Shown here piece after piece: positions 1 to 64,000 of a stretch of DNA of 64,000 bases. Within the stretch, counting starts at the first letter, position 1, and each line of letters opens with the position of its first letter. The position numbers and the translations under genes are program-made. The notes under the pieces were generated by a model. That model saw only the letters and a program-made list of their open reading frames with translations. It was not told where the DNA came from and searched no databases. Source of the stretch: Pleurocapsa minor GSE-CHR-MK 17-07R (GTDB taxonomy: Bacteria; Chloroflexota; Anaerolineae; Aggregatilineales; Phototrophicaceae); NCBI GenBank assembly GCA_019359125.1, contig JAHHHY010000008.1, forward strand, positions 1-64,000, in the 5' to 3' direction.

Positions 1-127
1 AAAAGATATGGATTATAATGTCTTCTGTAGTCACGGGGTGCACTCCACTCGAATTCGCACTTTAAGTGTGTGCCGTCCTCGTGACTACTTCAAATTTCCA
101 TCCTCATAAAACCCGCACCACTGGTTA

Positions 128-155
128 GTAGTGGCTTGGCATGCCAAGCCACTAC
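128..155. repeat. 28-bp perfect palindrome
   Basis: Two 14-bp arms (GTAGTGGCTTGGCA and its exact complement) meet with no loop. It lies downstream of the 224-706 gene. There is no U-tract next to it, so it does not look like a normal intrinsic terminator. It could be a cruciform or REP-like element, or a protein-binding site. Confidence 0.7.
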
Positions 156-183
156 GGGGAAACCACATTTTAGCCTTGCCTGC

Positions 184-200
184 CACTGGCCTTGCCAGTG
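184..200. repeat. Short inverted repeat, 7-bp arms
   Basis: CACTGGC and GCCAGTG are separated by CTT, about 25 bases past the stop codon of the minus-strand gene ending at 224. It may act with the palindrome at 128-155 as a 3' processing or termination structure, but no U-tract follows. Confidence 0.4.
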
Positions 201-223
201 AGCGGGCAACGTCATAACATCCG

Positions 224-706
224 CTAGCTGATCGTGCTGTAAATGTATTTGTTGTTGTCGTCTTTGCGGCGCTGCAGCTTTTGCTGGTCGACAAGCTGCT
301 TGAGCACGGAATAAATCTGGCGCACATCGACATCATAACCACGGGTCAGGAGCTCGGCCTGCACGTCTTCAGGACGGCGTTCTTCGTCGAAATAAGGCGT
401 GCCCACCAGCTCGCCCACGCGGGTGACGACACCCTGGCCTTTGGGCGCGCGCGGACGGCTGCTCTTGTTGCGGCGCTTCTTGGCCGGTTTCACAGGGGCA
501 GGGGCGGCTTCACCCTTCGGACGGCGGCCACGGCGCTTCGGCGCTGCTTCTTCGGGGGCGGCTTCGGCAGGCGCTTCGCCAGCGGCCAGCGCGGGAGCAG
601 GCTCGGCGGCAGGCGCGGTCGCGATGCCGGACAGGTTACGCAGAATGGACTGAAGCTGTTCGCTCGAGCCTTCGCCTTCAATCTCAATTGTCACGCGAAC
701 AATCAT
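224..706 (-). CDS. Small basic protein with winged-helix-like C-terminus
   Basis: 160 residues. I do not recognise a named family. Three parts are visible. Residues 1-27 are a short acidic strand/helix unit (VTIEIEGEG). Residues about 30-92 are a low-complexity Ala/Pro/Glu/Lys linker with histone-H1-like basic stretches (PKRRGRRPKG, AKKRRNKSSRPRAPKG). Residues about 93-160 read like a winged helix (RPEDVQAELLTRGYDVDVRQIYSVLKQLVDQQKLQRRKDD). The basic tail plus wHTH suggests a nucleoid or DNA-binding role, which is inference. The start is well supported by AGGAGA seven bases before ATG. It is a single gene, with 185 non-coding bases separating it from the acetyltransferase upstream. Confidence 0.75.
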   Translation of the reverse strand: MIVRVTIEIEGEGSSEQLQSILRNLSGIATAPAAEPAPALAAGEAPAEAAPEEAAPKRRGRRPKGEAAPAPVKPAKKRRNKSSRPRAPKGQGVVTRVGELVGTPYFDEERRPEDVQAELLTRGYDVDVRQIYSVLKQLVDQQKLQRRKDDNNKYIYSTIS

Positions 707-891
707 ATTTTTTCTCCTGTTAATTTAAAACTGGCTGCACTAGCATCAAATATACAGCTTGTTATACGCCTTTTGAAGATGAAATACAAATAGTCAGATT
801 TTTTACCTGTGCTAGCAGGGTATAGACCATACTAATCGCAGGATTATTGTTGTAATACTTATAATACTAATTCGGTTTTGAGAGATAAAAT

Positions 892-1683
892 TCAGCCAGC
901 AGCTTTCTTCACACAGGCGGTCGCTGTGGCAACCGGCAGGAACCCCTGCTTTTCCAGCACAGCGCGGCTCATCGGGCTGCAATCCACGGTCAGATACTGA
1001 TAGCCGCGGGCAAGGGATTCCTGTGCGCGGACGGCCACCAGCGCGGTATACAGGCCTTTTCCGCGATGCGCCTCCAGGGTGGAGCCGCCAAACAGGCTGG
1101 CGAACGTGCTCTTTTCGGGAAAGTTCACCCACGCGGAGCTGGCCGGAATGCCGTCTACATAGGCGATATAAATACTGATCAAGCGCGGATTGATGGCCAC
1201 CTGATCGTGTAAATGTTCGCGAATCCAGTCAAAGGGCGTGCCCCATACCTGCTCCAGAATGGACCGGATCTCCGCTGCAAAGGATTCAAATTCGGCGTCA
1301 TGCGTCAGCCTGCGGATATCTGTGCTGACGGGTGCGGCCAGCCGTGCCGGCAGTGACGCCAGCGGCAGCACCATCAGCGTCTCCTCGTCTTCGGGCTCAA
1401 AGCCGTGCGCCACCAGCCGATTCACCAGATCTGGCGGCGCATCGTGGCTGAAGGCCTTCCATTCCACATCCAGCCCCAGCGCGCCGAAATAGGCGATTTC
1501 GCGTTCGATCACGGCGTCGGCATCATGGCCTGCCAGGTCGCTGTGCAGGATGAAGCTGCGTCGGCCGGGTCGATTAATGTGGCGCACGACCGGCGCGGCC
1601 ACTTCCTTTCGTGCAAGCGGGAATTCCGCCTCGATGCGTTCCTGCTGGTCGTATAGTGCGCGGATGGTCTCAATCTGGTTCAT
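892..1683 (-). CDS. GNAT-family N-acetyltransferase
   Basis: 263 residues. The C-terminal half carries the GNAT core. The acetyl-CoA loop is visible as EAHRGKGLYTALVAVRAQ, followed by YLTVDCSPMSRAVLEKQGF, the usual strand-helix pair ending in the 'xKxGF' turn. The N-terminal 100 residues are a variable domain of the two-domain type seen in many uncharacterised acetyltransferases. The substrate cannot be read from the sequence. A purine-rich AAGGAG lies about 11 bases before the ATG. It is probably monocistronic: a terminator-like hairpin (1731-1762) separates it from the upstream gene. Confidence 0.85.
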   Translation of the reverse strand: MNQIETIRALYDQQERIEAEFPLARKEVAAPVVRHINRPGRRSFILHSDLAGHDADAVIEREIAYFGALGLDVEWKAFSHDAPPDLVNRLVAHGFEPEDEETLMVLPLASLPARLAAPVSTDIRRLTHDAEFESFAAEIRSILEQVWGTPFDWIREHLHDQVAINPRLISIYIAYVDGIPASSAWVNFPEKSTFASLFGGSTLEAHRGKGLYTALVAVRAQESLARGYQYLTVDCSPMSRAVLEKQGFLPVATATACVKKAAG

Positions 1684-1730
1684 CGGGCAGATGCTCCTTT
1701 TTCAGCGCACAGTGGCGCAGGTGACTGCTC

Positions 1731-1762
1731 AAAAAAAGGCGGACCCTGTTGTGAGTCCGCCT
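1731..1762 (-). terminator. Intrinsic terminator of the 1791-3578 gene
   Basis: Stem AGGCGGAC/GTCCGCCT (1737-1744 with 1755-1762). Read on the minus strand, seven U residues follow (A7 at 1731-1737). It lies about 30 bases beyond the minus-strand stop codon. Confidence 0.85.
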
Positions 1763-1790
1763 TCGAATCGCTGCAGAAGAAATGCCCGGC

Positions 1791-3578
1791 CTAGCGGATC
1801 GTCGGGTCGCTGATCCACACGTCGGTGCTGTACAGGTTCGCGCTTTCGATGATCACGTTGGTCGTGTAGCCATAGCGGAACTCGTACACATTCAGGCCGT
1901 TCTGCTGGCCGATGACCGGCTTTTCCGCGCCTACCGCGTTGTCAAAGACAAAGCTGGCGGGTTCGCAGGCGGTGGAGGTGGCGGCCGGGCCGTTGCACAC
2001 TTCCAGCGTCACCTGGGCCGAGCGCGTATTCGGGTTGTCCGAGATATAGGTCACGCGGACAAAGTTCCAGCTCACGAGCTGCTTGGTCGTCTCCAGCTGG
2101 GTGGTGTCGGGCGTGGCGACTGCCTCCCCGCCGAACAGCACCAGTTCCAGCGCGGTGCTGCCGGTCGGCGTCGGCGTCGGGCCGGGGCCATTGCACCACG
2201 GCGCATCGCAGAACGTGATCGGGTTGACATCGTTCATCGAGGGCAGGCTGTTGAAGACGGTTTCTTCCACGGTAGTGTAGCGTCGGTCGACATACAGCGC
2301 GAAGTTCTCGCCCACTACGAACATCATGTTGGACGCGCCGAAATTACGATAGACGGCGCGGAACCGGGTGCCGCCGGGCATGACGCCCATGTAGTTGAGC
2401 GCCGCCACGTCCAGATACGAGAAAGCGAAGTTGGACGAGCCGGACAGGCGCTGCTCCACCACGACTTCATCGAGGATGGGCGGATTTTCGACCACGGCAT
2501 TGGCCGCGGTGGTGAGCTGGTCGCAGTAGTCGGGCGCAAGCGGATCAATCTCGGTGAACTGAATCTGATAGGCCTGATTGATCAGGAAGGTCAGATAGTT
2601 CACCGCAGGCACGCAGCGTTCAATTGGATTGGTCCCCTGCCATCCGGTCGGGCGTTCGATGCGGCCGGGCAGCGTGACGTCGGTCAGCAGCTCGATGTCA
2701 TAGCGCAGGTTGTAGTAGCTGGCGCCGGGCGCGGCGCTGACCTCACCGATGAAGCCGGGCGGGCGCACCCCTTCGCCAAGCTGACTGTTCGCCAGCGTGT
2801 TGATGTCCAGCAGCAGCTCGCTGAGGAAGGTGGGCGTGGTGGCGTCGCGATTGCCGATGTAGCCTTCGGGGCGCGTATTCAGGCCAAACAGCTCATCGGC
2901 CAGGCGTTCGATGTCGCCACGGGCGCCGCCCAGCAGCGGAATCGGATCGAGCACATTGCCATTCTGGTCAGGCAGGCTGAAGACCAGCCGGTTCAGTTCG
3001 GCATCGACTTCGTTTTGCAGGGTTTGGCAGTAGTTCAGCGCGCTTTCGCTGGTCTGCACGTCATAGCGGTAGATCAGCTCCAGCAGGGCGATGGTATTCA
3101 GCAGGGTGCGGTCGCACAGCACGCGGACGGGCGCGCCGCGCCAGATGTTCGGGCGCTGGCCGATGCCGAACTGTGCGTTGGCCAGCGCTTCCAGATTCTG
3201 CCGCACAGAGCGCACCAGCGATTCGGCCGATGAGATGCTGACGCCCTGCCAGGTGTCTGTGCGCACGCCCTCGCCCAGCACCGCATCAGCGGCCAGCTCG
3301 GTGTCGTACCATACATCAGGCGGGAATGAGCCAGACTGGGTATCGAAGTTGCCGGTCCAGCCTTCCGGGCGCTGGGCCTCGCCGAAGACTGCGTCGGCCA
3401 GCACTTCCAGGTCTGCGCGCACATCGAAGAAGAATGCCTGCGCGTCGATGCCCTCGCCAAGCGGATTGGGGGTCGCCTGGGCGCCCTGTGCCGCCGGGCT
3501 GGCCACCGATGAAAAGGCGCTCGCCCCCATCAGCAGGACCGCCGCTGTGATGCCCATCAGAATGCTCAAACGTCGCAT
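1791..3578 (-). CDS. Secreted protein with six internal repeats
   Basis: 595 residues, function unknown. A hydrophobic signal peptide covers about residues 1-35, with cleavage possible near SPAAQGAQA. Six repeats of the form D-[LI]-E-x-L-A-D-x2-[FL]-G-E-x2-R-P-x-G-W-x-G follow, at about residues 55-77, 90-112, 127-149, 222-243, 258-279 and 293-316. They are grouped three plus three. After each triplet comes a similar block with two cysteines and a helical LLELIYRYD / YLTFLINQAYQ segment. The C-terminal third is beta-rich with a PTPTPTG linker. The layout points to an ancestral three-repeat unit duplicated once. AGAGGG sits nine bases before the start. A terminator follows at 1731-1762, so it is a single-gene unit. 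Confidence 0.85.
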   Translation of the reverse strand: MRRLSILMGITAAVLLMGASAFSSVASPAAQGAQATPNPLGEGIDAQAFFFDVRADLEVLADAVFGEAQRPEGWTGNFDTQSGSFPPDVWYDTELAADAVLGEGVRTDTWQGVSISSAESLVRSVRQNLEALANAQFGIGQRPNIWRGAPVRVLCDRTLLNTIALLELIYRYDVQTSESALNYCQTLQNEVDAELNRLVFSLPDQNGNVLDPIPLLGGARGDIERLADELFGLNTRPEGYIGNRDATTPTFLSELLLDINTLANSQLGEGVRPPGFIGEVSAAPGASYYNLRYDIELLTDVTLPGRIERPTGWQGTNPIERCVPAVNYLTFLINQAYQIQFTEIDPLAPDYCDQLTTAANAVVENPPILDEVVVEQRLSGSSNFAFSYLDVAALNYMGVMPGGTRFRAVYRNFGASNMMFVVGENFALYVDRRYTTVEETVFNSLPSMNDVNPITFCDAPWCNGPGPTPTPTGSTALELVLFGGEAVATPDTTQLETTKQLVSWNFVRVTYISDNPNTRSAQVTLEVCNGPAATSTACEPASFVFDNAVGAEKPVIGQQNGLNVYEFRYGYTTNVIIESANLYSTDVWISDPTIR

Positions 3579-3772
3579 GTGCGCCGCCCTCTTTACTGCC
3601 GCTGGCGAATAGGTGGTGTGTAAGTCTGTTGCTGAAAAACTATAACACGTCTATTGAATTATAGCGTTTGTGGCACACACGGCAATTTTCACTGTCGGTC
3701 CCCGCATTGCCAAATCTTCGGGCGGCGGCTATCGTTAGCAGCGGATGGACCTCAATGAACGGGACTATTGTC

Positions 3773-4810
3773 ATGACCACCCCGCTGCGATTTGCCGTGA
3801 TCGGCTGTGGGCGCATCGCCCCCCGCCACGCCCATGCGCTGCATGACCTGCAAAAGACCGATGCCGTCTCGCTGGTCGCCTGCTGCGACCTGATCGAGAG
3901 CCGCGCCGCGCACTTTGCCGAGGAATACAATGCGCAGCCATACACCGACTATCATGCGCTGCTTCAGCGCGACGACATCGACGTGGTGAATATCTGCGTG
4001 CCCAGCGGCCTGCATGCCCAGGTGGGCATCGACGCGGCACGGGCTGGCAAGCATGTGCTGGTGGAAAAGCCGATCGCCATCTCGCCAGACGACGCCGACC
4101 GGCTGATCGCTGCCTGCGAAGAGGCGGGCGTCACGCTGGGTGTGGTGCTGCAAAACAGGTTTAATCCGCCGATGCGTGACCTGAAGGCGCTGGTCGAATC
4201 GGGCAAGTTAGGGCGCATTATGCTGGGATCGGCCACGGTGCGCTGGTTCCGCCCGCAGTCGTATTACGAGGACGGCTGGCACGGCACGCTGGCGATGGAC
4301 GGCGGCGCGCTGATGAACCAGAGCATCCACCATATTGACGCGCTGCAATGGCTGATGGGCGATGTGGACAGCGTGTTTGCTTACACGGCGACGCTGGCGC
4401 ACACGATGGAGGCCGAGGATATCGGCGTGGCCGTGGTGCGCTTCAAGAGCGGGGCCGTCGCCACTATCGAGGGCAGCACCGTGACTTATCCGCAGAATCT
4501 GGAAGGCTCGGTGGCGCTGTTTGGCCAGCATGGCTCGGTCAAGGTCGGCGGGACGGCGCTGAACCGAAAAGTATTCTGGAAAGTGGATGGCCTGCTGGAG
4601 CAGGAAACCGAAATGCTGACGCGTGAATCGGTCGATCCGCCGACGGTGTATGGCTACAGCCACCGCGAACAGATCGCCGAGATGGCCGCCGCGATTCGCG
4701 AAGGCCGCCAGCCCAGCACGCACGGCCGTGAGGCCCGGCGCTCGCTGGCGCTGGTGCACAGCATTTACGAAAGCGCGCGCCTCGGCCGCGAGGTGCAGGT
4801 GGCGTATTAG
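3773..4810 (+). CDS. Gfo/Idh/MocA-family NAD(P)-dependent oxidoreductase
   Basis: 345 residues. The N-terminal Rossmann fold opens directly with FAVIGCGRIAPRHAHAL. The family's EKP motif is present (VLVEKPIAI), with the lysine expected to assist hydride transfer. The C-terminal alpha/beta domain includes NQSIHHIDALQWLMGDV, where the family's catalytic histidine normally lies. Substrates of this family are sugars, inositols and related polyols; which one is not visible. I chose the ATG at 3773 because the Rossmann strand begins four residues later. An in-frame ATG at 3755 and a longer frame from 3668 add unconserved-looking residues. It is an isolated gene with no sugar operon around it. Confidence 0.88.
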   Translation: MTTPLRFAVIGCGRIAPRHAHALHDLQKTDAVSLVACCDLIESRAAHFAEEYNAQPYTDYHALLQRDDIDVVNICVPSGLHAQVGIDAARAGKHVLVEKPIAISPDDADRLIAACEEAGVTLGVVLQNRFNPPMRDLKALVESGKLGRIMLGSATVRWFRPQSYYEDGWHGTLAMDGGALMNQSIHHIDALQWLMGDVDSVFAYTATLAHTMEAEDIGVAVVRFKSGAVATIEGSTVTYPQNLEGSVALFGQHGSVKVGGTALNRKVFWKVDGLLEQETEMLTRESVDPPTVYGYSHREQIAEMAAAIREGRQPSTHGREARRSLALVHSIYESARLGREVQVAY

Positions 4811-4832
4811 AGATAGAGCCTTAAGGATGTCG

Positions 4833-5273
4833 CTATTTCGGCGATTGCCAGTCACCCAGCCAGCGAATGCCGAAAGATTTGGCGTTAACTGCATTAACCA
4901 ATCGCTCGTCTGCTGTCCAGAAGTCGCATGACAGGCGTTCTGCCAAAGCGAGATACTGGGCATCATATGCAGTCGGGCGGTTGTATTCTTCTGCTAACTC
5001 ATAACCACGCTTGAGTAATGCATCATCCATATGCAGCGTCACAGGATAGCTCAAAAGTTGGTCACGGGCGATTCGTCCTTCTTCACGGGTAACGCGTGTT
5101 TGATAAACGGCTTTTCGGGATACAGCGATCAACTCATAGCGCAGCAGCGTCGGGGCATGAAGTGTCATATGCGAAGCCTGCATTTGTTGGAGTAGCTCTT
5201 TTGCTTCTGCTGAGAGCACTTCCGGATAGACACTGGCAATAAAAATGCCTGAATCGAGGACAACCTTGGTCAA
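4833..5273 (-). CDS. vapC: VapC-like PIN-domain toxin
   Basis: 146 residues. The PIN fold is recognisable. The first acidic residue lies in VVLDSGIFIA, the conserved glutamate in LLRYELIAV, and the third acidic site in AYDAQYLALAE, followed by FWTADERLV. PIN toxins are Mg-dependent RNases, often acting on tRNA or rRNA. The partner gene upstream (5270-5500) overlaps by four bases, which is the normal antitoxin-first arrangement. Its stop lies 22 bases from the convergent oxidoreductase stop. Activity and target are inference. Confidence 0.85.
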   Translation of the reverse strand: MTKVVLDSGIFIASVYPEVLSAEAKELLQQMQASHMTLHAPTLLRYELIAVSRKAVYQTRVTREEGRIARDQLLSYPVTLHMDDALLKRGYELAEEYNRPTAYDAQYLALAERLSCDFWTADERLVNAVNAKSFGIRWLGDWQSPK

Positions 5274-5500
5274 GACTCTTCCTCGCGTAGTTCATCCAGA
5301 AGCGATAATGCGCCAACACTGGCCTGATCGCCCAGGCGTGACCGAATGCTGGCTTGCAAGGCATCTGCCTTTAACCACCACCCCGCGTAATCAAAAGATA
5401 TTTGCACATCAAGCGACAAAGTTTCCAATACGCGCTGCTTTGCCGCTGGTTCCAGGCGGTGAAATTTCTCGATAATTTCCTGCTCAAGTGCACTCATCAT
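5270..5500 (-). CDS. Antitoxin-like partner of the PIN toxin
   Basis: 76 residues, first gene of a two-gene unit. It is largely helical (ALEQEIIEKFHRLEPAAKQRVLETL), with an acidic C-terminus ending LLDELREEES. That fits the toxin-neutralising tail of small PIN-associated antitoxins. No clear AbrB, RHH or Phd DNA-binding fold can be read, so autoregulation is not certain. The four-base overlap (ATGA) with the toxin gene gives translational coupling. Two adjacent ATGs (5500, 5497) are possible starts. Confidence 0.75.
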   Translation of the reverse strand: MMSALEQEIIEKFHRLEPAAKQRVLETLSLDVQISFDYAGWWLKADALQASIRSRLGDQASVGALSLLDELREEES

Positions 5501-5651
5501 CCTGCGCCTCGTGCTCTGACTGTAATCATTTTACACGAGATTATCACGCTGTTTGTGCCCTGTCCTTGTCTTTACACTTCTTCCCGTGCGACCTGCTGTA
5601 GGCTGTTTGTGTATCAGGACATATCATCAGCACTTCAGGGACAAGATTGTT

Positions 5652-6740
5652 ATGCGTTTACTCGCACTTCTGTTTTCGGTTCTCGTCATCGGTCTGATGC
5701 CTGTGCAGGCGCAGGACCCGCAGCAGGCGCTCGATCAGGTCCTCAGCCAGTTTGCCGATGCCGACTCGCCGGCTGTCGTCGTGCAGGTGAATACCCCGCA
5801 GGGAAGCTGGACCGCGACCGGCGGCACTGCCGACGGGGAACGGCCAACCGCCCGCAATGATCGCTTCCGCATCGGCAGCATGAGCAAGACCTTCGTCGCA
5901 GTTACCGCGCTGCTGCTGGTAGATGAAGGTGTTTTCAACCTGGACGACGCGGCCTCGCGCTGGCTGCCGGACGACATCATCGCGAATGTTGCCAATGCCG
6001 GGACGGTGACGATCCGACAGCTGCTGGGCATGCGCAGCGGTATCCCCGATTATCTGGAGACGGATGAATTCTGGGAAGCGGTCGACGATGACCCTGCGTT
6101 TGTCTGGACGCCCGAAGAAGCCCTGAGCTTTGCCTTTGACCTGCCGGCGATGTTTGCGCCTGGCGAAGACTATTACTACTCCAACAGCAATTATCTGCTG
6201 GCCGAGCTGGTGCTGGAGAACGCGACTGGCCAGCCGCTGCACACGCTGATGCGCGACCGCATCCTCGATCCGCTGGGCCTGGACGACACCTATACCCAGA
6301 TTTCTGAATTGCTGCTGGGTGGCTTTGTCGATGGCTACGAAGATTTTGACGGCGACGGGGTCAGTGAGATGGTCTCGGACATCAACGATGGCGCGGGGCT
6401 GGCCGACGGCGGGCTCATTTCCACAGCCGATGATCTGAGCATCTTCTACCTTGCGCTGCTAAGGGATCAGACGCTGCTCAGCGAGGCCGGCATGACGGAA
6501 ATGCTGTCCTTCCGCGATGATGGCGAGGGCGATGTGTATGGCAGTGGCTACAGCCTGGGGCTGACCTCGTGGACCACGCCATTTTCAACTGGCTGGGGAC
6601 ACAGCGGCGCGGTGCTTGGCTTCGTCAGCACGGGCTATTACCTGCCCGCGCTTCAGATTTCGGTGATCGTGTTGTCCGCCGATGCCGATTTTGACCCGGA
6701 TGAGCTGGCTTTTGCCGCGGTCGGGGCCGTCGCACGCTGA
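5652..6740 (+). CDS. Secreted serine hydrolase (beta-lactamase/DD-peptidase fold)
   Basis: 362 residues. A signal peptide is visible (MRLLALLFSVLVIGL...PVQA) with likely cleavage before QDPQQ. The three active-site boxes of class C beta-lactamase/DD-peptidase proteins are present: SMSK in RIGSMSKTFVAV (nucleophile Ser), YSN in YYYSNSNYLLAEL, and HSG in GWGHSGAVLG. The enzyme is exported and probably acts as a D-aminopeptidase, esterase or peptidoglycan carboxypeptidase; the fold does not decide the substrate. I use the ATG at 5652, because the upstream 33 codons from 5553 would bury the signal peptide. A strong terminator follows at 6762-6801. Confidence 0.88.
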   Translation: MRLLALLFSVLVIGLMPVQAQDPQQALDQVLSQFADADSPAVVVQVNTPQGSWTATGGTADGERPTARNDRFRIGSMSKTFVAVTALLLVDEGVFNLDDAASRWLPDDIIANVANAGTVTIRQLLGMRSGIPDYLETDEFWEAVDDDPAFVWTPEEALSFAFDLPAMFAPGEDYYYSNSNYLLAELVLENATGQPLHTLMRDRILDPLGLDDTYTQISELLLGGFVDGYEDFDGDGVSEMVSDINDGAGLADGGLISTADDLSIFYLALLRDQTLLSEAGMTEMLSFRDDGEGDVYGSGYSLGLTSWTTPFSTGWGHSGAVLGFVSTGYYLPALQISVIVLSADADFDPDELAFAAVGAVAR

Positions 6741-6761
6741 GGCAGGCCCTCTGCATCATGC

Positions 6762-6801
6762 ACAGGCCCGCCGGAACACGATTCTCCGGCGGGCCTGTTT
6801 T
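6762..6801 (+). terminator. Intrinsic terminator after the serine hydrolase
   Basis: A 14-bp perfect stem, ACAGGCCCGCCGGA (6762-6775) paired with 6785-6798, has a nine-base loop and then TTTT. It lies between two convergent genes. It has a U-tract only on the plus strand. Confidence 0.9.
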
Positions 6802-6821
6802 GTTGGTGGCTGCGCTGATGG

Positions 6822-7601
6822 CTAGACGAATGCGCCCGCGCACACGGTGACGACCTGGCCGGTCATGCCGCTGGCATCGTCCGAGAGCAGGAAGGCGGCC
6901 GCATTGACCGTCTCGGCCACGGTGATCGGGCGGCCCAGCGGGGGCAGGGCCATCTTGGGCGGCTGGCCGGTCAGCTCGATCTGGCCGGTGACCGTCTCCT
7001 GAATCGTGCGTGTCTCCGGCATACCAGACCCGCGCACCACATTCACGCGCACGCCCGCCAGGCCAAATTCCCCGGCCAGCGACCGCGCCAGCGCTTCCAC
7101 GCCGCCGCAGGCCGCGCTGATGCCCGCCATGAACCCGGCCGTCATGCCGCTGAGCGTGGCCGACAGAATGACGATCGAGCCGCCCGTGCCCTGCTTCACC
7201 ATCTGCGCGGCGACAGCGCGGGAGGTCAGAAACTGCGAGCCGACGATACGCTGCAGCGGCACCATGAAGTCTTCAAACGACTGCGTGGTCGAGTCCATCG
7301 GATAGCGCAGGTCAGACGGACGCCCGCCGATGCCGTTGAATACGCCGTCGATGTGGCCGGCTGTGCCAGCGACGCGCTCGACGTAGGTTTCTACGGCGAC
7401 CGGGTCGGTGGCATCGACTTCATCGACGGTGACCTTGCCGCCTGCCGCACGGATGTCGGCGGCCAGCACCTCCAGGCGGCTTGCGTCGCGCCCGGAAATC
7501 CACACATGCGCGCCTTCAGCAGCAAATTTACGGGCGGCCCCGCCGGCGATGGCGCCGGTCGCGGCGAAAACCAGAATGTTCTTGTTGGCCAGATTGGTCA
7601 T
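6822..7601 (-). CDS. SDR-family protein lacking the catalytic Tyr/Lys
   Basis: 259 residues with the short-chain dehydrogenase layout. The N-terminal nucleotide-binding strand is VFAATGAIAGGAARKFA, a variant of TGxxxGxG. Then come a strand with Ser (SIVILSATLSG) and the C-terminal RVNVVRGSGMPET region. Aligned by eye on LEALTRSLA-type helices, the YxxxK catalytic pair reads I-S-A-A-C, so both Tyr and Lys are gone. It may be a non-catalytic or atypical SDR. I chose ATG 7601: GGAGAAAG lies upstream and the Rossmann strand starts soon after. A 19-codon extension to 7658 is open but unlikely. Confidence 0.8.
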   Translation of the reverse strand: MTNLANKNILVFAATGAIAGGAARKFAAEGAHVWISGRDASRLEVLAADIRAAGGKVTVDEVDATDPVAVETYVERVAGTAGHIDGVFNGIGGRPSDLRYPMDSTTQSFEDFMVPLQRIVGSQFLTSRAVAAQMVKQGTGGSIVILSATLSGMTAGFMAGISAACGGVEALARSLAGEFGLAGVRVNVVRGSGMPETRTIQETVTGQIELTGQPPKMALPPLGRPITVAETVNAAAFLLSDDASGMTGQVVTVCAGAFV

Positions 7602-7722
7602 GATGGTGTGTGCTTTCTCCCGGTTTCGGGCAAAGTGAAGCTGCTCCCCGCCAGTCATCGGACTGCGGGTTGGTCTTGCGATAGAACATGATTCAGATGG
7701 GTTTCAGGGCGCGCGAACGGCG

Positions 7723-8490
7723 CTACATGGTCTCGACGTCCAGCGGTTCGCCGGTTTCCAGCAGGCTTTTCAGGCTGGAAGTAATCTGGGCCCAGCCAGT
7801 CTGGATGCGGCCTGTCAGCGGGCTGGCCGGGTCGAGGCCGGCATGGGTCAGGGTCAGCTTGCAGGCTGCCTTGACGGGTTCAATCTCAAAAAGCACGTCG
7901 GTGATGTCGCCGCGCACGTCTTCGGGCAGCCAGACCGGGTTGAATGACATTCCCAGTTTGCTGTACGGCTCGTACGTCGTCACCATGCCTTCGATCAGCA
8001 CCTCGCCCGCCGCATTGATATAGCGATAGGGTGCGCCTGCCCCCCAGGTCGACTCCACGCGGCTGCTGGCGATGTAATACTGCTGCGTGATCTGTCCGTT
8101 GGTCAGGGCTTCCCACAGCTTTTCAGGCGTGGTGCGGATGAAAATCTGCATCTTGTGGACGGGTTTGCTCGACATGGCGTCAGACTCCAGCGCGTATTTG
8201 AGACCGGTTAGCGATTGTGACCACGGCTGCGCGTACTTGCTCACCCAGCGGTCATAGGCATCCTGCATTGGGATCGGGTTCAGGTAGTGGTATTTTTCAC
8301 GGCCCTCCTTGTGCGTCGTGATCAGACCGGCATCTTCGAGAATCTGCAAATGCTTCATCACGCCGTAGCGCGTCATCGGCAGATGCGTGCAGAGTTCGCC
8401 CAGGGTTTGCCCGTCGCGCTGAAACAGCACGTCCAGCAGCGTGCGCCGGTGTGCATCGGCCAGCGCCTTGAATACGGCATCGTCTTCCAT
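7723..8490 (-). CDS. ArsR-type HTH fused to SRPBCC (AHSA1-like) domain
   Basis: 255 residues in two domains. Residues about 1-95 are a winged HTH of ArsR type (VFKALADAHRRTLLDVL, then TRYGVMKHLQILEDAGLI as the recognition region, then the beta-wing HKEGREKYHYLN). Residues about 112-250 read as an SRPBCC/AHSA1 domain (MQIFIRTTPEKLWEALTNGQITQQYY, then GWAQITSSLKSLLETG). No metal-binding cysteine pair is seen, so the signal is more likely a hydrophobic or organic ligand bound by the SRPBCC cavity. Two matched operators lie in its own promoter (8506-8521, 8542-8557), which suggests autorepression. AGAGGA lies seven bases before the ATG. Confidence 0.87.
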   Translation of the reverse strand: MEDDAVFKALADAHRRTLLDVLFQRDGQTLGELCTHLPMTRYGVMKHLQILEDAGLITTHKEGREKYHYLNPIPMQDAYDRWVSKYAQPWSQSLTGLKYALESDAMSSKPVHKMQIFIRTTPEKLWEALTNGQITQQYYIASSRVESTWGAGAPYRYINAAGEVLIEGMVTTYEPYSKLGMSFNPVWLPEDVRGDITDVLFEIEPVKAACKLTLTHAGLDPASPLTGRIQTGWAQITSSLKSLLETGEPLDVETM

Positions 8491-8505
8491 GGGATTCCTC
8501 TTTAT

Positions 8506-8521
8506 GTGACCAAATAGTCAC
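8506..8521. promoter_or_regulatory. Operator 1 of the ArsR-SRPBCC regulator
   Basis: Inverted repeat GTGAC-CAAATA-GTCAC, 16 bases before the regulator's ATG and just downstream of the predicted transcription start. It matches operator 2 read on the opposite strand at 15 of 16 positions. Confidence 0.75.
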
Positions 8522-8534
8522 ACGTTACAATGAC

Positions 8535-8564
8535 ATGATACGTGACTATATGGTCACATGTCAA
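8535..8564 (-). promoter_or_regulatory. Promoter of the ArsR-SRPBCC gene with operator 2 in its spacer
   Basis: On the minus strand, TTGACA (8564-8559) is followed by an 18-base spacer and TATCAT (8540-8535). The spacer holds the inverted repeat GTGAC-N6-GTCAC (8542-8557). A bound repressor would block RNA polymerase directly. Confidence 0.75.
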
Positions 8565-8928
8565 GCAGTGAAAGTCATATGGCAGATGAGAAAATACCCT
8601 GACCCACTCATTTGCGCCACGCCAAAGAAGAACAATGCGTGTTCTGGGCAACCTGGCGCATGTGCTGATTGTTACAGGCCGCGCCAGATGTTCGTAAGCT
8701 GTGATTGTGGCGTTCTCAAGGAAACAACGCCCTGCTTAACGCCCATCTTAAGCATTAAGCCGTTTCTAATTTATTGTTCCGATGTACACTGAAGGTAATA
8801 CTTTGATCATGCAGGAAACTGGCTGTTCCCTTGACAGCCTTCCTGACATCTCCGGAGCCTGCTGTGAGCATCACGCCACCCTCCGAAGGCTCGCAGTGAC
8901 TGCCCCTCCATGAAGAAGGTGAATGCTC

Positions 8929-10680
8929 ATGACGGATCAATTCCCCGCAACCCAGCGCACACTCGAAAAGTCGCCCACCGGCATCAGCGGTTTTGATGAA
9001 ATCAGCGGGGGTGGCCTGCCCAAAGGGCGGCCCTCTCTGATTTGCGGTGGCGCCGGCTGCGGCAAGACCCTCTTTTCGATGGAATTTCTCGTGAACGGTA
9101 TTCGGCAGTACGACGAGCCGGGCGTGTTTATGGCGTTCGAGGAAACACGCGAAGACCTGACCAAAAATACATCGTCCCTCGGCTTTGAGCTGGATGCGCT
9201 GGTGCAGCAGGGCAAGCTGATCGTCGATCATGTCAGCATCGAGCGGTCCGAGCTGGAGCAGGCCGGTGACTATGACCTGGACGGCCTGTTTGTGCGCCTG
9301 GGCTATGCCATCAAGAAGGTTGGCGCAAAGCGCGTGGTGCTGGACACCATCGAGGTCCTGTTTAACGCGCTAGGCGACAGCCAAATCCTGCGCGCAGAGC
9401 TGCGCCGCCTGTTTACCTGGCTGAAAAGCCAGGGCGTGACCGCCATCATCACCGGCGAGCGCGGCGACGGCACACTGACGCGCTATGGTGTGGAGGAATA
9501 TGTATCGGATTGCGTGATCCTGCTGGACCACCGCGTCGAAAACCAGATGTCGATTCGCCGCGTGCGCATCGTCAAATATCGTGGCAGCACGCACGGCACC
9601 GACGAATACCCGTTCCTGATCGATGAAACCGGCTTTTCGGTGCTGCCGGTTACGTCCGTCGGCCTGAATTATCCCGTCTCTGCCGAGCGCATCTCCAGCG
9701 GCATCCCGCGCCTGGACGCCATGCTGGATGGCAAGGGGTTTTACCGCGCCAGCACCATCATGGTGTCGGGCACGGGCGGCTCTGGCAAGTCGACACTGGC
9801 GGCCCATTTTGTGGATGCGGCTGCCGGGCGCGGTGAGAAATGCCTGTATTTCTCGTTTGAGGAATCTCCCAGCCAGATCATCCGCAATATGTCGTCCATC
9901 GGGATTGACCTGCAGCAGTGGGTGGATGCAGGCCTGTTGCAGTTCCGTAACGTGCGGCCGACCATGTACAGCATGGAAATGCACCTGGCCGTGCTGCACA
10001 AGGCCATTCGGGAGTATAACCCGCAGGTGGTCATCATGGACCCGATCACCAATTTCAATAACATCAGCAACACCAACGAGAGCCGCGCCCTGATTACGCG
10101 CCTGATCGACTTTCTCAAGTCGCGCGGGATTACAGCGCTGTTCACCAGCCTGACCAGCGCGGGCGAAGCGGCCGAGCAAAGCGGCATCGAAATCTCATCG
10201 ATCGTGGATGCCTGGTTGCTGGTGCGCAACGTGGAATTCAACGGCGAGCGCAACCGCGTCATGTATATCCTGAAGGCGCGCGGCATGGCCCATTCGAATC
10301 AGGTGTGCGAATTCCAGATCACGAATAATGGCATTCAACTGGTGGATGCCTATCTGGGGTCTGCCGGTGTGCTGACCGGCTCGGCCCGGCTGGCGCAGGA
10401 AGCGCGTGAGCGCGATGAGGAGCTGGCCATGCAGCAGCGGCTGGAGCTGCAACAGCTTCAACTGGAGCGCAAGCGTCTCTCGATCGAGGCACAGATTGCC
10501 GCGCTTCAGTCCGAGCTGGAGGTCGAACGCTCTGAAATTCAACTGCTGCTCGATCAGGACCGGCGGCGCAGGCAGTCTGCCGAGCAGTTCACGAATTCGA
10601 TGATGGCCATGCGCAATATGACTATTGAGGGTGTGAATACAACGTCTTCGCATGAACAGACAGAAGGTGCTTCGTCATGA
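8929..10680 (+). CDS. kaiC: KaiC-family double-RecA ATPase/kinase
   Basis: 583 residues. Two KaiC/RecA domains lie in tandem, each opening '[17 protein letters not shown]' or '[15 protein letters not shown]'-like. Walker A sequences are GGAGCGKT (domain I) and [10 protein letters not shown] (domain II). Each domain has a paired catalytic glutamate (FEETRED, FEESPSQ). In domain II, the segment EISSIVDAW aligns by eye with the region of cyanobacterial KaiC that holds Ser431/Thr432; here it is Ser423-Ser424, so a phosphorylatable pair is kept. A charged coiled coil (about residues 460-560, [16 protein letters not shown]) extends the C-terminus beyond standard KaiC (about 519). There is no KaiA gene nearby. 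The start is ATG 8929, nine bases after AGAAGG; ATG 8923 is too close. Its stop overlaps the first kaiB by four bases. Confidence 0.93.
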
Positions 10681-11012
10681 ATGGTGACAGTGATCTGATC
10701 AATCCGTCCAATGTGGACAAGTGGGAACTGCGGTTGTATGTGGCCGGCCAGACGCCCAAGTCGCTGACGGCGTTTGCCAACCTGAAGCGCATCTGCGAGC
10801 AGTATATGGAGGGTCAGGCCTATGAAATCAAAGTCATCGACCTGCTTGAAAATCCGCAGCTGGCCGAGGGGGATCAGATTGTAGCGATCCCCACGCTGGT
10901 GCGGTCGCTGCCAGAGCCGATCAAGAAGATCATCGGTGACCTGTCGAATACCGAGCGCGTGCTGGTGGGCCTTCAGCTTCGCCATGCCCACATAGATAGC
11001 GGCACAAGCTGA
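10677..11012 (+). CDS. kaiB: KaiB-like protein 1
   Basis: 111 residues. This is the thioredoxin-like KaiB fold: [25 protein letters not shown], then [27 protein letters not shown] with the cis-Pro loop (IPTL), and [14 protein letters not shown]. KaiB binds the ATPase ring of KaiC and is known to switch folds in cyanobacteria. Its ATG overlaps the kaiC stop (ATGA), and its own stop overlaps the next start (TGATG), so translation is coupled. It has a short extra tail (HAHIDSGTS). Confidence 0.93.
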
Positions 11013-11356
11013 TGGACGATGAAAGCGGCTGTTCGGACAGTAAGGAGCAGTTTGAGCAGGCTTTGCAGCAGCAGCACACCCAGCGCTACGTGTTGAAGCT
11101 GTATGTGACCGGCCAAACGATACGCTCGATTGCGGCGATTGCGGCGATTCGCGCCGTCTGTGAGCAGCATCTGCAGGGGCGCTACGAGTTTCAGGTTATC
11201 GATATTACGCGCCACCCACAGCTTGCCGAAGGGGAGCGGATTGTTGCAGCCCCTACGCTGATTAAAGAGCTGCCACTGCCGCTGCGCCGCCTGGTGGGGG
11301 ATATGTCTAACGAGGAAAAAGTGCTGTTGGGCCTCGATCTGATGCCGAAAGAATGA
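11012..11356 (+). CDS. kaiB: KaiB-like protein 2
   Basis: 114 residues, a second KaiB paralogue in the same operon. VLKLYVTGQTIRSIAAIAAIRAVCEQ is followed by FQVIDITRHPQLAEGERIVAAPTLIKELPLPLRRLVGDMSN. It has an N-terminal extension of about 25 residues rich in Asp/Glu/Gln (DDESGCSDSKEQFEQALQQQ) that KaiB1 lacks. The two KaiB proteins differ enough in the helix after YVxGQT to suggest separate partners, for example KaiC and the downstream kinase; this is inference. The start codon overlaps the upstream stop by one base. Confidence 0.92.
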   Translation: MDDESGCSDSKEQFEQALQQQHTQRYVLKLYVTGQTIRSIAAIAAIRAVCEQHLQGRYEFQVIDITRHPQLAEGERIVAAPTLIKELPLPLRRLVGDMSNEEKVLLGLDLMPKE

Positions 11357-11390
11357 TTCGCCTGTATGCCCGCACGCATGGAATACGGAA

Positions 11391-13787
11391 ATGTCTGCAC
11401 CCCGTGTATCAACCGAACAACTGCTTCAGGAAAATGCTGACCTTCGCAACCGCCTGGCAGAAGCAGAATCCACCCTCTACGCCATTCGTCAGGGCGAGGT
11501 GGATGCGTTTGTCGTCGAAACGAGCAAGGGGAATCAGATTTACACCCTGCACACTGCCGATCAGGCGTATCGGCAGCTGGTTGAACAGATGCAGGAAGGC
11601 GCGGTCACATTATCGACTGACGGCCTGATCCTGTACTGCAACCGCCGTTTTGCCGACACGCTGGAAACCAATGCAGACGAAATGGTGTCCACGCCCGTTG
11701 AACAGTTTGTGCTTCCTGAACACCGCGACGAATTTGCGGCGTTTCTGGGGGCTGTCATGCCGATTTTGGGGGCCCACCGCGAGTTCAGCTTTATCAGTGC
11801 CAATAATCGCATCGTTCCTGTAATGGTGGCCGCCAATCTGCTGATGATGGATCAGACGCAGGTCATCTGCCTGGTCGTGACCGATCTGACCGACCAGCGC
11901 CGGATGGAGATGGAGCTGCGCGACAGCGAAGAGACCATGCGCTCGATTATCGAGAACAGCATGGATGCCATCCTGCTGACGATTCCCAACGGCAAGATTC
12001 TGGCGGCAAACAGCGCAGCGACGCGCATGTTTGGCTATTCCGAGCAGGAAATTGTCGAGCTGGGCAGGACGGGGATCACTGATGCTCGCGATCCCCGCCT
12101 GAAGGCGGCTATCGAACACCGTAAAAATACTGGCCAGTTCATGGGCGAGCTGACCTTGATCCGCAAAGACGGCACGACTTTTCCCGGGGAAGTCTCGACG
12201 ACAATTTTTACAAATACCGCTGGTGAGCTGAGAACCACGCTGGTGATCCGCGATATCACCCAGCGCAAGCAGGCGGAGGAAGCGCTGCAGCACAGCGAGG
12301 CGCGCTATCGCTCGCTGGTCAACGCGACTTCCGAGGGTATCGTGCTGCACGGCGCGGATGGCCGGATTGAGTCATGCAACGCCGCCGCCGAGCGTATCCT
12401 GGGGCTGAGTATCGATCAGATGATGGGGCGCACGAGCGTCGATCCGCGCTGGCGCGCCGTTCATGAAGATGGTTCCCCCTTCCCCGGGGAGACACATCCG
12501 GCGATGGTGACGCTGAATACCGGGCAGCCCGCGACGAATGTTGTCATGGGCGTGCACAAGCCGGACGGCACGCTGTCGTGGATTCTGGTGAACGCACAGC
12601 CGATTTTTGACGCCGACGACCTGATGCATCCTTCGGCAGTGGTCGCGTCGTTCACGGATATCACGGACATCAAGCGGGTGGAAACGCTGCTGAAGGCCAG
12701 TGAGACGCGCTTCCGCACAATTTCCGAAATCATCACTAATTATGCGTATGGGTTCACCGTCGGCGCGGACGGCAGCATGCAGCACGAATGGACTGTCGGT
12801 GCATTCGAGGAGATTACCGGCTACACCGCTGCGCAGATGGATGAACGAGGTGGTTGGGCCGCGCTCATCCATCCGGACGACATGCCGATCGCAGCGCGCC
12901 GCATGAAGCAGTTGTTATCCGGCAAGGATTGTGTGGATGAGTTCCGCATCATGACGGCCAGCAACGAGGTGCGCTGGCTGCGCGACTATGGGCGCCCGCA
13001 GTGGGATGATGCGCTTGGTCGTGTGACCTATATCTTCGGCGCGGCGCAGGACGTGACCGAGCGCCGGCTGCTGGAGCAGCAGGCGGTCGCGCTGGCGCTG
13101 GAAAAGCAGCGTATCACCCTGCTGGCTGATTTCATCCGCGATACCTCGCATGACCTGCGCACGCCGCTGGCGACGATTACCATGAGCGTGTATCTGGCGG
13201 GGCGCACACAGGATGAAAATGTCCGGAAGGCCAAGCTGGCCGAAATCGAGGAGCAGGTATTCTATCTCAGCAAGGTGTTGGGGCAGTTCCAGCAGATGGC
13301 GATTCTGGACAGCCAGACTGAGATTGAGCCTCAGCCTGGTGATCTCAACCTGCTGGCGCAGGAGGCCGCATCGGTCTTGAAAGGCCAGGCAAAGAAGAAA
13401 GGCGTTTCGGTCACAATGGCGCTGGAAAGCAGCCTGCCGGTGAAGTTTGATGCTAATTTGCTTGAGCGCGCCGTGACCGAGCTGCTCATCAACGCTGTTC
13501 GCTTCACGCCTGAGGGGGGTGAGGTGCATGTTTCCACCGCCGACCGCGGCGATCATGTGGTGCTCGAAGTGGCGGATAACGGCATTGGCATCGGGCCGGA
13601 GGAGTATCCGCACATCTGGGAACGCTTCTTCAAGGTGGACAAGGCGCGCACGCTGGCCGGCGGGGCGGGCCTGGGCCTGCCGATGGTGCAGCGCGTCGCC
13701 GAGCTGCATCACGGGTCGGTGGAGGCCGAGAGCGTGCCCCATCAGCGGACGGTCTTCCGCATCGTGCTGCCGGCCAGCCAGGCGTAA
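11391..13787 (+). CDS. Cytosolic multi-PAS histidine kinase of the kai operon
   Basis: 798 residues with no membrane segment. An N-terminal coiled coil (LLQENADLRNRLAEAE) with the motif AIRQGEVDAFVV precedes four PAS/PAC units at about residues 55-165, 182-293, 303-425 and 438-562 (the last with HPDD and RWLRDYGRP, PAS fold 3 type). The dimerisation/phosphoacceptor helix has His587 in RDTSHDLRTPLATI. The ATPase domain has N (INAVRFTPEGG), G1 (DNGIGIG), F (IWERFFKV) and G2 (GGAGLGLPM) boxes. It starts 34 bases after kaiB2 in the same direction. It has no KaiB-like sensor domain, unlike SasA. There is no response regulator in the operon, so its target is elsewhere. Confidence 0.92.
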   Translation: MSAPRVSTEQLLQENADLRNRLAEAESTLYAIRQGEVDAFVVETSKGNQIYTLHTADQAYRQLVEQMQEGAVTLSTDGLILYCNRRFADTLETNADEMVSTPVEQFVLPEHRDEFAAFLGAVMPILGAHREFSFISANNRIVPVMVAANLLMMDQTQVICLVVTDLTDQRRMEMELRDSEETMRSIIENSMDAILLTIPNGKILAANSAATRMFGYSEQEIVELGRTGITDARDPRLKAAIEHRKNTGQFMGELTLIRKDGTTFPGEVSTTIFTNTAGELRTTLVIRDITQRKQAEEALQHSEARYRSLVNATSEGIVLHGADGRIESCNAAAERILGLSIDQMMGRTSVDPRWRAVHEDGSPFPGETHPAMVTLNTGQPATNVVMGVHKPDGTLSWILVNAQPIFDADDLMHPSAVVASFTDITDIKRVETLLKASETRFRTISEIITNYAYGFTVGADGSMQHEWTVGAFEEITGYTAAQMDERGGWAALIHPDDMPIAARRMKQLLSGKDCVDEFRIMTASNEVRWLRDYGRPQWDDALGRVTYIFGAAQDVTERRLLEQQAVALALEKQRITLLADFIRDTSHDLRTPLATITMSVYLAGRTQDENVRKAKLAEIEEQVFYLSKVLGQFQQMAILDSQTEIEPQPGDLNLLAQEAASVLKGQAKKKGVSVTMALESSLPVKFDANLLERAVTELLINAVRFTPEGGEVHVSTADRGDHVVLEVADNGIGIGPEEYPHIWERFFKVDKARTLAGGAGLGLPMVQRVAELHHGSVEAESVPHQRTVFRIVLPASQA

Positions 13788-13806
13788 CCCCGCGCCTGAA
13801 ACGCGC

Positions 13807-15678
13807 TTACGGCAGAAAAACGTCGCAGCTTCCCGCGCCCATCTCGCAGCGGCCGATTTCCTGGCCGTCCCACAGCACGCGAAACTGCGTCACGCCATCG
13901 CGCGGGAGCCAGAAGACCAGCTCGCTGTCGCGCGGGGCGGTCACGATCGAGTTGTAGTTGCCGCACTGCCCCGGCCGCATGTACCCGCTCGACCGGTTGA
14001 TTTCCACGGCGGAGCATTTCCCGCTTTCGACACGGTTATAGCCCACCCATGACCAGCGTTCGCCATCAAACGACTGGCCAATCGCGCCGCCGGCCGCGTT
14101 GATGGCCTCAAAACGAATCGAGGTCACCAGAATCGGCGGATGCCCCGGATTGCTCCAGTAAAAGCTGTTGGCATCCCACAGGAAGGTGACGCGCCGTCCA
14201 CCGGGATAGAGCACGGTTGGCTGGGCGGGCGCGGGCGGCTGGGTCGGCGCGACGTCGGTTGGGGCAGGCGCAGGGGTGGGCGGCACATCGGTCGGGACAG
14301 CGGCGGCCGTCGGCGGCACATCGGTCGGCGGCGGTGCGTCTGTGTTTACCGGCAGCACCGGCACGACGACAATCTCGGTTGGCGGAATGGGCGTCGGGCT
14401 GGGCGGAATCGGTGTATTCGAGGGCACGCTGAGCGCCATGCCGTCCAGTGGGGTGCTTTGCGTGGCGCTGGCGATGATCGCGACAGAGGTGGGGTCGGTG
14501 GCGCTGCGCCCGTCCAGCAGCGCGGCGGCCAGCAGCAGCACGATGCCGCCGATGCCGGCCAGAATCAGCGTCGCCACGACCAGCAGCGACGACAGCTGGC
14601 GCGTCGGGTCTGAGGAGGCTTTGGGCGGCGGGGCCAGCGGCGGTGTGTCGGCCGCCATCACGGGCTGGGCCGTGCGCTGATGCTCCTGCGTGGACGGGAT
14701 GCGCGGCGGGTCGGGCATATTCTGCGTATTGACCGAGCGCGCATGGAGGGCGATGCGTTCTGATACGGTGCGGATTGACATCGTGCGCGAACGCCCGATA
14801 GCTGCCGGTTGTTCCGTGGATGACATCGGCGTGGGCGCGGCTTTCAGCGCGTGCGCCAGCGCATCGATCAGCGCGGCTGCCGAGGCGAAACGCCCGGCCG
14901 GGTCCTTGCTCAGCGCACGCAGCAGCACCGCCTCGGTCGCGGCATTCAGCGCAGGATTGATGCTGCGTGGGGGCGGGGGCGGCTTTTCCAGATGCATCAG
15001 CACGAGCGTCGCCAGCGACGGGTCATCAAAGGGGACGGTGCCGGTCAGCATCTCGTAGAGCATCACCCCGAATGAATACAGATCTGAGGCAGCGGTGGCG
15101 TCGGCAGAGCGCACGGCCTGTTCCGGCGCGATGTAATGCGGCGAGCCGAATACTTCGCCGACCGAGCCCTGCTGCACATCCAGCGCGAGGCCGAAATCGG
15201 TCAGCACGACGCGGTCATCCACCGAAATCATGACATTCGAGGGCTTCACGTCGCGGTGCACCACACCCTTGCTGTGGGCATAGTCGAGCGCGCTGGCAAT
15301 CGCCCGGGCGATCTTGAGCACATCCTCATGCGGCATCAGCTCGCCTTCGGTGGCGTACTGGCGCAGCAGCGAGGACAGGTCCATGCCATTGATGTATTCC
15401 ATCACGAAGTAGTACAGGCCGGCGTCCTGATCGGCGTAAAAGACCTGCACGATATGCTCGTGACGCCAGGTGGCGACCGCGCGCGCCTCGTTGATGAAGC
15501 GCGTGGCATAGGCGGGTTCGTCGCGGTAGCGCGCATCGATCACCTTGATGGCGACCGGCCGCTGCAGCGTGACATCGCGCCCGAAGTAGACCTGCGCCAT
15601 GCCCCCGCGCCCCAGCACGCGCTCGATGACGAAATTGGCCAGCCGTCGATTGATAAGGGGGTCCTGATCCTGCATCAT
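13807..15678 (-). CDS. Membrane-anchored Ser/Thr protein kinase (PknB-like)
   Basis: 623 residues. Kinase domain at about 13-275: glycine loop VLGRGGMAQV, Lys45 in VAIKV, catalytic HRD at 141-143, DFG at 161-163, IAPEQ and YSFGVMLYEMLTG. A linker leads to one membrane helix at about 362-386. A Pro/Thr-rich stalk (PPTDVPPTAAAVPTDVPP) follows, then an extracytoplasmic beta-rich domain at about 490-623 with three cysteines (GKCSAVE, GQCGNY, GRCEMGAGSC). There are no PASTA repeats; the outer domain is of unknown ligand. Its stop lies 20 bases from the stop of the convergent Kai-operon kinase. Confidence 0.92.
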   Translation of the reverse strand: MMQDQDPLINRRLANFVIERVLGRGGMAQVYFGRDVTLQRPVAIKVIDARYRDEPAYATRFINEARAVATWRHEHIVQVFYADQDAGLYYFVMEYINGMDLSSLLRQYATEGELMPHEDVLKIARAIASALDYAHSKGVVHRDVKPSNVMISVDDRVVLTDFGLALDVQQGSVGEVFGSPHYIAPEQAVRSADATAASDLYSFGVMLYEMLTGTVPFDDPSLATLVLMHLEKPPPPPRSINPALNAATEAVLLRALSKDPAGRFASAAALIDALAHALKAAPTPMSSTEQPAAIGRSRTMSIRTVSERIALHARSVNTQNMPDPPRIPSTQEHQRTAQPVMAADTPPLAPPPKASSDPTRQLSSLLVVATLILAGIGGIVLLLAAALLDGRSATDPTSVAIIASATQSTPLDGMALSVPSNTPIPPSPTPIPPTEIVVVPVLPVNTDAPPPTDVPPTAAAVPTDVPPTPAPAPTDVAPTQPPAPAQPTVLYPGGRRVTFLWDANSFYWSNPGHPPILVTSIRFEAINAAGGAIGQSFDGERWSWVGYNRVESGKCSAVEINRSSGYMRPGQCGNYNSIVTAPRDSELVFWLPRDGVTQFRVLWDGQEIGRCEMGAGSCDVFLP

Positions 15679-15800
15679 GCCTGGTCTCCACGAAGGTACA
15701 GCGTGCGTTTGAATCGCTGTAACAGATTATCCCGGATAACAGGCTGAAAAAACGAAAAGAAATCGTGGCCCGTGAAATTCGTGTGGCGGATGCCGGCGTA

Positions 15801-16349
15801 TCAGCCCCAGGTCAGATGGGCGAAGCGGAACGGAATGAGTGCCAGCGTGACCGCGTGCGCATAATACGCCGCCCGGTCGATGGCGCCGCCCGTCAGCAGG
15901 CCGACCGAGCCATCGCTGTGCTTGCTGTTTTCGCGGCCAAACACCTGGTCGTCGGCGTGGCCCAGCTCCATGCCGCCGCGCACCAGCACGGCGACTTCCT
16001 CCGGCAGGTGAAACATGGCCGTGCGCGCCCGTCCGATGACCTGGCTGTCGCGCCGCAGCACGACCGCCCACGCAAATACGCACATCTGCCCGGCGACATC
16101 CTCGCAGCCGCCCTCCAGCCCGATCCAGAAGTCAGCTTCCGGCCGCGCCAGCGCTGCCCCGCGGGCACGGTTGAGCGCGCCCAGCTCGGTCTCGGCATCG
16201 GTCATCGGCTGGTCGCTGACGCCTGAGGGCACGCTGACGCCGGAGGCCGTCACCGCAGCGTCGGGAAACATGGCCGCCAGGCCGGCCCGCGCCGCCTGAA
16301 TTTTCACCGGATTTGTCGAGGCCGCCACGATGTGCAGGGAAGTGTTCAT
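15801..16349 (-). CDS. yjjX: YjjX-family inosine/xanthosine triphosphatase
   Basis: 182 residues, the usual length for the family. The start reads VAASTNPVKIQAARAGL, the ITPase-type strand-loop with the substrate-binding Asn. SDQPMTDAETELGALNRA and the metal site in FWIGLEGGC follow, and VLVRGGMELGHADDQVFG is typical of YjjX. It hydrolyses non-canonical purine NTPs (ITP/XTP) and so cleans the nucleotide pool. It is a monocistronic-looking gene. Confidence 0.88.
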   Translation of the reverse strand: MNTSLHIVAASTNPVKIQAARAGLAAMFPDAAVTASGVSVPSGVSDQPMTDAETELGALNRARGAALARPEADFWIGLEGGCEDVAGQMCVFAWAVVLRRDSQVIGRARTAMFHLPEEVAVLVRGGMELGHADDQVFGRENSKHSDGSVGLLTGGAIDRAAYYAHAVTLALIPFRFAHLTWG

Positions 16350-16530
16350 GAGAGGCTTGCTTTCTGTCCTGAGAGAATGCCGCCCAGTGTAGGGGGATTT
16401 GCCGTCTGATGCCAGTGTGCGGGCTGGGGCGTTCGGGTATAAAATGTGTATAAGAATTACTCCCGGCTGATTGACACTCCCCCCGGCATATCATACGATC
16501 AGGTCATCTGAATTTCAGGAAGGTTGCATC

Positions 16531-17439
16531 ATGGCGAAGGATTACTACAGCCTGCTGGGCGTGAAGAAAACAGCCAGCGAGGCAGAGATCAAGAGCGCCT
16601 TCCGCAAGCTGGCGAAACAGTATCACCCTGATACGAACAGTAACGATCCCACTGCGGAGACGCGCTTCAAGGAAATCAACGAGGCCTACGAGGTGCTGAG
16701 CGACAAAGACAAGCGCCAGACCTATGACCGCTTCGGCACGGTCAATCCGCAGGCCGCGCCCAATCAGGGCGGCTCTCCGTATACCACGGTCGATTTCAAC
16801 GACACCGAGTTTTCCAGTATCTTCGACTCGATCTTCGGCGGGTCTGGGCGCGGCAAGCGCGGCAGCGGCACCACCCGCGTGCAGGACGTGCCGTTTGGCG
16901 GGCGCGGCGCTTATCCGGTCAATGGCAGCGACATCAACCAGACCGTGCAGATCACGCTTCAGGAAGCCTTTTCCGGCACCACCCGGCGCGTGCGGCGCGG
17001 CGAGGAATCGTTCACGGCCACGATTCCGCGTGGCGCGGCCACCGGCACCAAGGTGCGTCTGCCGGGCAAGGGTGATTCCGGCATCAACGGCGGGCAGGCC
17101 GGCGATCTGTACCTGAATATCGAGGTGCAGATGGGGCCGGAGTACGAGCGCGTCGGCGATGACCTGGTGACCGATGCGAAAATCGACATGTTCAAGGCGA
17201 TGCTGGGCGGTGAAGCCGAGGTCAACACGCTGGCTGGCCCGATCAAGCTGAAGATTCCCGCGGGCACGCAGAGCGGCCGCCGCTTCCGCGTGGCCAACAA
17301 GGGTATGCCCAACCTGCGCGATCCCTCGTTCTTTGGTGATCTATACGTGCGTGCGCTCATCACCGTGCCAGAGCATCTGACCGACGATCAGCGGGCGCTG
17401 GTGGAAAAGCTGCGTACGTCGCTGGGCTATTCCGGCTGA
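16531..17439 (+). CDS. CbpA-type J-domain co-chaperone (DnaJ without zinc finger)
   Basis: 302 residues. The J domain covers 1-70 (DYYSLLGVKKTASEAEIKSAFRKLA, then the HPD triad in QYHPDTNSND, then YDRFGT). A Gly/Ser-rich segment with IFDSIFGGSGRGKRGS follows, and then the two-barrel C-terminal substrate domain (VQITLQEAFSGTTRRV, then KLKIPAGTQSGRRFRV). The CxxCxGxG zinc repeats of DnaJ are absent, so it is type II. It stimulates Hsp70 ATPase. The ATG at 16531 has AGGAAGG seven bases upstream, so the longer frame from 16471 is rejected. No dnaK or grpE lies nearby. Confidence 0.92.
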   Translation: MAKDYYSLLGVKKTASEAEIKSAFRKLAKQYHPDTNSNDPTAETRFKEINEAYEVLSDKDKRQTYDRFGTVNPQAAPNQGGSPYTTVDFNDTEFSSIFDSIFGGSGRGKRGSGTTRVQDVPFGGRGAYPVNGSDINQTVQITLQEAFSGTTRRVRRGEESFTATIPRGAATGTKVRLPGKGDSGINGGQAGDLYLNIEVQMGPEYERVGDDLVTDAKIDMFKAMLGGEAEVNTLAGPIKLKIPAGTQSGRRFRVANKGMPNLRDPSFFGDLYVRALITVPEHLTDDQRALVEKLRTSLGYSG

Positions 17440-17490
17440 CGGCGAACCCCCGCTGAATCACAAATCATCAGGCGCGGCGCGGGCGAATCG

Positions 17491-17748
17491 CTACAACAGG
17501 AGTGTCCTGTTGGTCGGGGGTTTTCCGTCTTCGCTCGCCGCCGGGGCCTCGCCTTCATCCTCGCCAATCTGCGAGACGCGCAGCTGTGCTGAGTCCAGAA
17601 GCGACTGGCAGTAACGGGCCAGCAGGCGGCCACGCTCGAACAGGGCGACGGTCGCGTCCAGCGTCAGGTCGTCATCCTCCAGCTGGGTCACGATCTTATT
17701 CAGCTCTGTAAAGGCCTGCTCAAAGGTCTGATTAGGTTTTTTTGGCAT
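17491..17748 (-). CDS. xseB: Exodeoxyribonuclease VII small subunit
   Basis: 85 residues. The family signature is FEQAFTELNKIVTQLEDDDLTLDATVALFERGRLLARYCQ, a two-helix hairpin. The C-terminal tail is acidic and low complexity. It joins many copies to one XseA to make the single-strand-specific exonuclease that degrades ssDNA from both ends. Its start lies inside the 3' end of xseA (17-base overlap), so the two are translated together. Confidence 0.92.
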   Translation of the reverse strand: MPKKPNQTFEQAFTELNKIVTQLEDDDLTLDATVALFERGRLLARYCQSLLDSAQLRVSQIGEDEGEAPAASEDGKPPTNRTLLL

Positions 17749-18973
17749 TCAGTTCCCCTTCATATCGTCTTGATTCGGCGCGCACATCGACGCGGCCATC
17801 GCGCAGTTCCAGCGAGAGCGCGTCGCCGGGTGAAATGTCTCCCGTCCGCGTGACCAGCGCACCGTCTTCGCGCCTGCGCACCAGCGCGTAGCCTTTTGCC
17901 AGCGGGGCATACGGGTCGCGGCCCAGCAGCGCCGCCTGTCGGCCGTGCACGCGTTCGCGGGCCAGCAGCAGCCGACCGCGCACCAGCCGCGCCGCCGTCA
18001 GTGTCAGGTCATCGAGCTGCTGGCGCAGCGTGTTGATGCGCGCCGCCGGTGACTCGCGCTCCAGCGAAAGCGTCGCCCGCGCCAGGGCATCGGCACGCAC
18101 GTCACGAGTAACCTGCATTATGGCCTGTAGCCTCCGGTATTTGTCAACCAGCGTCGCCCGCACCGTTTTCAGGTCAGGCGAGACGCGTTCGGCGGCGGCG
18201 CTGGGCGTGGGGGCGCGCTCATCGGCAGCAAAATCGACCAGCGTGGTATCGGTCTCGTGGCCGACGCCCGCGATCGTCGGGATGCGGCTGGCCGCCACTG
18301 CCCGCACCACGCGCTCGTCGTTGAAGGCCCACAGGTCTTCCAGGCTGCCGCCGCCGCGACAGATGATCAGCACGTCCACGTCGTCACGCCGGTTGATGCG
18401 CTGGATGGCGCGTACGATCTGCGGCGGGGCGTCTTCACCCTGCACCAGCGTGTGCGACACGATTACATGGCCCAGCGGAAAACGCCGCCGCAGCACCTTG
18501 AGCACATCCTGTAACGCGGCTCCGTCGCGTGAGGTGACCACGCCAATCGTCATCGGGAAACCGGGTAGCGCGCGTTTGCGCTCCGGGTCAAACAGACCCT
18601 CGGCGATGAACTGCTGGCGCAGGCGCTCATACTCGATGAAGCGCTTGCCCAGGCCTTTCGGCTCGATGCGCTCGACGATGAGTTGATAGCTGCCGCGCGG
18701 CTCATACACTTCGATGCGCCCATAGGCGATCACCTGGTCGCCCTCTTTGGGGCGATACCCACCCTGGCGTTCGACAGACTGCTTCCACATGGCCGCGTTG
18801 ATGAGCGATTTGCTGTCTTTCAGTGAAAAGTACACGTGGCCGCTGCTGGCAGGGCGAAAGCCTGAGATTTCCCCCTCGACATACACGCCAGCCAACTGGT
18901 CATTATCTTCGATCAGGGTCTTGATGATGCGCGTCAGTTTGGAAACGCTGAGGGGTTCTTGGGTGGACAGCAT
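17732..18973 (-). CDS. xseA: Exodeoxyribonuclease VII large subunit
   Basis: 413 residues, near the usual 400-450. The N-terminal OB fold (about 5-100) includes VYVEGEISGFRPASSGHVYFSLKD. The catalytic domain has the family pattern IGVVTSRDGAALQDVLKVLRRRFP, then ICRGGGSLEDLWAFNDERVVRA, then GVGHETDTTLVDFAADERAPTPSAAAE. The C-terminal coiled-coil region ends with a small beta domain (GYALVRRREDGALV). It forms the ssDNA exonuclease with XseB, which overlaps downstream. Confidence 0.95.
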   Translation of the reverse strand: MLSTQEPLSVSKLTRIIKTLIEDNDQLAGVYVEGEISGFRPASSGHVYFSLKDSKSLINAAMWKQSVERQGGYRPKEGDQVIAYGRIEVYEPRGSYQLIVERIEPKGLGKRFIEYERLRQQFIAEGLFDPERKRALPGFPMTIGVVTSRDGAALQDVLKVLRRRFPLGHVIVSHTLVQGEDAPPQIVRAIQRINRRDDVDVLIICRGGGSLEDLWAFNDERVVRAVAASRIPTIAGVGHETDTTLVDFAADERAPTPSAAAERVSPDLKTVRATLVDKYRRLQAIMQVTRDVRADALARATLSLERESPAARINTLRQQLDDLTLTAARLVRGRLLLARERVHGRQAALLGRDPYAPLAKGYALVRRREDGALVTRTGDISPGDALSLELRDGRVDVRAESRRYEGELNAKKT

Positions 18974-19087
18974 GGCCTCGCGCCAGGAATTTACGGACAG
19001 GATGGGGTGAAGTCTTTCAAGTCGCCTGTGAACACACTACAATTGTACCCAGTTTTGAACGTTGGCTAAACAATGGGGTATCACACG

Positions 19088-19387
19088 ATGGCGTATCTGA
19101 ATCAGCAGGAACGCGCTGAATTGCTGGAAAAACTGCAAAAGATGAAGTTTGGCCGTGCCAAGAACACGCTGAACCGCATGGATCCCAAGGGCAAGATGGC
19201 CTACTACCGCAACGCGCAGCAGCCGGGCGAGGTCATCACGTGCTTTGAGCTGGATGGCATGGGCACGCGCGTATTCCTGATCGAGCGTCTGGCGCACAAG
19301 CCGATGGGCGGCGCGCTGGGCCTGACCAAGTCGGAATACCAGTTCGTTGAAGTGATCGTAGAGCCGATGCCCGAAAATCGCACCTAG
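19088..19387 (+). CDS. Conserved-looking small protein of unknown function
   Basis: 99 residues. I do not recognise a family. The N-terminal half is helical and basic (QQERAELLEKLQKMKFGRAKNTLNRMDPKGKMAYYRNAQ). The second half has several beta strands (EVITCFELDGMGTRVFLIERL and YQFVEVIVEPMPE). It is soluble, with no signal. It reads like a small nucleic-acid or protein-binding module. I prefer ATG 19088, where GGGG lies about nine bases upstream, over ATG 19073 which has no ribosome-binding site. It lies divergent from xseA and 41 bases before bioY, so the two may share a transcript. Confidence 0.75.
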   Translation: MAYLNQQERAELLEKLQKMKFGRAKNTLNRMDPKGKMAYYRNAQQPGEVITCFELDGMGTRVFLIERLAHKPMGGALGLTKSEYQFVEVIVEPMPENRT

Positions 19388-19428
19388 CGCGGCTTTCTTT
19401 ACCGGATTTCTGCCAGGATAAAATCATT

Positions 19429-19977
19429 ATGCTCCGCACCGTATCGAATAACGCTTCGTCGTCGCTGGCCGTGCGCGTGGGCGGCATCTTCTTGTTTGCC
19501 GCGCTCAGCGCCGCCGCCGCCCGCATCACCATCCCGGTCGAGCCGGTCCCGTTCACCCTGCAAACATTGGCGGTGGTGCTGGCCGGTATGACGCTGGGCG
19601 CGCGTGATGGCGCATTGTCGCAGCTCATTTACGTGGCGCTGATCGCGGTCGGCCTGCCGATTGACGCGCGCGGCGTCGGCCAGGCGTCGCTGTTTGGCCC
19701 CACGGGCGGCTATCTGGTCGGCTTCATCGCGGCGGCCTTCGTCAGCGGCCTGCTGGTGGAGCGCGCCGGCGTCCGCGTGTGGCAGCGCTGGCTGGCCGGG
19801 CTGGCTGGCATGCTGGTCATCTATGCATTCGGCGCGACCTGGCTGGCGGTCTCGCGCGGGATGACGCCCGATGCGGCGTTTTCGGCGGGGGTGACCCCGT
19901 TCATCGTGGGCGACCTGGCCAAGGCGATGATCGCCGCCGGGGCGACCGAGGGCATGCGCCTGGCGCTGCGGCGTTAG
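19429..19977 (+). CDS. bioY: Biotin transporter substrate-binding subunit BioY
   Basis: 182 residues with about six membrane helices. BioY signatures are VPFTLQTLAVVLAGMTLG, the GPTGGYLVGF turn, and PFIVGDLAKAMIAA near the C-terminus. It is the S component of an ECF-type vitamin importer. No EcfA/EcfT genes are nearby, so it either uses a shared energising module elsewhere or works alone, as reported for some BioY proteins. A bidirectional terminator follows at 20001-20033. Confidence 0.93.
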   Translation: MLRTVSNNASSSLAVRVGGIFLFAALSAAAARITIPVEPVPFTLQTLAVVLAGMTLGARDGALSQLIYVALIAVGLPIDARGVGQASLFGPTGGYLVGFIAAAFVSGLLVERAGVRVWQRWLAGLAGMLVIYAFGATWLAVSRGMTPDAAFSAGVTPFIVGDLAKAMIAAGATEGMRLALRR

Positions 19978-20000
19978 CCCCCTGTAAGCCTGCATAAACA

Positions 20001-20033
20001 AAAGGGACGACCTGCACGGGCCGTCCCTTTTTG
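20001..20033. terminator. Bidirectional intrinsic terminator
   Basis: Stem AAAGGGACG (20001-20009) pairs with CGTCCCTTT (20022-20030). It is flanked by A-rich sequence on the left and TTTTT on the right, so it can serve both bioY and the convergent gene ending at 20055. Confidence 0.9.
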
Positions 20034-20054
20034 CTGTCCTGTTCCAGCGGGCGC

Positions 20055-21047
20055 CTACGGGCGTTTTTCGTCGTCGCGGTTCATACGCGAGCGCATCGCC
20101 CTGAGCGCGTCGTCGATATCGACTTTCGCCAGCTCGACCGTGGCGTCTTTCTCGATGAGCAGCTCTTTGGGCACGGGGATGCGCTTGTCGGACAGGTAAT
20201 CGACCAGCGCATCGCTGAAGCTGCGGGCGTTCGATTCCGCGCCGTAATCCTCCATCATTTCGCGCAGATGATCAATCATCCACAGATACAGGTCGCCTTC
20301 GGTGCGGTTATGGTCGTCTTTCAGCACGTTGTATTTGCGGATCAGCGTGATAGCAGGGCGATACACCTTGTCATACCAGTCGGCGGCGGCCTCCTCAATA
20401 GAGACCTCGCGCCCCTCCTGCTGGCTGAGCACGGCGCGGTGCACATGAATGTGGCCGAACAGGTCGTTGTAACGCGATGGTTCGCTGAGCGTGATCGACT
20501 GGTGCTGCGGGCGCAGGCGGGCCAGGCCGGTCTGCTCCAGAAAGGCGGCATAGGCCTCGGCGCTGTCCAGCTCTTTTTCGGTCATTTCGGCATGCAGGCT
20601 GATCGACGTGGGCAGCTCGGTCACGTGCGCCTGAATCACCTTAGAGCCCAACTGCCGCGCCACCGAGACACGATGGTTGCCATCGCGCACGAAATACACG
20701 TCGCCCACCTTGTACAGCTCGATCGGGGGCAGGCCGGTCATGCCGTTGGCCTGCGCATACACGCGGCTCCAGCGCTCCTGCATGGTGTTGCGCTTGGGCA
20801 GAAAGCTGCGCGTAAAATCTTTATAGCGGCCCACGCTGCCCACGATTTTTTCCAGCTCGACTTCCTGCGTGCCTTTGTAGTCTTCTTCGCGCAGTCGCAG
20901 TCGCGTGCGCACTTCCTCGAAGCTGAGCAGCTCGGCGGGCTTGCCGCGCACCAGGCTGAACATTTCTGACCAGAAGGCTTTCAGGCGCGCTCCCTGGAAC
21001 ACGCTCAGGCCTTCCAGATAATTCATCTTGTCTAATTCATCCGGCAT
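20055..21047 (-). CDS. ParB/DUF4032-like protein with DGNHR motif
   Basis: 330 residues, cytosolic. The recognisable core is VGDVYFVRDGNHRVSVARQLG (about 115-140), the GxHR-type nucleotide/phosphate loop of the ParB/Srx superfamily, preceded by a PPIELYKV strand. The rest is helical and charged, with long helices in the C-terminal half (EEAAADWYDKVYRPAITLIRKY). No DNA-binding HTH typical of chromosome-partition ParB is seen, so a partition role is unlikely. The DUF4032 name is from memory of the DGNHRVSVA pattern. AAGGA lies eight bases before the ATG. Confidence 0.8.
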   Translation of the reverse strand: MPDELDKMNYLEGLSVFQGARLKAFWSEMFSLVRGKPAELLSFEEVRTRLRLREEDYKGTQEVELEKIVGSVGRYKDFTRSFLPKRNTMQERWSRVYAQANGMTGLPPIELYKVGDVYFVRDGNHRVSVARQLGSKVIQAHVTELPTSISLHAEMTEKELDSAEAYAAFLEQTGLARLRPQHQSITLSEPSRYNDLFGHIHVHRAVLSQQEGREVSIEEAAADWYDKVYRPAITLIRKYNVLKDDHNRTEGDLYLWMIDHLREMMEDYGAESNARSFSDALVDYLSDKRIPVPKELLIEKDATVELAKVDIDDALRAMRSRMNRDDEKRP

Positions 21048-21233
21048 GGCAGCGATCCTTCGTCCGATGTACGCCGATGCACTGTCATCCTAATGGGCGT
21101 ATGCAATCGGGATTGATGGTCGATCTCAACAATGATTGTACCCGAATCCTTGTTTAGTATGATGGACTGCTCCGTAAATGGCTCATCGGAGATTTCAGCG
21201 ACAGGCGCGCAGACTTACGCTACACTGTGTTTT

Positions 21234-21899
21234 ATGTGGATTCGCAGACTTTTTCAGACGGGCATCCTGTTCGCTGTGCTGTGGCTGTCGGCGCTGGGCG
21301 TCATCCGTGCGCGCCCATATGACGACGCGGCCATTCGCGCTATGCTGGGCACCGACGACTGTGTCAATGTGGTGGGTGCGGCGGCGCGCCCGTGCTTCAT
21401 GGGCATCCTGGTGGGCGTGACCGTGCGCGACGAGGCGCTGGCTGTGCTGGCTGCCCATCCGTGGGTGGATGAGATTTCCGAAAGCGGCACGGTCATTTCC
21501 TGGTCATGGAGCGGGGCCCAGCCGGGCCTGATCGACGCCAGCCAGGACGGGCTGATCAGCCTGTCGTCAAATGGACGCACGCGCCAGATGCGCATCCTGA
21601 CGCGTATGGAGTTTGGCGATGTCTGGCTCAGCCAGGGCGCGCCGGACAGCGCGCTGCTGGTGCGGCCGGTCAGCCGCAGCACCGCCTACCAGATCAGCTA
21701 TTTCACCGAGGCCAACGTGCAGGCCATCACCACGCTGGACTGTCCGTCCACGCCGACCGAGTACTGGTCGCAGCAGGTGTCGCTGGGGCGCGGCGAGCTG
21801 TGGAACACCGAGTACATCAACGGTGTAGAATTCAGCATCTATAATCAGCCTGCCTGGTGGACCAACCTGCGGCGCTGCCGTCCCATGCGTGGGCCGTGA
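21234..21899 (+). CDS. Exported or membrane-anchored protein, paralogue of 22043-22843
   Basis: 221 residues, unknown function. An N-terminal hydrophobic segment (about 6-26) acts as signal or anchor. The mature part begins with two cysteines spaced as DDCVNVVGAAARPCFMGILVG, then EALAVLAAHPWVDEI, ISWSWSG, and a second half with LSQGAPDSALL and LDCPSTPTEYW. The neighbour at 22043 has the same order of motifs, so the pair arose by duplication. The frame is open from 21132, but the hydrophobic segment argues for ATG 21234. Confidence 0.75.
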   Translation: MWIRRLFQTGILFAVLWLSALGVIRARPYDDAAIRAMLGTDDCVNVVGAAARPCFMGILVGVTVRDEALAVLAAHPWVDEISESGTVISWSWSGAQPGLIDASQDGLISLSSNGRTRQMRILTRMEFGDVWLSQGAPDSALLVRPVSRSTAYQISYFTEANVQAITTLDCPSTPTEYWSQQVSLGRGELWNTEYINGVEFSIYNQPAWWTNLRRCRPMRGP

Positions 21900-21918
21900 A
21901 TGATGCGTGAAGGATTCG

Positions 21919-21947
21919 TTAATGAAACCGTAAAAAACACGTATAAT
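21919..21947 (+). promoter_or_regulatory. Predicted promoter of the 22043 gene
   Basis: TTAATG (21919-21924), a 17-base spacer and a perfect TATAAT (21942-21947). A 14-bp palindrome (21952-21965) covers the expected start site. Confidence 0.65.
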
Positions 21948-21951
21948 TTAC

Positions 21952-21965
21952 GGGTACTAGTACCC
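21952..21965. promoter_or_regulatory. Palindrome GGGTACTAGTACCC at the start site
   Basis: A perfect 14-bp palindrome starts five bases after the TATAAT box. By position it could be a repressor operator; the binding protein is unknown. Confidence 0.45.
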
Positions 21966-22042
21966 ACGTCCTACCCTGCTTCTCTGGAGTTGCCCATGAT
22001 AATGAAGATAACGGTAATGAAGCAAGGCAACGGACATTTTCA

Positions 22043-22843
22043 ATGTCAACCCAGCGCGCAACACTCACCCAGGAAATCCCCGCAGTCGTCCTGCACCCAG
22101 GTGAACTTAGCGTTGCCCGTCCGCTTCCCCTTCCTGAAGCCGTCGAACATGCAGCCGCTGCCGGTCTCTTCGGGAGCATGGCTGTGAAGCTGATTGTCGT
22201 ATTTGTGGGTGTGTTCGTCTTCGGCCTGACGGTTGTGATGGGCCAGGCCCGCGTGACCACCGACGAACTGACCGCCTCCCTGACTGAAATCCTGAACCCG
22301 CCGCTCGGCTGCTCGATGCCGTGCTGGCAGGGAATTCAGCCGAATGCCACGCCGGTTGACGAAGCTGTCGCGCTGCTGTCGGCGATGCCGTACGTGCAGG
22401 ACGTGCAGGTCAGCCCGAACATGATCTCATGGTGGTGGACGAACGACCGCCCGGAAGTGTACCAGCAGACCGGCCGCTCGTTTGACGGCCGCATGGAAGT
22501 CGCGATGGTGAACGGCACCCTGCGCGTGACCAGCATCGTGCTGGCGACGAACTTGCAGGTGGGCCAGCTGGAGCTGTCGCTGGGCACGCCCGACTCAATC
22601 ACACTGCACACCGCCCGCGCTGAAAGCGCACGCCAGGGCGATGGCATCGTGCACGTGGCGCACTACGGCGATATGAGCGCCTTCAATGTGCTGCACTGCC
22701 CGATGAGCGTCGACGAATTCTGGACGTCGCCCGTGTTCATCAGCTTTGGCCAGCCGAACCTCTCGTTCAATGGCGAAACCCACGAAGTGACCAACCTGCC
22801 CAACTGGTTCTTCCGCGACACGGCTCCCGGTTGCGGCGCGTAA
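22043..22843 (+). CDS. Membrane-anchored protein, paralogue of 21234-21899
   Basis: 266 residues. A Pro-rich cytosolic N-terminus of about 45 residues leads to one membrane helix (about 47-68), then an extracytoplasmic domain. That domain contains NPPLGCSMPCWQGIQPNATPVDEAVALL, then MPYVQDVQVSPNMISWWW, LELSLGTPDSITLH and LHCPMSVDEFW. The PCW-x-GI motif, the A-x2-LL helix, the ISWWW strand and the GxPDS turn also occur in the upstream gene. The two conserved cysteines may form a disulfide. Function unknown. A second in-frame start at 22178 would remove the cytosolic part. It has its own promoter (21919-21947) and terminator (22869-22890). Confidence 0.78.
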   Translation: MSTQRATLTQEIPAVVLHPGELSVARPLPLPEAVEHAAAAGLFGSMAVKLIVVFVGVFVFGLTVVMGQARVTTDELTASLTEILNPPLGCSMPCWQGIQPNATPVDEAVALLSAMPYVQDVQVSPNMISWWWTNDRPEVYQQTGRSFDGRMEVAMVNGTLRVTSIVLATNLQVGQLELSLGTPDSITLHTARAESARQGDGIVHVAHYGDMSAFNVLHCPMSVDEFWTSPVFISFGQPNLSFNGETHEVTNLPNWFFRDTAPGCGA

Positions 22844-22868
22844 GACCTCCTCAGTACAGATGAGTGAG

Positions 22869-22890
22869 AAACGCCCTTCGGGGCGTTTTT
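22869..22890 (+). terminator. Intrinsic terminator with TTCG loop
   Basis: AAACGCCC pairs with GGGCGTTT around a TTCG tetraloop, followed by a T run. It lies about 25 bases after the 22843 stop. Confidence 0.93.
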
Positions 22891-23012
22891 GTTTGCCTGT
22901 TAGCGGTTTATCCGGGCGCTCCAGGCGCCTGAGATTTCTGTTGGCGAAATGCCCCCTCAGTGCCACAATTCGCCCCAGCAGCCGGATTCTTTTCAAAGAA
23001 AGAGACTTTGCC

Positions 23013-24428
<1,416 letters not shown>

Positions 24429-25792
24429 GATCGACCTGCGGGGCACGGGCATACAGCATGACGCCAGTGCTCAGCACGGCCAGCCCGACGATCAGGATGA
24501 GCAGCAGGTCATAGCTGCCAGTGATGTCGAAGCTGAGCGCGGCCACCAGCGGCGCGACGGTCCCGGTGATGGTGGTGAAGATCGAGAGCACGCTGGAGAT
24601 GCGCCCGTAATGTGCGCTGCCGAAAGTCTCGGCAATCATGGACGGGCGCGCCAGCGTTTGCGCGCCATAGGCGGTGCCGAACACGACGACGAAAATAACG
24701 ATCACCAGCGGGGTGACGCCCAAAAAGAGCACCATCATGGCGGCTGCCTGCATGCTAAAAATGCCCGCCGCGATGATGCGGCTGGGCAGGCGTGAATCCA
24801 GCGGGGCGAATATCACGCGCCCCAGCACCTGCATCAGGCCGATGGCGCCGCTGGCTGCCGCGGCCGTGGATGAATCGATGCCAGAGTCGGTCAGGTAGGG
24901 GATGAAGTGCACACGGATGGCGCTGGCCGAGAATCCCGCCACGGCGAAAGCGAAGGTCATCAGCCAGAAGACGCGGCTGTGCAGCGCATGACGCAGTGTG
25001 GCATCCGGCTGAGCGGCTTTCGCGTGGACAACGCGGGTATCGTGCGCGTCGCCATCAGGAAACAGGCCGAGGTCCTGCGGACGACGGCGCAGGATGACGG
25101 CGTGTGGCAGGATGGTCGTCGCAGCCAGCAAGATGCCCAGGATCAGCGTGGCATCGCGCCAGCCATAAGTGCGCATGAGCAGATCAGACAGGGGGACAAA
25201 GATCGTGCTGGCCAGCCCGGCGGCAAAGGTAATCGTGGCCAGTGCCTTGGCGCGCTGGCGCGTGAACCAGGTCGCGGCGGCGGCAAACGCCGGTTCGTAA
25301 AACACCATCGCCCCGCAGACGCCCAGCCCGATCCAGACCAGATAAAACGCGGGCAGGGTGGTCACCTGCGACCACAGGATGACCAGGATGCTGGCGCCGA
25401 TCGAGCCTGCGGTCATCAGCGCGCGCGTGCCGTGTTTGTCCACCCACGACCCGATCGGGAAGGCCATCGCCCCGGTGACCAGCAGCGCCAGCGAAAAGCC
25501 GCCCGTCAGCTCGGCGCGGCTCCAGCCGGTATCTGCCGCCATCGGTGCCAGCATCACCGAGAACGCGTAATAGATGATGCCGTATGAAATCGTCTCGGTG
25601 ATAGCCAGCGTGAAGATGATTCTCCAGCCGTAATAACGTGGCATGCCCACGGTTACCCGGTCCTTCGTCGCGCCTGTCTGCGAAATAGGCTGTTTTCAGC
25701 CCAGGATGCCAAGTTTAGCAGCGCAAGCCGTGACCCGTCTAACGCGTGGGCTTATGTCCTTTGCCATCTGACTGGCGTGATTCCGCCGATTT

Positions 25793-27214
25793 TCAGCAGC
25801 ACTCGCTGTCACCGTCACAGCAGGCCGCTCCGGCCACCGCGATCGGCTGGATGAGCATATTCGTCAGCGGCAGCGTCCCCACGCCGATGGTCGCCAGATT
25901 CACCAGCGCGGGCTGCTGGATCTGCACAGTTGTCGGCCCACAGCACGAACCGCCTTCCAGCAGGTCAGTGCTGCATACGCCGGTTTCCGGCAGGTTGAGC
26001 TGCACGTCGCGCGCCGCTTCCCAGTCGCCGGCCAGCGCGGCCACGACCGAGCGCACCTGTTCATAGCCGGTCGCCAGCAGGAAGGTGGGGGCGCGTCCGT
26101 AGCTTTTCATGCCGACGATATAGAAGTCTTTTTCCGGCTGGCGCAGCTCGGCCTCGCCGTGCGGGCGCACCGTGCCGCAGCTGTGGATATTCGGGTCGAT
26201 CAGCGGGGCCAGCACGCGGGTGCTCTCCACCGCCGGGTCGAGGTCGAGGCGCAGCTCGCGCAGCATCGACAGGTCCGGTCGCGCGCCGGTCGCGCTGATG
26301 ACTTCATCGGCTACCAGGGTGCGGAGTCCTTCAGGCGTCTCGCCTGTCACGCGCACGTTATCGGCGGCCATGCTGATCTCGCGGATGCGGAACGGCGAGA
26401 CGATCTCGATTACGCCGTCGTCCACGTACGTCTTCAACCGCGTGCCCAGCCTGCCGCGTGCTTCAAGGGCATCACTTTCGCCGCCGCCATACACGCGCGA
26501 CATATTGCTGCCGCGCATCGCCCACTGAATCTGCGTGTCGGGCGCGTCGGCTTTCAGCTCGGCCAGCGCCAGCAGCGCATTCACGGCGGAATGTCCGCTG
26601 CCCACCACCAGCACGCGCCGGTTGGCATAGCGGTCACGCTGCTCACCCAGCGCATCGGGGATGCCATAGGCAATGTGACGGGCGGCTGCGCCGCGCTCGC
26701 CCGGCGCCGGCAGGCCATTGGCGCCCAGCGGATTGGGCTGCGTCCATGTGCCCGATGCATCGATGACGGCGCGCGCTTCGATCAGCGCCTCGCTCCCGTC
26801 TGCCGCCTGCACATGCAGCACGAACGGACCCTCGTCGCGGCCCGCGTCTTTCATCTTGTCGGCATCGCGGCGCGAGACGGCCAGCACACGCGTATTCAGC
26901 CGGATGTGGTCGCGTATTGCGGGCAGTTCGGCAAATGGGCGCAGATACTGCGTCACCAACGCCTCGCCGGTGGGCAGGTCGCCTTTCGGGGGCATGGACC
27001 AGCCGGAGTCTTCCAGCAGGCGCACCATCGCGCTGTCCACATTGAATTCCCATGGCGAGAACATGCGTACATGCGCCCACTGGCCGACGCTGGCGCCGAT
27101 TTCCGCACCCGCCTCAAATACGATTGGCGTTTCGCCGCGTTCGATCAGGTGGGCGGCAGCGGCCAATCCCACGGGACCCGCGCCAATGACCGCAACCGGA
27201 AGCTGATTCTTCAT
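25793..27214 (-). CDS. FAD-dependent oxidoreductase (CzcO/ArsO-like) with Cys-rich tail
   Basis: 473 residues. The FAD-binding motif is VIGAGPVGLAAAAHLIERG at the N-terminus; the NADPH Rossmann motif is VLVVGSGHSAVNALLAL at about 200. The intervening sequence WAHVRMFSPWEFNVD resembles CzcD-associated flavoproteins. The C-terminal 60 residues carry CC pairs: GGSCCGPTTVQ and AACCDGDSECC. These could bind a soft metal or arsenical. It is transcribed away from an arsR gene, with two shared operators between them. That context suggests a role in metalloid or metal resistance, but the substrate is inferred only. Confidence 0.88.
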   Translation of the reverse strand: MKNQLPVAVIGAGPVGLAAAAHLIERGETPIVFEAGAEIGASVGQWAHVRMFSPWEFNVDSAMVRLLEDSGWSMPPKGDLPTGEALVTQYLRPFAELPAIRDHIRLNTRVLAVSRRDADKMKDAGRDEGPFVLHVQAADGSEALIEARAVIDASGTWTQPNPLGANGLPAPGERGAAARHIAYGIPDALGEQRDRYANRRVLVVGSGHSAVNALLALAELKADAPDTQIQWAMRGSNMSRVYGGGESDALEARGRLGTRLKTYVDDGVIEIVSPFRIREISMAADNVRVTGETPEGLRTLVADEVISATGARPDLSMLRELRLDLDPAVESTRVLAPLIDPNIHSCGTVRPHGEAELRQPEKDFYIVGMKSYGRAPTFLLATGYEQVRSVVAALAGDWEAARDVQLNLPETGVCSTDLLEGGSCCGPTTVQIQQPALVNLATIGVGTLPLTNMLIQPIAVAGAACCDGDSECC

Positions 27215-27257
27215 GCTGTTCTGCCTTTAACGTATTGATGAATATCGATTTAATGCC

Positions 27258-27286
27258 AGTGTATGCAAAATATCGACCTCTGTCAA
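27258..27286 (-). promoter_or_regulatory. Promoter of the flavoprotein with ArsR operator
   Basis: On the minus strand, TTGACA (27286-27281), a 17-base spacer and TACACT (27263-27258). The left ArsR operator (27272-27287) covers the -35 box and half the spacer. Confidence 0.7.
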
Positions 27287-27293
27287 TATGTCA
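27270..27293. promoter_or_regulatory. ArsR operator, left copy
   Basis: The core is ATCGAC-CTCT-GTCAAT (27272-27287), one mismatch from a perfect 6-4-6 palindrome. The 24-bp block recurs inverted at 27322-27345 with two differences. Confidence 0.75.
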
Positions 27294-27320
27294 GTTTGAG
27301 CGATAGCCCACGCCCGTCGC

Positions 27321-27348
27321 TTGACACATCGACAGAGGTCGATATGAT
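27321..27348 (+). promoter_or_regulatory. arsR promoter with operator filling the spacer
   Basis: TTGACA (27321-27326), a 16-base spacer and TATGAT (27343-27348). The spacer contains the perfect palindrome ATCGAC-AGAG-GTCGAT (27328-27343). The expected start site falls at about 27355, on the ATG itself, so the arsR mRNA is probably leaderless. Confidence 0.75.
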
Positions 27349-27354
27349 TAGGGT

Positions 27355-27699
27355 ATGAAACCAGATAAACTGCTGTTTGCCAAAGCGCTTGCCGATGAAA
27401 CCCGCCAGGAGATTATGTCTCACCTGTGCTGCGTGTGGCTGAGCGTAAACGACCTCGTGGAAAAGATGGACGGCAAGGTCAACCAGCCGACGGTGAGCCA
27501 TCACCTCAAGAAGCTGGAGGAGGCCGAGCTGGTCTATGTGCGTGAGGAAGGCCGTCACCGCTTTTACACGCTCAACCAGGAGCAGTTCACCATGTGCTGC
27601 GGCCTGCTGGTGCAGAGCTTCGCGCCCAACTATGCCGAAAAAGTGATCACCCTCGACGAAATCACGACCGGCCCGTCAAAGACCACACTTCTCCCCTGA
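27355..27699 (+). CDS. ArsR-family metal/metalloid-sensing repressor
   Basis: 114 residues, standard ArsR/SmtB winged helix. LLFAKALADETRQEIMSHL leads to a Cys-Cys pair (CCVWLSVNDLV) near the helix that holds the CxC sensor in classical ArsR. The recognition helix is NQPTVSHHLKKLEEAELV and the wing is VREEGRHRFYTLN. Another Cys pair (MCCGLL) lies in the C-terminal helix. It is expected to bind the two palindromes upstream and to be released by As/Sb or a soft metal. No ribosome-binding site precedes the ATG, in line with leaderless expression. It is divergent from the Cys-tailed flavoprotein. Confidence 0.9.
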   Translation: MKPDKLLFAKALADETRQEIMSHLCCVWLSVNDLVEKMDGKVNQPTVSHHLKKLEEAELVYVREEGRHRFYTLNQEQFTMCCGLLVQSFAPNYAEKVITLDEITTGPSKTTLLP

Positions 27700-27723
27700 A
27701 AAACGAGTATCAGCCGATGGTTT

Positions 27724-28326
27724 TCAGGCCTGTGCGCTCACCTGCTTCAGCAGCGTGGTAGACCCGCCGAAGCCGAACCAGCGCTTCATGAAGGGATAGC
27801 TTTCGCTGCCTGTCGCCACAAAGCCCTTGCGCTCGTACAGGGCACGGGCACGCGGATTGGTATCCACCACATCCAGCCGCACCGCGCGGTAACCGGTTGC
27901 CCCAGCATGGGCGACAACTGCATCCAGCAGCAGCGAGCCAATGCCACCGCCGCGCTGGGACGGATCCACCACGATGCCATCCATCAGCAGAACGCCATTC
28001 TCGACTGCACGCGAAAAAATCGACAGCGCGATGATTTTGGCCCAGCCGCGCAAAAAGCCAAACGTGCGTATCATATGCTGTGGCCTGATATTTAACAGGC
28101 TGCCCTGTTTATCATGGAATCCGGCGATGCCCACCAGCCGGTCACCGGCCAGCGCGGAAATGGCATAGGCCGGATTCATACAGCTTTCGATAACGGCGAT
28201 GCCACGCGCTTCATCACGCAGGATCGGGTGCAGTTTCTGGCGAAAGGCCTCGTAATACAGGCGGGCGGCATGGGCACGGTGTTCGGGTCGCAGGCCCGGC
28301 GAGACGGTGATGGGTGTATCGGTCAT
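27724..28326 (-). CDS. GNAT-family N-acetyltransferase
   Basis: 200 residues. The GNAT core is clear: MDGIVVDPSQRGGGIGSLLLDAVVAHA (strand 4 and the Q/RxxGxG/A acetyl-CoA loop), then YRAVRLDVVDTNPRARALYERKGF. The N-terminal part (HAARLYYEAFRQKL) is of the general amino-group acetyltransferase type. Substrate unknown. It converges on arsR (25 bases between stops) with no clear terminator in the gap. Confidence 0.88.
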   Translation of the reverse strand: MTDTPITVSPGLRPEHRAHAARLYYEAFRQKLHPILRDEARGIAVIESCMNPAYAISALAGDRLVGIAGFHDKQGSLLNIRPQHMIRTFGFLRGWAKIIALSIFSRAVENGVLLMDGIVVDPSQRGGGIGSLLLDAVVAHAGATGYRAVRLDVVDTNPRARALYERKGFVATGSESYPFMKRWFGFGGSTTLLKQVSAQA

Positions 28327-28493
28327 GATGCAGCGGTCCTGTTATCTGGCTCAGATGCGTATGACAACCCTGGCGCGCGCGGCGTGTATCGTCAAAACTG
28401 GCATAACCCCCGATTTTGCGGGGGAATATGAATGTGCAAAGCACCCTCCGGCCCACGTCCCTTTTTAACTTTCCCCTTTTAACTCTCTCCCCC

Positions 28494-30398
28494 TCATCCG
28501 CCGATGCGTGGGGGACGATCGCCGCCGCGGCCACCCGTGGGCACCGTCGGATTCGGCTGGGTGTTGGCCGAGGGCGTCATGTTGACCGGGGGCATGGCCT
28601 GAGTGTTCTGCCCGCCCTGCGTGAGCTGATAGTATGCGGCCAGCATTTGCAGCGCGGCATCCTGCTGGCTTTCGACTTTGCCCTGCTCGGCCTGCCGTTT
28701 GATGAGGGCCTGCCGACGCGAAATTTCCATCTGAATCTCCAGCGGGTCGCCCACCAGGTCAAAGCGCTTGTTCTGGTCAGAGCCCACCAGCGAAATCTGC
28801 ACGTTGCCGCGATTGAGCAGCGTGTTAAAGATGCCCTGCACGTCTGAAATGACGTTGTCCACCTGCGCCATACGCACGCGGTCGACCTGATTTTCCAGCC
28901 ACAGCGGCCGCTGATGGATGAACGTGATGGTGTCGTTCGAGACGATCAGCTTGTCGTTGCGCCAGTCCCAGTCGCTCCAGTAGGCCCACACGCCCGCGAT
29001 GACGAGCGAGATGCCGATCACCGCGACGACCAGGCCGATGGGAATCATGTGCTCGGTCAGCAGCAGGATGGCGCCGGCGGCAAGCGCCACTACGAACACG
29101 AAACCTGGCAGCAGGATATGCGTCAGCCAGACCGACCAATGATGGCGGTAGATGATTTCGCCCGACTTGCCCATCACGCGGGTGCGCGCAAAAATCGGGC
29201 CTTCGGGGGGAAGCACGAGGGTATCGTCGTGGTTGACCTGCTGGGCCACAGCCGGTGTGCCCACGACCGGGGCCATGCCCAGCGCGCGCGCCACTTCATC
29301 GCGCACGCTCTGCTCGGTGTTCTCGGTGCGCTGGGATGTGATTTCGTCACGCACGCTGAAGATCGTCTGCTGCACGCGCGCCGGATCCTGCACATAGCCC
29401 ATCGCCACATTGGACGACTCACTGGTGGTCTGCACGATCACGTCACCGTAGCCAAACAGCCGGGCCATCGGGTCAAGCGGCGGTTCGCTCCAGGTGACGC
29501 CGGTGACGCGTATCAGCGGCATCTCGGCAATCTGCGTGCGGAAGGTGAGGATGTAGCTGCGCACGCGGATGACGCGCTGGTCGGTGATGAACAGGCCGTC
29601 GTCGCGCCACTCGGTATAGCCGTAGAGCACGATCAGCCCGGCGATGATGACGCCGACGCCGATGACGGTGATGCCGACCCAGCCGCTTAGCGAGATCAGC
29701 AGCAGCCCGCCGATAACGCCGATCGCCAGCACCAGCAGCGGAATCCAGACATAGCGCGCCAGCGACCACCAGTGTGGGCGGAACATGTGCAGCAGGGTTT
29801 CGTCGGGGCGCTGGCCTTTCAGGCGCGGTTTTTTGTCGGAGCGGGCTGATGCGGCCTGCGCTGAAGGCACGGCGGGTGCAGTCGCGACGGCCTGCGCCGA
29901 TGATGCCGGGGTGAAGCGCGGGGCCGGGTTGTCAGAATAGCCCGGGGCAGGCGTGGGTGTATATACCGGTGGCGAGACAGCCGCGGCTGTGCCCGCGTTC
30001 AGCACCAGGTTCTGGCGCAGCTCCGGCATGACGCCCAGCAGATACTGGAACTTGCGCCGCGAGATGAAAATCGCGGTCGTCTGTTCCACCACGCGCACAT
30101 TGGCTGGCTCGGCGCCGTCCTGCAACAGCGACGCCTGGCCGCCAGCCAGCTCGCGCACGCGCACCTGGCCGATGACATCCTCGCGCCCGTCTGCCAGGGT
30201 GCGCGTCAGGATCGCCCGGCCGGTGACGAACAGCATGGCGCCCTGGGTGGGCTGGCCATAGGCGAACATCAGGCTGCCCGCCGCAAACTGCACGATCTGG
30301 CATTGGGCGGCCAGCGCCTCGATCTGGGGCGGGCTGAGTCGCGCGAACAAGGGCGTCTCGCGCAGCCTGGAAATGATGAACGGATCAGCAGCAGCCAT
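28494..30398 (-). CDS. cNMP-binding-domain protein with two membrane PH-like (bPH2) domains
   Basis: 634 residues. The N-terminal cyclic-nucleotide-binding-type domain (about 10-130) includes FARLSPPQIEALAAQC, FAAGSLMFAYGQPTQGAMLFV and a degenerate phosphate cassette. A Pro/Ala linker follows. A helical pair near 225-265 leads into a first bPH2-type domain (TEWRDDGLFITDQRVIRVRS, then RVTGVTWSEPPLDPMARLFGYGDVIVQT). A second helical pair near 430-475 leads into a second one (WRNDKLIVSNDTITFIHQ, then NVISDVQGIFNTLLNRGNVQISL). The tail is a helical segment and low-complexity Gly/Pro. The combination suggests a membrane-bound sensor; the ligand is not known. Confidence 0.85.
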   Translation of the reverse strand: MAAADPFIISRLRETPLFARLSPPQIEALAAQCQIVQFAAGSLMFAYGQPTQGAMLFVTGRAILTRTLADGREDVIGQVRVRELAGGQASLLQDGAEPANVRVVEQTTAIFISRRKFQYLLGVMPELRQNLVLNAGTAAAVSPPVYTPTPAPGYSDNPAPRFTPASSAQAVATAPAVPSAQAASARSDKKPRLKGQRPDETLLHMFRPHWWSLARYVWIPLLVLAIGVIGGLLLISLSGWVGITVIGVGVIIAGLIVLYGYTEWRDDGLFITDQRVIRVRSYILTFRTQIAEMPLIRVTGVTWSEPPLDPMARLFGYGDVIVQTTSESSNVAMGYVQDPARVQQTIFSVRDEITSQRTENTEQSVRDEVARALGMAPVVGTPAVAQQVNHDDTLVLPPEGPIFARTRVMGKSGEIIYRHHWSVWLTHILLPGFVFVVALAAGAILLLTEHMIPIGLVVAVIGISLVIAGVWAYWSDWDWRNDKLIVSNDTITFIHQRPLWLENQVDRVRMAQVDNVISDVQGIFNTLLNRGNVQISLVGSDQNKRFDLVGDPLEIQMEISRRQALIKRQAEQGKVESQQDAALQMLAAYYQLTQGGQNTQAMPPVNMTPSANTQPNPTVPTGGRGGDRPPRIGG

Positions 30399-30636
30399 AA
30401 GCTGTCAGGGCCTCGCACTACAACGGCACATGCTGCCTGTATTGTAACGACAAACTGGCGTGCGCGGCTGAATTTGCCTGTGCCTGGGCTGCGCGCACTG
30501 AAATTTCAGGGCCAGCCTCGAATAGCCTTATTTAACATTTTCTTAAAGATTCATGGGTGTTTTTATAACCAACCTGCTCTATTATCCTAATCATTGCCGC
30601 ATGGCACTTAATCGACAGATTATCGAGGGGATTCAC

Positions 30637-31659
30637 ATGCGCACCAAGTTTATGATTGCAGCCTTGTCCGTATCGCTGGCGCTGGGGGCCGTTGCGCCTG
30701 CCGCGCTGGCTCAGGATGCCCTGGGAAGCGAAGGGAACCCGATTCAGGTGTTCTTCGTGCCTTCGGTGGAAGCCCAGGTCATCACCACCGGCGGGGAAAT
30801 CATGGCCGCGGCGCTGGAAGAAGCGACTGGCCTGAATTTTGAAGTCTCCGTCCCGACATCGTATGCATCGACCGTGGAAGCCATGTGCGCCGCGCCCGAC
30901 AGCTCGATTGGTTTCATCCCGGCTGCCGGCTATGTGATCGCCAGCGACCGCTGCGGCGTGGAAGTGTCGGCTGCGGCTGTGCGTCGCGGCTGGAATGTGT
31001 ACTGGGCGGCCTATATCGTGCGCCGTGACAGCGACATCTACACCTTTGGCGACCTGGAAGGCCGTTCGTGGGCCTATCCCGATGCCAGCTCCACCAGCGG
31101 CTTTGTGGTTCCCGCTGTCGAGCTGAACAATGCAGGCATCACGGCTGGCGAGCAGGTGGAAGCCGGCGGCCACAACCAGGTGGTGCAGGCCGTGTACAGC
31201 GGTGAAGTCGAATTCGGCACCACGTTCTTCAGCCCGCCGGCCGTCCCCGGTGCTGCATGGGGCATTGGCGACAATCCGGAACCGTATGACCTGACCGTGG
31301 ACGAAAGCCGTATCGGTGACGATGGCGCGCTGTATGTGGGCGATGTTCAGATCCTGGACGCCCGCGCCAACATCCGCGACACCGCGCCAGACGTGGTGGA
31401 CCAGGTGCGCATCCTGCGCATCAGCGCCCCGATCCCGAACGACACGCTCAGCTTCGGCCCGGAATTCCCTGAAGACCTGCGCGTGCAGATTCTGGATGCG
31501 CTGTATGCCTTCGCCGAAACCGAAGAATGGGCACAGTCGATCGGCAGCGAAGACTTCTACGGCTGGAGCGGCCTGGCCCCGATCACCGACGCCACCTATG
31601 ACGTCGTGCGTGACCAGTTCGAATTCCTCGGCCTGACCGAAGAAGATATTTTCAACTAA
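30637..31659 (+). CDS. phnD: Phosphonate-type ABC substrate-binding protein (PhnD-like)
   Basis: 340 residues. The signal peptide ends APAALA before QDALGS, with no lipobox cysteine. The mature part has the PhnD order: IQVFFVPSVEAQVITTGG, VPTSYASTVEAMCA, SIGFIPAAGYVIA, the hinge VRRDSDIYTFGDLEGRSWAYPDASSTSGF, and EVEFGTTFFSP. Family ligands are phosphonates, phosphite or related oxyanions; the exact one is unknown. The start ATG 30637 follows GAGGGG by six bases. It is the first gene of a three-gene importer; a hairpin at 31674-31708 separates it from phnC. Confidence 0.88.
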   Translation: MRTKFMIAALSVSLALGAVAPAALAQDALGSEGNPIQVFFVPSVEAQVITTGGEIMAAALEEATGLNFEVSVPTSYASTVEAMCAAPDSSIGFIPAAGYVIASDRCGVEVSAAAVRRGWNVYWAAYIVRRDSDIYTFGDLEGRSWAYPDASSTSGFVVPAVELNNAGITAGEQVEAGGHNQVVQAVYSGEVEFGTTFFSPPAVPGAAWGIGDNPEPYDLTVDESRIGDDGALYVGDVQILDARANIRDTAPDVVDQVRILRISAPIPNDTLSFGPEFPEDLRVQILDALYAFAETEEWAQSIGSEDFYGWSGLAPITDATYDVVRDQFEFLGLTEEDIFN

Positions 31660-31673
31660 ACCCGTCCAACGCT

Positions 31674-31708
31674 ACAGCCCCTCTTTCGTCCTGCGAGAGA
31701 GGGGCTGT
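31674..31708 (+). terminator. Hairpin between phnD and phnC (attenuator-like)
   Basis: A 15-bp stem (31674-31688 with 31694-31708, one G-U pair) has a five-base loop and only a weak U-tract. It could stop part of the transcription or stabilise the phnD message, giving more binding protein than membrane components. Confidence 0.65.
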
Positions 31709-31726
31709 TCATTCCTGACAGGTCTC

Positions 31727-32485
31727 ATGCTCAAAATCGAGAATCTCACCAAGATTTATGACAACGGTTTCAAGGCCCTGGACAATGTCTCCCTGGAGAT
31801 TCCAGACGGCCAGTTTGTGGCGATTATCGGCCTCAGCGGGTCAGGCAAGTCGACGCTGCTGCGCTGCATCAACCGCCTGATTGACCCCACCGAGGGGCGT
31901 ATCATCTGGAACGGCATCGACATCACCGCCGCCACCGATGATGAGCTGCGCCTGATCCGCCGGCGCATCGGCATGATTTTCCAGCAGTTCAACCTCGTCA
32001 AGCGCGCCAGCGTGCTCACCAATGTGATGAGCGGCAGGCTGGGCTACCTGAACCCGGTCTATGCGCTGTTCAACTACTTCCCCAGCAAAGAACGCGACCG
32101 CGCGATGAAAGCCCTGACGCGCGTCGGCATTCCCGAAAAGGCGCGCAACCGCGCCAGCGCGCTCAGCGGCGGCCAGCAGCAGCGTGTGGGCATCGCCCGC
32201 GCCCTGATGCAGGAGCCCGAAATGATGCTGGCCGACGAGCCGGTCGCCAGCCTTGACCCTGCGACCTCGCACTCGGTCATGAAATACCTGGAACTGCTGA
32301 ACAAGGAAGACGGGCTGACGGTGCTGTGCAGCCTGCATTTCCTCAGCCTGGCGCGCGCATATTCAGACCGCGTGATCGCGCTCAAGGACGGCCGCATCGA
32401 GTATGACGGGCCGCCCTCTGACATTGACGATGATCGCTTCAGGCAGATTTATGGCGAGGAAGCGGTCGAGGTAGAGATTCACTAG
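31727..32485 (+). CDS. phnC: Phosphonate-type ABC transporter ATPase (PhnC-like)
   Basis: 252 residues. Walker A is GLSGSGKSTLL, the Q-loop is MIFQQFNLV, the signature is LSGGQQQRVGIARAL, Walker B is MMLADEPVASLDP, and the switch His is in CSLHFLSLA. PhnC hallmarks include RASVLTNVMSGRLGYLNP after the Q-loop. It energises uptake through the PhnE-like permease ten bases downstream. Confidence 0.92.
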   Translation: MLKIENLTKIYDNGFKALDNVSLEIPDGQFVAIIGLSGSGKSTLLRCINRLIDPTEGRIIWNGIDITAATDDELRLIRRRIGMIFQQFNLVKRASVLTNVMSGRLGYLNPVYALFNYFPSKERDRAMKALTRVGIPEKARNRASALSGGQQQRVGIARALMQEPEMMLADEPVASLDPATSHSVMKYLELLNKEDGLTVLCSLHFLSLARAYSDRVIALKDGRIEYDGPPSDIDDDRFRQIYGEEAVEVEIH

Positions 32486-32495
32486 GAGCCGGTCT

Positions 32496-34592
32496 ATGAC
32501 GCAAGCGAATCCTTCCTCCCCTGCACCCTCCCGGTCACGGGCTGCCCTGCGCCGCACGCTGATCCTGATCGCCGTCGCCATCGTGCTGGTGATCTTCGCC
32601 TATGGCTGGCAGGTGACCGAGATTAACCTGGAGCGCCCGCAGGAGCCGGTGCGCCAGACCAATGTGACCAACGCGCTGCGCGAGCTGTTGTCGCCCAACG
32701 TGCTGACGCAGGATTACGCCACGCTGGCCGTGAGCATCCCGTTCCAGATCGACTGCCCGGAAGGCTTTGAAACGCCCCCGGTCACGCCGCCCGCCGATGG
32801 CACTCCGTATATCGCGGTGGAACCAGCCTGTGCCAGCTCCAGCGAGACGGTCACGCTGACGGGCTACAACTTTGCCTCGAACGTGCTGGCGCGCGTCACC
32901 TGGATCGATGGCGACGAGCAGCGCCGCATCCGCCAGGTGGACGGCCAGGACAATTTCACGATTGGCCTGAACGGCACCTTCAGCGTGAGCATCGAAGTGC
33001 CGCGCATCCGCGGCTCTGCCGGGGAATTGCACGCGCTGGAAGTGCAGCAGGCTGTGCCGTCTGGTGTGCCGCGCTTCACCGATACCACCCGCGAAGTGCT
33101 GGACAAGATGGTCGAGACGATCTTCCTGGCGCTGATCGCGACCGCGATTTCCATCCTGCCATCGGCCATCCTGAGCTTTTTTGCGGCGCACAACCTGATG
33201 CGCGCCGTGCGCATGTCGCTGGGCAACCTGCTGGTTATGTTCACGCTGCTGCCGCTGGGCTTCCTGGTTGGCGGCGTGCTGCTGAGCGAAGTGGGCGGTT
33301 TCGTGCTGCGGCTGGCCAGCGGGCAGGGCGGCGGCGTTGAAACCACGGGCCTGAGCCTGCTGGTGCTGGGCGCGGCGGTGGCGGCGCGCCGGATGCCGAC
33401 CTCTACCCTCAGCTTTGAGGCGCGCCTGCGTTCGGCCGCCATGACGCTGATTGGCGCTGTGATTGTCGTCGCGCTGATCGGGCTGATCGGCGGGCTGGGC
33501 CTGCTGGCCGGGCGCACGTTCACCGAGGGCATCCCCGGCGTGCTGGGCAACTTTGTCGGCTCGCTGGGCCGCCTGATTGAGCTGTCGCTGCCCTTTATCG
33601 GCGGGGCGATTGGCGCGTTCGCGCTGACAAATGTCGGCACGGCGCTCACCATCGACGCGCTCAAGACGATCAGCCCGGCGGTGTCGCGCGTGATTGGTGG
33701 GGCACTGGGCGGGCTGGGCGGCGCGATTGTGCTGGGCATGAGCGCGACCGTGGGCATGAGCGCGGCCTGGCTGGGCCTGCTGACGCCGGTGGTGGCGGCG
33801 ATTATGGGCGGCGCGATCCTGCCGCTGCTGTTCCGCCGGGTCGTGATGCACGGCCGTCGCAGCACCCAAAGCGACCGTCTGCTGATGTCTGCGCTGGGAT
33901 GGATCGGCACGATCGCTGTATTTGCCTTCACCTTTGTCCAGTTGAACGTGTTCCGCGCGATGGTGGAGGGCACGCTGCCCCCCAACGACGTGGCGCTCGC
34001 GCTGCCCGGCCTGAACATCTCCACCTATGTGCTGACAGCGATGGGCATCGGCCTGGTGCTGGGCGCAGTGGGTGGGGCGATCGCCGGCACACGGGCGGCT
34101 TTCCCGGTGGGGTCAGTGCTGTACAGCATGACGCGCACCATCCTGAACGGACTGCGCGCTATTGAGCCGCTGATTATGGGCCTCGTGTTCGTGATCTGGG
34201 TGGGCATCGGGCCGTTTGCCGGCGTGCTGGCGCTGACGCTGCACAGCATCGCGTCGCTGGGTAAGCTGTATTCCGAGCAGATTGAGAATATTGACACCGG
34301 GCCGATCGAGGCGCTGGAAAGCACGGGCGCCAACCGCCTGCAGACGATCATGTATGCCGTGGTGCCGCAGATCATCCCGCCGTATATCGCCTTCACGATG
34401 TACCGCTGGGACATCAACGTGCGCATGTCCACGATTATCGGCTTCGTGGGCGGCGGCGGTGTCGGCTTCCTGCTGCAACAGCAGATCAACCTGCTGCGCT
34501 ACCGCGACGCGGGCGTGGCGGTGCTGGCCATCGCCATCGTCGTCAGCATCCTCGACTACGCCAGCGCGGCCATCCGCGAGCGTTACGTGTAA
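32496..34592 (+). CDS. phnE: Oversized PhnE-like ABC permease with inserted domains
   Basis: 698 residues, well above the 250-290 usual for PhnE. In order: one N-terminal membrane helix (about 18-40); an outside domain at about 60-195 with an IPT/TIG- or Ig-like beta pattern (YIAVEPACASSSETVTLTGYNF, then NFTIGLNGTFSVSIEV); PhnE-type start (REVLDKMVETIFLALIATA, about 200-235); about 300 extra residues with eight or so helices (about 240-540); and the standard C-terminal core with the EAA loop (EALESTGANRLQTIMYAVVPQIIPPYIAFTMYR). The membrane insertion could be an internal duplication of the permease. It follows AGGAG by eight bases. It is the only permease gene of the operon. Confidence 0.88.
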   Translation: MTQANPSSPAPSRSRAALRRTLILIAVAIVLVIFAYGWQVTEINLERPQEPVRQTNVTNALRELLSPNVLTQDYATLAVSIPFQIDCPEGFETPPVTPPADGTPYIAVEPACASSSETVTLTGYNFASNVLARVTWIDGDEQRRIRQVDGQDNFTIGLNGTFSVSIEVPRIRGSAGELHALEVQQAVPSGVPRFTDTTREVLDKMVETIFLALIATAISILPSAILSFFAAHNLMRAVRMSLGNLLVMFTLLPLGFLVGGVLLSEVGGFVLRLASGQGGGVETTGLSLLVLGAAVAARRMPTSTLSFEARLRSAAMTLIGAVIVVALIGLIGGLGLLAGRTFTEGIPGVLGNFVGSLGRLIELSLPFIGGAIGAFALTNVGTALTIDALKTISPAVSRVIGGALGGLGGAIVLGMSATVGMSAAWLGLLTPVVAAIMGGAILPLLFRRVVMHGRRSTQSDRLLMSALGWIGTIAVFAFTFVQLNVFRAMVEGTLPPNDVALALPGLNISTYVLTAMGIGLVLGAVGGAIAGTRAAFPVGSVLYSMTRTILNGLRAIEPLIMGLVFVIWVGIGPFAGVLALTLHSIASLGKLYSEQIENIDTGPIEALESTGANRLQTIMYAVVPQIIPPYIAFTMYRWDINVRMSTIIGFVGGGGVGFLLQQQINLLRYRDAGVAVLAIAIVVSILDYASAAIRERYV

Positions 34593-34616
34593 GCCGGGAT
34601 ATGTAGGATAACCAGG

Positions 34617-34660
34617 AAAAAAGGGAGCACAGACCAGATGGCCTGCGCTCCCTTTTTGTT
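34617..34660. terminator. Bidirectional terminator after phnE
   Basis: AAAAAGGGAGC (34618-34628) pairs with GCTCCCTTTTT (34647-34657), with A-tract and T-tract on opposite sides, between two convergent genes. Confidence 0.92.
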
Positions 34661-34690
34661 TTATCGCTGCCAGGGGAACCCGGCGGCTGG

Positions 34691-35344
34691 TTAGTTGCCC
34701 TTGTAGTCGGGCAGGCGCTCCAGCGTATTGGCATCGACGCCCAGCACCACCTCGGTTTCGGTCAGGGTCTTCACCCAGTTCGAGGGGACGATCTTGCGGT
34801 TCTTGAACAGGATGCCCTGGCTGATGACGAAATGGGTGGCCTGCTTGCTGTTGGGGTCCACAAACAGGCTCTCGACCTCGCCCACGTGGCGGTCATCCTG
34901 GCTGATGACGCGTGCGCCGCTGTTCATGCCAGCCGTGTTTTCGGGGATATTCTGCTCCACGCGCTCGACCACAGTCTCGTCCGAGTACGGAATCGTGGGA
35001 ATCCAGCCGGAGTAGGCCGGGGTCGCGGTGTTGCCATAGGGGGCATAGCCGTACAGCGGCTGAACCATCCCCGGCGTATCGCTGATGTCGCGCTGCACGA
35101 ACTGCGTCTCCTCAAACGGAGGCAGGCTGTCCAGGTCGATGATGCCCGGATTGAGCGTGATGCGCTCTTCGTTGGCGATGTCCACCGACTCGATGGGCAC
35201 GACCTTGTCTTCCCGGAACAGGAAGCCGTGGCGAACCACCAGATGGGTGACTTCTTCCGTGCGCGGATCCAGCACAACGCGGTCAATGCGACCAACCACG
35301 CTGCCATCTGCCGTAAATACCTGTGCGCCGTCTTTAAACTGCAT
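34691..35344 (-). CDS. Protein with two PRC-barrel domains
   Basis: 217 residues, cytosolic. PRC-barrel 1 (about 3-70) reads FTADGSVVGRIDRVVLDPRTEEVTHLVVRHG, then KVVPIESVD. A linker rich in Pro/Tyr follows (PLYGYAPYGNTATPAYSGW). PRC-barrel 2 (about 135-215) reads VISQDDRHVGEVESLFVDPNSKQATHFVIS, then KIVPSNWV. PRC-barrels occur in reaction-centre H subunits, RimM and stress proteins. This two-domain form resembles general stress (YsnF/AvaK-like) proteins without their DUF2382 tail. AGGATG lies just before ATG 35344, so the 22-codon extension is rejected. Confidence 0.85.
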   Translation of the reverse strand: MQFKDGAQVFTADGSVVGRIDRVVLDPRTEEVTHLVVRHGFLFREDKVVPIESVDIANEERITLNPGIIDLDSLPPFEETQFVQRDISDTPGMVQPLYGYAPYGNTATPAYSGWIPTIPYSDETVVERVEQNIPENTAGMNSGARVISQDDRHVGEVESLFVDPNSKQATHFVISQGILFKNRKIVPSNWVKTLTETEVVLGVDANTLERLPDYKGN

Positions 35345-35647
35345 GGTGTCATCCTCACTCTGCGAAACAATCGATGCCTTTACGATATCCGCAGGCGGGT
35401 TCGCGGCCATGAGACAGTCACAGGGGATGAGGCTGGGTGAGGTGGGCCAATTTCATCTGGCACATCAGGCCCGCAGGATACGGGTCATGGGGCACCCGCC
35501 TTGCCGTGGCTGTCAGGTGGTCAGAATCTTTGTATTTCAGATCAGATTGCAGTCAGGGAGGGGGATCGTATCCCATGCGACGGGTTTCCTTCATGGCTTA
35601 TGCCCTATGCTGAGGGTGTGCTCATGGGGCGCTGGAGGGAGGGTGAC
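35345..35647. other. 303-bp gap: divergent promoters and first copy of the propeller-gene leader
   Basis: The right part (35533-35647) is the 115-bp leader repeated at 39641-39755. The left part must hold the promoter of the PRC-barrel gene; I see no clear boxes or further gene. Confidence 0.5.
35533..35647 (+). repeat. 115-bp leader repeat, copy 1
   Basis: This matches 39641-39755 over exactly 115 bases with about nine mismatches counted by eye, ending at the ATG of a propeller gene in both places. Its last 20 bases (GCGCTGGAGGGAGGGTGAC) equal the 3' end of other family members, including their stop codon. Confidence 0.85.
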
Positions 35648-36793
35648 ATGCGGAGATTGCTGGCTGTGCTGCTGATGGTGTTGGTTGTGGGGTCTGGCGT
35701 GCAGGCGCAGGAAGGCAACCAACAAATTGTCTCCCATGTCGAATGGTCAGCGGACGGTGAACGGATTTTGGTCACGCTGGAACAGGGCGGACTCTATGTC
35801 ATCGACCCTAACACGCAAACAGTTCTGAGTGAAATTCCAGGCAGCATCACCGGTCCAATTGAAGATGCGGCTCTGCAACCCGGTGGTAATCTATTCGCCA
35901 CAGTTGAACGATTTACAGGACTAAAAATCTGGAATATCGAAACTGGTGCATTCGTCTATTCAAACGCTGATCTTGTATTCTCGTGGCAAGTGGACTGGAG
36001 CCCAAATGGAGAACAAGTTGTCACAGGGAATACGTATTCCCTGTCTGTGCGTGATGCTATGGGCAATCCCCTGTTCGCTGTTTCTTCGACTATCGACGAT
36101 ATTCCCCGCGTTGCATTTAGCCCAAATGGACGACTTCTCGCTCTTGGTTACACATACAGACTTGAAGTTTACGATTTGGCACTCCGTCAATCTGTAGCCT
36201 CACACATTGTGTCTGGGTTTCGCAATTCAATTCAATGGAGTGCTGATGGAACTATGATTCTTGCAGCGGCAATAGACGCGTTGCGTGAAGGCAGGCTGTA
36301 CAACATCCTTGTCATTGATCCTATGACTGGAGAACGACTGCGAACCTACTCAGGGTTCCCAAATGAATTGACTTCCGCACGCTGGAGTCCCGATGAAACA
36401 CAGATTGTAGCAACTAGCATTGATGGCAATGTTTATCTTGTGGAAGCAGCATCAGGTGCCATTACGTCGATTTTCTCGTCTGATTTTCCTATACGGTCGG
36501 CAGCGTGGAGCCCATACGGCGGCCAGATAGCTATTGGCGTGCCACAAAGTTCCGATGCTGAAATTGCAGGTCGTGCCGATGACGCCTTCGCCGCTGTGCC
36601 TGTACAGATCATCGTCCCCGACCCCAGCATTGAGCGCCTGAACGCCATCGCCGCGGCGTGCGACGCGCCCGTCTCGCTCAGCACCGACATGGCCGACTAC
36701 ATCGCGCAGATCGAGGCTTTGCCTGCCGACGGCATCCCGCCCGCCTGCGCCGCGGACCTGCTGGCCGTCGCGCGGGCGCTGGAGGGGGAGTGA
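35648..36793 (+). CDS. Secreted WD/propeller-family protein, member 1
   Basis: 381 residues. The signal peptide MRRLLAVLLMVLVVGSGVQA is followed by QEGN. About six propeller blades follow, recognised by the strand motif WS-x-[DN]-G (VEWSADGERIL, VDWSPNGEQVV, VAFSPNGRLLA, IQWSADGTMIL, ARWSPDETQIV, AAWSPYGGQIA). A 60-residue C-terminal module from VPDPSIERLNAIAAACDAP to the end has two cysteines and is shared by four other proteins here. Blades probably serve protein-protein contact outside the cell; ligand unknown. The body is visibly richer in A/T than the module. It is preceded by the 115-bp leader; GGAGGGAGGG is the ribosome-binding site. Confidence 0.88.
   Translation: MRRLLAVLLMVLVVGSGVQAQEGNQQIVSHVEWSADGERILVTLEQGGLYVIDPNTQTVLSEIPGSITGPIEDAALQPGGNLFATVERFTGLKIWNIETGAFVYSNADLVFSWQVDWSPNGEQVVTGNTYSLSVRDAMGNPLFAVSSTIDDIPRVAFSPNGRLLALGYTYRLEVYDLALRQSVASHIVSGFRNSIQWSADGTMILAAAIDALREGRLYNILVIDPMTGERLRTYSGFPNELTSARWSPDETQIVATSIDGNVYLVEAASGAITSIFSSDFPIRSAAWSPYGGQIAIGVPQSSDAEIAGRADDAFAAVPVQIIVPDPSIERLNAIAAACDAPVSLSTDMADYIAQIEALPADGIPPACAADLLAVARALEGE
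36611..36793 (+). repeat. C-terminal module repeat, copy 1 (183 bp)
   Basis: GC-rich segment encoding the shared tail. This copy differs by CDAPVSLSTDMADYIAQIE and ALPADGIPP. Other copies are at 40773, 42185, 50926 and 52119. Confidence 0.9.
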
Positions 36794-36867
36794 CTTGAGG
36801 ACACTGCTGCCTTCGGGGCTAGCCGTCATACCGGGACAGAAGCTCCTGTGAGGGGAGAGCGCGTGCA

Positions 36868-37497
36868 TCAGGTATGTCCTCCGTCGTCAGCCGGGGCGGA
36901 GGTCACGTCAGTCGCGTCCAGGCCGAGCGCCCAGGCCCCTGTGTTGGCTTCCAGTTGATGACACATACGCGCCATCTGCTCAGGCGTATAGGGCATGTCG
37001 TGCAGCACCCACCAGCGCACCAGGCCGACAAACGCGCCGGCATAGAAATGCTCCACAACTTCCAGGGGAATGAGTGGTTTGGCATGGGCGGGCAAACGCG
37101 CCTGTTCCCCTGCGATGGCGGCCTGGGCAAAATAGTCGATCAGCCTGCCCAGCAGCGAGAGTGAGCCTTTTTCGCTCAACATCACCCGATACAGGCGCGC
37201 GTATTCCTGCACGTGCTGAAAGGCATACAGGGTATCCCGCTCGATCCACTCGCGCAGGTTTGCCACGTCGCGCTGTTTTTCCGCCAGCCCTTCATACAGC
37301 TCGTGCATCACCTGAAACAGCAGGTCCTCTTTATCGCGGTAGTGAAAATAGAACGTCACCCGATTCAGGTTGGCGCGGTCGGTGATGTCCTGGATGGTGA
37401 TGCCCGCATAGCCTTGTTCTTCGATCAGCGCAAACAATGCCTCGCGCAGCAGCGCGCGCGTCCGCTGCACGCGCCTGTCCAGCTTTTGATCGCCCAT
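36868..37497 (-). CDS. TetR-family transcriptional regulator
   Basis: 209 residues. The N-terminal HTH (about 8-60) reads RVQRTRALLREALFALIEEQGYAGITIQDITDRANLNRVTFYFHYRDKEDLL, typical of TetR. The C-terminal ligand domain resembles TetR_C_7-like forms (FYAGAFVGLVRWWVLHD). It is divergent from a flavin amine oxidase; the shared gap has inverted repeats ATACGACAC and GTGTCGTAT. It probably represses the oxidase and itself until an amine or related ligand binds (inference). Confidence 0.9.
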   Translation of the reverse strand: MGDQKLDRRVQRTRALLREALFALIEEQGYAGITIQDITDRANLNRVTFYFHYRDKEDLLFQVMHELYEGLAEKQRDVANLREWIERDTLYAFQHVQEYARLYRVMLSEKGSLSLLGRLIDYFAQAAIAGEQARLPAHAKPLIPLEVVEHFYAGAFVGLVRWWVLHDMPYTPEQMARMCHQLEANTGAWALGLDATDVTSAPADDGGHT

Positions 37498-37518
37498 GAT
37501 ATTTTACACCTGTTGCTT

Positions 37519-37602
37519 ATACGACACCTTGTTACGGCGTTTGTTGACACGCTGTACAGTTATTTTATACGATTCGGCCAGTTCTTCAACATTGTGTCGT
37601 AT
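37519..37602. promoter_or_regulatory. Candidate TetR operator region
   Basis: ATACGACAC (37519-37527) and its exact inverse GTGTCGTAT (37594-37602) flank a plus-strand promoter-like TTGACA (37544-37549) with TACGAT (37568-37573). A third half-site, TATACGA, overlaps that -10. Confidence 0.5.
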
Positions 37603-37617
37603 TACGTGGAGTGCATG

Positions 37618-38871
37618 ATGAAAGTCAACACAGAGGTGCTGGTGATTGGGGCGGGCATGGCGGGGCTGAAAGCGGCGCGCGACTTGCAGGACGCCGGGCT
37701 GGCGGTGCAGGTGCTGGAAGCACGCGACCGGATTGGCGGACGCATCCATACGGATCGGGATTTTGCGCCTGTGCCCGCTGAGATGGGCGCCGAACTGATC
37801 CATGGTCTGGGTGCGGAAACCTGGGAGATCGTCAGGCAGCAGGGCATCGCCACCCGGCCGGTGCGCCGCATCCTGATGCGCGGAAACAAGGGGCGCTGGC
37901 AGCCGCTTGAAGAAGTGTCGAATGGTGATCGCGACTGGGAGCTGCCGGTCCTGCCGCAGGATCACGAAAGCGTGCAGGCCTACCTGAGCCGGTTGCGCGT
38001 GTCGCCGAATGAGTATCCCGATCTGGTGCATCGCCTGCGCATTGACACAGCCGAGCTGCACGAGGTGAGTGCCCTGGAAGTCGCCCAGCAGGTCAGCGCG
38101 CAGCTTGAAGAAGGCGAGCTGGAAGGCGACGCAGACTTTCGCGTGCATGGTGGCTATGACCAGCTGGTGCATGCGCTGGCGGACGGCTTGCACATTCACC
38201 ACGGCGCGCAGGTCGAGTTGATCGACTATTCCGGGCTGGAGGTGCGCGTGTACTGCACCAATGGCGCGCTGTTTACAGCCCCGCGCGTGATCCTCACGCT
38301 GCCGGTTGGTGTGCTTCAGTCACGGATGGTGCGCTTTCTGCCCGCCCTGCCTGCCAGCCGGCAAGCCGCTGTCGATGCGCTGAAAATGAGCGATGTGGTC
38401 AAGCTGCATGTGTACTTTGACGCGCCGGTGTTTCCGCCGGGCGTGGATGGCATGGTGGATCTGGACGGGACGCCGCCGTACTGGTGGAATGCCTCATCCG
38501 GGTCAGGTGCGCAGGGTGAGCTGCTGGTGGGCTGGGGCGCTGGCGATGCCGCGCGCAGGCTGATCGCGCTCGGTCCGCAGGACGGGCTGGCGCTGGCGCT
38601 CGATCAACTGCGTGGTGTGCTGGGCCGGGCAGACCTGAAGCCTGCGGCCGCCCGCCTGCATCACTGGAATGCGGATCCGTTTGCGCGTGGGGCCTATTCG
38701 TTCGTGCCGCCGGGAGCGCATCAGGCGCGCTCGGTCCTGTCTGCGCCCCTCGAGGACCGGCTGTTCTGGGCCGGCGAGGCGACCGACAGCCGTTATGGCA
38801 CGGTGCACGGGGCCTATCGCAGCGGCGCCCGTGCTGCCGTAGAGGTGCTGGCGCGCATCGCTCAGCGGTAA
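37618..38871 (+). CDS. Flavin-containing amine oxidase
   Basis: 417 residues. The FAD dinucleotide motif is VLVIGAGMAGLKAARDLQDAG, followed by EARDRIGGRIHTD. The C-terminal FAD site reads FWAGEATDSRYGTVHGAYRSGARAAVEVL, the typical monoamine/polyamine oxidase ending; PVGVLQSRMVRFLPALP lies in the middle. No signal peptide is seen, so it is probably cytosolic. It oxidises an amine to aldehyde, NH3 and H2O2; the substrate is not readable. The start is ATG 37618, six bases after GGAG (37615 is too close). It is regulated, most likely, by the divergent TetR gene. Its last ten bases overlap the convergent phosphatase. Confidence 0.9.
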   Translation: MKVNTEVLVIGAGMAGLKAARDLQDAGLAVQVLEARDRIGGRIHTDRDFAPVPAEMGAELIHGLGAETWEIVRQQGIATRPVRRILMRGNKGRWQPLEEVSNGDRDWELPVLPQDHESVQAYLSRLRVSPNEYPDLVHRLRIDTAELHEVSALEVAQQVSAQLEEGELEGDADFRVHGGYDQLVHALADGLHIHHGAQVELIDYSGLEVRVYCTNGALFTAPRVILTLPVGVLQSRMVRFLPALPASRQAAVDALKMSDVVKLHVYFDAPVFPPGVDGMVDLDGTPPYWWNASSGSGAQGELLVGWGAGDAARRLIALGPQDGLALALDQLRGVLGRADLKPAAARLHHWNADPFARGAYSFVPPGAHQARSVLSAPLEDRLFWAGEATDSRYGTVHGAYRSGARAAVEVLARIAQR

Positions 38872-39572
38872 TTCCCGCGGATGCCGCGCGGCTGGACGGG
38901 CAGGCGGGACTCGTACAGATGCGAGGTATCGCCCACCGACAGCGCGCGCGGCACCGCAAAGTCGGCGCTGCGCTGCTCGAATAACACGGTGCTGACCGCG
39001 CTGGGCGCATGCCAGAAGCTGCTCCACACCAGCGGCGGCGGAATGTGCAGCAGCAGCGACAGCCACAGCAGCGCGGTGCCGTTGTGGCAGAAACAGGCCA
39101 CCTGCTTCTCATTTGCCCCCGTCACACGATAACGATTCCCCTCGCGCACATAGCCCAGCCCGGCCAGAAAGGCGTCCGACTCGGCCTGAAACTCGCTCAC
39201 GGTATCGCGGTAGATCGGGCGGTGAAACGGCGCGGTCGCGTCCCAGGTGTCCCAGACATGATAGGCGGGGTTGGCGCGCAGCTCCTCGCCCGGGATGTCC
39301 CACGCGGGGATGAATCCGCCCTCGATGGGGTCGGGGCCGGTAGACCAGCCCACCACCTCGGCCAGCCAGTCGTGCGTGATGACCGGCAGCTTGAGCAGGT
39401 CGGCGCTGTAGCGGGCAGTGATTTCGGCGCGGGGCAGGGGCGACGCGCAGATCAAGTCCAGCCCATGCCCGGCCAGCCGACGCGCCAGCGCGGCCGCCTC
39501 CAGGTGACCAGCAGGGGTGAGCGTGTTGTTCGGGTAGTCGGGGTCGGCATGGCGGATGATGTACAGGCGCAT
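38862..39572 (-). CDS. Histidine phosphatase family protein
   Basis: 236 residues. The catalytic RHG-type motif appears as IIRHADPDYPNNTLTPAGHLEAAALARRL, with the phosphorylated His in RHA. ICASPLPRAEITARYSADLL is the second arginine region and ACFCHNGTALLWL carries the second catalytic His. Members range from phosphoglycerate mutases to broad phosphatases. The divergent RHAD suggests a phosphatase. Substrate unknown. The 3' ends of this gene and the amine oxidase overlap by ten bases. Confidence 0.88.
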   Translation of the reverse strand: MRLYIIRHADPDYPNNTLTPAGHLEAAALARRLAGHGLDLICASPLPRAEITARYSADLLKLPVITHDWLAEVVGWSTGPDPIEGGFIPAWDIPGEELRANPAYHVWDTWDATAPFHRPIYRDTVSEFQAESDAFLAGLGYVREGNRYRVTGANEKQVACFCHNGTALLWLSLLLHIPPPLVWSSFWHAPSAVSTVLFEQRSADFAVPRALSVGDTSHLYESRLPVQPRGIRGNYR

Positions 39573-39640
39573 GGGCGGGTCTCCGGGTCATGTGGGGCGC
39601 AAACCCATGAATAGTACGCGCGATTAGGCCGGGCGTCATA

Positions 39641-39755
39641 TATTTCAGATCAGATTGCAATCAGGGAGGGAGATCGTATCTCATGCGACGGTTTTTCTTC
39701 ATGGCTTATGCCCTATGCTGAGGGTGTCCTGATCGGGCGCTGAAGGGAGGGTGAC
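39641..39755 (+). repeat. 115-bp leader repeat, copy 2
   Basis: Same length and about 92% identity by eye to 35533-35647. It includes the ribosome-binding site AAGGGAGGG of member 2. Confidence 0.85.
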
Positions 39756-40955
39756 ATGCGGAGACTGCTGGCTAGTCTGCTGATGGTGCTGTTCGTGGGG
39801 TCTGGTGTGCAGGCCCAAGACACAGATTCGACCACTCGAATCACACGTGTGGTCTGGAGCCCCGATGGAACGCGTGTAGCGACGAGCTACCGGGATGGAC
39901 GCATCCTGATCGATTCCCTAGAGGGTCAACAGCAGCGATTGCTTCTACAGGCCGATACATCTCGAATTCTGGGGCTGGCATGGAGCCCCGATGGTCAACT
40001 GCTTGCAAGCGGCAGCACCAGTCCTGACAATGCCCTGCGAATTTGGGACGCAATAACGGGAGAGCAGGTACATGTGGTGGCTGATTTCGGTCTGGACATC
40101 TTGACAGTTACATGGAGTCCAAATGGGCAATATATACTTGCCGTGACTGCGGAGCCATTCAACACTCCAAGTAATGCCGTGTTGGTAGATAGCACAACAT
40201 TGCAAAGCACTACCTTCTCAACTGGAGCTGTTTCAGACATTGCTTGGAACCTTGATGGTACTCAAGCTGCTTTCTCAAACATTTCTTTCAATGTTGAGGT
40301 GCGTAATGTGGCATCGTTGGATTTGGCGTCGAGATATATGTACGATGCTCCTTTTATACCAGGATTACTTAATCAATTGATTAAGGTTACATGGAGTTCC
40401 ACGGGAGAATATATAGCAGGAGGTACTGGCGATGGTCGAATCATTATTTGGAGATTTGATTCCCCTGAACCAGTGCATGTGCTTGAAGGTAATTCATACC
40501 AAGGGGAAAATATTGCTTTAGCATGGATCAACGAACTCTATTTCGATGACTCAGGACAATATGTGACGAGTGTAAGTCGCGACGGAACCCTGCGCAGATG
40601 GGTGGTTGAAACAGGAAATCTGGTTTCAGAGCAAATGGTCACCCCTCAGTATGCCGCCGACTTCAGTCCGTATGGTGGTCGTCTGGCTTTAGGTTTGGCA
40701 TTACCAGAAAACATGGCTGCAACCCAGGTCGATCTTGTCGTTGAAACCCTCGCAAGCGGAGCAATCCAGATCGTCGTCCCCGACCCCAGCATCGACCGGC
40801 TTAACACCATCGCCGCGGCGTGCGACGCGCCCGTCTCTCCCACCACCGACATGGCCGACTTCATCGCGCAGGTCGAGGCTCTGCCTGCCGACAGCATCCC
40901 GCCCGCCTGCGCCGCTGACCTGCTGGCCGTCGCGCGGGCGCTGGAGTCGCAATAG
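39756..40955 (+). CDS. Secreted WD/propeller-family protein, member 2
   Basis: 399 residues. The signal peptide MRRLLASLLMVLFVGSGVQA precedes QDTD. Blades are marked by VVWSPDGTRV, LAWSPDGQLLASGS, VTWSPNGQYILAV, IAWNLDGTQAAF, VTWSSTGEYIAGGTGDGRIIIWR and DFSPYGGRLALG. The WSPDG...IW pattern is true WD40-like here. The C-terminal module (VPDPSIDRLNTIAAACDAP) is shared. The middle, about 40080-40740, is strikingly A/T-rich against the GC-rich ends, as if the body came from elsewhere or drifted under different selection. A terminator follows at 40988-41023. Confidence 0.88.
   Translation: MRRLLASLLMVLFVGSGVQAQDTDSTTRITRVVWSPDGTRVATSYRDGRILIDSLEGQQQRLLLQADTSRILGLAWSPDGQLLASGSTSPDNALRIWDAITGEQVHVVADFGLDILTVTWSPNGQYILAVTAEPFNTPSNAVLVDSTTLQSTTFSTGAVSDIAWNLDGTQAAFSNISFNVEVRNVASLDLASRYMYDAPFIPGLLNQLIKVTWSSTGEYIAGGTGDGRIIIWRFDSPEPVHVLEGNSYQGENIALAWINELYFDDSGQYVTSVSRDGTLRRWVVETGNLVSEQMVTPQYAADFSPYGGRLALGLALPENMAATQVDLVVETLASGAIQIVVPDPSIDRLNTIAAACDAPVSPTTDMADFIAQVEALPADSIPPACAADLLAVARALESQ
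40773..40955 (+). repeat. C-terminal module repeat, copy 2
   Basis: Variant with IDRLNTIAAACDAPVSPTTD and an ending ARALESQ in place of LEGG. Confidence 0.9.
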
Positions 40956-40987
40956 AGTCGTAAATTTGCGGATTACCCAGCGACAAT

Positions 40988-41023
40988 AAAACAGGCGAGC
41001 CAGAGATTGGCCTGCCTGTTTTT
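40988..41023 (+). terminator. Intrinsic terminator after propeller member 2
   Basis: AAAACAGGC (40988-40996) pairs with GCCTGTTTT (41014-41022), with an inner CCA/TGG pair and a T run at the end. Confidence 0.88.
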
Positions 41024-41161
41024 CTATGCCGCGTGCAGTCACCAGGCCTTATGCAGCGATCTGACACAATTGACGTACCAGCATGGCACCATCTGCCAGT
41101 ACGATTTCGATGTACGAATTCGACAGATATTCGTATTAAATCAGTGGTGAAGAGGTTTAGA

Positions 41162-42367
41162 ATGATGTTCCATATACAGATGGTGATTTCTGGTATTGTC
41201 GTGGTATTTGCCCTGTTTGGCTTTACATTAACCGTAACGCAAGCTCAAGTTAGTAGCGGAAGTTTTGTAACTTCTCCTAGCTGGAGTGTAGACGGAACGA
41301 AAATTGCCATTGCCGTCGGTGACAACGTTGAAGTCTATGACGCTATAACTCAACAATTGATTTATGTACTGGAGGGTCACAGCAATTTCATATCTATGAT
41401 TGCCTGGAGTCCTGACAATACTATGATTGCCACTTCCAGTTACGATCAAACTGTAATGATATGGGCAACTGGCGATGGCACTCTTCTTCGTACACTAACG
41501 GGACACAACGATTCGGTTACGGCCATTGCATGGTTTCCAGATAGTCAGCGACTTGTCAGTTCAGGACTTGAAAGTGAACCGAGCTTATTCGTTTGGTATG
41601 CACAAACAGGAACTCTAATTTCAACACATAGCGGAGGCAGTATTACGGACCTCGCATTTAGCCCAGATGGGCGGAGAATTGCTTTTTCGACATCGCTCTC
41701 AATTGGCACGTTTGATTCACAAACGTTTGAATTGCTTTCGAGATCGCCCCGTGTTCAGTGTTGTCCAAACACCATGTACTCAATTGCCTGGAATCGCACG
41801 GGAGATTCACTGATAACAGGTAGTATCAACGGTTTGGTGACAATCTGGGATTCACAAACCGGACAAATGCGGAACCAGTTTGTGGCAAACCCGTATTTTG
41901 AATCAGATAGTCGTGAGATTGAGCGTTTAGATCTTTCATGGGTGCGCGACGTAACGTTTGCCCAAAACGATAATCTGGCTCTTGCAGTTAGTGGAGACGG
42001 ATCCTTAAGAGAATGGAATTCAGTTACAGGTGAGATGATCCAAAATTTACCAATTGCTATCTCGCACATTGCTGCAAGCTGGAGTCCGTATTCTGGAAGG
42101 CTAGCCGTTCTGGAACTCCAAAGTCTGGCAGCAACCGATGGTGAAAATTTAGATACTGGAGTCACTACGGGAAACCTGACGATTATCGTCCCCGACCCCA
42201 GCATCGAGCGGCTGAACGCCATCGCTGCGGCGTGCGACGCGCCCGTCTCGCCCAGCACCGACATGGCCGACTTCATGGCGCAGGTCGAGGCTTTGCCTGC
42301 CGACAGCATCCCGCCCGCCTGCGCCGCGGATTTGCTGGCCGTCGCGCGGGCGCTGGAGGGAGGGTGA
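41162..42367 (+). CDS. Secreted WD/propeller-family protein, member 3
   Basis: 401 residues. The signal peptide (MMFHIQMVISGIVVVFALFG..., cleavage at VTQA before QVSS) differs from the MRRLL type. Blades are clear WD40: PSWSVDGTKIAIA, IAWSPDNTMIATSSYDQTVMIW, IAWFPDSQRLVSSG, LAFSPDGRRIAFS, IAWNRTGDSLITGSINGLVTIWD and ASWSPYSGRLAV. The shared C-terminal module follows. AGAGG lies about seven bases before ATG 41162; a longer frame from 41033 is rejected. The body is A/T-rich. The stop is one base before the next gene's ATG (TGACATG). Confidence 0.87.
   Translation: MMFHIQMVISGIVVVFALFGFTLTVTQAQVSSGSFVTSPSWSVDGTKIAIAVGDNVEVYDAITQQLIYVLEGHSNFISMIAWSPDNTMIATSSYDQTVMIWATGDGTLLRTLTGHNDSVTAIAWFPDSQRLVSSGLESEPSLFVWYAQTGTLISTHSGGSITDLAFSPDGRRIAFSTSLSIGTFDSQTFELLSRSPRVQCCPNTMYSIAWNRTGDSLITGSINGLVTIWDSQTGQMRNQFVANPYFESDSREIERLDLSWVRDVTFAQNDNLALAVSGDGSLREWNSVTGEMIQNLPIAISHIAASWSPYSGRLAVLELQSLAATDGENLDTGVTTGNLTIIVPDPSIERLNAIAAACDAPVSPSTDMADFMAQVEALPADSIPPACAADLLAVARALEGG
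42185..42367 (+). repeat. C-terminal module repeat, copy 3
   Basis: Nearly consensus form, with MADFMAQVE as the one obvious change. Its end (LEGG, stop) is also the ribosome-binding site of the next gene. Confidence 0.9.
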
Positions 42368-42368
42368 C

Positions 42369-43475
42369 ATGCGGAGACTGCTGATTGTAGTGCTGGTGTC
42401 CTTGTTCGTGGGCTCTGGTGTAAACGGGCAGGAAACACTCAACCTAACCCAACCCATTCCAGGCAGTGTGCAGCGCTTGACCACACCGGAAATCAGTTGG
42501 AATGCAGTTACCAATCTTTTGGCTTACATGCCAGAGCAGCCAGCGCGTGATACGGGTGCTAACGCACAGAGCGATACAGGCGGATATATCGCTCTCTGGC
42601 GACCGGAACTGAACCTCGTGGGCAACACGATTGCGCTAAACAGCACCGATGTGGAACAGCTACCCGTTATGCAGGGTTCAACCCAAGCAGCCGCCAGCCT
42701 TCAGTCGACTTTGCCGCACTTTCTTGAATTCGATCCCACTGGGACGCTGTTGGCGACAATAGGACGTGCCGGACTTGTCATGTACGATATTGACGAGGCA
42801 ATTCCCTTGTTCTCGCCCCAACGAATTCTCGGTGTGTCATGGAGTCCAGATGGAACTCGCTTGATAAGTCAGAGTCTGGAAGCGCCATACACGGCACAGA
42901 TCTGGGATGCGCGGACAGGGAATCTGCTGAGTACCTACCCCTTATTTCCTACGCCGTCTGATCTTCGCTTTGAGCAACTTGATTTTTCATGGGGTACACC
43001 GGACCAAGTTGCGATTAACGGCTATAGTTCAGGCAATATCCGCGCGATCCTGGATCTCAGTACCGGTCAGGTACGCGACATTCTGAACTGCTGCCCTAGT
43101 GGCCCTCCTCGATTACTGTGGCAACCAGGTGGTCATTTACTGGCGATGCGTGATGCAATCTATGATCTGGATACACAAAGCATTCTGTTCACGTTTCCGG
43201 CTCAAGCAGACATTTACTGGAGTCCCGATGGGCAGTTTCTTGTTGGTAAGATTTTGGATCAGGTTTCGATCATTTCTGTCGCAGAGCGCCGCATCATAAC
43301 ACAGTTTACTGTCGCGGCGCTTGGCGAGCGGCATGTGGTTTCTGATGTAGAATGGTCGCCTGATCTCCGGTATCTTGCTCTTGCGACCACCAACAGAGAA
43401 CAGAACAATACGGTCAGTTATTATCTTTCGCTTTGGAGTCTTGAGGCAATGGGCACGTCTGGAACAGCCGACTGA
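42369..43475 (+). CDS. Secreted propeller-family protein, member 4 (no C-terminal module)
   Basis: 368 residues. The signal peptide MRRLLIVVLVSLFVGSGVNG is of the family type, cleaved probably before QETLN. Blades include VSWSPDGTRLISQS, IYWSPDGQFLVG and VEWSPDLRYLALA. It ends at SLWSLEAMGTSGTAD without the 60-residue module, so it has either lost it or never gained it. It is translationally coupled to member 3, whose end supplies GGAGGGAGGG. Confidence 0.85.
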   Translation: MRRLLIVVLVSLFVGSGVNGQETLNLTQPIPGSVQRLTTPEISWNAVTNLLAYMPEQPARDTGANAQSDTGGYIALWRPELNLVGNTIALNSTDVEQLPVMQGSTQAAASLQSTLPHFLEFDPTGTLLATIGRAGLVMYDIDEAIPLFSPQRILGVSWSPDGTRLISQSLEAPYTAQIWDARTGNLLSTYPLFPTPSDLRFEQLDFSWGTPDQVAINGYSSGNIRAILDLSTGQVRDILNCCPSGPPRLLWQPGGHLLAMRDAIYDLDTQSILFTFPAQADIYWSPDGQFLVGKILDQVSIISVAERRIITQFTVAALGERHVVSDVEWSPDLRYLALATTNREQNNTVSYYLSLWSLEAMGTSGTAD

Positions 43476-43478
43476 GAA

Positions 43479-43520
43479 GCGCTGAGGCAGGCGAGAAATT
43501 ACTCCCGCCCGCCTCAGCGC
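43479..43520. terminator. Hairpin between convergent genes
   Basis: GCGCTGAGGC (43479-43488) pairs with GCCTCAGCGC (43511-43520). It overlaps the last codons of the ABC ATPase gene. There is no clear T-tract, so termination is uncertain. Confidence 0.5.
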
Positions 43521-44467
43521 AGGGCTTCGCTGTTCCCCGCGCCCTGCTTGCTCTCGTCTTCTTTGACCACCTGAAGATAGATTTCTTCCAGCGTCTGCGT
43601 CAGCGGGGAGAGCGACACGATGTCCACGCCCAGCCCCACCAGCCTGCGCACGATGTCCGGGTTGGTCTCGCTGGGCTTCACCACGCGATAGCGCAGCCAG
43701 TTCTCGCCCGTCTCCTCCACCGTCATCAGGTCCGCCAGGTCTTTGCTGATGCCATTCAGCGGCTGGCGCACGCGCAGCTCCATCAGCGGGTCGCCCACAA
43801 ACTGGCGCGCCAGGCCGTCGAAATCGTCATTGGCGATGATGCGCCCGCCGCGAATGATGGCGATGCGGTCGGCCAGAAGCTGTGCCTCGGCCAGGTTATG
43901 CGTGGTGATCAGGAAGGTGCGCTGGTCGCGCTGCAGCTCGATGATGGCATCGCGCACCAGCTTGGCGCTCTGCGGGTCCATCGCGCTGGTCGGCTCGTCC
44001 AGCAGCAGCACCGGCGGGTCGTGCAGCATGGCGCGCACCAGCGCCAGCTTCTGCTTCATGCCTTTGGAGTATTCGCCCAGCTGCTTTTTCAGCGCAAACG
44101 TCAGGCCGAAACGCTCCATCAGGTCGAGCGCGCGCTTGCGGCGCACAGCCGTCGGGATGTGATACACCTCGCCGAAGAAGTCGAGATACGCCTCGGCTTT
44201 CATGCGCTCATACAGGCCGTGCTGTTCGGTCAGCACGCCGACGCTGGCGCGCACCTGCTCCGGGTACTGCACCACGTCATAACCGGCCACTTTGGCCCAG
44301 CCGCTGGTGGGCTGCAAAATCGAGGTCAGCATGCGCACGGTGGTCGTCTTGCCGGCGCCGTTGGGGCCCAGCACGGCCAGCACCGACCCGGCGGGGATAT
44401 TCAGCGAGATGCGGTCGACAGCGCGAAAATCGCTGAAGTCTTTGGTCAGTTCATGCGCTTCAATCAT
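43514..44467 (-). CDS. ABC transporter ATP-binding protein (exporter type), orphan
   Basis: 317 residues. Walker A is LGPNGAGKTTTVRML, the signature YSKGMKQKLALVRAM, Walker B VLLLDEPTSAMDP, and the switch His TTHNLAEAQLL. The C-terminal 90 residues are the DrrA/CcmA-like regulatory extension (VRQPLNGISKDLADL). This type normally pairs with a separate membrane permease for drugs, lipids or Na+, but neither neighbour encodes one. Its upstream 90 bp is duplicated at 47869-47958. Confidence 0.9.
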   Translation of the reverse strand: MIEAHELTKDFSDFRAVDRISLNIPAGSVLAVLGPNGAGKTTTVRMLTSILQPTSGWAKVAGYDVVQYPEQVRASVGVLTEQHGLYERMKAEAYLDFFGEVYHIPTAVRRKRALDLMERFGLTFALKKQLGEYSKGMKQKLALVRAMLHDPPVLLLDEPTSAMDPQSAKLVRDAIIELQRDQRTFLITTHNLAEAQLLADRIAIIRGGRIIANDDFDGLARQFVGDPLMELRVRQPLNGISKDLADLMTVEETGENWLRYRVVKPSETNPDIVRRLVGLGVDIVSLSPLTQTLEEIYLQVVKEDESKQGAGNSEALR

Positions 44468-44557
44468 GGGGATGGGCTACCTGTGCGTTTGCGAGACACG
44501 TCCCCATTATCGCACGAAGCGCGCCGCAGCAGCGTGAATAGTTTGTGAAGGACGGGC
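44468..44557. repeat. 90-bp direct repeat, copy A
   Basis: This is the region directly upstream of the ABC ATPase start codon. It matches 47869-47958 with about four mismatches over 90 bases. Confidence 0.88.
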
Positions 44558-44703
44558 GACTGTTTTCCTGAATTATTTACAGCAGCCCACGACCTGCGCC
44601 GAATTGTCCCGGTAAAGTCGGGACATCCGTACCTTCTGCATTCCCCCTGTCCGTCATACAGTCAAAGCAGGTTCAAAAACAAAAGACGATTCAGGGAGGA
44701 AAC

Positions 44704-45255
44704 ATGAATATCACCGATCGTGAGCTGTGGACATTAATCCATGGCATGGGTTTTGGAGCACTGTTCCTGCTGGCGTTCGCTGGTGGTCTTGCCGGGCTGT
44801 ACAGCCTGCGCCCGCAGCTGGTGACCGAGGCTGGCGTCACTGAACGCGTGAGCCGTCTGCGCTGGGGCATGGTCGTCATGGCCGTGTGCGTGTGGCTGAC
44901 GGTCATCGTGGGCACGTATGTCGTCTATCCGTGGTACCGCGCCGCGCCCCCTGAAACCGTCGACCGCACCGTGCAGTCTGAAACGCTGACCGAGTATCCG
45001 CGCTACTGGCTGCTGGCCAGCGAAGAAACGGCGCAGTATCACGAATTTGGCATGGAATGGAAGGAACACGTTGCCTGGATTTCGCCTCTGCTGGCGACGG
45101 TCGTAGCCTTCGGCGTCTTCCGCTACGGCAAGGAGCTGAGCACCAGGCCACAGGCTCGCAGGATTCTCATCGCCATGTTCCTGCTCTCATTCGCTGTAGC
45201 AGGCATTGCAGGGGTGCTGGGCGCACTCATCACCAAGGCATCTCCGCTGACCTGA
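44704..45255 (+). CDS. Four-helix membrane protein of unknown function
   Basis: 183 residues with four membrane helices at about 14-36, 56-78, 119-139 and 155-178. Between helices 2 and 3 is an outside loop of about 40 residues (RAAPPETVDRTVQSETLTEYPRYWLLASEE), and helix 3 begins with EHVAWISPLLA. A His at residue 13 near helix 1 and one at the start of helix 3 could be metal or heme ligands, but there is no firm family match. GGGAGG lies four bases before the ATG. The next small membrane gene follows after 49 bases, in the same direction as the two-component pair. Confidence 0.8.
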   Translation: MNITDRELWTLIHGMGFGALFLLAFAGGLAGLYSLRPQLVTEAGVTERVSRLRWGMVVMAVCVWLTVIVGTYVVYPWYRAAPPETVDRTVQSETLTEYPRYWLLASEETAQYHEFGMEWKEHVAWISPLLATVVAFGVFRYGKELSTRPQARRILIAMFLLSFAVAGIAGVLGALITKASPLT

Positions 45256-45304
45256 AGCAACGCACATTCCTGTTGAACCCTAGTGAATGAAGAGGAACAA
45301 CCTC

Positions 45305-45682
45305 ATGGCAACACATACAGCAGATCTGGATCTGGTACAGAGCAAGGCCGAAGAAGCGGCACAGGTGAGCGCAGCAGACCGGGCCATGGGTGCGGCGATG
45401 ATCGCCAGCGGCATTGGTTCCCTGGTTCTCGGGTTGGCCATCATCCTTTCGGAAGTAAGCGCAGGCATCAAGACCTTCCTCACCTGGAACAGCGGCGTCG
45501 GCTCCCTGAGCGGCAAGACAGGCGTCTCAATCATCGCGTTCGTGGTCGGCTGGGCGGTCCTGCACTTCGTATTCAAGAGCAGGCCCATCAGCCTGATGAC
45601 CTCGTTCATCATCACGGTGGTGCTGGTGGCGCTGGGCCTGCTGCTTACCTTCCCGCCGGTCTTCCTGATGTTCGGTGGCTGA
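45305..45682 (+). CDS. Small three-helix membrane protein
   Basis: 125 residues. A polar N-terminus of about 25 residues (ATHTADLDLVQSKAEEAAQV) precedes three hydrophobic helices at about 28-47, 66-85 and 95-117. No family recognised. The start at 45305 is preceded by AGAGGA at eight bases; the in-frame ATG at 45287 lies before that site. It sits between another membrane protein and a membrane histidine kinase, perhaps as an accessory. Confidence 0.78.
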   Translation: MATHTADLDLVQSKAEEAAQVSAADRAMGAAMIASGIGSLVLGLAIILSEVSAGIKTFLTWNSGVGSLSGKTGVSIIAFVVGWAVLHFVFKSRPISLMTSFIITVVLVALGLLLTFPPVFLMFGG

Positions 45683-45757
45683 TCGGTAAGTGCGATAAAC
45701 TAGGCATCATGAAAAGGGCTTACGCTGAAGTAGGCTCTTTTCGCTTTCGGGGGTTTC

Positions 45758-47152
45758 ATGATGGTGGAAAGTATCCGCGATTTCTTTGCGATTAACCGGC
45801 CTATCGTCCTGTTTGTATATGGGCTGACTTTCTTCGTCATGGGCTTTGCCATCTTCCTGCAATCGCGCCGCCACAGCCGCCTGCGCCTGGCGCGAGACCT
45901 GTACTGGCTGGCTGCATTTGGGATCCTGCACGGCATCCACGAGTGGGGCCTGATGTTCATCCCCATTCAGGCCTCGTATTCCCCCAAAGTGCTGATCGAC
46001 CTGCTGCAAACGCTGGAAGTGGTCCTGCTGGCGCTCTCGTTCTTCTGCCTGATGATGTTCGGGGCGGTCGCGCTTGATCGGCGTTTCCCGTGGCTGAGAC
46101 GAGCTGTCATGGTCATCATGCTGCTGTGGGGCATTGGTTTCTGGCTGTCGTTCTCGTTTTTACCGACCATCGAAAGCTGGCATTTACAGGCCACGATCTG
46201 GGCCCGCTACCTGCTTTGCCTGCCGGGCAGCCTGCTGGCGGCGTATGCCCTGCGCTATCAGACGCAGACCAGCATCGCACCGCTGCAGATTGGCAGCATC
46301 TACCGCACGCTGCGCCTGGCCGGGGCCACGCTGCTGGCTTATGCGTTCGTCGGCGGGATGGTGGTGCCCCCGGCGGACTTTTTCCCCGCGAGTGTGCTCA
46401 ATAACAGCCTGTTTGAAAACACCATTGGCATCCCCGTGCAGGTGTTTCGCACCCTGGTTGGGCTGGTGCTGGCTTTTACGATCATTCGCGCCCTGGAAAT
46501 CTTCGAGATCGAGCTGGATCAGCTGCTGGAGCAGATGGAGGTCGAGCGCATTCAGTCTGGCGAGCGCGAGCGCATCGGCCAGGAGATTCATGATGGCGCG
46601 GTGCAGGGTGTGTACTCGGCCAGCCTGATCCTCGAATCGCTGGATGCGTTGATTCCCAAAGACTCGGAGGCGTGGCGCCGGCTGAGCCAGGCGAAAAGCG
46701 TCCTGAATGCCGTCAACAGCGATCTGCGCAGTTATATGGTGTCGCTGCGGGCAGAAACGCCGCGCGACCCGCTGGGCCCCAGCCTGCAAGCGCTGGTAGT
46801 CAACCCGCGTTTTCGCGGCCTGCTGGACATTGATCTGCACATGCACGGCGAGCCTGAGCTGACGCCGTTACAGGTGCATCATATCCTGGCCATCGTGCAG
46901 GAGAGCCTGTCGAATACACTGCGCCATGCCCACGCCACCCGCGCAGGCATCAGCGTGCAGTGCCAGGATGAAACGATGACGCTGTGTATTGATGACAACG
47001 GGCGCGGATTCTCGCTGCAATCGGTGCAGGCGGGCTATGGCCTGCGTTCGATTCGCGACCGGGCGCGTCTGATTGGCGGGAAGATCGACATCGACAGCAC
47101 GCCCGGCAAAGGCGCGCGTATTACCCTGACCCTGTCTGAGGAGAAATCGTGA
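45758..47152 (+). CDS. Membrane sensor histidine kinase (NarX/DegS type)
   Basis: 464 residues. The first 250 residues hold seven or so membrane helices with short loops, a MASE-like intramembrane sensor. A coiled linker follows (ELDQLLEQMEVERIQSGERER), then the HisKA_3 motif with His278 (IGQEIHDGAVQGVYSASLILESL). The ATPase domain has the N box (ESLSNTLRHAHATRAGI), G1 (IDDNGRGF) and G2 (GYGLRSIRDRARLIGG). It phosphorylates the response regulator whose start overlaps its stop. The signal is probably membrane or redox state (inference). Confidence 0.92.
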   Translation: MMVESIRDFFAINRPIVLFVYGLTFFVMGFAIFLQSRRHSRLRLARDLYWLAAFGILHGIHEWGLMFIPIQASYSPKVLIDLLQTLEVVLLALSFFCLMMFGAVALDRRFPWLRRAVMVIMLLWGIGFWLSFSFLPTIESWHLQATIWARYLLCLPGSLLAAYALRYQTQTSIAPLQIGSIYRTLRLAGATLLAYAFVGGMVVPPADFFPASVLNNSLFENTIGIPVQVFRTLVGLVLAFTIIRALEIFEIELDQLLEQMEVERIQSGERERIGQEIHDGAVQGVYSASLILESLDALIPKDSEAWRRLSQAKSVLNAVNSDLRSYMVSLRAETPRDPLGPSLQALVVNPRFRGLLDIDLHMHGEPELTPLQVHHILAIVQESLSNTLRHAHATRAGISVQCQDETMTLCIDDNGRGFSLQSVQAGYGLRSIRDRARLIGGKIDIDSTPGKGARITLTLSEEKS

Positions 47153-47811
47153 TGGCGCTGCTGAAGCTGATGCTGGTGGACGACCACGAAGTGGTGCGCA
47201 TGGGGCTGCGGATGCTGCTGGAACAGCTTCCTGAGGTGAGTGTGGTGGCGGAGGCCGGCACTGCCGATGATGCTGTTCGCCTGTGCGGGATGTATCAGCC
47301 GGATGTGGTAATTATGGACATCCGTATGCCCCCCGGCAGTAGCGGCATTGAGGCCTGCCGCACGATCATGAGCCGGTGGCCGCTGACCCAGGTCATCATG
47401 CTGACCTCGTTTGCCAGCGATGACCTGATCGTGGATGCCATTAAGGCCGGGGCGGTCGGCTATGTGCTGAAGCAGGGCGGAACCGGCGAGCTGGTGCGCG
47501 CCCTGGATGCCGTTCGGCATGGCGCATCGCTGCTCGACCCCGGCGTGACACGCCGTGTGCTGGCGATGCTGCGCGAACACGGCGAGGGCGGGCCAGACCC
47601 ATTCCGCGAGATGACCGAGCGCGAACTGGATGTGCTGCGCCTGGTGGCAGAGGGCAGGAGCAATGCCGAAATTGGCGACGCGCTCAGCCTGAGCGACAAG
47701 ACGGTACGTAATCACATCAGCGTGATTTTGTCCAAGCTGCACGTGAGCAATCGTGTTGAGGCAGCGACCTATGCCGTCGGGCACGATATCCGCAATTATC
47801 GCGCCCCGTGA
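47152..47811 (+). CDS. NarL/FixJ-type response regulator
   Basis: 219 residues. Receiver domain: acidic pair Asp10-Asp11, phosphoacceptor Asp56 (VVIMDIRMPP), Thr/Lys switch (MLTSFAS, YVLKQGG). C-terminal LuxR-type HTH: MTERELDVLRLVAEGRSNAEIGDALSLSDKTVRNHISVILSKL. It pairs with the upstream kinase (ATG overlaps its TGA; GAGGAG is eight bases before). A GTG at 47149 is a less likely start. Confidence 0.94.
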   Translation: MALLKLMLVDDHEVVRMGLRMLLEQLPEVSVVAEAGTADDAVRLCGMYQPDVVIMDIRMPPGSSGIEACRTIMSRWPLTQVIMLTSFASDDLIVDAIKAGAVGYVLKQGGTGELVRALDAVRHGASLLDPGVTRRVLAMLREHGEGGPDPFREMTERELDVLRLVAEGRSNAEIGDALSLSDKTVRNHISVILSKLHVSNRVEAATYAVGHDIRNYRAP

Positions 47812-47826
47812 ATCCCGGCAGGACCG

Positions 47827-47870
47827 CTATTTTCCCAGCATCTGCCCCAGTGCGACCGGCGTGTTGGTGG
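47827..47870 (-). pseudogene. Relic of a glycerophosphodiester phosphodiesterase 3' end
   Basis: On the minus strand this reads TNTPVALGQMLGK and a stop. That equals the C-terminus of the intact gene at 52301-53203 (TNTPVALGQMLGLAR). Over 37 bases (47834-47870 against 52314-52350) there is one mismatch. It joins directly to the copy of the ABC-gene upstream region. Confidence 0.8.
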
Positions 47871-47958
47871 GGATAGGCTACCTGTGCGTTTGCGAGACAC
47901 CTCCCCATTATCGCACGAAGCGCGCCGCACAAGCGTGAATAGTTTGTGAAGGACGGGC
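47869..47958. repeat. 90-bp direct repeat, copy B
   Basis: Copy of 44468-44557. In copy A it leads into the ABC ATPase start codon; here the match stops exactly at that codon and the phosphodiesterase relic takes over. Confidence 0.88.
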
Positions 47959-48070
47959 AGAGCGCAGGCGTGGGCCGGGCGCCGCGTCCATCGTATAGCA
48001 TGCGTATGGCGGGCCTGCTGAGTTTCACATTATGATGACAGACAGAGCGTCATACGGATTGAAAGGTATC

Positions 48071-49834
48071 ATGCATATGTCGCGCACGGGCTGGCTCATG
48101 ATAATGATAGGGGTATCCGTCGCGCTGGTCGGCGCTGGTCATGCACAGGACTTACCTGCCTCGCAGCCGCCCGATATTGCTCTCATGCTTGCCGACGGGG
48201 TGACGATCGTCGATGCAGCGCTGGTGCCGCCAGAAGACGACCACTATGTCACGATCGAAAACTCCCTGCGCCTCATCCGCGTCTACGATGTTCACGCCGC
48301 CGAGTGGCATGACTATCCGTTTCCAGACGTACTTTCGCATTACGTCGGATACAACTGGTTGAACGAAGAGCAGGTGCTGATCAGAGACTTTTCCACCGAT
48401 CTGCCCTACGACATCTTTCCGGCAGATACCAGCCTGGTCCTCAACCTTGATTCCGGCAGCTTTGAGCCGCCACCAACCAACCATTGCAACGCGTTCTCGA
48501 TTCGGCAGGACGCAGCCTGGATTCCCTACACGGATCCGGCCAGCCAGCGGAACGCCTTATGTGATGTCCTCACTGGTGACTTCGTCTTCCTTTTTCCGGA
48601 TGACTTTGTGTTTGCTGAAGCTGAAGGATCGCCTGATGACAGATGGCTGGCCATTGCCGGGACAGACGGCCAGACAGGTCCCGGCAGCATTACTCTCTGG
48701 TCGTATGATCTGCTGACGCACGACCGCATTCGCATGGGCGACTTCCTGAATGGGGATAACATAAGGATTTCCTGGGTTGAGGGCCGGATTGTTTTAACCA
48801 CTCGACAAATGCCAGAGTGGTCCCTGTGCACGGTTTACAGCGCACGGCCGGATCAATCTGTCGAGTTGCTTCCTCTCATCTCCAGTTTTCGGTTTTGCCC
48901 CCATCTTATACGAGATACCACAACAATGGCCGCTGTATTTGATCGCGCCAATGTTGATGGCACGCGTGAGTGCTGGATCACCTACGCGGATATTGAAACG
49001 GGCCAAACCTGGCAGGAAAACTATGGGGACCTGTGCTGGGCGGAGTATACGTCGTCGGATGGATGGGCCTATCACCGTGCTGTGAATTATCTCGACGTCT
49101 GGAACTACTCGGCGCGCACTGCAACTCTTGTTCGCTTCGATGTGTCGACTGGGGAGCAGGTCCCGCTGTATGAGGGTGAACTGGAGCGCGTCGTGTGGGT
49201 GTCCGGGGATGAACGATATGCCATCGTCTTCCTCGGAAACAACGGTGCCATTAATCTATTTCCAGACACAGACCAGCAGTATGCCTTATTTGAGACAAGC
49301 CGTCTCGCCTACATCGACTTGGAGACCGAGACAATTCTTTACGAGACACCAACCGAGCTCCGGTCGCATTATGTGAACGGACCAGATTTTCTTGGATTGA
49401 CAACAGCCAACATAAAAATTACATCACCAACTGAACTGCTGGTCATCACTGGCGCGCAGGACGACGATGATCGACTGCTGCGGGTGACCCTGAATGCGGA
49501 TGGCAGCATCGTCGAGGATGTGCTTGCCGAAGGAATCGCGGCCGAGCTGCCCAACCAGCACTACCTGCTGATACATAGTGAGCCAGAATACGGATCTATC
49601 GCACGTTTTCCCGTCCAGCTCCCTCTCACCATCTTTCCCAATTCGGTGCAGTCGGTCAGCGTGTATGACGCACAAACTGACACGGTGCATTCGCTGTTGA
49701 CTGCCTATGATCCGCGATTCACGAGCATCTCCGTAGAAGAGTTGCAGGGTGATACTGTCCGCATTTCAGTCTCGTGGCGGCCCGAAGGACAGCCATTTGA
49801 CAGCCAGGCCACCTACACGCTCAGGTTTCGGTGA
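48071..49834 (+). CDS. Large secreted protein, probable beta-propeller
   Basis: 587 residues. Signal peptide (about 1-26; MSRTGWLMIMIGVSVALVG, cleavage GHA before QDLP). The mature part is all-beta with repeated strand motifs such as NSLRLIRVYDVHAAEWHDY, SITLWSYDLL, TATLVRFDVSTGEQVPLYEG, SRLAYIDLETETILYE and QSVSVYDAQTDTVHSLL. These look like propeller blades without the WSPDG signature. It has no family C-terminal module. Function unknown. GAAAGG lies four bases before ATG 48071; ATG 48077 is also possible. It overlaps the next frame but not its chosen start. Confidence 0.85.
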   Translation: MHMSRTGWLMIMIGVSVALVGAGHAQDLPASQPPDIALMLADGVTIVDAALVPPEDDHYVTIENSLRLIRVYDVHAAEWHDYPFPDVLSHYVGYNWLNEEQVLIRDFSTDLPYDIFPADTSLVLNLDSGSFEPPPTNHCNAFSIRQDAAWIPYTDPASQRNALCDVLTGDFVFLFPDDFVFAEAEGSPDDRWLAIAGTDGQTGPGSITLWSYDLLTHDRIRMGDFLNGDNIRISWVEGRIVLTTRQMPEWSLCTVYSARPDQSVELLPLISSFRFCPHLIRDTTTMAAVFDRANVDGTRECWITYADIETGQTWQENYGDLCWAEYTSSDGWAYHRAVNYLDVWNYSARTATLVRFDVSTGEQVPLYEGELERVVWVSGDERYAIVFLGNNGAINLFPDTDQQYALFETSRLAYIDLETETILYETPTELRSHYVNGPDFLGLTTANIKITSPTELLVITGAQDDDDRLLRVTLNADGSIVEDVLAEGIAAELPNQHYLLIHSEPEYGSIARFPVQLPLTIFPNSVQSVSVYDAQTDTVHSLLTAYDPRFTSISVEELQGDTVRISVSWRPEGQPFDSQATYTLRFR

Positions 49835-49899
49835 ACGCATACATGGGCGCTGGATGGACAGTGAGAGATGAATCAGATTTTTACGCTGAAAGGCTGGTG

Positions 49900-51108
49900 A
49901 TGAATATCTTCAGGGCGCGAGTGCTTCAGAGTGTCAGTTTCGTGCTGCTCGTCGTGGTTGGATTGCTGCCGACGGCCGCACCGCAGGCCCAGGGCTTTCG
50001 TTACGATGTCGATTCGAGTGCCGATGGGTCCAGGATTGTCGTTCTGGATGGAGACATCTTTCGCACCTACGATGCCGAACTCAATCTGCTGGCCAGCCGG
50101 GAAGTCGTGAGCGAACTGATTTTTCGATTCTGGGTCAGTCCCGGTGGCGAGCGCGTCATCGTCCAGGGTCCGATATGGGAAATCTGGGATACAGCGACAT
50201 TGCAGACAATACAGACACTGCCGATTGATAGGTGGGTGCAGTATATCGAGTGGCGGGCAGATGGCCTCGAAATTGCAGTAACCTATGAACTCGAGCCGGG
50301 CATCTTCTTCATCGATGCCGCAACGGGTGCCATAACGCGTCAGTTCGACGACTCCCAAACGCAGCTCTGGCGGGTGCCAAAGCCCCGCGCCTGGAGCCCT
50401 GATGGGACGACCTTCGCACAGGTGTGGGGTGCCGGCTACGAACGGCTTTCCCTGCTGGACGCCCAGACCGGATTGGAACGTATCATGTACACGGTCGATG
50501 GGAGTATCAGTGACGTGAACTGGAGTTTCGACAGTCGATTTGTTGCGCTTTCTGTTTACAGGCCGGTCGATCCCCCTGTTTCAGGAAACAGGCTGGTGAG
50601 CGATCTCGTGATCCTCGATGTCCTTGATGGCACACAGGTGAGGACAGCGCAGAATTTTCCCGGATTCTTAGGTACGGTCGCGTGGAGTCGGTTTCAGTCG
50701 CAAATCACGTTAGTTTCACGAGGGCAGATTTCCTTTATCGATCCTACAACCGGCGATGTAATCAATGCCTTTTCAGGAGGGGGATATATTACGTACACGC
50801 CGTTCGAGGGTCGGCTGAACATCGCCTATTCGACCATCAATATCGAGCCTTCTACCCTTGCTGCACGCGAGACCGCGGTGGAGATCATTGACACCGTAAC
50901 CGGTACGCATGGCAACATCATCACCATCGTCCCGCACCCCAGCATCGAGCGGCTGAACGCTATCGCCGCGGCGTGCGACGCTCCCGTCGCGCCCACCACC
51001 GACATGGCCGACTTCATCGCGCAGGTGGAGGCTTTGCCTGCCGACAGCATCCCGCCCGCCTGCGCCGCGGACCTGCTGGCCGTCGCGCGGGCGCTGGAGG
51101 GAGGGTGA
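49900..51108 (+). CDS. Secreted WD/propeller-family protein, member 5
   Basis: 402 residues. The signal peptide MNIFRARVLQSVSFVLLVVV (cleavage PQA before QGFR) is unlike the MRRLL type. Blades are VDSSADGSRIVVLDG, WVSPGGERVIVQG, IEWRADGLEIAV, RAWSPDGTTFAQ and VNWSFDSRFVAL. The C-terminal module is present. The gene body here is not as A/T-rich as members 1-3. GAAAGG lies about seven bases before ATG 49900. Two bases separate its stop from the next ATG. Confidence 0.87.
   Translation: MNIFRARVLQSVSFVLLVVVGLLPTAAPQAQGFRYDVDSSADGSRIVVLDGDIFRTYDAELNLLASREVVSELIFRFWVSPGGERVIVQGPIWEIWDTATLQTIQTLPIDRWVQYIEWRADGLEIAVTYELEPGIFFIDAATGAITRQFDDSQTQLWRVPKPRAWSPDGTTFAQVWGAGYERLSLLDAQTGLERIMYTVDGSISDVNWSFDSRFVALSVYRPVDPPVSGNRLVSDLVILDVLDGTQVRTAQNFPGFLGTVAWSRFQSQITLVSRGQISFIDPTTGDVINAFSGGGYITYTPFEGRLNIAYSTINIEPSTLAARETAVEIIDTVTGTHGNIITIVPHPSIERLNAIAAACDAPVAPTTDMADFIAQVEALPADSIPPACAADLLAVARALEGG
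50926..51108 (+). repeat. C-terminal module repeat, copy 4
   Basis: Variant with VPHPSIERLN and CDAPVAPTTD; otherwise consensus. Confidence 0.9.
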
Positions 51109-51110
51109 TC

Positions 51111-52304
51111 ATGCGGAGACTGCTGACAGTCGTGCTGATGTGGTTGGTTGTGGGGTCTGGTGTGCAGGCGCAGGATATGGAACCGCCAACGATCATTAGC
51201 GATGTTCGGTGGCATCCGCGCGGTGAAGGGTTGCTAGTTACCGGACGCGCTGGCCCAGGTGTCTTTGGCGTGTGGCGGTTCGATACAGACTTACAACTGT
51301 TAACCATGCTGCGTACAGAAAATCTGGTCAGCATTGCCTGGAGCCCGGATGGGATGCGCTTTTCAACAGGTGGTGAGATTCGCGATGCGCGATCATTGGA
51401 ACTGCTGCTGACCCTGAATGCAAATTCTGGGATCGGCGGCTGGAGCCCCGATGGTATGCAGGTGTTGGCCTGGGCAGATGAACTTAGTCTAGGCTTGTAT
51501 GAATCACGCACAGGTGAACTACTGCGCACGATCTCAGTAGGCGAGATAGTCCCTGATGCCGTAAGCTGGAGTCCAAATGGGGCATACTTTGCACTGCTTC
51601 TGCCAACAGGCATCACAAACATCATTAGCGCCGAAGATGGCCGACAGATTGCCAGCATACCTATGGCTTATCCTATTGGCCTGCGTTGGAGTCCTGACAG
51701 CCAATATCTGGCAGCTGCCTTTTACACTGAGGTTGAACCAGGCACGCCAAACATACTCCCTTATGCCCTCTCTCCAACCATCGCGTTTGTCATGGTCTGG
51801 GATGCATTGAGTGGTTCAGTAGTGCAAGAGTTCAGTGGTTTGCCTGCTCTACCGCTTGAATTTTCTTGGCATCCACAAAGACCTGAGCTAGCTGGTGGGG
51901 CAGGGGAAGGTATTGTGTACATATGGAATATTGAAACAGAGGAACAAGAACTTTTCAGAAGCTTGAGCGCACTTACTAACCTAGAGTATAGCGTATTCGG
52001 CGGACGTTTGGTCGTTGGATCATGGAGGGAAAATCAGGTTGCATTCGATACGCAACCGTTCGAAATGGCTAGCCCAATCGAGCAAGTGCAGGATGTGGTG
52101 CCAGATACACTAGTTCTAATCGTCCCTGACCCGTCCATCGAGCGGCTGAACGCCATTGCCGCGGCGTGCGACGCGCCCGTCTCGCCCAGCATCGACATGA
52201 CTGACTACATCACGCAGGTCGAGGCTCTGCCCGCCGACAGCATCCCGCCCGCCTGCGCCGCTGACCTCGTCGCCGTCGCGCGGGCGCTGGAGGGCGGTTC
52301 CTAG
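51111..52304 (+). CDS. Secreted WD/propeller-family protein, member 6
   Basis: 397 residues. Signal peptide MRRLLTVVLMWLVVGSGVQA before QDME. Blades include VRWHPRGEGLLV, IAWSPDGMRFSTGG, GGWSPDGMQVLAW, VSWSPNGAYFALL, LRWSPDSQYLAAAF and FSWHPQRPELAGGAGEGIVYIWN. C-terminal module with CDAPVSPSIDMTDYITQVE. It is coupled to member 5 (stop TGA, then TCATG). Its stop and that of the opposite phosphodiesterase share one CTAG palindrome (52301-52304). Confidence 0.87.
   Translation: MRRLLTVVLMWLVVGSGVQAQDMEPPTIISDVRWHPRGEGLLVTGRAGPGVFGVWRFDTDLQLLTMLRTENLVSIAWSPDGMRFSTGGEIRDARSLELLLTLNANSGIGGWSPDGMQVLAWADELSLGLYESRTGELLRTISVGEIVPDAVSWSPNGAYFALLLPTGITNIISAEDGRQIASIPMAYPIGLRWSPDSQYLAAAFYTEVEPGTPNILPYALSPTIAFVMVWDALSGSVVQEFSGLPALPLEFSWHPQRPELAGGAGEGIVYIWNIETEEQELFRSLSALTNLEYSVFGGRLVVGSWRENQVAFDTQPFEMASPIEQVQDVVPDTLVLIVPDPSIERLNAIAAACDAPVSPSIDMTDYITQVEALPADSIPPACAADLVAVARALEGGS
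52119..52304 (+). repeat. C-terminal module repeat, copy 5
   Basis: The most diverged copy: MTDYITQVE, AADLVAVARALEGGS, one codon longer than the others. Confidence 0.9.
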
Positions 52305-53203
52305 CGTGCAAGCCCCAGCATCTGCCCCAGCGCGACCGGCGTGTTGGTGGTGAACTGGTCCACGCCCGCGTCGCGCAGGCGCAGGGCATCGGCCGACGTG
52401 GGGCGGCCCACGTCCAGCGTCCATGCGTCCAGCCGGATGTCATGCCCGTGCAGCCAGTCGGCCAGATTGAAGCCGTCATCCAGCATGCGGCTGATGAGCA
52501 GGTGATGCACATACCAGGTGCTCATGCCCGGCGTCGTCAGCCGCAGGATGTCGCAGCGTTCGGCCAGATAAGCGGGCGTCGGCAGCAGGCGCTGTCCCGC
52601 GACAATGTGGTCGTCGTGATAGCCATAGGCCCCGGCACGAAAGGGCGGCAGGCGCGGGTCGGCCGGCTGCGGGCGGTAATCCAGATAGAAGCCGATGTCG
52701 AAGCCGAGGTCCAGCCAGCCCGCCAGCGCGCGCAGTCGCCGCAGATGCCAGTCTGCGCCCGAGCTCACCAGCACACGGGTCCCCAGCGGCTCAATCAGCC
52801 GGAGCAGCCTGCGCAGCGGTTCATCATCCGCCATCGGCAGCACGCTCTTGTAGTCGATTTGCAGGCGCGCCTCCCCGCCGAAGTCCAGCATCAGCGCGAC
52901 GACCTGGCTGAGCAGCGCAGGCGTGTAAGGCGTCACCGTATCACGATGCTTGATATGCAGGCTGGCGATGTCGCCCGCCGATGCATTGCTGACCGGGCCG
53001 CTTCCGCTGGTTTCGTGTTCCAGCACATCATCATGCACCAGCAGATAGTCGTCCGCACGCAGCGGCGTCACGTCGATTTCGATGAAGCGCGCCCCGGCTT
53101 CCAGGCAGGCGCGCACGCCCTCCAGCGCGTTGGGCGGGTAGGGCGAGGCGTCAAGCGCGGCCATGTGATGCACGATGACGGGCGGCTGGAGTGGGGCGGT
53201 CAT
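52301..53203 (-). CDS. Glycerophosphodiester phosphodiesterase family protein
   Basis: 300 residues, TIM barrel. PPNALEGVRACLEAGARFIEIDVTPLRADDYLLVHDDVL contains the Glu/Asp metal ligands (EID) and the His-Asp of the family. The N-terminal HRG box is degenerate (IVHHMAALDA), so the first catalytic residues are HH in place of HR. SLHIKHRDTVTPYT and the C-terminal TNTPVALGQML are typical barrel ends. No signal peptide, so it is probably cytosolic. It hydrolyses glycerophosphodiesters to glycerol-3-phosphate and an alcohol if active. The start ATG 53203 follows AGGA; the 23-codon extension is rejected. Confidence 0.87.
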   Translation of the reverse strand: MTAPLQPPVIVHHMAALDASPYPPNALEGVRACLEAGARFIEIDVTPLRADDYLLVHDDVLEHETSGSGPVSNASAGDIASLHIKHRDTVTPYTPALLSQVVALMLDFGGEARLQIDYKSVLPMADDEPLRRLLRLIEPLGTRVLVSSGADWHLRRLRALAGWLDLGFDIGFYLDYRPQPADPRLPPFRAGAYGYHDDHIVAGQRLLPTPAYLAERCDILRLTTPGMSTWYVHHLLISRMLDDGFNLADWLHGHDIRLDAWTLDVGRPTSADALRLRDAGVDQFTTNTPVALGQMLGLAR

Positions 53204-53375
53204 GGAAGTCCTGTTCGGCTGAAAATCACGGTAATGCAGCAGATTGTACGCACCAGTGTTAAGACTCGTCATTACACTTGTTAAACAAACCCCATCGATT
53301 TCTTAAACGACTTGGTAAAATGCGCGACTAGAGTTGAGAACTATCCGACATTTTCATCAAGGAGCACTGCATTCT

Positions 53376-54521
53376 ATGAAACTGCGTTTCGCCCTGGCAG
53401 CAGCAGCATTGACACTCATGGCTGGCGCGTTCAGCGTCTCCGCTCAGGATCGCAGCCCGATTTATGTTTATACTGACTCTGACACCAACGTCAGCGATTT
53501 CTGGACCAACTTTATTATCCCCGCGTTTGAAGAAGCGCATCCCGAATACGAAATTGTGCTGACGATCACGCGTGGCGTGGGCGGCGGTAATGCCGACATC
53601 GCGGGCCGCGCGCTGGCCGCGCTGGAAACCGGCGATGATCCGCAGGCCGATTTCTTCGAGCAGATCGGCGTTGATTCCCAGCAGGCCTGGGTGGATGCCG
53701 AACTGTTTCTGGAACTGAACGAAGAAAATGTGCCCGGCCTGGCCAATGTGATCGAAGCCACCAACCGCCTGCCGCAGGAACTGCCCTACCGTGGTTCGCA
53801 GGTGCTGCTGGCCTACAACAGTGAACTTGTGGCCGCTGAAGATGTCCCGACGACCTATGCCGAGCTGATCGAGTGGATTCAGGCCAACCCCGGCCAGTTC
53901 GTGTACAACCGCCCTGACCGTGGCGGCAGCGGCGCAGCGATGGTCACCCGCGCCATTTTTGAAGTGACCGGCCGCGACCCCAGCGTGTTCATCCCCGGCA
54001 CCGCCGATGAAACCCTGATCGGCCAGTTCCCCGCCGCCTGGGAGCTGCTGGGCAGCATCCACGACTCGATCTACGAGAATGGCTCGTATCCCGCGGGCAA
54101 CACGCCCGTGCTGGAACTGCTGGCCAACGGCTCGGTGAGCATGATCACCGCCTGGTCCGACCAGTCGCTCCAGGCCTATAACCTGGGCATCCTGCCGGAA
54201 ACGACGGCCTTCGCCCAGCTTCAGGACCTGCCGTTCACCGGCGGCTACACCTACGGGGCCATTCCGTCGAACGCGGCCAACATTGAAGGCGCGCTGACGC
54301 TGGCCGACTTCCTGCTCTCGCTGGAGATGCAGCAGACGATCGTTGAAGAAATCGGTGGTTTTCCTGCCGTGGCCTGGGACCTGCTGCCGACTGAACTCCA
54401 GTCGCAGTATACCAACGTGATCACCGACACCGTGCCGACCTGGCCGGGTGGCGATTACACCGCAGCCATGGTCGAAGGCTGGTATAACAACGTTGCTACC
54501 AATATCGACCCGGCCAGCTAA
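53376..54521 (+). CDS. ABC substrate-binding protein (iron/polyamine/thiamine-type)
   Basis: 381 residues. The signal peptide ends FSVSA before QDRSPIY, with no lipobox. The mature part follows the type II (FbpA/PotD-like) order: IYVYTDSDTNVSDFWTNFIIPAFEEAHP, ADIAGRALAALETGDDPQADFF, SQVLLAYNSELVA, the hinge VPTTYAELIEWIQANP and VSMITAWSDQSLQAY. The ligand is not clear; ferric iron, thiamine and small organic cations are all possible. AAGGAG lies 11 bases before the ATG. A hairpin at 54549-54588 separates it from two permeases and an ATPase. Confidence 0.87.
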   Translation: MKLRFALAAAALTLMAGAFSVSAQDRSPIYVYTDSDTNVSDFWTNFIIPAFEEAHPEYEIVLTITRGVGGGNADIAGRALAALETGDDPQADFFEQIGVDSQQAWVDAELFLELNEENVPGLANVIEATNRLPQELPYRGSQVLLAYNSELVAAEDVPTTYAELIEWIQANPGQFVYNRPDRGGSGAAMVTRAIFEVTGRDPSVFIPGTADETLIGQFPAAWELLGSIHDSIYENGSYPAGNTPVLELLANGSVSMITAWSDQSLQAYNLGILPETTAFAQLQDLPFTGGYTYGAIPSNAANIEGALTLADFLLSLEMQQTIVEEIGGFPAVAWDLLPTELQSQYTNVITDTVPTWPGGDYTAAMVEGWYNNVATNIDPAS

Positions 54522-54548
54522 CCCCTGACCCGTACGCCCTGGCGTGTG

Positions 54549-54588
54549 GCGAAAGGCGGCCCGTGTGTATAATGCGGCCGCCTTTCGC
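54549..54588 (+). terminator. Hairpin between binding-protein and permease genes
   Basis: A 13-bp perfect stem, GCGAAAGGCGGCC (54549-54561) with 54576-54588, and a 14-base loop. There is no T-tract, so it is more likely an attenuator or mRNA stabiliser than a full terminator. Confidence 0.65.
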
Positions 54589-54622
54589 TGTGCGTGTATA
54601 AGCCACCCCTGACCGAGACCGT

Positions 54623-55528
54623 GTGAAAGACGATTCCGACACGCTGATGACGACACTGCCCACCCCCGCGCCGCGCCCGTCGTGGCGCAAAGCGGCAATT
54701 GCCTACGCGCTGATCGCGCCGCCGCTGCTGCTGATGGTATTTCTGATATTCATCCCCGCGCTCCAGTCCACTGCACGCACACTTACGGTGGACGTGAATG
54801 GCACGCCGGGATTCACGCTTTCCCGCTATATTGCATTTTTTCAGGACCCGGTCAGCGTCTCCAATCTGATGTTCACCTTCCAGATCACGCTGATCACGCT
54901 GCTGGTCATTTTTCTCGTGTGTTTTCCGCTGGCGCTGTATCTTCGCTTCGCCAATGGCCGGCTGGCCGGCGCGGTGCAGGTGCTGGCGTTATTCCCGCTG
55001 TTCGTGCCCGGCGTGATTCTGGCCTTCGCGCTGATCCGCTTCCTGGGCACGCGCGGCACGCTCGACACCATGCTCAGCATCGCCGGATTCACCGGCTTCC
55101 GCACGCCCTACCTGAAGCCGGACGCGATCGTGTTTGGCCTGGTGTGGGAATCGATTCCGTTCACCGTGCTGGTGCTGACGGCCGGTCTGCGCCAGGTCAG
55201 CGATGCGCTGATCGAAAGCGCGCGCGATGTGGGTGCCAACAACTGGCAGATTTTCTGGCGCATCATCCTGCCACAGATTTCGCGGCCGGTGCTGATCGCC
55301 TTTTCGCTGAATTTTCTCGGCATCTTCGGCAGCTACACGATTCCGTATCTGCTGGGGCCGGCCGCGCCGCAGATGATGGGCGTCTTCATGCAGCAAACAT
55401 TCGGGCAGTATCGCCGCCCGGACGATGCCGAGACGCAGGCTGTCATCACCTTCCTGATCTGCGCCGTCGTCGGGCTGCTGTATGTGCGCACGGTGGCCAG
55501 CCAGCGTAAACAGGAGCAGGATTCATGA
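54623..55528 (+). CDS. ABC permease, subunit 1
   Basis: 301 residues with six membrane helices. The EAA loop of binding-protein-dependent permeases is SDALIESARDVGANNWQIFWRIILPQISRPVLIAFSLN. The start is uncertain: the open frame begins with GTG 54623, but ATG 54647 (MTTLPTPAPRPSW) is the first ATG; neither has a good ribosome-binding site. It pairs with the next permease, whose ATG overlaps the stop by four bases. Spermidine/iron-type (PotB/FbpB-like) is the best family guess. Confidence 0.9.
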   Translation: MKDDSDTLMTTLPTPAPRPSWRKAAIAYALIAPPLLLMVFLIFIPALQSTARTLTVDVNGTPGFTLSRYIAFFQDPVSVSNLMFTFQITLITLLVIFLVCFPLALYLRFANGRLAGAVQVLALFPLFVPGVILAFALIRFLGTRGTLDTMLSIAGFTGFRTPYLKPDAIVFGLVWESIPFTVLVLTAGLRQVSDALIESARDVGANNWQIFWRIILPQISRPVLIAFSLNFLGIFGSYTIPYLLGPAAPQMMGVFMQQTFGQYRRPDDAETQAVITFLICAVVGLLYVRTVASQRKQEQDS

Positions 55529-56400
55529 CCACACTTCAACCTGCTTCACCGGTTGTTCCCGGCTTCTGGGCGGGCACGGCGGCCAGCTTCCGCGCCATGA
55601 TCCGTCGCAACGGCTTCGGCCTGCTGGCGCTGATCGTGCTCATCCTGGTCATCCTGGGGCCGCTGTATTCGGTGGTGCTGTGGGCCTTCGCCGAGCGCTG
55701 GCAGTACCCCTCGCTGATTCCGCAGGAATTCGGCTTTACCTTCTGGGAACGAACGTTTGCGCGCGCCGACATCGCCGAGGCGCTGCCGTTCAGTATCATC
55801 CTGTCGCTGGTGGTCACGCTGCTCTCGGCAGTCATCTGCCTGCCCGCGTCGTATGCCTTCGCGCGCATGAAGTTTCGCGGACGCCAGCTCTTGTTGCTTT
55901 CGTTTCTGGCCACCAACGCATTCCCGCGTTTCGGCCTGTATATCAGCATCGCGGTGATCTTCTTCCGCCTGAACCTGATCGGCACGGTGCAGGGCGTTAT
56001 CCTGATTCAGCTGGTGAATACGCTGCTGCTGATGATCTGGATTCCGACGGCGGCGTTCCAGGGCGTGGACAAGGCGCTGGAAGAAGCCGCGCTCGATGTG
56101 GGCGCGTCGCGGTTGCGCGTGTTCATGCAGATCACGCTGCCGATGGTGATGCCTGCCCTCAGCGCTGCGCTCCTGCTCACGTTCGTCAACACCTTCTATG
56201 AGGCTCAGGGGGCGCTGCTGATCGGCCTGCCGCGCGTGGTCACCATGCCGGTGCTGATGTACTCGCTCATCAACAGCCAGCTTATCGTGCAGTATGGGGC
56301 TATCGTCTCGCTGGTATTGTGGCTGCCGTCGCTGCTGCTGCTGATCGTGGCGCAGCGGTTGCTACGCGGCGGCTATCTGACCGCGGGCTTTGGCGTATAG
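55525..56400 (+). CDS. ABC permease, subunit 2
   Basis: 291 residues, six membrane helices. The EAA motif is KALEEAALDVGASRLRVFMQITLPMVMPALSAALLLTFV. The N-terminal leader is about 25 residues of cytosolic sequence. Together with the upstream subunit it forms the heterodimeric channel for the binding protein at 53376. Translation is coupled (ATGA). Confidence 0.92.
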   Translation: MTTLQPASPVVPGFWAGTAASFRAMIRRNGFGLLALIVLILVILGPLYSVVLWAFAERWQYPSLIPQEFGFTFWERTFARADIAEALPFSIILSLVVTLLSAVICLPASYAFARMKFRGRQLLLLSFLATNAFPRFGLYISIAVIFFRLNLIGTVQGVILIQLVNTLLLMIWIPTAAFQGVDKALEEAALDVGASRLRVFMQITLPMVMPALSAALLLTFVNTFYEAQGALLIGLPRVVTMPVLMYSLINSQLIVQYGAIVSLVLWLPSLLLLIVAQRLLRGGYLTAGFGV

Positions 56401-56413
56401 GGTAAGGGTTTCC

Positions 56414-57487
56414 ATGGCAACACTTGATCTGACCGGAATTTACAAACAGTTTGGCAGCGTGACCGCTGTGCACGACGTCAATTTTCAGGTGCAGGATGGC
56501 GAGTTCATGTGCATCCTGGGGCCGTCTGGCTGTGGCAAGAGCACGCTGCTGCGCATGGTGGCGGGCTTCGAGATGCCCACCAGCGGCGATATCCGCATCG
56601 ACAGCGAGTCGGTGACGGCGCTCTCGGCCAACCGCCGCCCCACGGCGATGGTGTTCCAGAAATATACGTTGTGGCCGCACATGAAAGTCTCCGAGAATAT
56701 CGCCTTTGGCCTGCAACTGCGCCGCCTGCCGCGCGCGGTGATTGAGCAGAAGGTGAAAGAGTCGCTGGCGCTGGTCAGCCTGTCTGGCTATGAGGACCGC
56801 TATCCGGCGCAGCTTTCAGGCGGGCAGCAGCAGCGCGTCGCGCTGGCCCGTGCGCTGGTGCTGGAGCCGAAAATCCTGCTGCTGGACGAGCCGTTCAGCA
56901 GCCTGGACGCCATCCTGCGCGTGCGCCTGCGTGAAGAACTGCGACGGATTCAGCGCCGCCTGAAGATCACAGCGATTTTCGTCACGCATGACCAGGAAGA
57001 AGCCCTGACGCTGGCCGACCGCATCGCGGTTATGAATGCCGGCCATATCGAGCAGCTGGCCGCCCCGTCCGAGATTTATGCCAGCCCGTCCAGCCTGTTC
57101 GTGGCGGACTTCATCGGCGCGATGAATCTGATTCCCGGCACGGTGTCAGGCGGGCGGCTGATGCTGGGCGCGCTGCCTGTCGATGCGCCGGCGGGGCTGT
57201 CAGACGGGCCGGTGACTGTCGCGATTCGCCCCGAAGACCTGGTCGTGCTGGATGCGCCGCAGGCCAGCGCGTGGTCGATGACGGTGGAGCAGATCAGCGA
57301 TCTGGGCTACTACCGGCGTGCCATCCTGGAGATGCCGGGCATGCAGTCGCTGAAGATTTTCCTGCCCAAGGCGCTGGAGGCTCAGGAGCGCGGCACGCTG
57401 CATGTGTATGCGCGCCGCTACCTGGTGTACCGCGACGGGAATGCACCGCAGGAAGTCGTGCGGGGCCTGCCAGTCAGCGCCGCGTGA
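56414..57487 (+). CDS. ABC transporter ATPase (PotA/FbpC-type)
   Basis: 357 residues. Walker A LGPSGCGKSTLLRM, signature LSGGQQQRVALARAL, Walker B ILLLDEPFSSLDA, switch FVTHDQEEALTLADRI. The C-terminal part (about 235-350) is the TOBE/OB regulatory domain (VTVAIRPEDLVVLDAP). ATG 56414 starts the first strand and follows GGTAAGGG; the eight upstream codons are rejected. It completes the four-gene importer. Confidence 0.93.
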   Translation: MATLDLTGIYKQFGSVTAVHDVNFQVQDGEFMCILGPSGCGKSTLLRMVAGFEMPTSGDIRIDSESVTALSANRRPTAMVFQKYTLWPHMKVSENIAFGLQLRRLPRAVIEQKVKESLALVSLSGYEDRYPAQLSGGQQQRVALARALVLEPKILLLDEPFSSLDAILRVRLREELRRIQRRLKITAIFVTHDQEEALTLADRIAVMNAGHIEQLAAPSEIYASPSSLFVADFIGAMNLIPGTVSGGRLMLGALPVDAPAGLSDGPVTVAIRPEDLVVLDAPQASAWSMTVEQISDLGYYRRAILEMPGMQSLKIFLPKALEAQERGTLHVYARRYLVYRDGNAPQEVVRGLPVSAA

Positions 57488-57525
57488 AATACGGGGGCGG
57501 GAGTCTGTGCCTGCCCCCGACGACC

Positions 57526-57564
57526 CTTAAATCTGGCTTAAATGTCCCGATTCGGGATTAGAAT
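57526..57564 (+). promoter_or_regulatory. Direct-repeat box and -10 of the OmpR-type regulator gene
   Basis: CTTAAAT at 57526-57532 and 57537-57543, period 11, with spacer CTGG. A TAGAAT -10 (57559-57564) lies 15 bases further, and no -35 is visible. This is the layout of a PhoB/OmpR-activated promoter. The same box is at 63571-63588. Confidence 0.75.
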
Positions 57565-57596
57565 GAAGCCCAGGCGCGGGGTGTCGTGAAAACCAG

Positions 57597-58298
57597 ATGA
57601 ACCACATTCTCCTCATTGACGATGAACGTAAACTCACCGATCCGCTGCGCGCGTCCTTCGAGCGTTCCGGCTATCGCGTGTCGGTGGCCAATGACGGCCC
57701 GGCGGGACTGGGGCTGGCCCTGGCCGAGAAGCCGGATGTGATTGTGCTGGATGTCATGATGCCGGGGATGGATGGCTGGCAGGTGTGCCAGACGGTGCGC
57801 CAGCACAGCACCACGCCCATCATCATGCTGACAGCGCTGGACGACAGCATCGACCGGATTCGCGGGCTGGAGCTGGGCGCAGATGACTATCTCGTCAAGC
57901 CCTTTGGCTATAAAGAGCTGGAAGCCCACGTGCGCGCCATGCTGCGCCGCGTGCGGCTGGACCAGAGCGATCAGGCCCCGCAGCGCCTCAACATCGGCGA
58001 GATCACGCTCGATGCGCAGGCGCACAAAGTCTTTCGGGCGGGCAAAGAACTGGCGCTGCGCCAGAAAGAATTCGAAATCCTCACTTTGCTGATGAGCAAT
58101 CTGGGCAAGGTGGTCACGCGGGAGCGCCTGTTTGACGAGGTGTGGGGCACCGACTGGCTGGGCGATACGCGCACGCTGGATGTGCACATGAGCTGGCTGC
58201 GCGCCAAGCTGGAAGCGGATCCGGCCAACCCGGCCTACCTGCAAACGGTGCGCGGCGTGGGCTATCGCTTTGCTGACCCTGGCCAGGCAGGGTCATGA
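57597..58298 (+). CDS. OmpR/PhoB-type response regulator
   Basis: 233 residues. Receiver with Asp8-Asp9, phosphoacceptor Asp52 (VIVLDVMMPGMDGW), Thr in IMLTALD and Lys in DDYLVKPFGYKEL. The C-terminal winged helix is of OmpR type (LALRQKEFEILTLLMSNLGKVVTRERLFDEVWG, then RTLDVHMSWLRAKLE, then VRGVGYRF). It overlaps the kinase gene by four bases. A CTTAAAT direct repeat lies 54 bases before the ATG, suggesting autoregulation. Confidence 0.95.
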   Translation: MNHILLIDDERKLTDPLRASFERSGYRVSVANDGPAGLGLALAEKPDVIVLDVMMPGMDGWQVCQTVRQHSTTPIIMLTALDDSIDRIRGLELGADDYLVKPFGYKELEAHVRAMLRRVRLDQSDQAPQRLNIGEITLDAQAHKVFRAGKELALRQKEFEILTLLMSNLGKVVTRERLFDEVWGTDWLGDTRTLDVHMSWLRAKLEADPANPAYLQTVRGVGYRFADPGQAGS

Positions 58299-59725
58299 AC
58301 GTGGTGCGCATGACGATCCGCCGGCGCATCCTGTTCGTGTTCATCCTGATCGCGCTGGCGGGCGGCGTGGCGCAGTTTCTGATCGCCGGGCGCCAGCTTG
58401 AGCTGGCCACGCTGGAATTTTATCAGCATCATCTGGAGACAGATGCGCTGCTGGTGGCCGCCACTTTTGCCGAGCCGCTGGGCCACTACCTGGAAGGCGA
58501 AGACGGCGAAAGCGTCGGGAATACGCTGTCGCGTCTGCAGCAGGATGTCGGCCATAACTACCTGATCGTCGATCGCAATCTGCGGGTGATCGGCTATACG
58601 GCCAATACCGGCTACGAACAGGTCGATCGCGTGGCCGAGACGCCAGAGCTGGTGGCTGCGCGCAGCGCCCGCATTGGTGCGGATGTGCGGCCTGACCAAC
58701 TGGGTCAGGATACGCTGTATCTGGCTGTCACGGTCGTATACGAGGATGACTTCCTGGGCTATCTGGTCCTGTCAGAGTCGATGCAGCCCGCCTATAACGA
58801 GGTGACCCAGCGTTATCTCGGCCTGGCCAGCGTGACCGTGCCGGTGCTGGCGCTGGTGATCGTCGCCAGCCTGTGGATTTCTGGCACGATTGCACAGCCG
58901 CTCAGCCATCTGCACGCTTCGGCGCTGCGCATGGCCAAAGGCGAGCTGGATACGCGCATCGCGGTGACCTCGCAGGACGAGGTGGGCCAGCTTGCCGAAG
59001 CATTCAACTATATGGCCGGGCAGATCGATGCGCTGATGAAGACGCAGCGCAGCTTTGTCAGCAATGCGGCCCACGAGCTGCGCACGCCGCTGATGACGCT
59101 GAAGCTGCGCGCCGAAGCCCTGGCAGATGAATCGCTGTCCCCGGATGATAACGCGCGCTACCTGAAGGAAATTCGCCAGGAAGTCGACCATATGGCCGGG
59201 CTGGTGTCGTCGCTGCTGATGCTGGCGCGTATCGATGAGGGGCGGCATCGGCCAGATGGCGTCGTCAGCGACCCTGTCTCGATGCTGCACGACATCATGC
59301 GTCACTGGCGCATCGAGGCGGAGGCGAAAGGCGTGCGTTTCGAGGCGGAGATTGATGCAGCCCTGCCTGACCTGCCCATGAGCCCGAATGACCTGCGGCT
59401 GGTGCTGGACAATCTGCTGGGCAATGCCGTGAAGTACACGCCGTCAGGGAGCATTCAGGTGCGCGTGTCCCATGCCGTGGATGGCTTCACGCTGACCGTG
59501 CGCGATACCGGCATCGGCTTCGCCGCGGGACAGGATGCGCACCTGTTCGAACGCTTTTATCGCTCGGAGCAGGTGCGCGGACAGTTTTCTGGTAATGGGC
59601 TGGGTCTGTCGGTGGTCAAAGCGATTCTTGATCATTATGGCGCCAGCATCACAACACACAGCGACGGACCAGGGACAGGCGCGACGTTTACCGTGCGGCT
59701 GAACCCGGCCCCCGTGGCCCGATAA
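58295..59725 (+). CDS. Membrane sensor histidine kinase (HAMP)
   Basis: 476 residues. First membrane helix about 11-29, outside sensor loop about 30-175, second helix about 180-200, HAMP about 200-250 (HLHASALRMAKGELDTRIAV). HisKA has His260 (SNAAHELRTPLMTLKLR). The ATPase domain has N (LLGNAVKYTPSG), G1 (VRDTGIGFAAG), F (LFERFYRS) and G2 (GNGLGLSVVKAI). Its outer domain starts with a helical stretch and contains DRNLRVIGYTANTGYEQV, a single-PAS/dCache-like pattern. It is the partner of the OmpR-type regulator and converges on the heme/flavin operon. Confidence 0.93.
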   Translation: MNVVRMTIRRRILFVFILIALAGGVAQFLIAGRQLELATLEFYQHHLETDALLVAATFAEPLGHYLEGEDGESVGNTLSRLQQDVGHNYLIVDRNLRVIGYTANTGYEQVDRVAETPELVAARSARIGADVRPDQLGQDTLYLAVTVVYEDDFLGYLVLSESMQPAYNEVTQRYLGLASVTVPVLALVIVASLWISGTIAQPLSHLHASALRMAKGELDTRIAVTSQDEVGQLAEAFNYMAGQIDALMKTQRSFVSNAAHELRTPLMTLKLRAEALADESLSPDDNARYLKEIRQEVDHMAGLVSSLLMLARIDEGRHRPDGVVSDPVSMLHDIMRHWRIEAEAKGVRFEAEIDAALPDLPMSPNDLRLVLDNLLGNAVKYTPSGSIQVRVSHAVDGFTLTVRDTGIGFAAGQDAHLFERFYRSEQVRGQFSGNGLGLSVVKAILDHYGASITTHSDGPGTGATFTVRLNPAPVAR

Positions 59726-59727
59726 GC

Positions 59728-60420
59728 TTACGCTTCCGCTTTACTGGCGCGGCCAGCCGGGCGTGCCGGTTGAGCAATGCTTTTCCCGATGCGGATGCCC
59801 AGCAGCAGCATCACCAGCACGAATCCCCCGCCCACCAGCAGTCGGAAGCCCAGGTTCGGCCCTTCGGTGCCGGCAAACAGTCCGTGCAGCGAGACCATCA
59901 CGAAGGCAGCATAGCTGACGTAGTGCAGGCGCTTCCACGTCTTGTGGCCGAGGCGCTTCTTTAGCGGGAAGCTGAGCGTGACGATCACAATCATCCAGAA
60001 GGCCAGCGTCCCCAGCCCGACCGCCTCAGGCCGGTATGGGCCCACAAACGGGATGAACAGATCCCCCAGTGTGTAGCTGAAATACTTGTCCAGCAGCAGC
60101 AGCAGCGCGTGCCCCAGCCCCAGCAGCAGCGCCAGCCACGAGATCGTGCTGTGCATGGTCATGGACACCGGGCCGGGCGACCAGTCTTTGACAAACTGCG
60201 CGCTGATGAACAGGCCCCACAGCGTCGAGGCCAGCAGCAGCACATACGACACGATGCCGGATGAGCGCACCAGGTGCCACGAGAGCTTTGTATCCTCGTT
60301 TAGCGAAACAGTGAACATGCCGCTGTGGACCATCCATACGGCGGACAGGCTGAGCATCAGCAGGCTGACGATGATGACCAGCAGGTCGGTTCTGCGGGTG
60401 GACTGCGTTTTCTCGATCAT
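59728..60420 (-). CDS. Ferric-reductase-like heme membrane protein
   Basis: 230 residues with about six membrane helices. Histidines suitable as heme-b ligands lie in helices (KLSWHLVRSSG, MTMHSTISWLALLLGLGHALLLL, RLHYVSYAAFVMVSLHGLF), the pattern of ferric-reductase-like/MsrQ proteins. No FAD/NAD domain follows, so it is the membrane cytochrome part alone. The start at 60420 follows AGAGG by seven bases, which avoids overlap with the upstream gene. It is the last gene of a five-gene minus-strand redox operon. Confidence 0.87.
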   Translation of the reverse strand: MIEKTQSTRRTDLLVIIVSLLMLSLSAVWMVHSGMFTVSLNEDTKLSWHLVRSSGIVSYVLLLASTLWGLFISAQFVKDWSPGPVSMTMHSTISWLALLLGLGHALLLLLDKYFSYTLGDLFIPFVGPYRPEAVGLGTLAFWMIVIVTLSFPLKKRLGHKTWKRLHYVSYAAFVMVSLHGLFAGTEGPNLGFRLLVGGGFVLVMLLLGIRIGKSIAQPARPAGRASKAEA

Positions 60421-60454
60421 GGAATGCCTCTTTTGGCCGCTGCGGGCCGGATGA

Positions 60455-60928
60455 TTAGCGGAAGGTCGCCCGGATGCCGCTGGCCAGGGTTTCAATCTGC
60501 GCGGTCGTCAGTCGGGCATCCGCGTGTATGACGGTGTAAACCTGGGGCGGCATTTCGCCCTCTTGCAGTTGTTCAACCATCTCGTCCCACTCCACGCGGC
60601 TGTCCGTGGAGATATTCAGTTCATCACGGCCCTCATGCGTGTCATGCGCCACCAGCCAGCCCACCGGTGCCACGTATGAATACCAGGGGTAGACTGTCTC
60701 GTTGGAGTGACAGTCGGCGCAGGCCGAGCGCCAGAGCTGCTCCGCTTCTGGCGAGCTCCAGACCACAGTCTGCGTCACCGGCGGATTATCGAGCTGGAAG
60801 TCGGGCACGACGAAGCGGACGAGCTGCATAGCGCCGAAGATGACGATCAGCGTGCCGCCCGCCCATGGCAGCATCCGGCGCAGGATGCGGGTGCGGGGCT
60901 TCGTGTGCTGGCTGTCATTGTTGTTCAT
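60455..60928 (-). CDS. Membrane-anchored heme-binding-domain protein
   Basis: 157 residues. One N-terminal membrane helix (about 22-42) precedes an outside domain. That domain carries the c-type heme motif CADCH in LWRSACADCHSNETVYPWYSYVAPVGWLVAHDTHEGRDELN, the signature of the haem-binding domain family (PF14376). EGEMPPQVYTVIH could provide the distal Met. It would pass electrons outside the membrane, plausibly with the ferric-reductase-like protein downstream. It is preceded by a hairpin at 60960-60992. Confidence 0.88.
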   Translation of the reverse strand: MNNNDSQHTKPRTRILRRMLPWAGGTLIVIFGAMQLVRFVVPDFQLDNPPVTQTVVWSSPEAEQLWRSACADCHSNETVYPWYSYVAPVGWLVAHDTHEGRDELNISTDSRVEWDEMVEQLQEGEMPPQVYTVIHADARLTTAQIETLASGIRATFR

Positions 60929-60959
60929 GAGGTTCTCCTTACACTTGCCAGGATAAACA

Positions 60960-60992
60960 GGCTGATGCTCTCGCAGTGGGGGAGCATCAGCC
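60960..60992 (-). terminator. Hairpin between the SH3-protein and heme genes
   Basis: Stem GGCTGATGCTC/GAGCATCAGCC (60960-60970 with 60982-60992). Read on the minus strand, TGTTTATCC follows: a weak U-tract, more likely partial attenuation. Confidence 0.65.
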
Positions 60993-61003
60993 CGTCGTGA
61001 AAA

Positions 61004-62125
61004 CTAATCGTCGTCTTCAGACTCGTGTTCGTCCTCAGACTCCTGATGCTCTTCGGATTCCTCGTAATCATCATCATCATCGTCGTCACCGTTGTAGGTG
61101 CCAGTCTGCGTGCCTGAGGTGATGATCAGCGGCGCGGACTGTGCATCCAGCAGCGGGATATTGAAGACGCTCAGACTGGCGCAGTTGCCGTTCAGCACGA
61201 CGTTACCCATGGAAATCCAGGCTGATCCCGTGCTGCCGCCGACGACCGCCCAGTTGCCTTCCGGATTGCGCCCACCGACCGGGAGCACCTGGTCACGATA
61301 GGCATAATCCAGCACGCTGTAGCCGGTGCCGGGGCCGCTACGCAGATTGGCCGAACTGACGACGAGAGTGGCATTGCAGGCATCAGCGATTTCCGGCGTT
61401 ACAACAGGGCCGGATACTTCAGGCGTCTCGATGACCGTGAAGCCAGCGGCGTCAGCCGAAAGCACGCTGATACCAGCGGCGGTATCGCCGGCCAGATTGC
61501 TGCCCACCAGCGTGACCTGGTAATCGCCGGCCTGTAGCAGCATCGCCATGCCATCCACGTGCCCGCCAGTCGATTCAGAAATGACGATGCCGTTGGCATC
61601 CACCACCTGCGTGTTTGCCGTGGTGCCGGGGAAGGTCGTCGTCAGGATGCTGTCATTCGGCCCAGGCAGGTTCACCAGCACTGTGTCGCCGGGACGGTCG
61701 GTCGTCAGCGGCAGCGACACTTCTTCGTTGAGCGAGACGGACAGCCTGTCCACCAGCGTGGTATTGGCGCTCAGGGACAGCTCGGCCAGCGATTGTACGC
61801 GGACATAGGCCTCGACGACGCCGGGCAGCCGCTCCACGGTCAGGGTGTGCGAGCCGCTGTTGGGCGCGATATTCAGCTCCAGGCCGTGCAGACGGGCATC
61901 GGCGGCGCGAAAGACGACAGCCCCGGTGGCGTCGGTCAGGCGCACAGACGCGCCATTCAGATCGAGCGAGACGGCGCCGGTCGTGTCGGCAGGCAGGGTG
62001 ATGACGACGTCGATAGCCGGCGAGGCATCGTTCAGGGTGATCGGGTCGGCGGCCGTCTGCGCAAAAGCAGGGAGGGCGGCCGTCAGGCAAAGCGCGGCGA
62101 CGGCCAAAGTGACTAGACGTTTCAT
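61004..62125 (-). CDS. Secreted SH3-domain protein with acidic His/Asp/Glu tail
   Basis: 373 residues. Signal peptide ends LPAFA before QTAAD. Residues about 25-240 are beta-rich with PPC-like modules (AGDYQVTLVGSN, GSHTLTVERL). A bacterial SH3 module at about 248-315 (CNATLVVSSANLRSGPGTGYSVLDYAY, then GSTGSAWISMGNV) suggests cell-wall or protein binding. The last 30 residues are almost only Asp, Glu, His, Ser (NGDDDDDDDYEESEEHQ), a possible metal-binding or acidic surface tail. Its ATG overlaps the apbE stop. Function unknown; the operon suggests a link to redox or flavin chemistry. Confidence 0.85.
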   Translation of the reverse strand: MKRLVTLAVAALCLTAALPAFAQTAADPITLNDASPAIDVVITLPADTTGAVSLDLNGASVRLTDATGAVVFRAADARLHGLELNIAPNSGSHTLTVERLPGVVEAYVRVQSLAELSLSANTTLVDRLSVSLNEEVSLPLTTDRPGDTVLVNLPGPNDSILTTTFPGTTANTQVVDANGIVISESTGGHVDGMAMLLQAGDYQVTLVGSNLAGDTAAGISVLSADAAGFTVIETPEVSGPVVTPEIADACNATLVVSSANLRSGPGTGYSVLDYAYRDQVLPVGGRNPEGNWAVVGGSTGSAWISMGNVVLNGNCASLSVFNIPLLDAQSAPLIITSGTQTGTYNGDDDDDDDYEESEEHQESEDEHESEDDD

Positions 62126-63057
62126 GGCAGGTTCCTTTCGTAATACAGATGGGCAAAATCAGGTGTTGTGAGCACAGCGCCATCGTGGCGCACCACCAGC
62201 CCGCCGCTGTTCCACTGTGCTTGCAGCCAGGTCAGGCCGGCCTCAGCGCCGCGCAGCAGCACCGCTTTGGCATAGGCTTCGGCGGTCGTAGCATCCGGGT
62301 GGCTGATGCTGACAGACAGCACATCCGACCGGGCGGGCAGGCCTGTGCGCGGGTCGATGATGTGGTGACGCTGCGTTCCGTCGGCGGTCGTCCAGCGGCG
62401 GAAATCGGTGCCGCTGGTCACCAGGCTGGTATCGCGCAGCCACAGCGAGACGAGGGGATCGCCCGTGTGCGGGTCGGCAATCTGCGCTTCCCAGCCGGGC
62501 TGGCCTTCCGGCGCGCCGCGCGCCACCATGTCGCCGCCGATGTTGACCAGGCAGGCCCCGTATGGGGACAGGCCGTCGGCCAGATGACTGGCAGCCCAGC
62601 CTTTGGCGCTGCCGCCCAGGTCGATCGCGCTGCCTGCCGGAATCCGCACTTCACAGGACTCCGGTCGCAGCTCGATGGCCTGCCAGTCGGCGGCTGGCAC
62701 CGGCGCTGAGGCATCCGGTTGGCCGATCTCACCAAAGCTGCGCGCATAGCCATTGGCCAGCAGTGCCGGCAGCACCAGCGGGTTAAATGCCCCGTTCGTC
62801 AGCCGGGCGGCGTGCTTGGCCGCATGGATATTCTCGAACAGCACGGCGCTGACGGCGCACCACTGGCCTGCACGGTCATTGAAGCGCATCAGCTCGCTGT
62901 CTGGCCGAAAGCGCGACAGGCTGGCCTCCAGCACCTCGACCTGCGCGGGCAGTTCTGCCAGCAGCGCCAGGCCTTGTGACGCGTCGGCATCCGTCTCCAG
63001 CTGGATCGTGATGCCGCAGCCCATCGCCCGGAAGCTGGTATAGATCACGCGCTTCAT
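62122..63057 (-). CDS. apbE: ApbE-type FAD:protein FMN transferase
   Basis: 311 residues. Family motifs: FRAMGCGITIQLET at the start, AIDLGGSAKGWAASHLADGL, LVNIGGDM, TSGTDFRRWTTADG...HHIIDPRTG and TTAEAYAKAVLLRG. It moves FMN from FAD onto Thr/Ser of target flavoproteins. There is no signal peptide or lipobox, unlike classical periplasmic ApbE, so it may act in the cytosol or before export. No recognised FMN-binding target domain is seen among its operon neighbours. It overlaps both neighbours by four bases. Confidence 0.93.
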   Translation of the reverse strand: MKRVIYTSFRAMGCGITIQLETDADASQGLALLAELPAQVEVLEASLSRFRPDSELMRFNDRAGQWCAVSAVLFENIHAAKHAARLTNGAFNPLVLPALLANGYARSFGEIGQPDASAPVPAADWQAIELRPESCEVRIPAGSAIDLGGSAKGWAASHLADGLSPYGACLVNIGGDMVARGAPEGQPGWEAQIADPHTGDPLVSLWLRDTSLVTSGTDFRRWTTADGTQRHHIIDPRTGLPARSDVLSVSISHPDATTAEAYAKAVLLRGAEAGLTWLQAQWNSGGLVVRHDGAVLTTPDFAHLYYERNLP

Positions 63058-63485
63058 CGTGTCGACCTGCTGACCTGCGGGACGGCCTGCTGCATGATGA
63101 CCGGCGCAGGGGCCGAGAGCTGCTGCGGCGCGGGCGGCTGAATCACGGCCTGCGACGACTGTGGTGCGCTGGGTGCCGCTGGCGCGCTCACGATCGGCTG
63201 GCTGGCGGCCGAGGCCTGGCCGGACTGGCGCAGGATAATGATGCTGGGCGCGGCCTGTTGAATCGTCAGCGCGGGCGCCTGCTGTGCGACCGTGGCCGGG
63301 GCGGATGTGCCGTCAGCCAGCGGGACAAGGGTGATCGCTTCAGGAGCGGGTGTCTGGGTGAGTTCAAGGATCTGGCGTGCGTCCAGCATGGCGAGATTCT
63401 GGGCGCCAAAGACAGTCGCGATGGTGGTGGTCGTCACCAGGGCGCTTCGTATCAGCAGTTTGCGGGCGCGGTCTGTATTTGCCAT
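63054..63485 (-). CDS. Small exported Ala/Pro/Gln-rich protein, first gene of the redox operon
   Basis: 143 residues, no family recognised. A basic N-terminus and hydrophobic segment (RKLLIRSALVTTTTIATVFGA, about 8-30) lead to a low-complexity Pro/Ala/Gln/Ser tail (PVIMQQAVPQVSRSTR) that is probably disordered. It may be a membrane-tethered spacer or a scaffold. It is coupled to apbE by a four-base overlap. A CTTAAAT direct-repeat box lies 86 bases upstream of its start. Confidence 0.78.
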   Translation of the reverse strand: MANTDRARKLLIRSALVTTTTIATVFGAQNLAMLDARQILELTQTPAPEAITLVPLADGTSAPATVAQQAPALTIQQAAPSIIILRQSGQASAASQPIVSAPAAPSAPQSSQAVIQPPAPQQLSAPAPVIMQQAVPQVSRSTR

Positions 63486-63570
63486 TTTGGAGTTCTCCGG
63501 TTCGTCGTTGGTGCTGATTTCACCTTACGCCTTTCCCGGCCAGTCTGTTTAAACGCCGCCTCAACGTCAC

Positions 63571-63588
63571 CTTAAATCCGGCTTAAAT
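63571..63588. promoter_or_regulatory. Direct-repeat box upstream of the redox operon
   Basis: CTTAAAT-CCGG-CTTAAAT, period 11, one base different from 57526-57543. Relative to its gene the box is inverted compared with the first copy, so its position as an activator site is less certain. Confidence 0.65.
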
Positions 63589-63599
63589 CACCTGCCGAC

Positions 63600-63638
63600 A
63601 AAAAGGCGAGAGGCAGGCTGGTGGGCGCTGCCTCTCGC
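63600..63638 (-). terminator. Intrinsic terminator of ppdK
   Basis: Stem GCGAGAGGCAG/CTGCCTCTCGC (63606-63616 with 63628-63638). Read on the minus strand, TTTTT follows (A5 at 63600-63604). Confidence 0.9.
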
Positions 63639-63690
63639 TGGATGAGATGGGTGTCAGGCCAGCCTGGTCAGCCGGCCTGTGCCTTTAGCC

Positions 63691-64000
63691 TTACGGCTTC
63701 TTCTCGAGGGCGGCGTGGGCGGCAGCCAGGCGCGCCACCGGCACGCGGAACGGCGAGCAGCTCACGTAGTCCAGGCCCGCATGATGGCAGAAACGGATGC
63801 TCTTGGGGTCGCCGCCATGCTCGCCGCAGATGCCCACTTCCAGATTCGGGCGCGTCTTGCGGCCCTTCAGCACGGCTGTTTCGATCAGGCTGCCGACACC
63901 CTTTTCGTCCAGCACCTGGAACGGATTTTCGGGCAGGAAACCATGCTCGACATAGTGCAGCAGGAACTTGCCTTCGGCGTCGTCACGGCTGATGCCGAAC
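63691..64000 (-). CDS. ppdK: Pyruvate, phosphate dikinase (C-terminal part, cut by window edge)
   Basis: Only the last 102 codons lie in the window; the gene continues beyond 64000. The reading frame gives [13 protein letters not shown], then [24 protein letters not shown], then [20 protein letters not shown] and [19 protein letters not shown]. This is the C-terminal pyruvate-binding barrel of PPDK, including the catalytic-site Cys in [11 protein letters not shown]. It interconverts pyruvate + ATP + Pi and phosphoenolpyruvate + AMP + PPi. A terminator follows at 63600-63638. Confidence 0.93.

Follow-up and report, generated by a model that had tools for sequence, protein, structure and literature searches.

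An isolated unit of four co-directional genes in a Chloroflexota genome (Table 1) encodes a KaiC, two KaiBs of different kinds and a sensor histidine kinase headed by a module whose copies sit almost exclusively next to kaiB. The unit lies in the window, that is the whole stretch of 64,000 nucleotides that was analysed. We read it as a KaiC2/KaiB-a timer whose state would be read, via the second KaiB (KaiB-b), by this dedicated receptor module of the kinase, and give the reading a probability of about 0.55.

Table 1 Positions in the window of the four genes, of features within them and of the flanking genes.
Feature	Position	Strand	Remarks
Upstream neighbour gene	7723-8490	-	
kaiC	8929-10680	+	583 aa, KaiC2 type by sequence; alternative start at an in-frame ATG upstream (8923)
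Predicted autophosphorylation pair Ser423-Ser424, CII	10195..10200	+	From alignment
KaiC C-terminal tail, residues 479-583	10363..10677	+	Aligns with R. sphaeroides coiled-coil tail
kaiB-a	10677-11012	+	Overlaps kaiC end in ATGA
kaiB-b	11012-11356	+	Overlaps kaiB-a in TGATG
FEQAL peptide, KaiB-b N-terminus	11051..11065	+	14 residues before KaiB fold
Four-PAS sensor histidine kinase, putatively soluble	11391-13787	+	798 aa; 34-bp gap after kaiB-b
Kai-associated N-terminal module, about 64 residues	11409..11600	+	Model: helix 8-33, beta-hairpin 39-44/47-52, first PAS helix
HisKA dimerisation and phospho-acceptor domain	13125..13313	+	Pfam 5.5e-07; His in SHDLRTP
HATPase_c catalytic domain	13449..13778	+	Pfam 9.9e-26; motifs located
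Downstream neighbour gene	13807-15678	-	Convergent with the operon

The operon and its KaiC

The coordinates, two overlaps and short gap bear out the compact same-strand kaiC-kaiB-kaiB-kinase operon of a preliminary description. KaiC contains two KaiC ATPase stretches (Pfam, 6.6e-118) and the products of the two kaiB genes match KaiB (7.3e-28 and 5.4e-25). KaiA had no Pfam match in the 56 of 60 window ORFs scanned, and the sole receiver-domain gene found in them (57597-58295) lies about 44 kb off and adjoins its own kinase; these scans agree with the earlier statements that neither KaiA nor a response regulator is encoded nearby. A promoter/terminator scan, giving 3 vs 1.9 and 4 vs 4.6 in shuffled sequence, was set aside.

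KaiC, with R. sphaeroides KaiC as best PDB match (8dba, 686 bits over residues 12-547), is classed on sequence as the KaiA-independent KaiC2 type. The Walker A lysine and the glutamate pairs of both halves are invariant in all 85 KaiCs aligned; serine occupies each of positions 423 and 424 in 83/85, and these two align with the adjacent serines of the R. sphaeroides protein (named S413/S414 in the title of 8fwj). At least 40 residues follow the start of the tail (residue 479) in 84 of 85 loci and none in the remaining one (L018); the tail is absent there and from three genomes with split clusters, so that a tail-joined double hexamer cannot apply to them. The C-terminal coiled coil reported earlier is present; it is not 'extra', as was then stated, being the known KaiC2 tail. 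Of the features of a KaiC2-KaiB hourglass the window has a double-domain KaiC with intact ATPase motifs, two (predicted) serine phosphosites and a C-terminal tail extension, and, as described below, KaiBs with three switch prolines (phosphosites and tail as defined in PMC10076222; unless a main text is named, this and the papers below are cited for particular passages).

Two kinds of KaiB and their placement in relatives

The claim of two different KaiBs holds, the two lying on separate sides of the KaiB tree: a branch with SH-aLRT 90 separates 58/58 position-1 and 15/15 single KaiBs, with which window kaiB-a groups, from the 58 position-2 KaiBs, with which kaiB-b groups. KaiB-b is not established as one clade, since its side of the tree also holds ten KaiBs from other Kai sets. 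The position-specific kinds run across phyla and show diagnostic differences; their sequences mark them as two old kinds, KaiB-a tied to KaiC and KaiB-b adjoining the sensor, a split of which no published description was found in a literature search.

The best PDB match of KaiB-a is R. sphaeroides KaiB (8fwj_M, 106 bits), and the AlphaFold2 model of KaiB-b (mean pLDDT 71.5) is nearest to fold-switched KaiB. In R. sphaeroides KaiB slow switching comes from the isomerisation of three prolines (PMC11551320); both window KaiBs retain them, as do 98-100% of the sequences of either kind. At the beta-2 site that is most distinctive, window KaiB-b has Phe where Leu is usual. An FExxL-like peptide occurs in 29/60 KaiB-b vs 1/75 KaiB-a, in the same set on which the pattern was defined; it was dropped as a universal mark of KaiB-b, a second set giving 5/34 vs 0/44. 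KaiB-a and KaiB-b scores lay less than 10 bits apart in half of the a-only KaiBs (7/14) and in 8/29 of the b calls from a+b loci, with sequence models built from rows of the first-sample (closest-KaiC) loci and the window only (L061 left out of the KaiB-b alignment).

The order kaiC-kaiB-kaiB-sensor is found in 56 of the 80 closest KaiC loci, which answers the preset check that it be conserved in relatives and rules out a locus unique to this genome. Genera with culturable isolates that carry the operon include Spirosoma, Mucilaginibacter and Thiocystis. A further 7/80 have kaiC-kaiB-sensor (one KaiB and the module), and in 15/80 the module was not seen beside KaiC2, which has a single KaiB in five of them and no KaiB in ten, 5 of these 15 ending at a contig edge; L039, on the same contig as L018 (G023), was counted once. 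Loci with one or no KaiB imply that KaiB-b is not needed everywhere. A second sample of 50 non-centre module loci, partly overlapping the first (L148 duplicates the DNA of L091, and L085 has close counterparts in L163 and L164), comprised, with kaiC, 28 a+b, 1 a+a+b and 14 a-only loci; 5 were b-only, with no kaiC within 1.5 kb, one had kaiC with a broken kaiB and one had neither.

Three genomes of one genus carry kaiC2 and KaiB-a on one contig (141 v 124, 141 v 123 and 139 v 121 bits) and a PAS-KaiB-b fusion with a module-GAF-HD protein on another. Two others (G1157, G1141) have kept kaiB-b and the module kinase and gave no KaiC2-like match; G069 has kaiC2-KaiB-a-module at one site and kaiB-b-module elsewhere. 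In these few split clusters KaiB-b adjoins the sensor and KaiB-a adjoins KaiC.

The kinase and its N-terminal module

The first PAS of the kinase has a Pfam match at residues 63-121 and a modelled fold extending to about 165; the others lie at about 183-291, 311-426 and 470-550. KaiB-like, GAF and receiver domains were not matched by Pfam at E 0.001, and the top 19-aa hydropathy (1.57 vs 2.86 in the neighbouring Ser/Thr kinase) fits a soluble protein; Pfam, model and hydropathy agree with the soluble four-PAS kinase lacking a KaiB-like domain that had been described. Since it carries a Kai-associated N-terminal module, the kinase could be linked to the Kai proteins even without a KaiB-like domain.

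Kinase residues 1-62 have no Pfam match, a PDB sequence search with the module gave an unrelated best match (E 0.03), and a fold search with its model, whose hairpin is predicted with modest confidence (pLDDT about 62-75), returned mostly PAS or LOV sensor domains among the 50 matches listed. No published description of the module was found in a literature search. In 1305 genomes taken from four groups in which the locus occurs, and with the best 17-21 candidates per genome scored, 53 of 54 module copies lie directly beside kaiB and the remaining one 3.4 kb from a kaiB-adjacent copy; this near-exclusive adjacency rules out a generic PAS-kinase N-terminus. The rows behind the module model (A3, 46/70) come from kai loci, and distant relatives outside such loci might escape it. 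The weakest match (G053, L118; E 9.6e-4, above the later cut-off of 1e-5) lies in a 3.2-kb stretch without a kai gene. A domain survey of 66 module proteins (4/70, of 200 aa or less, left out) found the module heading kinase, GGDEF/EAL, HD-type or sigma-54 proteins. With a kinase front end almost only beside kaiB, the gene set has the look of a widespread plug-in relaying the state of the timer to the regulators of the cell.

A double dissociation, in which the first half of the module is kept with KaiC and the second with KaiB-b, was dropped because the first-half loss of b-only copies (p 0.001) occurs also in their a+b congeners (L168-170, L172, L178). The second half is lower in 10 one-KaiB loci than in 58 with at least two KaiBs (p 1.4e-5, uncorrected; second module rows of L018 and L056 left out); first half and PAS part are lower there too (p 0.003 and p 2e-4). 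With relatedness taken into account, the tie of KaiB-b to module residues QVYTLxxADxPYR is not significant (second-half test: 6 independent pairs, of which on average 3.3 agree and 0 oppose, median p 0.25). A second comparison, of a-only loci, gave p 3e-4 for the second half and p 0.31 for the first, relatedness not corrected; second-half loss in a-only loci is a hint only. By eye, the QVYTLxxADxPYR segment is partly degenerate in the b-only module copy of G069.

Proposed mechanism and comparison with known systems

The genes, the two kinds of KaiB, the conserved order, the specificity of the module and the exchange of outputs are seen in the sequences. On this basis the operon would be a self-contained timer-to-regulator unit, with contacts, signalling direction and timekeeping that we infer as follows. 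By homology with R. sphaeroides, KaiC2 would form a coiled-coil-joined double hexamer and autophosphorylate at Ser423/Ser424 without KaiA, tracking the ATP:ADP ratio of the cell, and fold-switched KaiB-a would bind the CI ring, leading to dephosphorylation. KaiB-b, as a second fold-switching KaiB, may be the adaptor that shows KaiC state to the kinase, docking on the N-terminal module, with its beta-2 plausibly pairing as an added strand with the module hairpin; cyanobacterial KaiB with KaiA and CikA is a precedent for beta-2 docking (PMC6378743). The coiled-coil helix and PAS array would relay the signal to HisKA/HATPase, and these to an unlinked response regulator. The KaiA-less KaiC/KaiB switch reporting to a kinase, as proposed before, is supported at the level of gene neighbourhood; that proposal missed the KaiC2 type, the KaiB partners and the kinase module.

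We hold more tentatively, at somewhat under even odds, that the module is a new Kai-dedicated receptor domain with KaiB-b as adaptor, the two forming a transferable socket that lets a single KaiC2 timer drive interchangeable outputs (three kinase classes, c-di-GMP enzymes and sigma-54 transcription, in bacteria and some archaea). This would be a clock-output pathway outside cyanobacteria with the architecture of a SasA split in two. The module and KaiB-b findings bear on the output route of KaiA-less Kai systems outside cyanobacteria; a module located almost only next to kaiB, with swappable outputs, and a kind of KaiB that accompanies it in split clusters would allow KaiC2 timer outputs to be predicted genome by genome.

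There is an appreciable chance that no time is kept and that KaiC2/KaiB instead acts as a sensor hub for energy charge or stress, gating the kinase without an hours-long delay: record titles of the KaiC loci span many groups not known for phototrophy as well as Methanoperedens archaea, and other KaiB/KaiC homologues, e.g. Synechocystis KaiC2-KaiB2, are believed clock-independent (PMC11372060), whereas both window KaiBs keep the prolines tied to slow switching in R. sphaeroides (PMC11551320) and the window KaiC keeps its tail. It is unlikely that the kinase is the input, its PAS domains sensing redox, oxygen or light and resetting KaiC through KaiB-b; its four PAS domains, the PAS-KaiB-b fusion of three genomes and the suggestion that the R. 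sphaeroides operon kinase passes a redox signal to KaiBC (Schmelling 2017) agree with this, but many module proteins bear output domains (kinase, GGDEF/EAL, sigma-54 activator, HD), which is odd for mere input. KaiB-b as a redundant or dosage copy, and the module as a mere PAS linker, would suit the lineages without KaiB-b and the prolines shared by both kinds, but is improbable given position-specific kinds with diagnostic differences across phyla, partner-specific pairing in split clusters and the kaiB adjacency of the module.

The operon most resembles the R. sphaeroides KaiC2-KaiB hourglass (Pitsawong 2023, PMC10076222) in its KaiC match, Ser-Ser site and coiled-coil tail, in KaiB-a being nearest to R. 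sphaeroides KaiB, and in that the last gene of both operons encodes a kinase headed by this N-terminal module; R. sphaeroides is KaiA-less, and KaiA gave no match in the window ORFs scanned. Unlike the window, R. sphaeroides has one KaiB only and its kinase is annotated as HWE type. The terms 'histidine kinase', 'operon' and 'two KaiB' have 0 occurrences in the main text of PMC10076222. Similar contexts are kaiC-kaiB with a kinase or GGDEF/EAL protein encoded next (De Luca 2011, PMC3164672), kaiC, kaiB and a PAS kinase gene in R. palustris (PMC4794148), and kaiCBB, i.e. kaiC and two kaiBs beside a diguanylate cyclase gene, in Thiodictyon syntrophicum (one sentence of annotation in PMC5944118). 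In the passages of PMC3164672 cited, an N-terminal domain is defined only for kinases of kaiB-less kaiC operons (RtaNt; kaiC-kinase pair), unlike the window with its two kaiBs, and KaiB paralogy is not treated in its section 17. Sets of kaiC, kaiB and a kinase gene, and one kaiCBB, are already in print.

CikA carries a GAF domain. The window kinase is unlike SasA in having no match to an N-terminal KaiB-like thioredoxin domain (Pfam), and unlike CikA in having no GAF or C-terminal pseudo-receiver match at E 0.001. Such a pseudo-receiver is present in CikA, and in the SasA and CikA outputs of KaiABC the histidine kinase is connected to KaiC by a domain that has the KaiB fold or binds KaiB (PMC6378743). 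Whereas the KaiABC circadian oscillator has KaiC1 with Ser-Thr sites and KaiA, the window has a Ser-Ser pair and no KaiA match in the 56/60 ORFs; unlike in SasA and CikA, its link to the kinase would be a separate KaiB and an unnamed module.

Operon layout and the KaiC protein

The preliminary description of a compact kaiC-kaiB-kaiB-histidine kinase operon at 8929–13787 is sound: neighboring genes overlap or are separated by 34 bp. The flanks are a divergent gene upstream and, 19 bp downstream of the sensor kinase, a convergent Ser/Thr protein kinase gene, the product of which carries a hydrophobic segment that is probably membrane-spanning. The labels KaiB-a (KaiC-linked) and KaiB-b (sensor-linked) were chosen to keep clear of the Synechocystis names KaiB1–3. 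The window's genome consists of 23 contigs.

Coordinates of the operon genes and of other features in the window
Feature	Position	Strand	Remark
kaiC	8929-10680		first gene of operon
kaiB-a	10677-11012		second gene of operon
kaiB-b	11012-11356		third gene of operon
four-PAS histidine kinase	11391-13787		last gene of operon
Ser/Thr protein kinase	13807-15678	-	convergent with sensor kinase
WD40/beta-propeller matches	35501-43472		several genes in the two stretches
WD40/beta-propeller matches	49831-52301		

The best solved relative of the window KaiC was R. sphaeroides KaiC (8dba, 686 bits, against 391 bits for the best KaiC from any other record), the alignment extending into the coiled-coil tail. 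The Walker lysines and glutamate pairs were invariant across 85 KaiCs (window, locus L018 of the closest relative G023, four plasmid loci, and 79 genome loci); in this set, Ser423 and Ser424 were each serine in 83/85, and the residues from 478 onward had a median number of 99, falling below 40 in L018 only. The tail and two serines define the clade to which R. sphaeroides KaiC belongs, and phosphorylation of the R. sphaeroides protein is independent of KaiA [Pitsawong 2023, PMC10076222]. The operon core is probably the known KaiC2 hourglass. KaiC2 stops before the coiled-coil tail in L018 (9376–10797; G023 belongs to the same family as the window's genome) and in three of the split-cluster genomes (L230, L231, and L232); a tail-joined double hexamer should not be expected for these.

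Distribution of the gene order

The kaiC-kaiB-kaiB-sensor system is not confined to the window's genome. A KaiC alignment was scanned against 84,980 species, each represented by a single genome; at least 566 relatives were confirmed, and the best 80 of these were kept, as nearest KaiC relatives and not as a random sample. Record titles place them in Bacteroidota, Ignavibacteria/Chlorobi, several proteobacterial classes, Acidobacteria, Planctomycetes, Verrucomicrobia relatives, Nitrospira, Chloroflexi, Spirochaetia, Polyangium, and Methanoperedens archaea; the records are mostly metagenome bins, and individual taxon assignments may be wrong. The proposed gene order, kaiC followed by two or more kaiB and a gene with the module (the N-terminal start of the sensor kinase, about 64 residues), recurred in 56/80 loci; kaiC-kaiB-module was found in seven, kaiC-kaiB-kaiB ending at a contig edge in two, kaiC-kaiB without module in five (two of them reaching a contig end within 2.5 kb), and kaiC lacking both kaiB and module in ten (three cut by the contig end). 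For the 62 loci with at least 2.5 kb downstream, the respective counts were 46, 6, 0, 3, and 7. Neither kaiB nor module gene was found downstream in Ignavibacteria/Chlorobi KaiC2 loci L045, L046, L053, L066, L071, L083, and L095.

Among 61 close relatives, the window's genome (G000) included, any KaiB was present in 11, and the tandem kaiB cluster in G000 and G023 only. A different KaiB occurs within the same genus, family, or order in G002, G005, G006, G012, G014, G020, G026, G048, and G053; at the loci concerned (L015–L025 without L018), a KaiC, 36–39% identical, adjoins in 7/10, and a clear module was absent from these nine relatives. The operon is patchy among close relatives, as expected from horizontal spread or frequent loss.

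The sensor module and two kinds of KaiB

The sensors share the start LRxRLxEAEETLxAIRxGEVDALVVxxxxGxQVYTLxGADxPYR (46/70 rows of A3, the module alignment built from kai loci) and have catalytic halves from different families: a Pfam scan of 66 module proteins, some cut by contig ends, gave PAS (66), HATPase_c (33), HisKA (29), HWE (6), HisKA_3 (3), GGDEF (6), EAL (6), receiver (13), and sigma-54 activator domains (3). Pfam matches to the window kinase begin at residue 63 or later, and the best 25 of 88 NCBIfam matches all cover later parts. The AlphaFold2 model of its start (mean pLDDT 89) has a long helix (8–33), a beta-hairpin (39–52, at lower confidence), and a PAS fold. Several Bacteroidales loci, L031, L036, and L042 among them, have a module gene encoding only about 235 aa, module plus PAS with no room for a kinase; in some, a separate kinase gene comes next.

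The window's genome holds a single copy of the module start, at the operon; its other matches to the longer alignment start in the PAS part. Three clear copies were found among the 61 relatives, all in the two tandem-kaiB genomes; a weak match in G053 (E 9.6e-4) had no kai gene within its 3.2-kb stretch. In 11 genomes picked for having the locus, 13/13 copies adjoin kaiB or, once, a kaiB fragment. A second sample comprised 1305 genomes (289 + 321 + 345 + 350), selected by class or phylum around four centre genomes that bear the locus, centres counted. At E 1e-5, 53 of these genomes contained 54 copies in total; kaiB lay directly upstream of 53 copies (in one case split between two frames), and the remaining copy lay 3.4 kb downstream of a kaiB-adjacent one. 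Centres excluded, the 50 loci comprised 28 with kaiC and both kinds of KaiB (a+b), one a+a+b with kaiC, 14 a-only with kaiC, five b-only without kaiC within 1.5 kb, one kaiC with broken kaiB, and one with neither; the margin between a and b models was below 10 bits for 7/14 a-only KaiBs and 8/29 b calls in a+b loci. This sample overlaps the first: the DNA of L148 is identical to that of a first-set locus, and two more loci are close to another one.

A quick, unrooted tree of 148 KaiBs (100 columns, few according to the program) was divided by a branch with SH-aLRT 90 (95 when L049 and L052 are left out of the set): the position-1 KaiBs (58/58) and the single KaiBs (15/15) lay together, opposite the 58 position-2 KaiBs. 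The ten KaiBs from other Kai sets also lie on the b side, so KaiB-b is not established as a single clade. Where three or four kaiB copies are present (two loci), the sensor-adjacent copy is of the b kind. Among PDB entries, KaiB-a is matched best by R. sphaeroides KaiB, and KaiB-b, by a small margin (96 vs 93 bits), by a cyanobacterial KaiB. The strongest difference is located on beta-2 (Ile in 92% of KaiB-a, Leu in 98% of KaiB-b, Phe in the window's KaiB-b); a further one at a fixed place is YVAGQ in KaiB-a vs YVTG in KaiB-b. Both kinds keep the three switch prolines, and the AlphaFold2 model of KaiB-b is closest to fold-switched KaiB.

In three genomes of a single genus, kaiC2, which has lost its tail, shares a contig with a kind-a KaiB (141 vs 124, 141 vs 123, and 139 vs 121 bits, a vs b). 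A separate contig encodes a multi-PAS protein with KaiB-b fused to its C-terminus and, after it, a module-GAF-HD protein (L185, L186, and L187), the HD domain of which we read as HD-GYP. In a second genus of this family, two genomes gave no KaiC2-like match (highest scores 403 and 398 bits vs 715–871 for KaiC2) yet retain kaiB-b and a module kinase; G069 (record Halochromatium salexigens) has kaiC2-KaiB-a-module, plus kaiB-b-module elsewhere. The KaiB adjoining the kaiC-less module is b by score in 6/6 split-cluster genomes (98 vs 82, 96 vs 84, 130 vs 113 twice, 130 vs 114, and 127 vs 112 bits, b vs a). These represent at most three independent events, consistent but few.

Proposed mechanism and comparison with known systems

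The fold-switched KaiB of cyanobacteria binds KaiC CI and presents its beta-2 strand to both KaiA and CikA; it shares its KaiC site with a competitor, the KaiB-like domain of SasA [PMC6378743]. In the simplest reading, KaiB-a would belong to the timer, whereas KaiB-b would act as the reader and engage the hairpin and helix of the sensor. This docking is our hypothesis, for which the correlated-loss tests are suggestive at best.

Earlier papers describe a kinase or GGDEF/EAL protein encoded after kaiC-kaiB [PMC3164672], a three-gene set in R. palustris [PMC4794148], the kinase or PAS protein of the R. sphaeroides operon [PMC5520375, PMC6627678], and one 'kaiCBB' with diguanylate cyclase [PMC5944118]. 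In the passages of open literature covered, neither the N-terminal module nor the KaiB-a/KaiB-b split was found described. The new elements are a Kai-associated sensor module and the KaiB kind that accompanies it.
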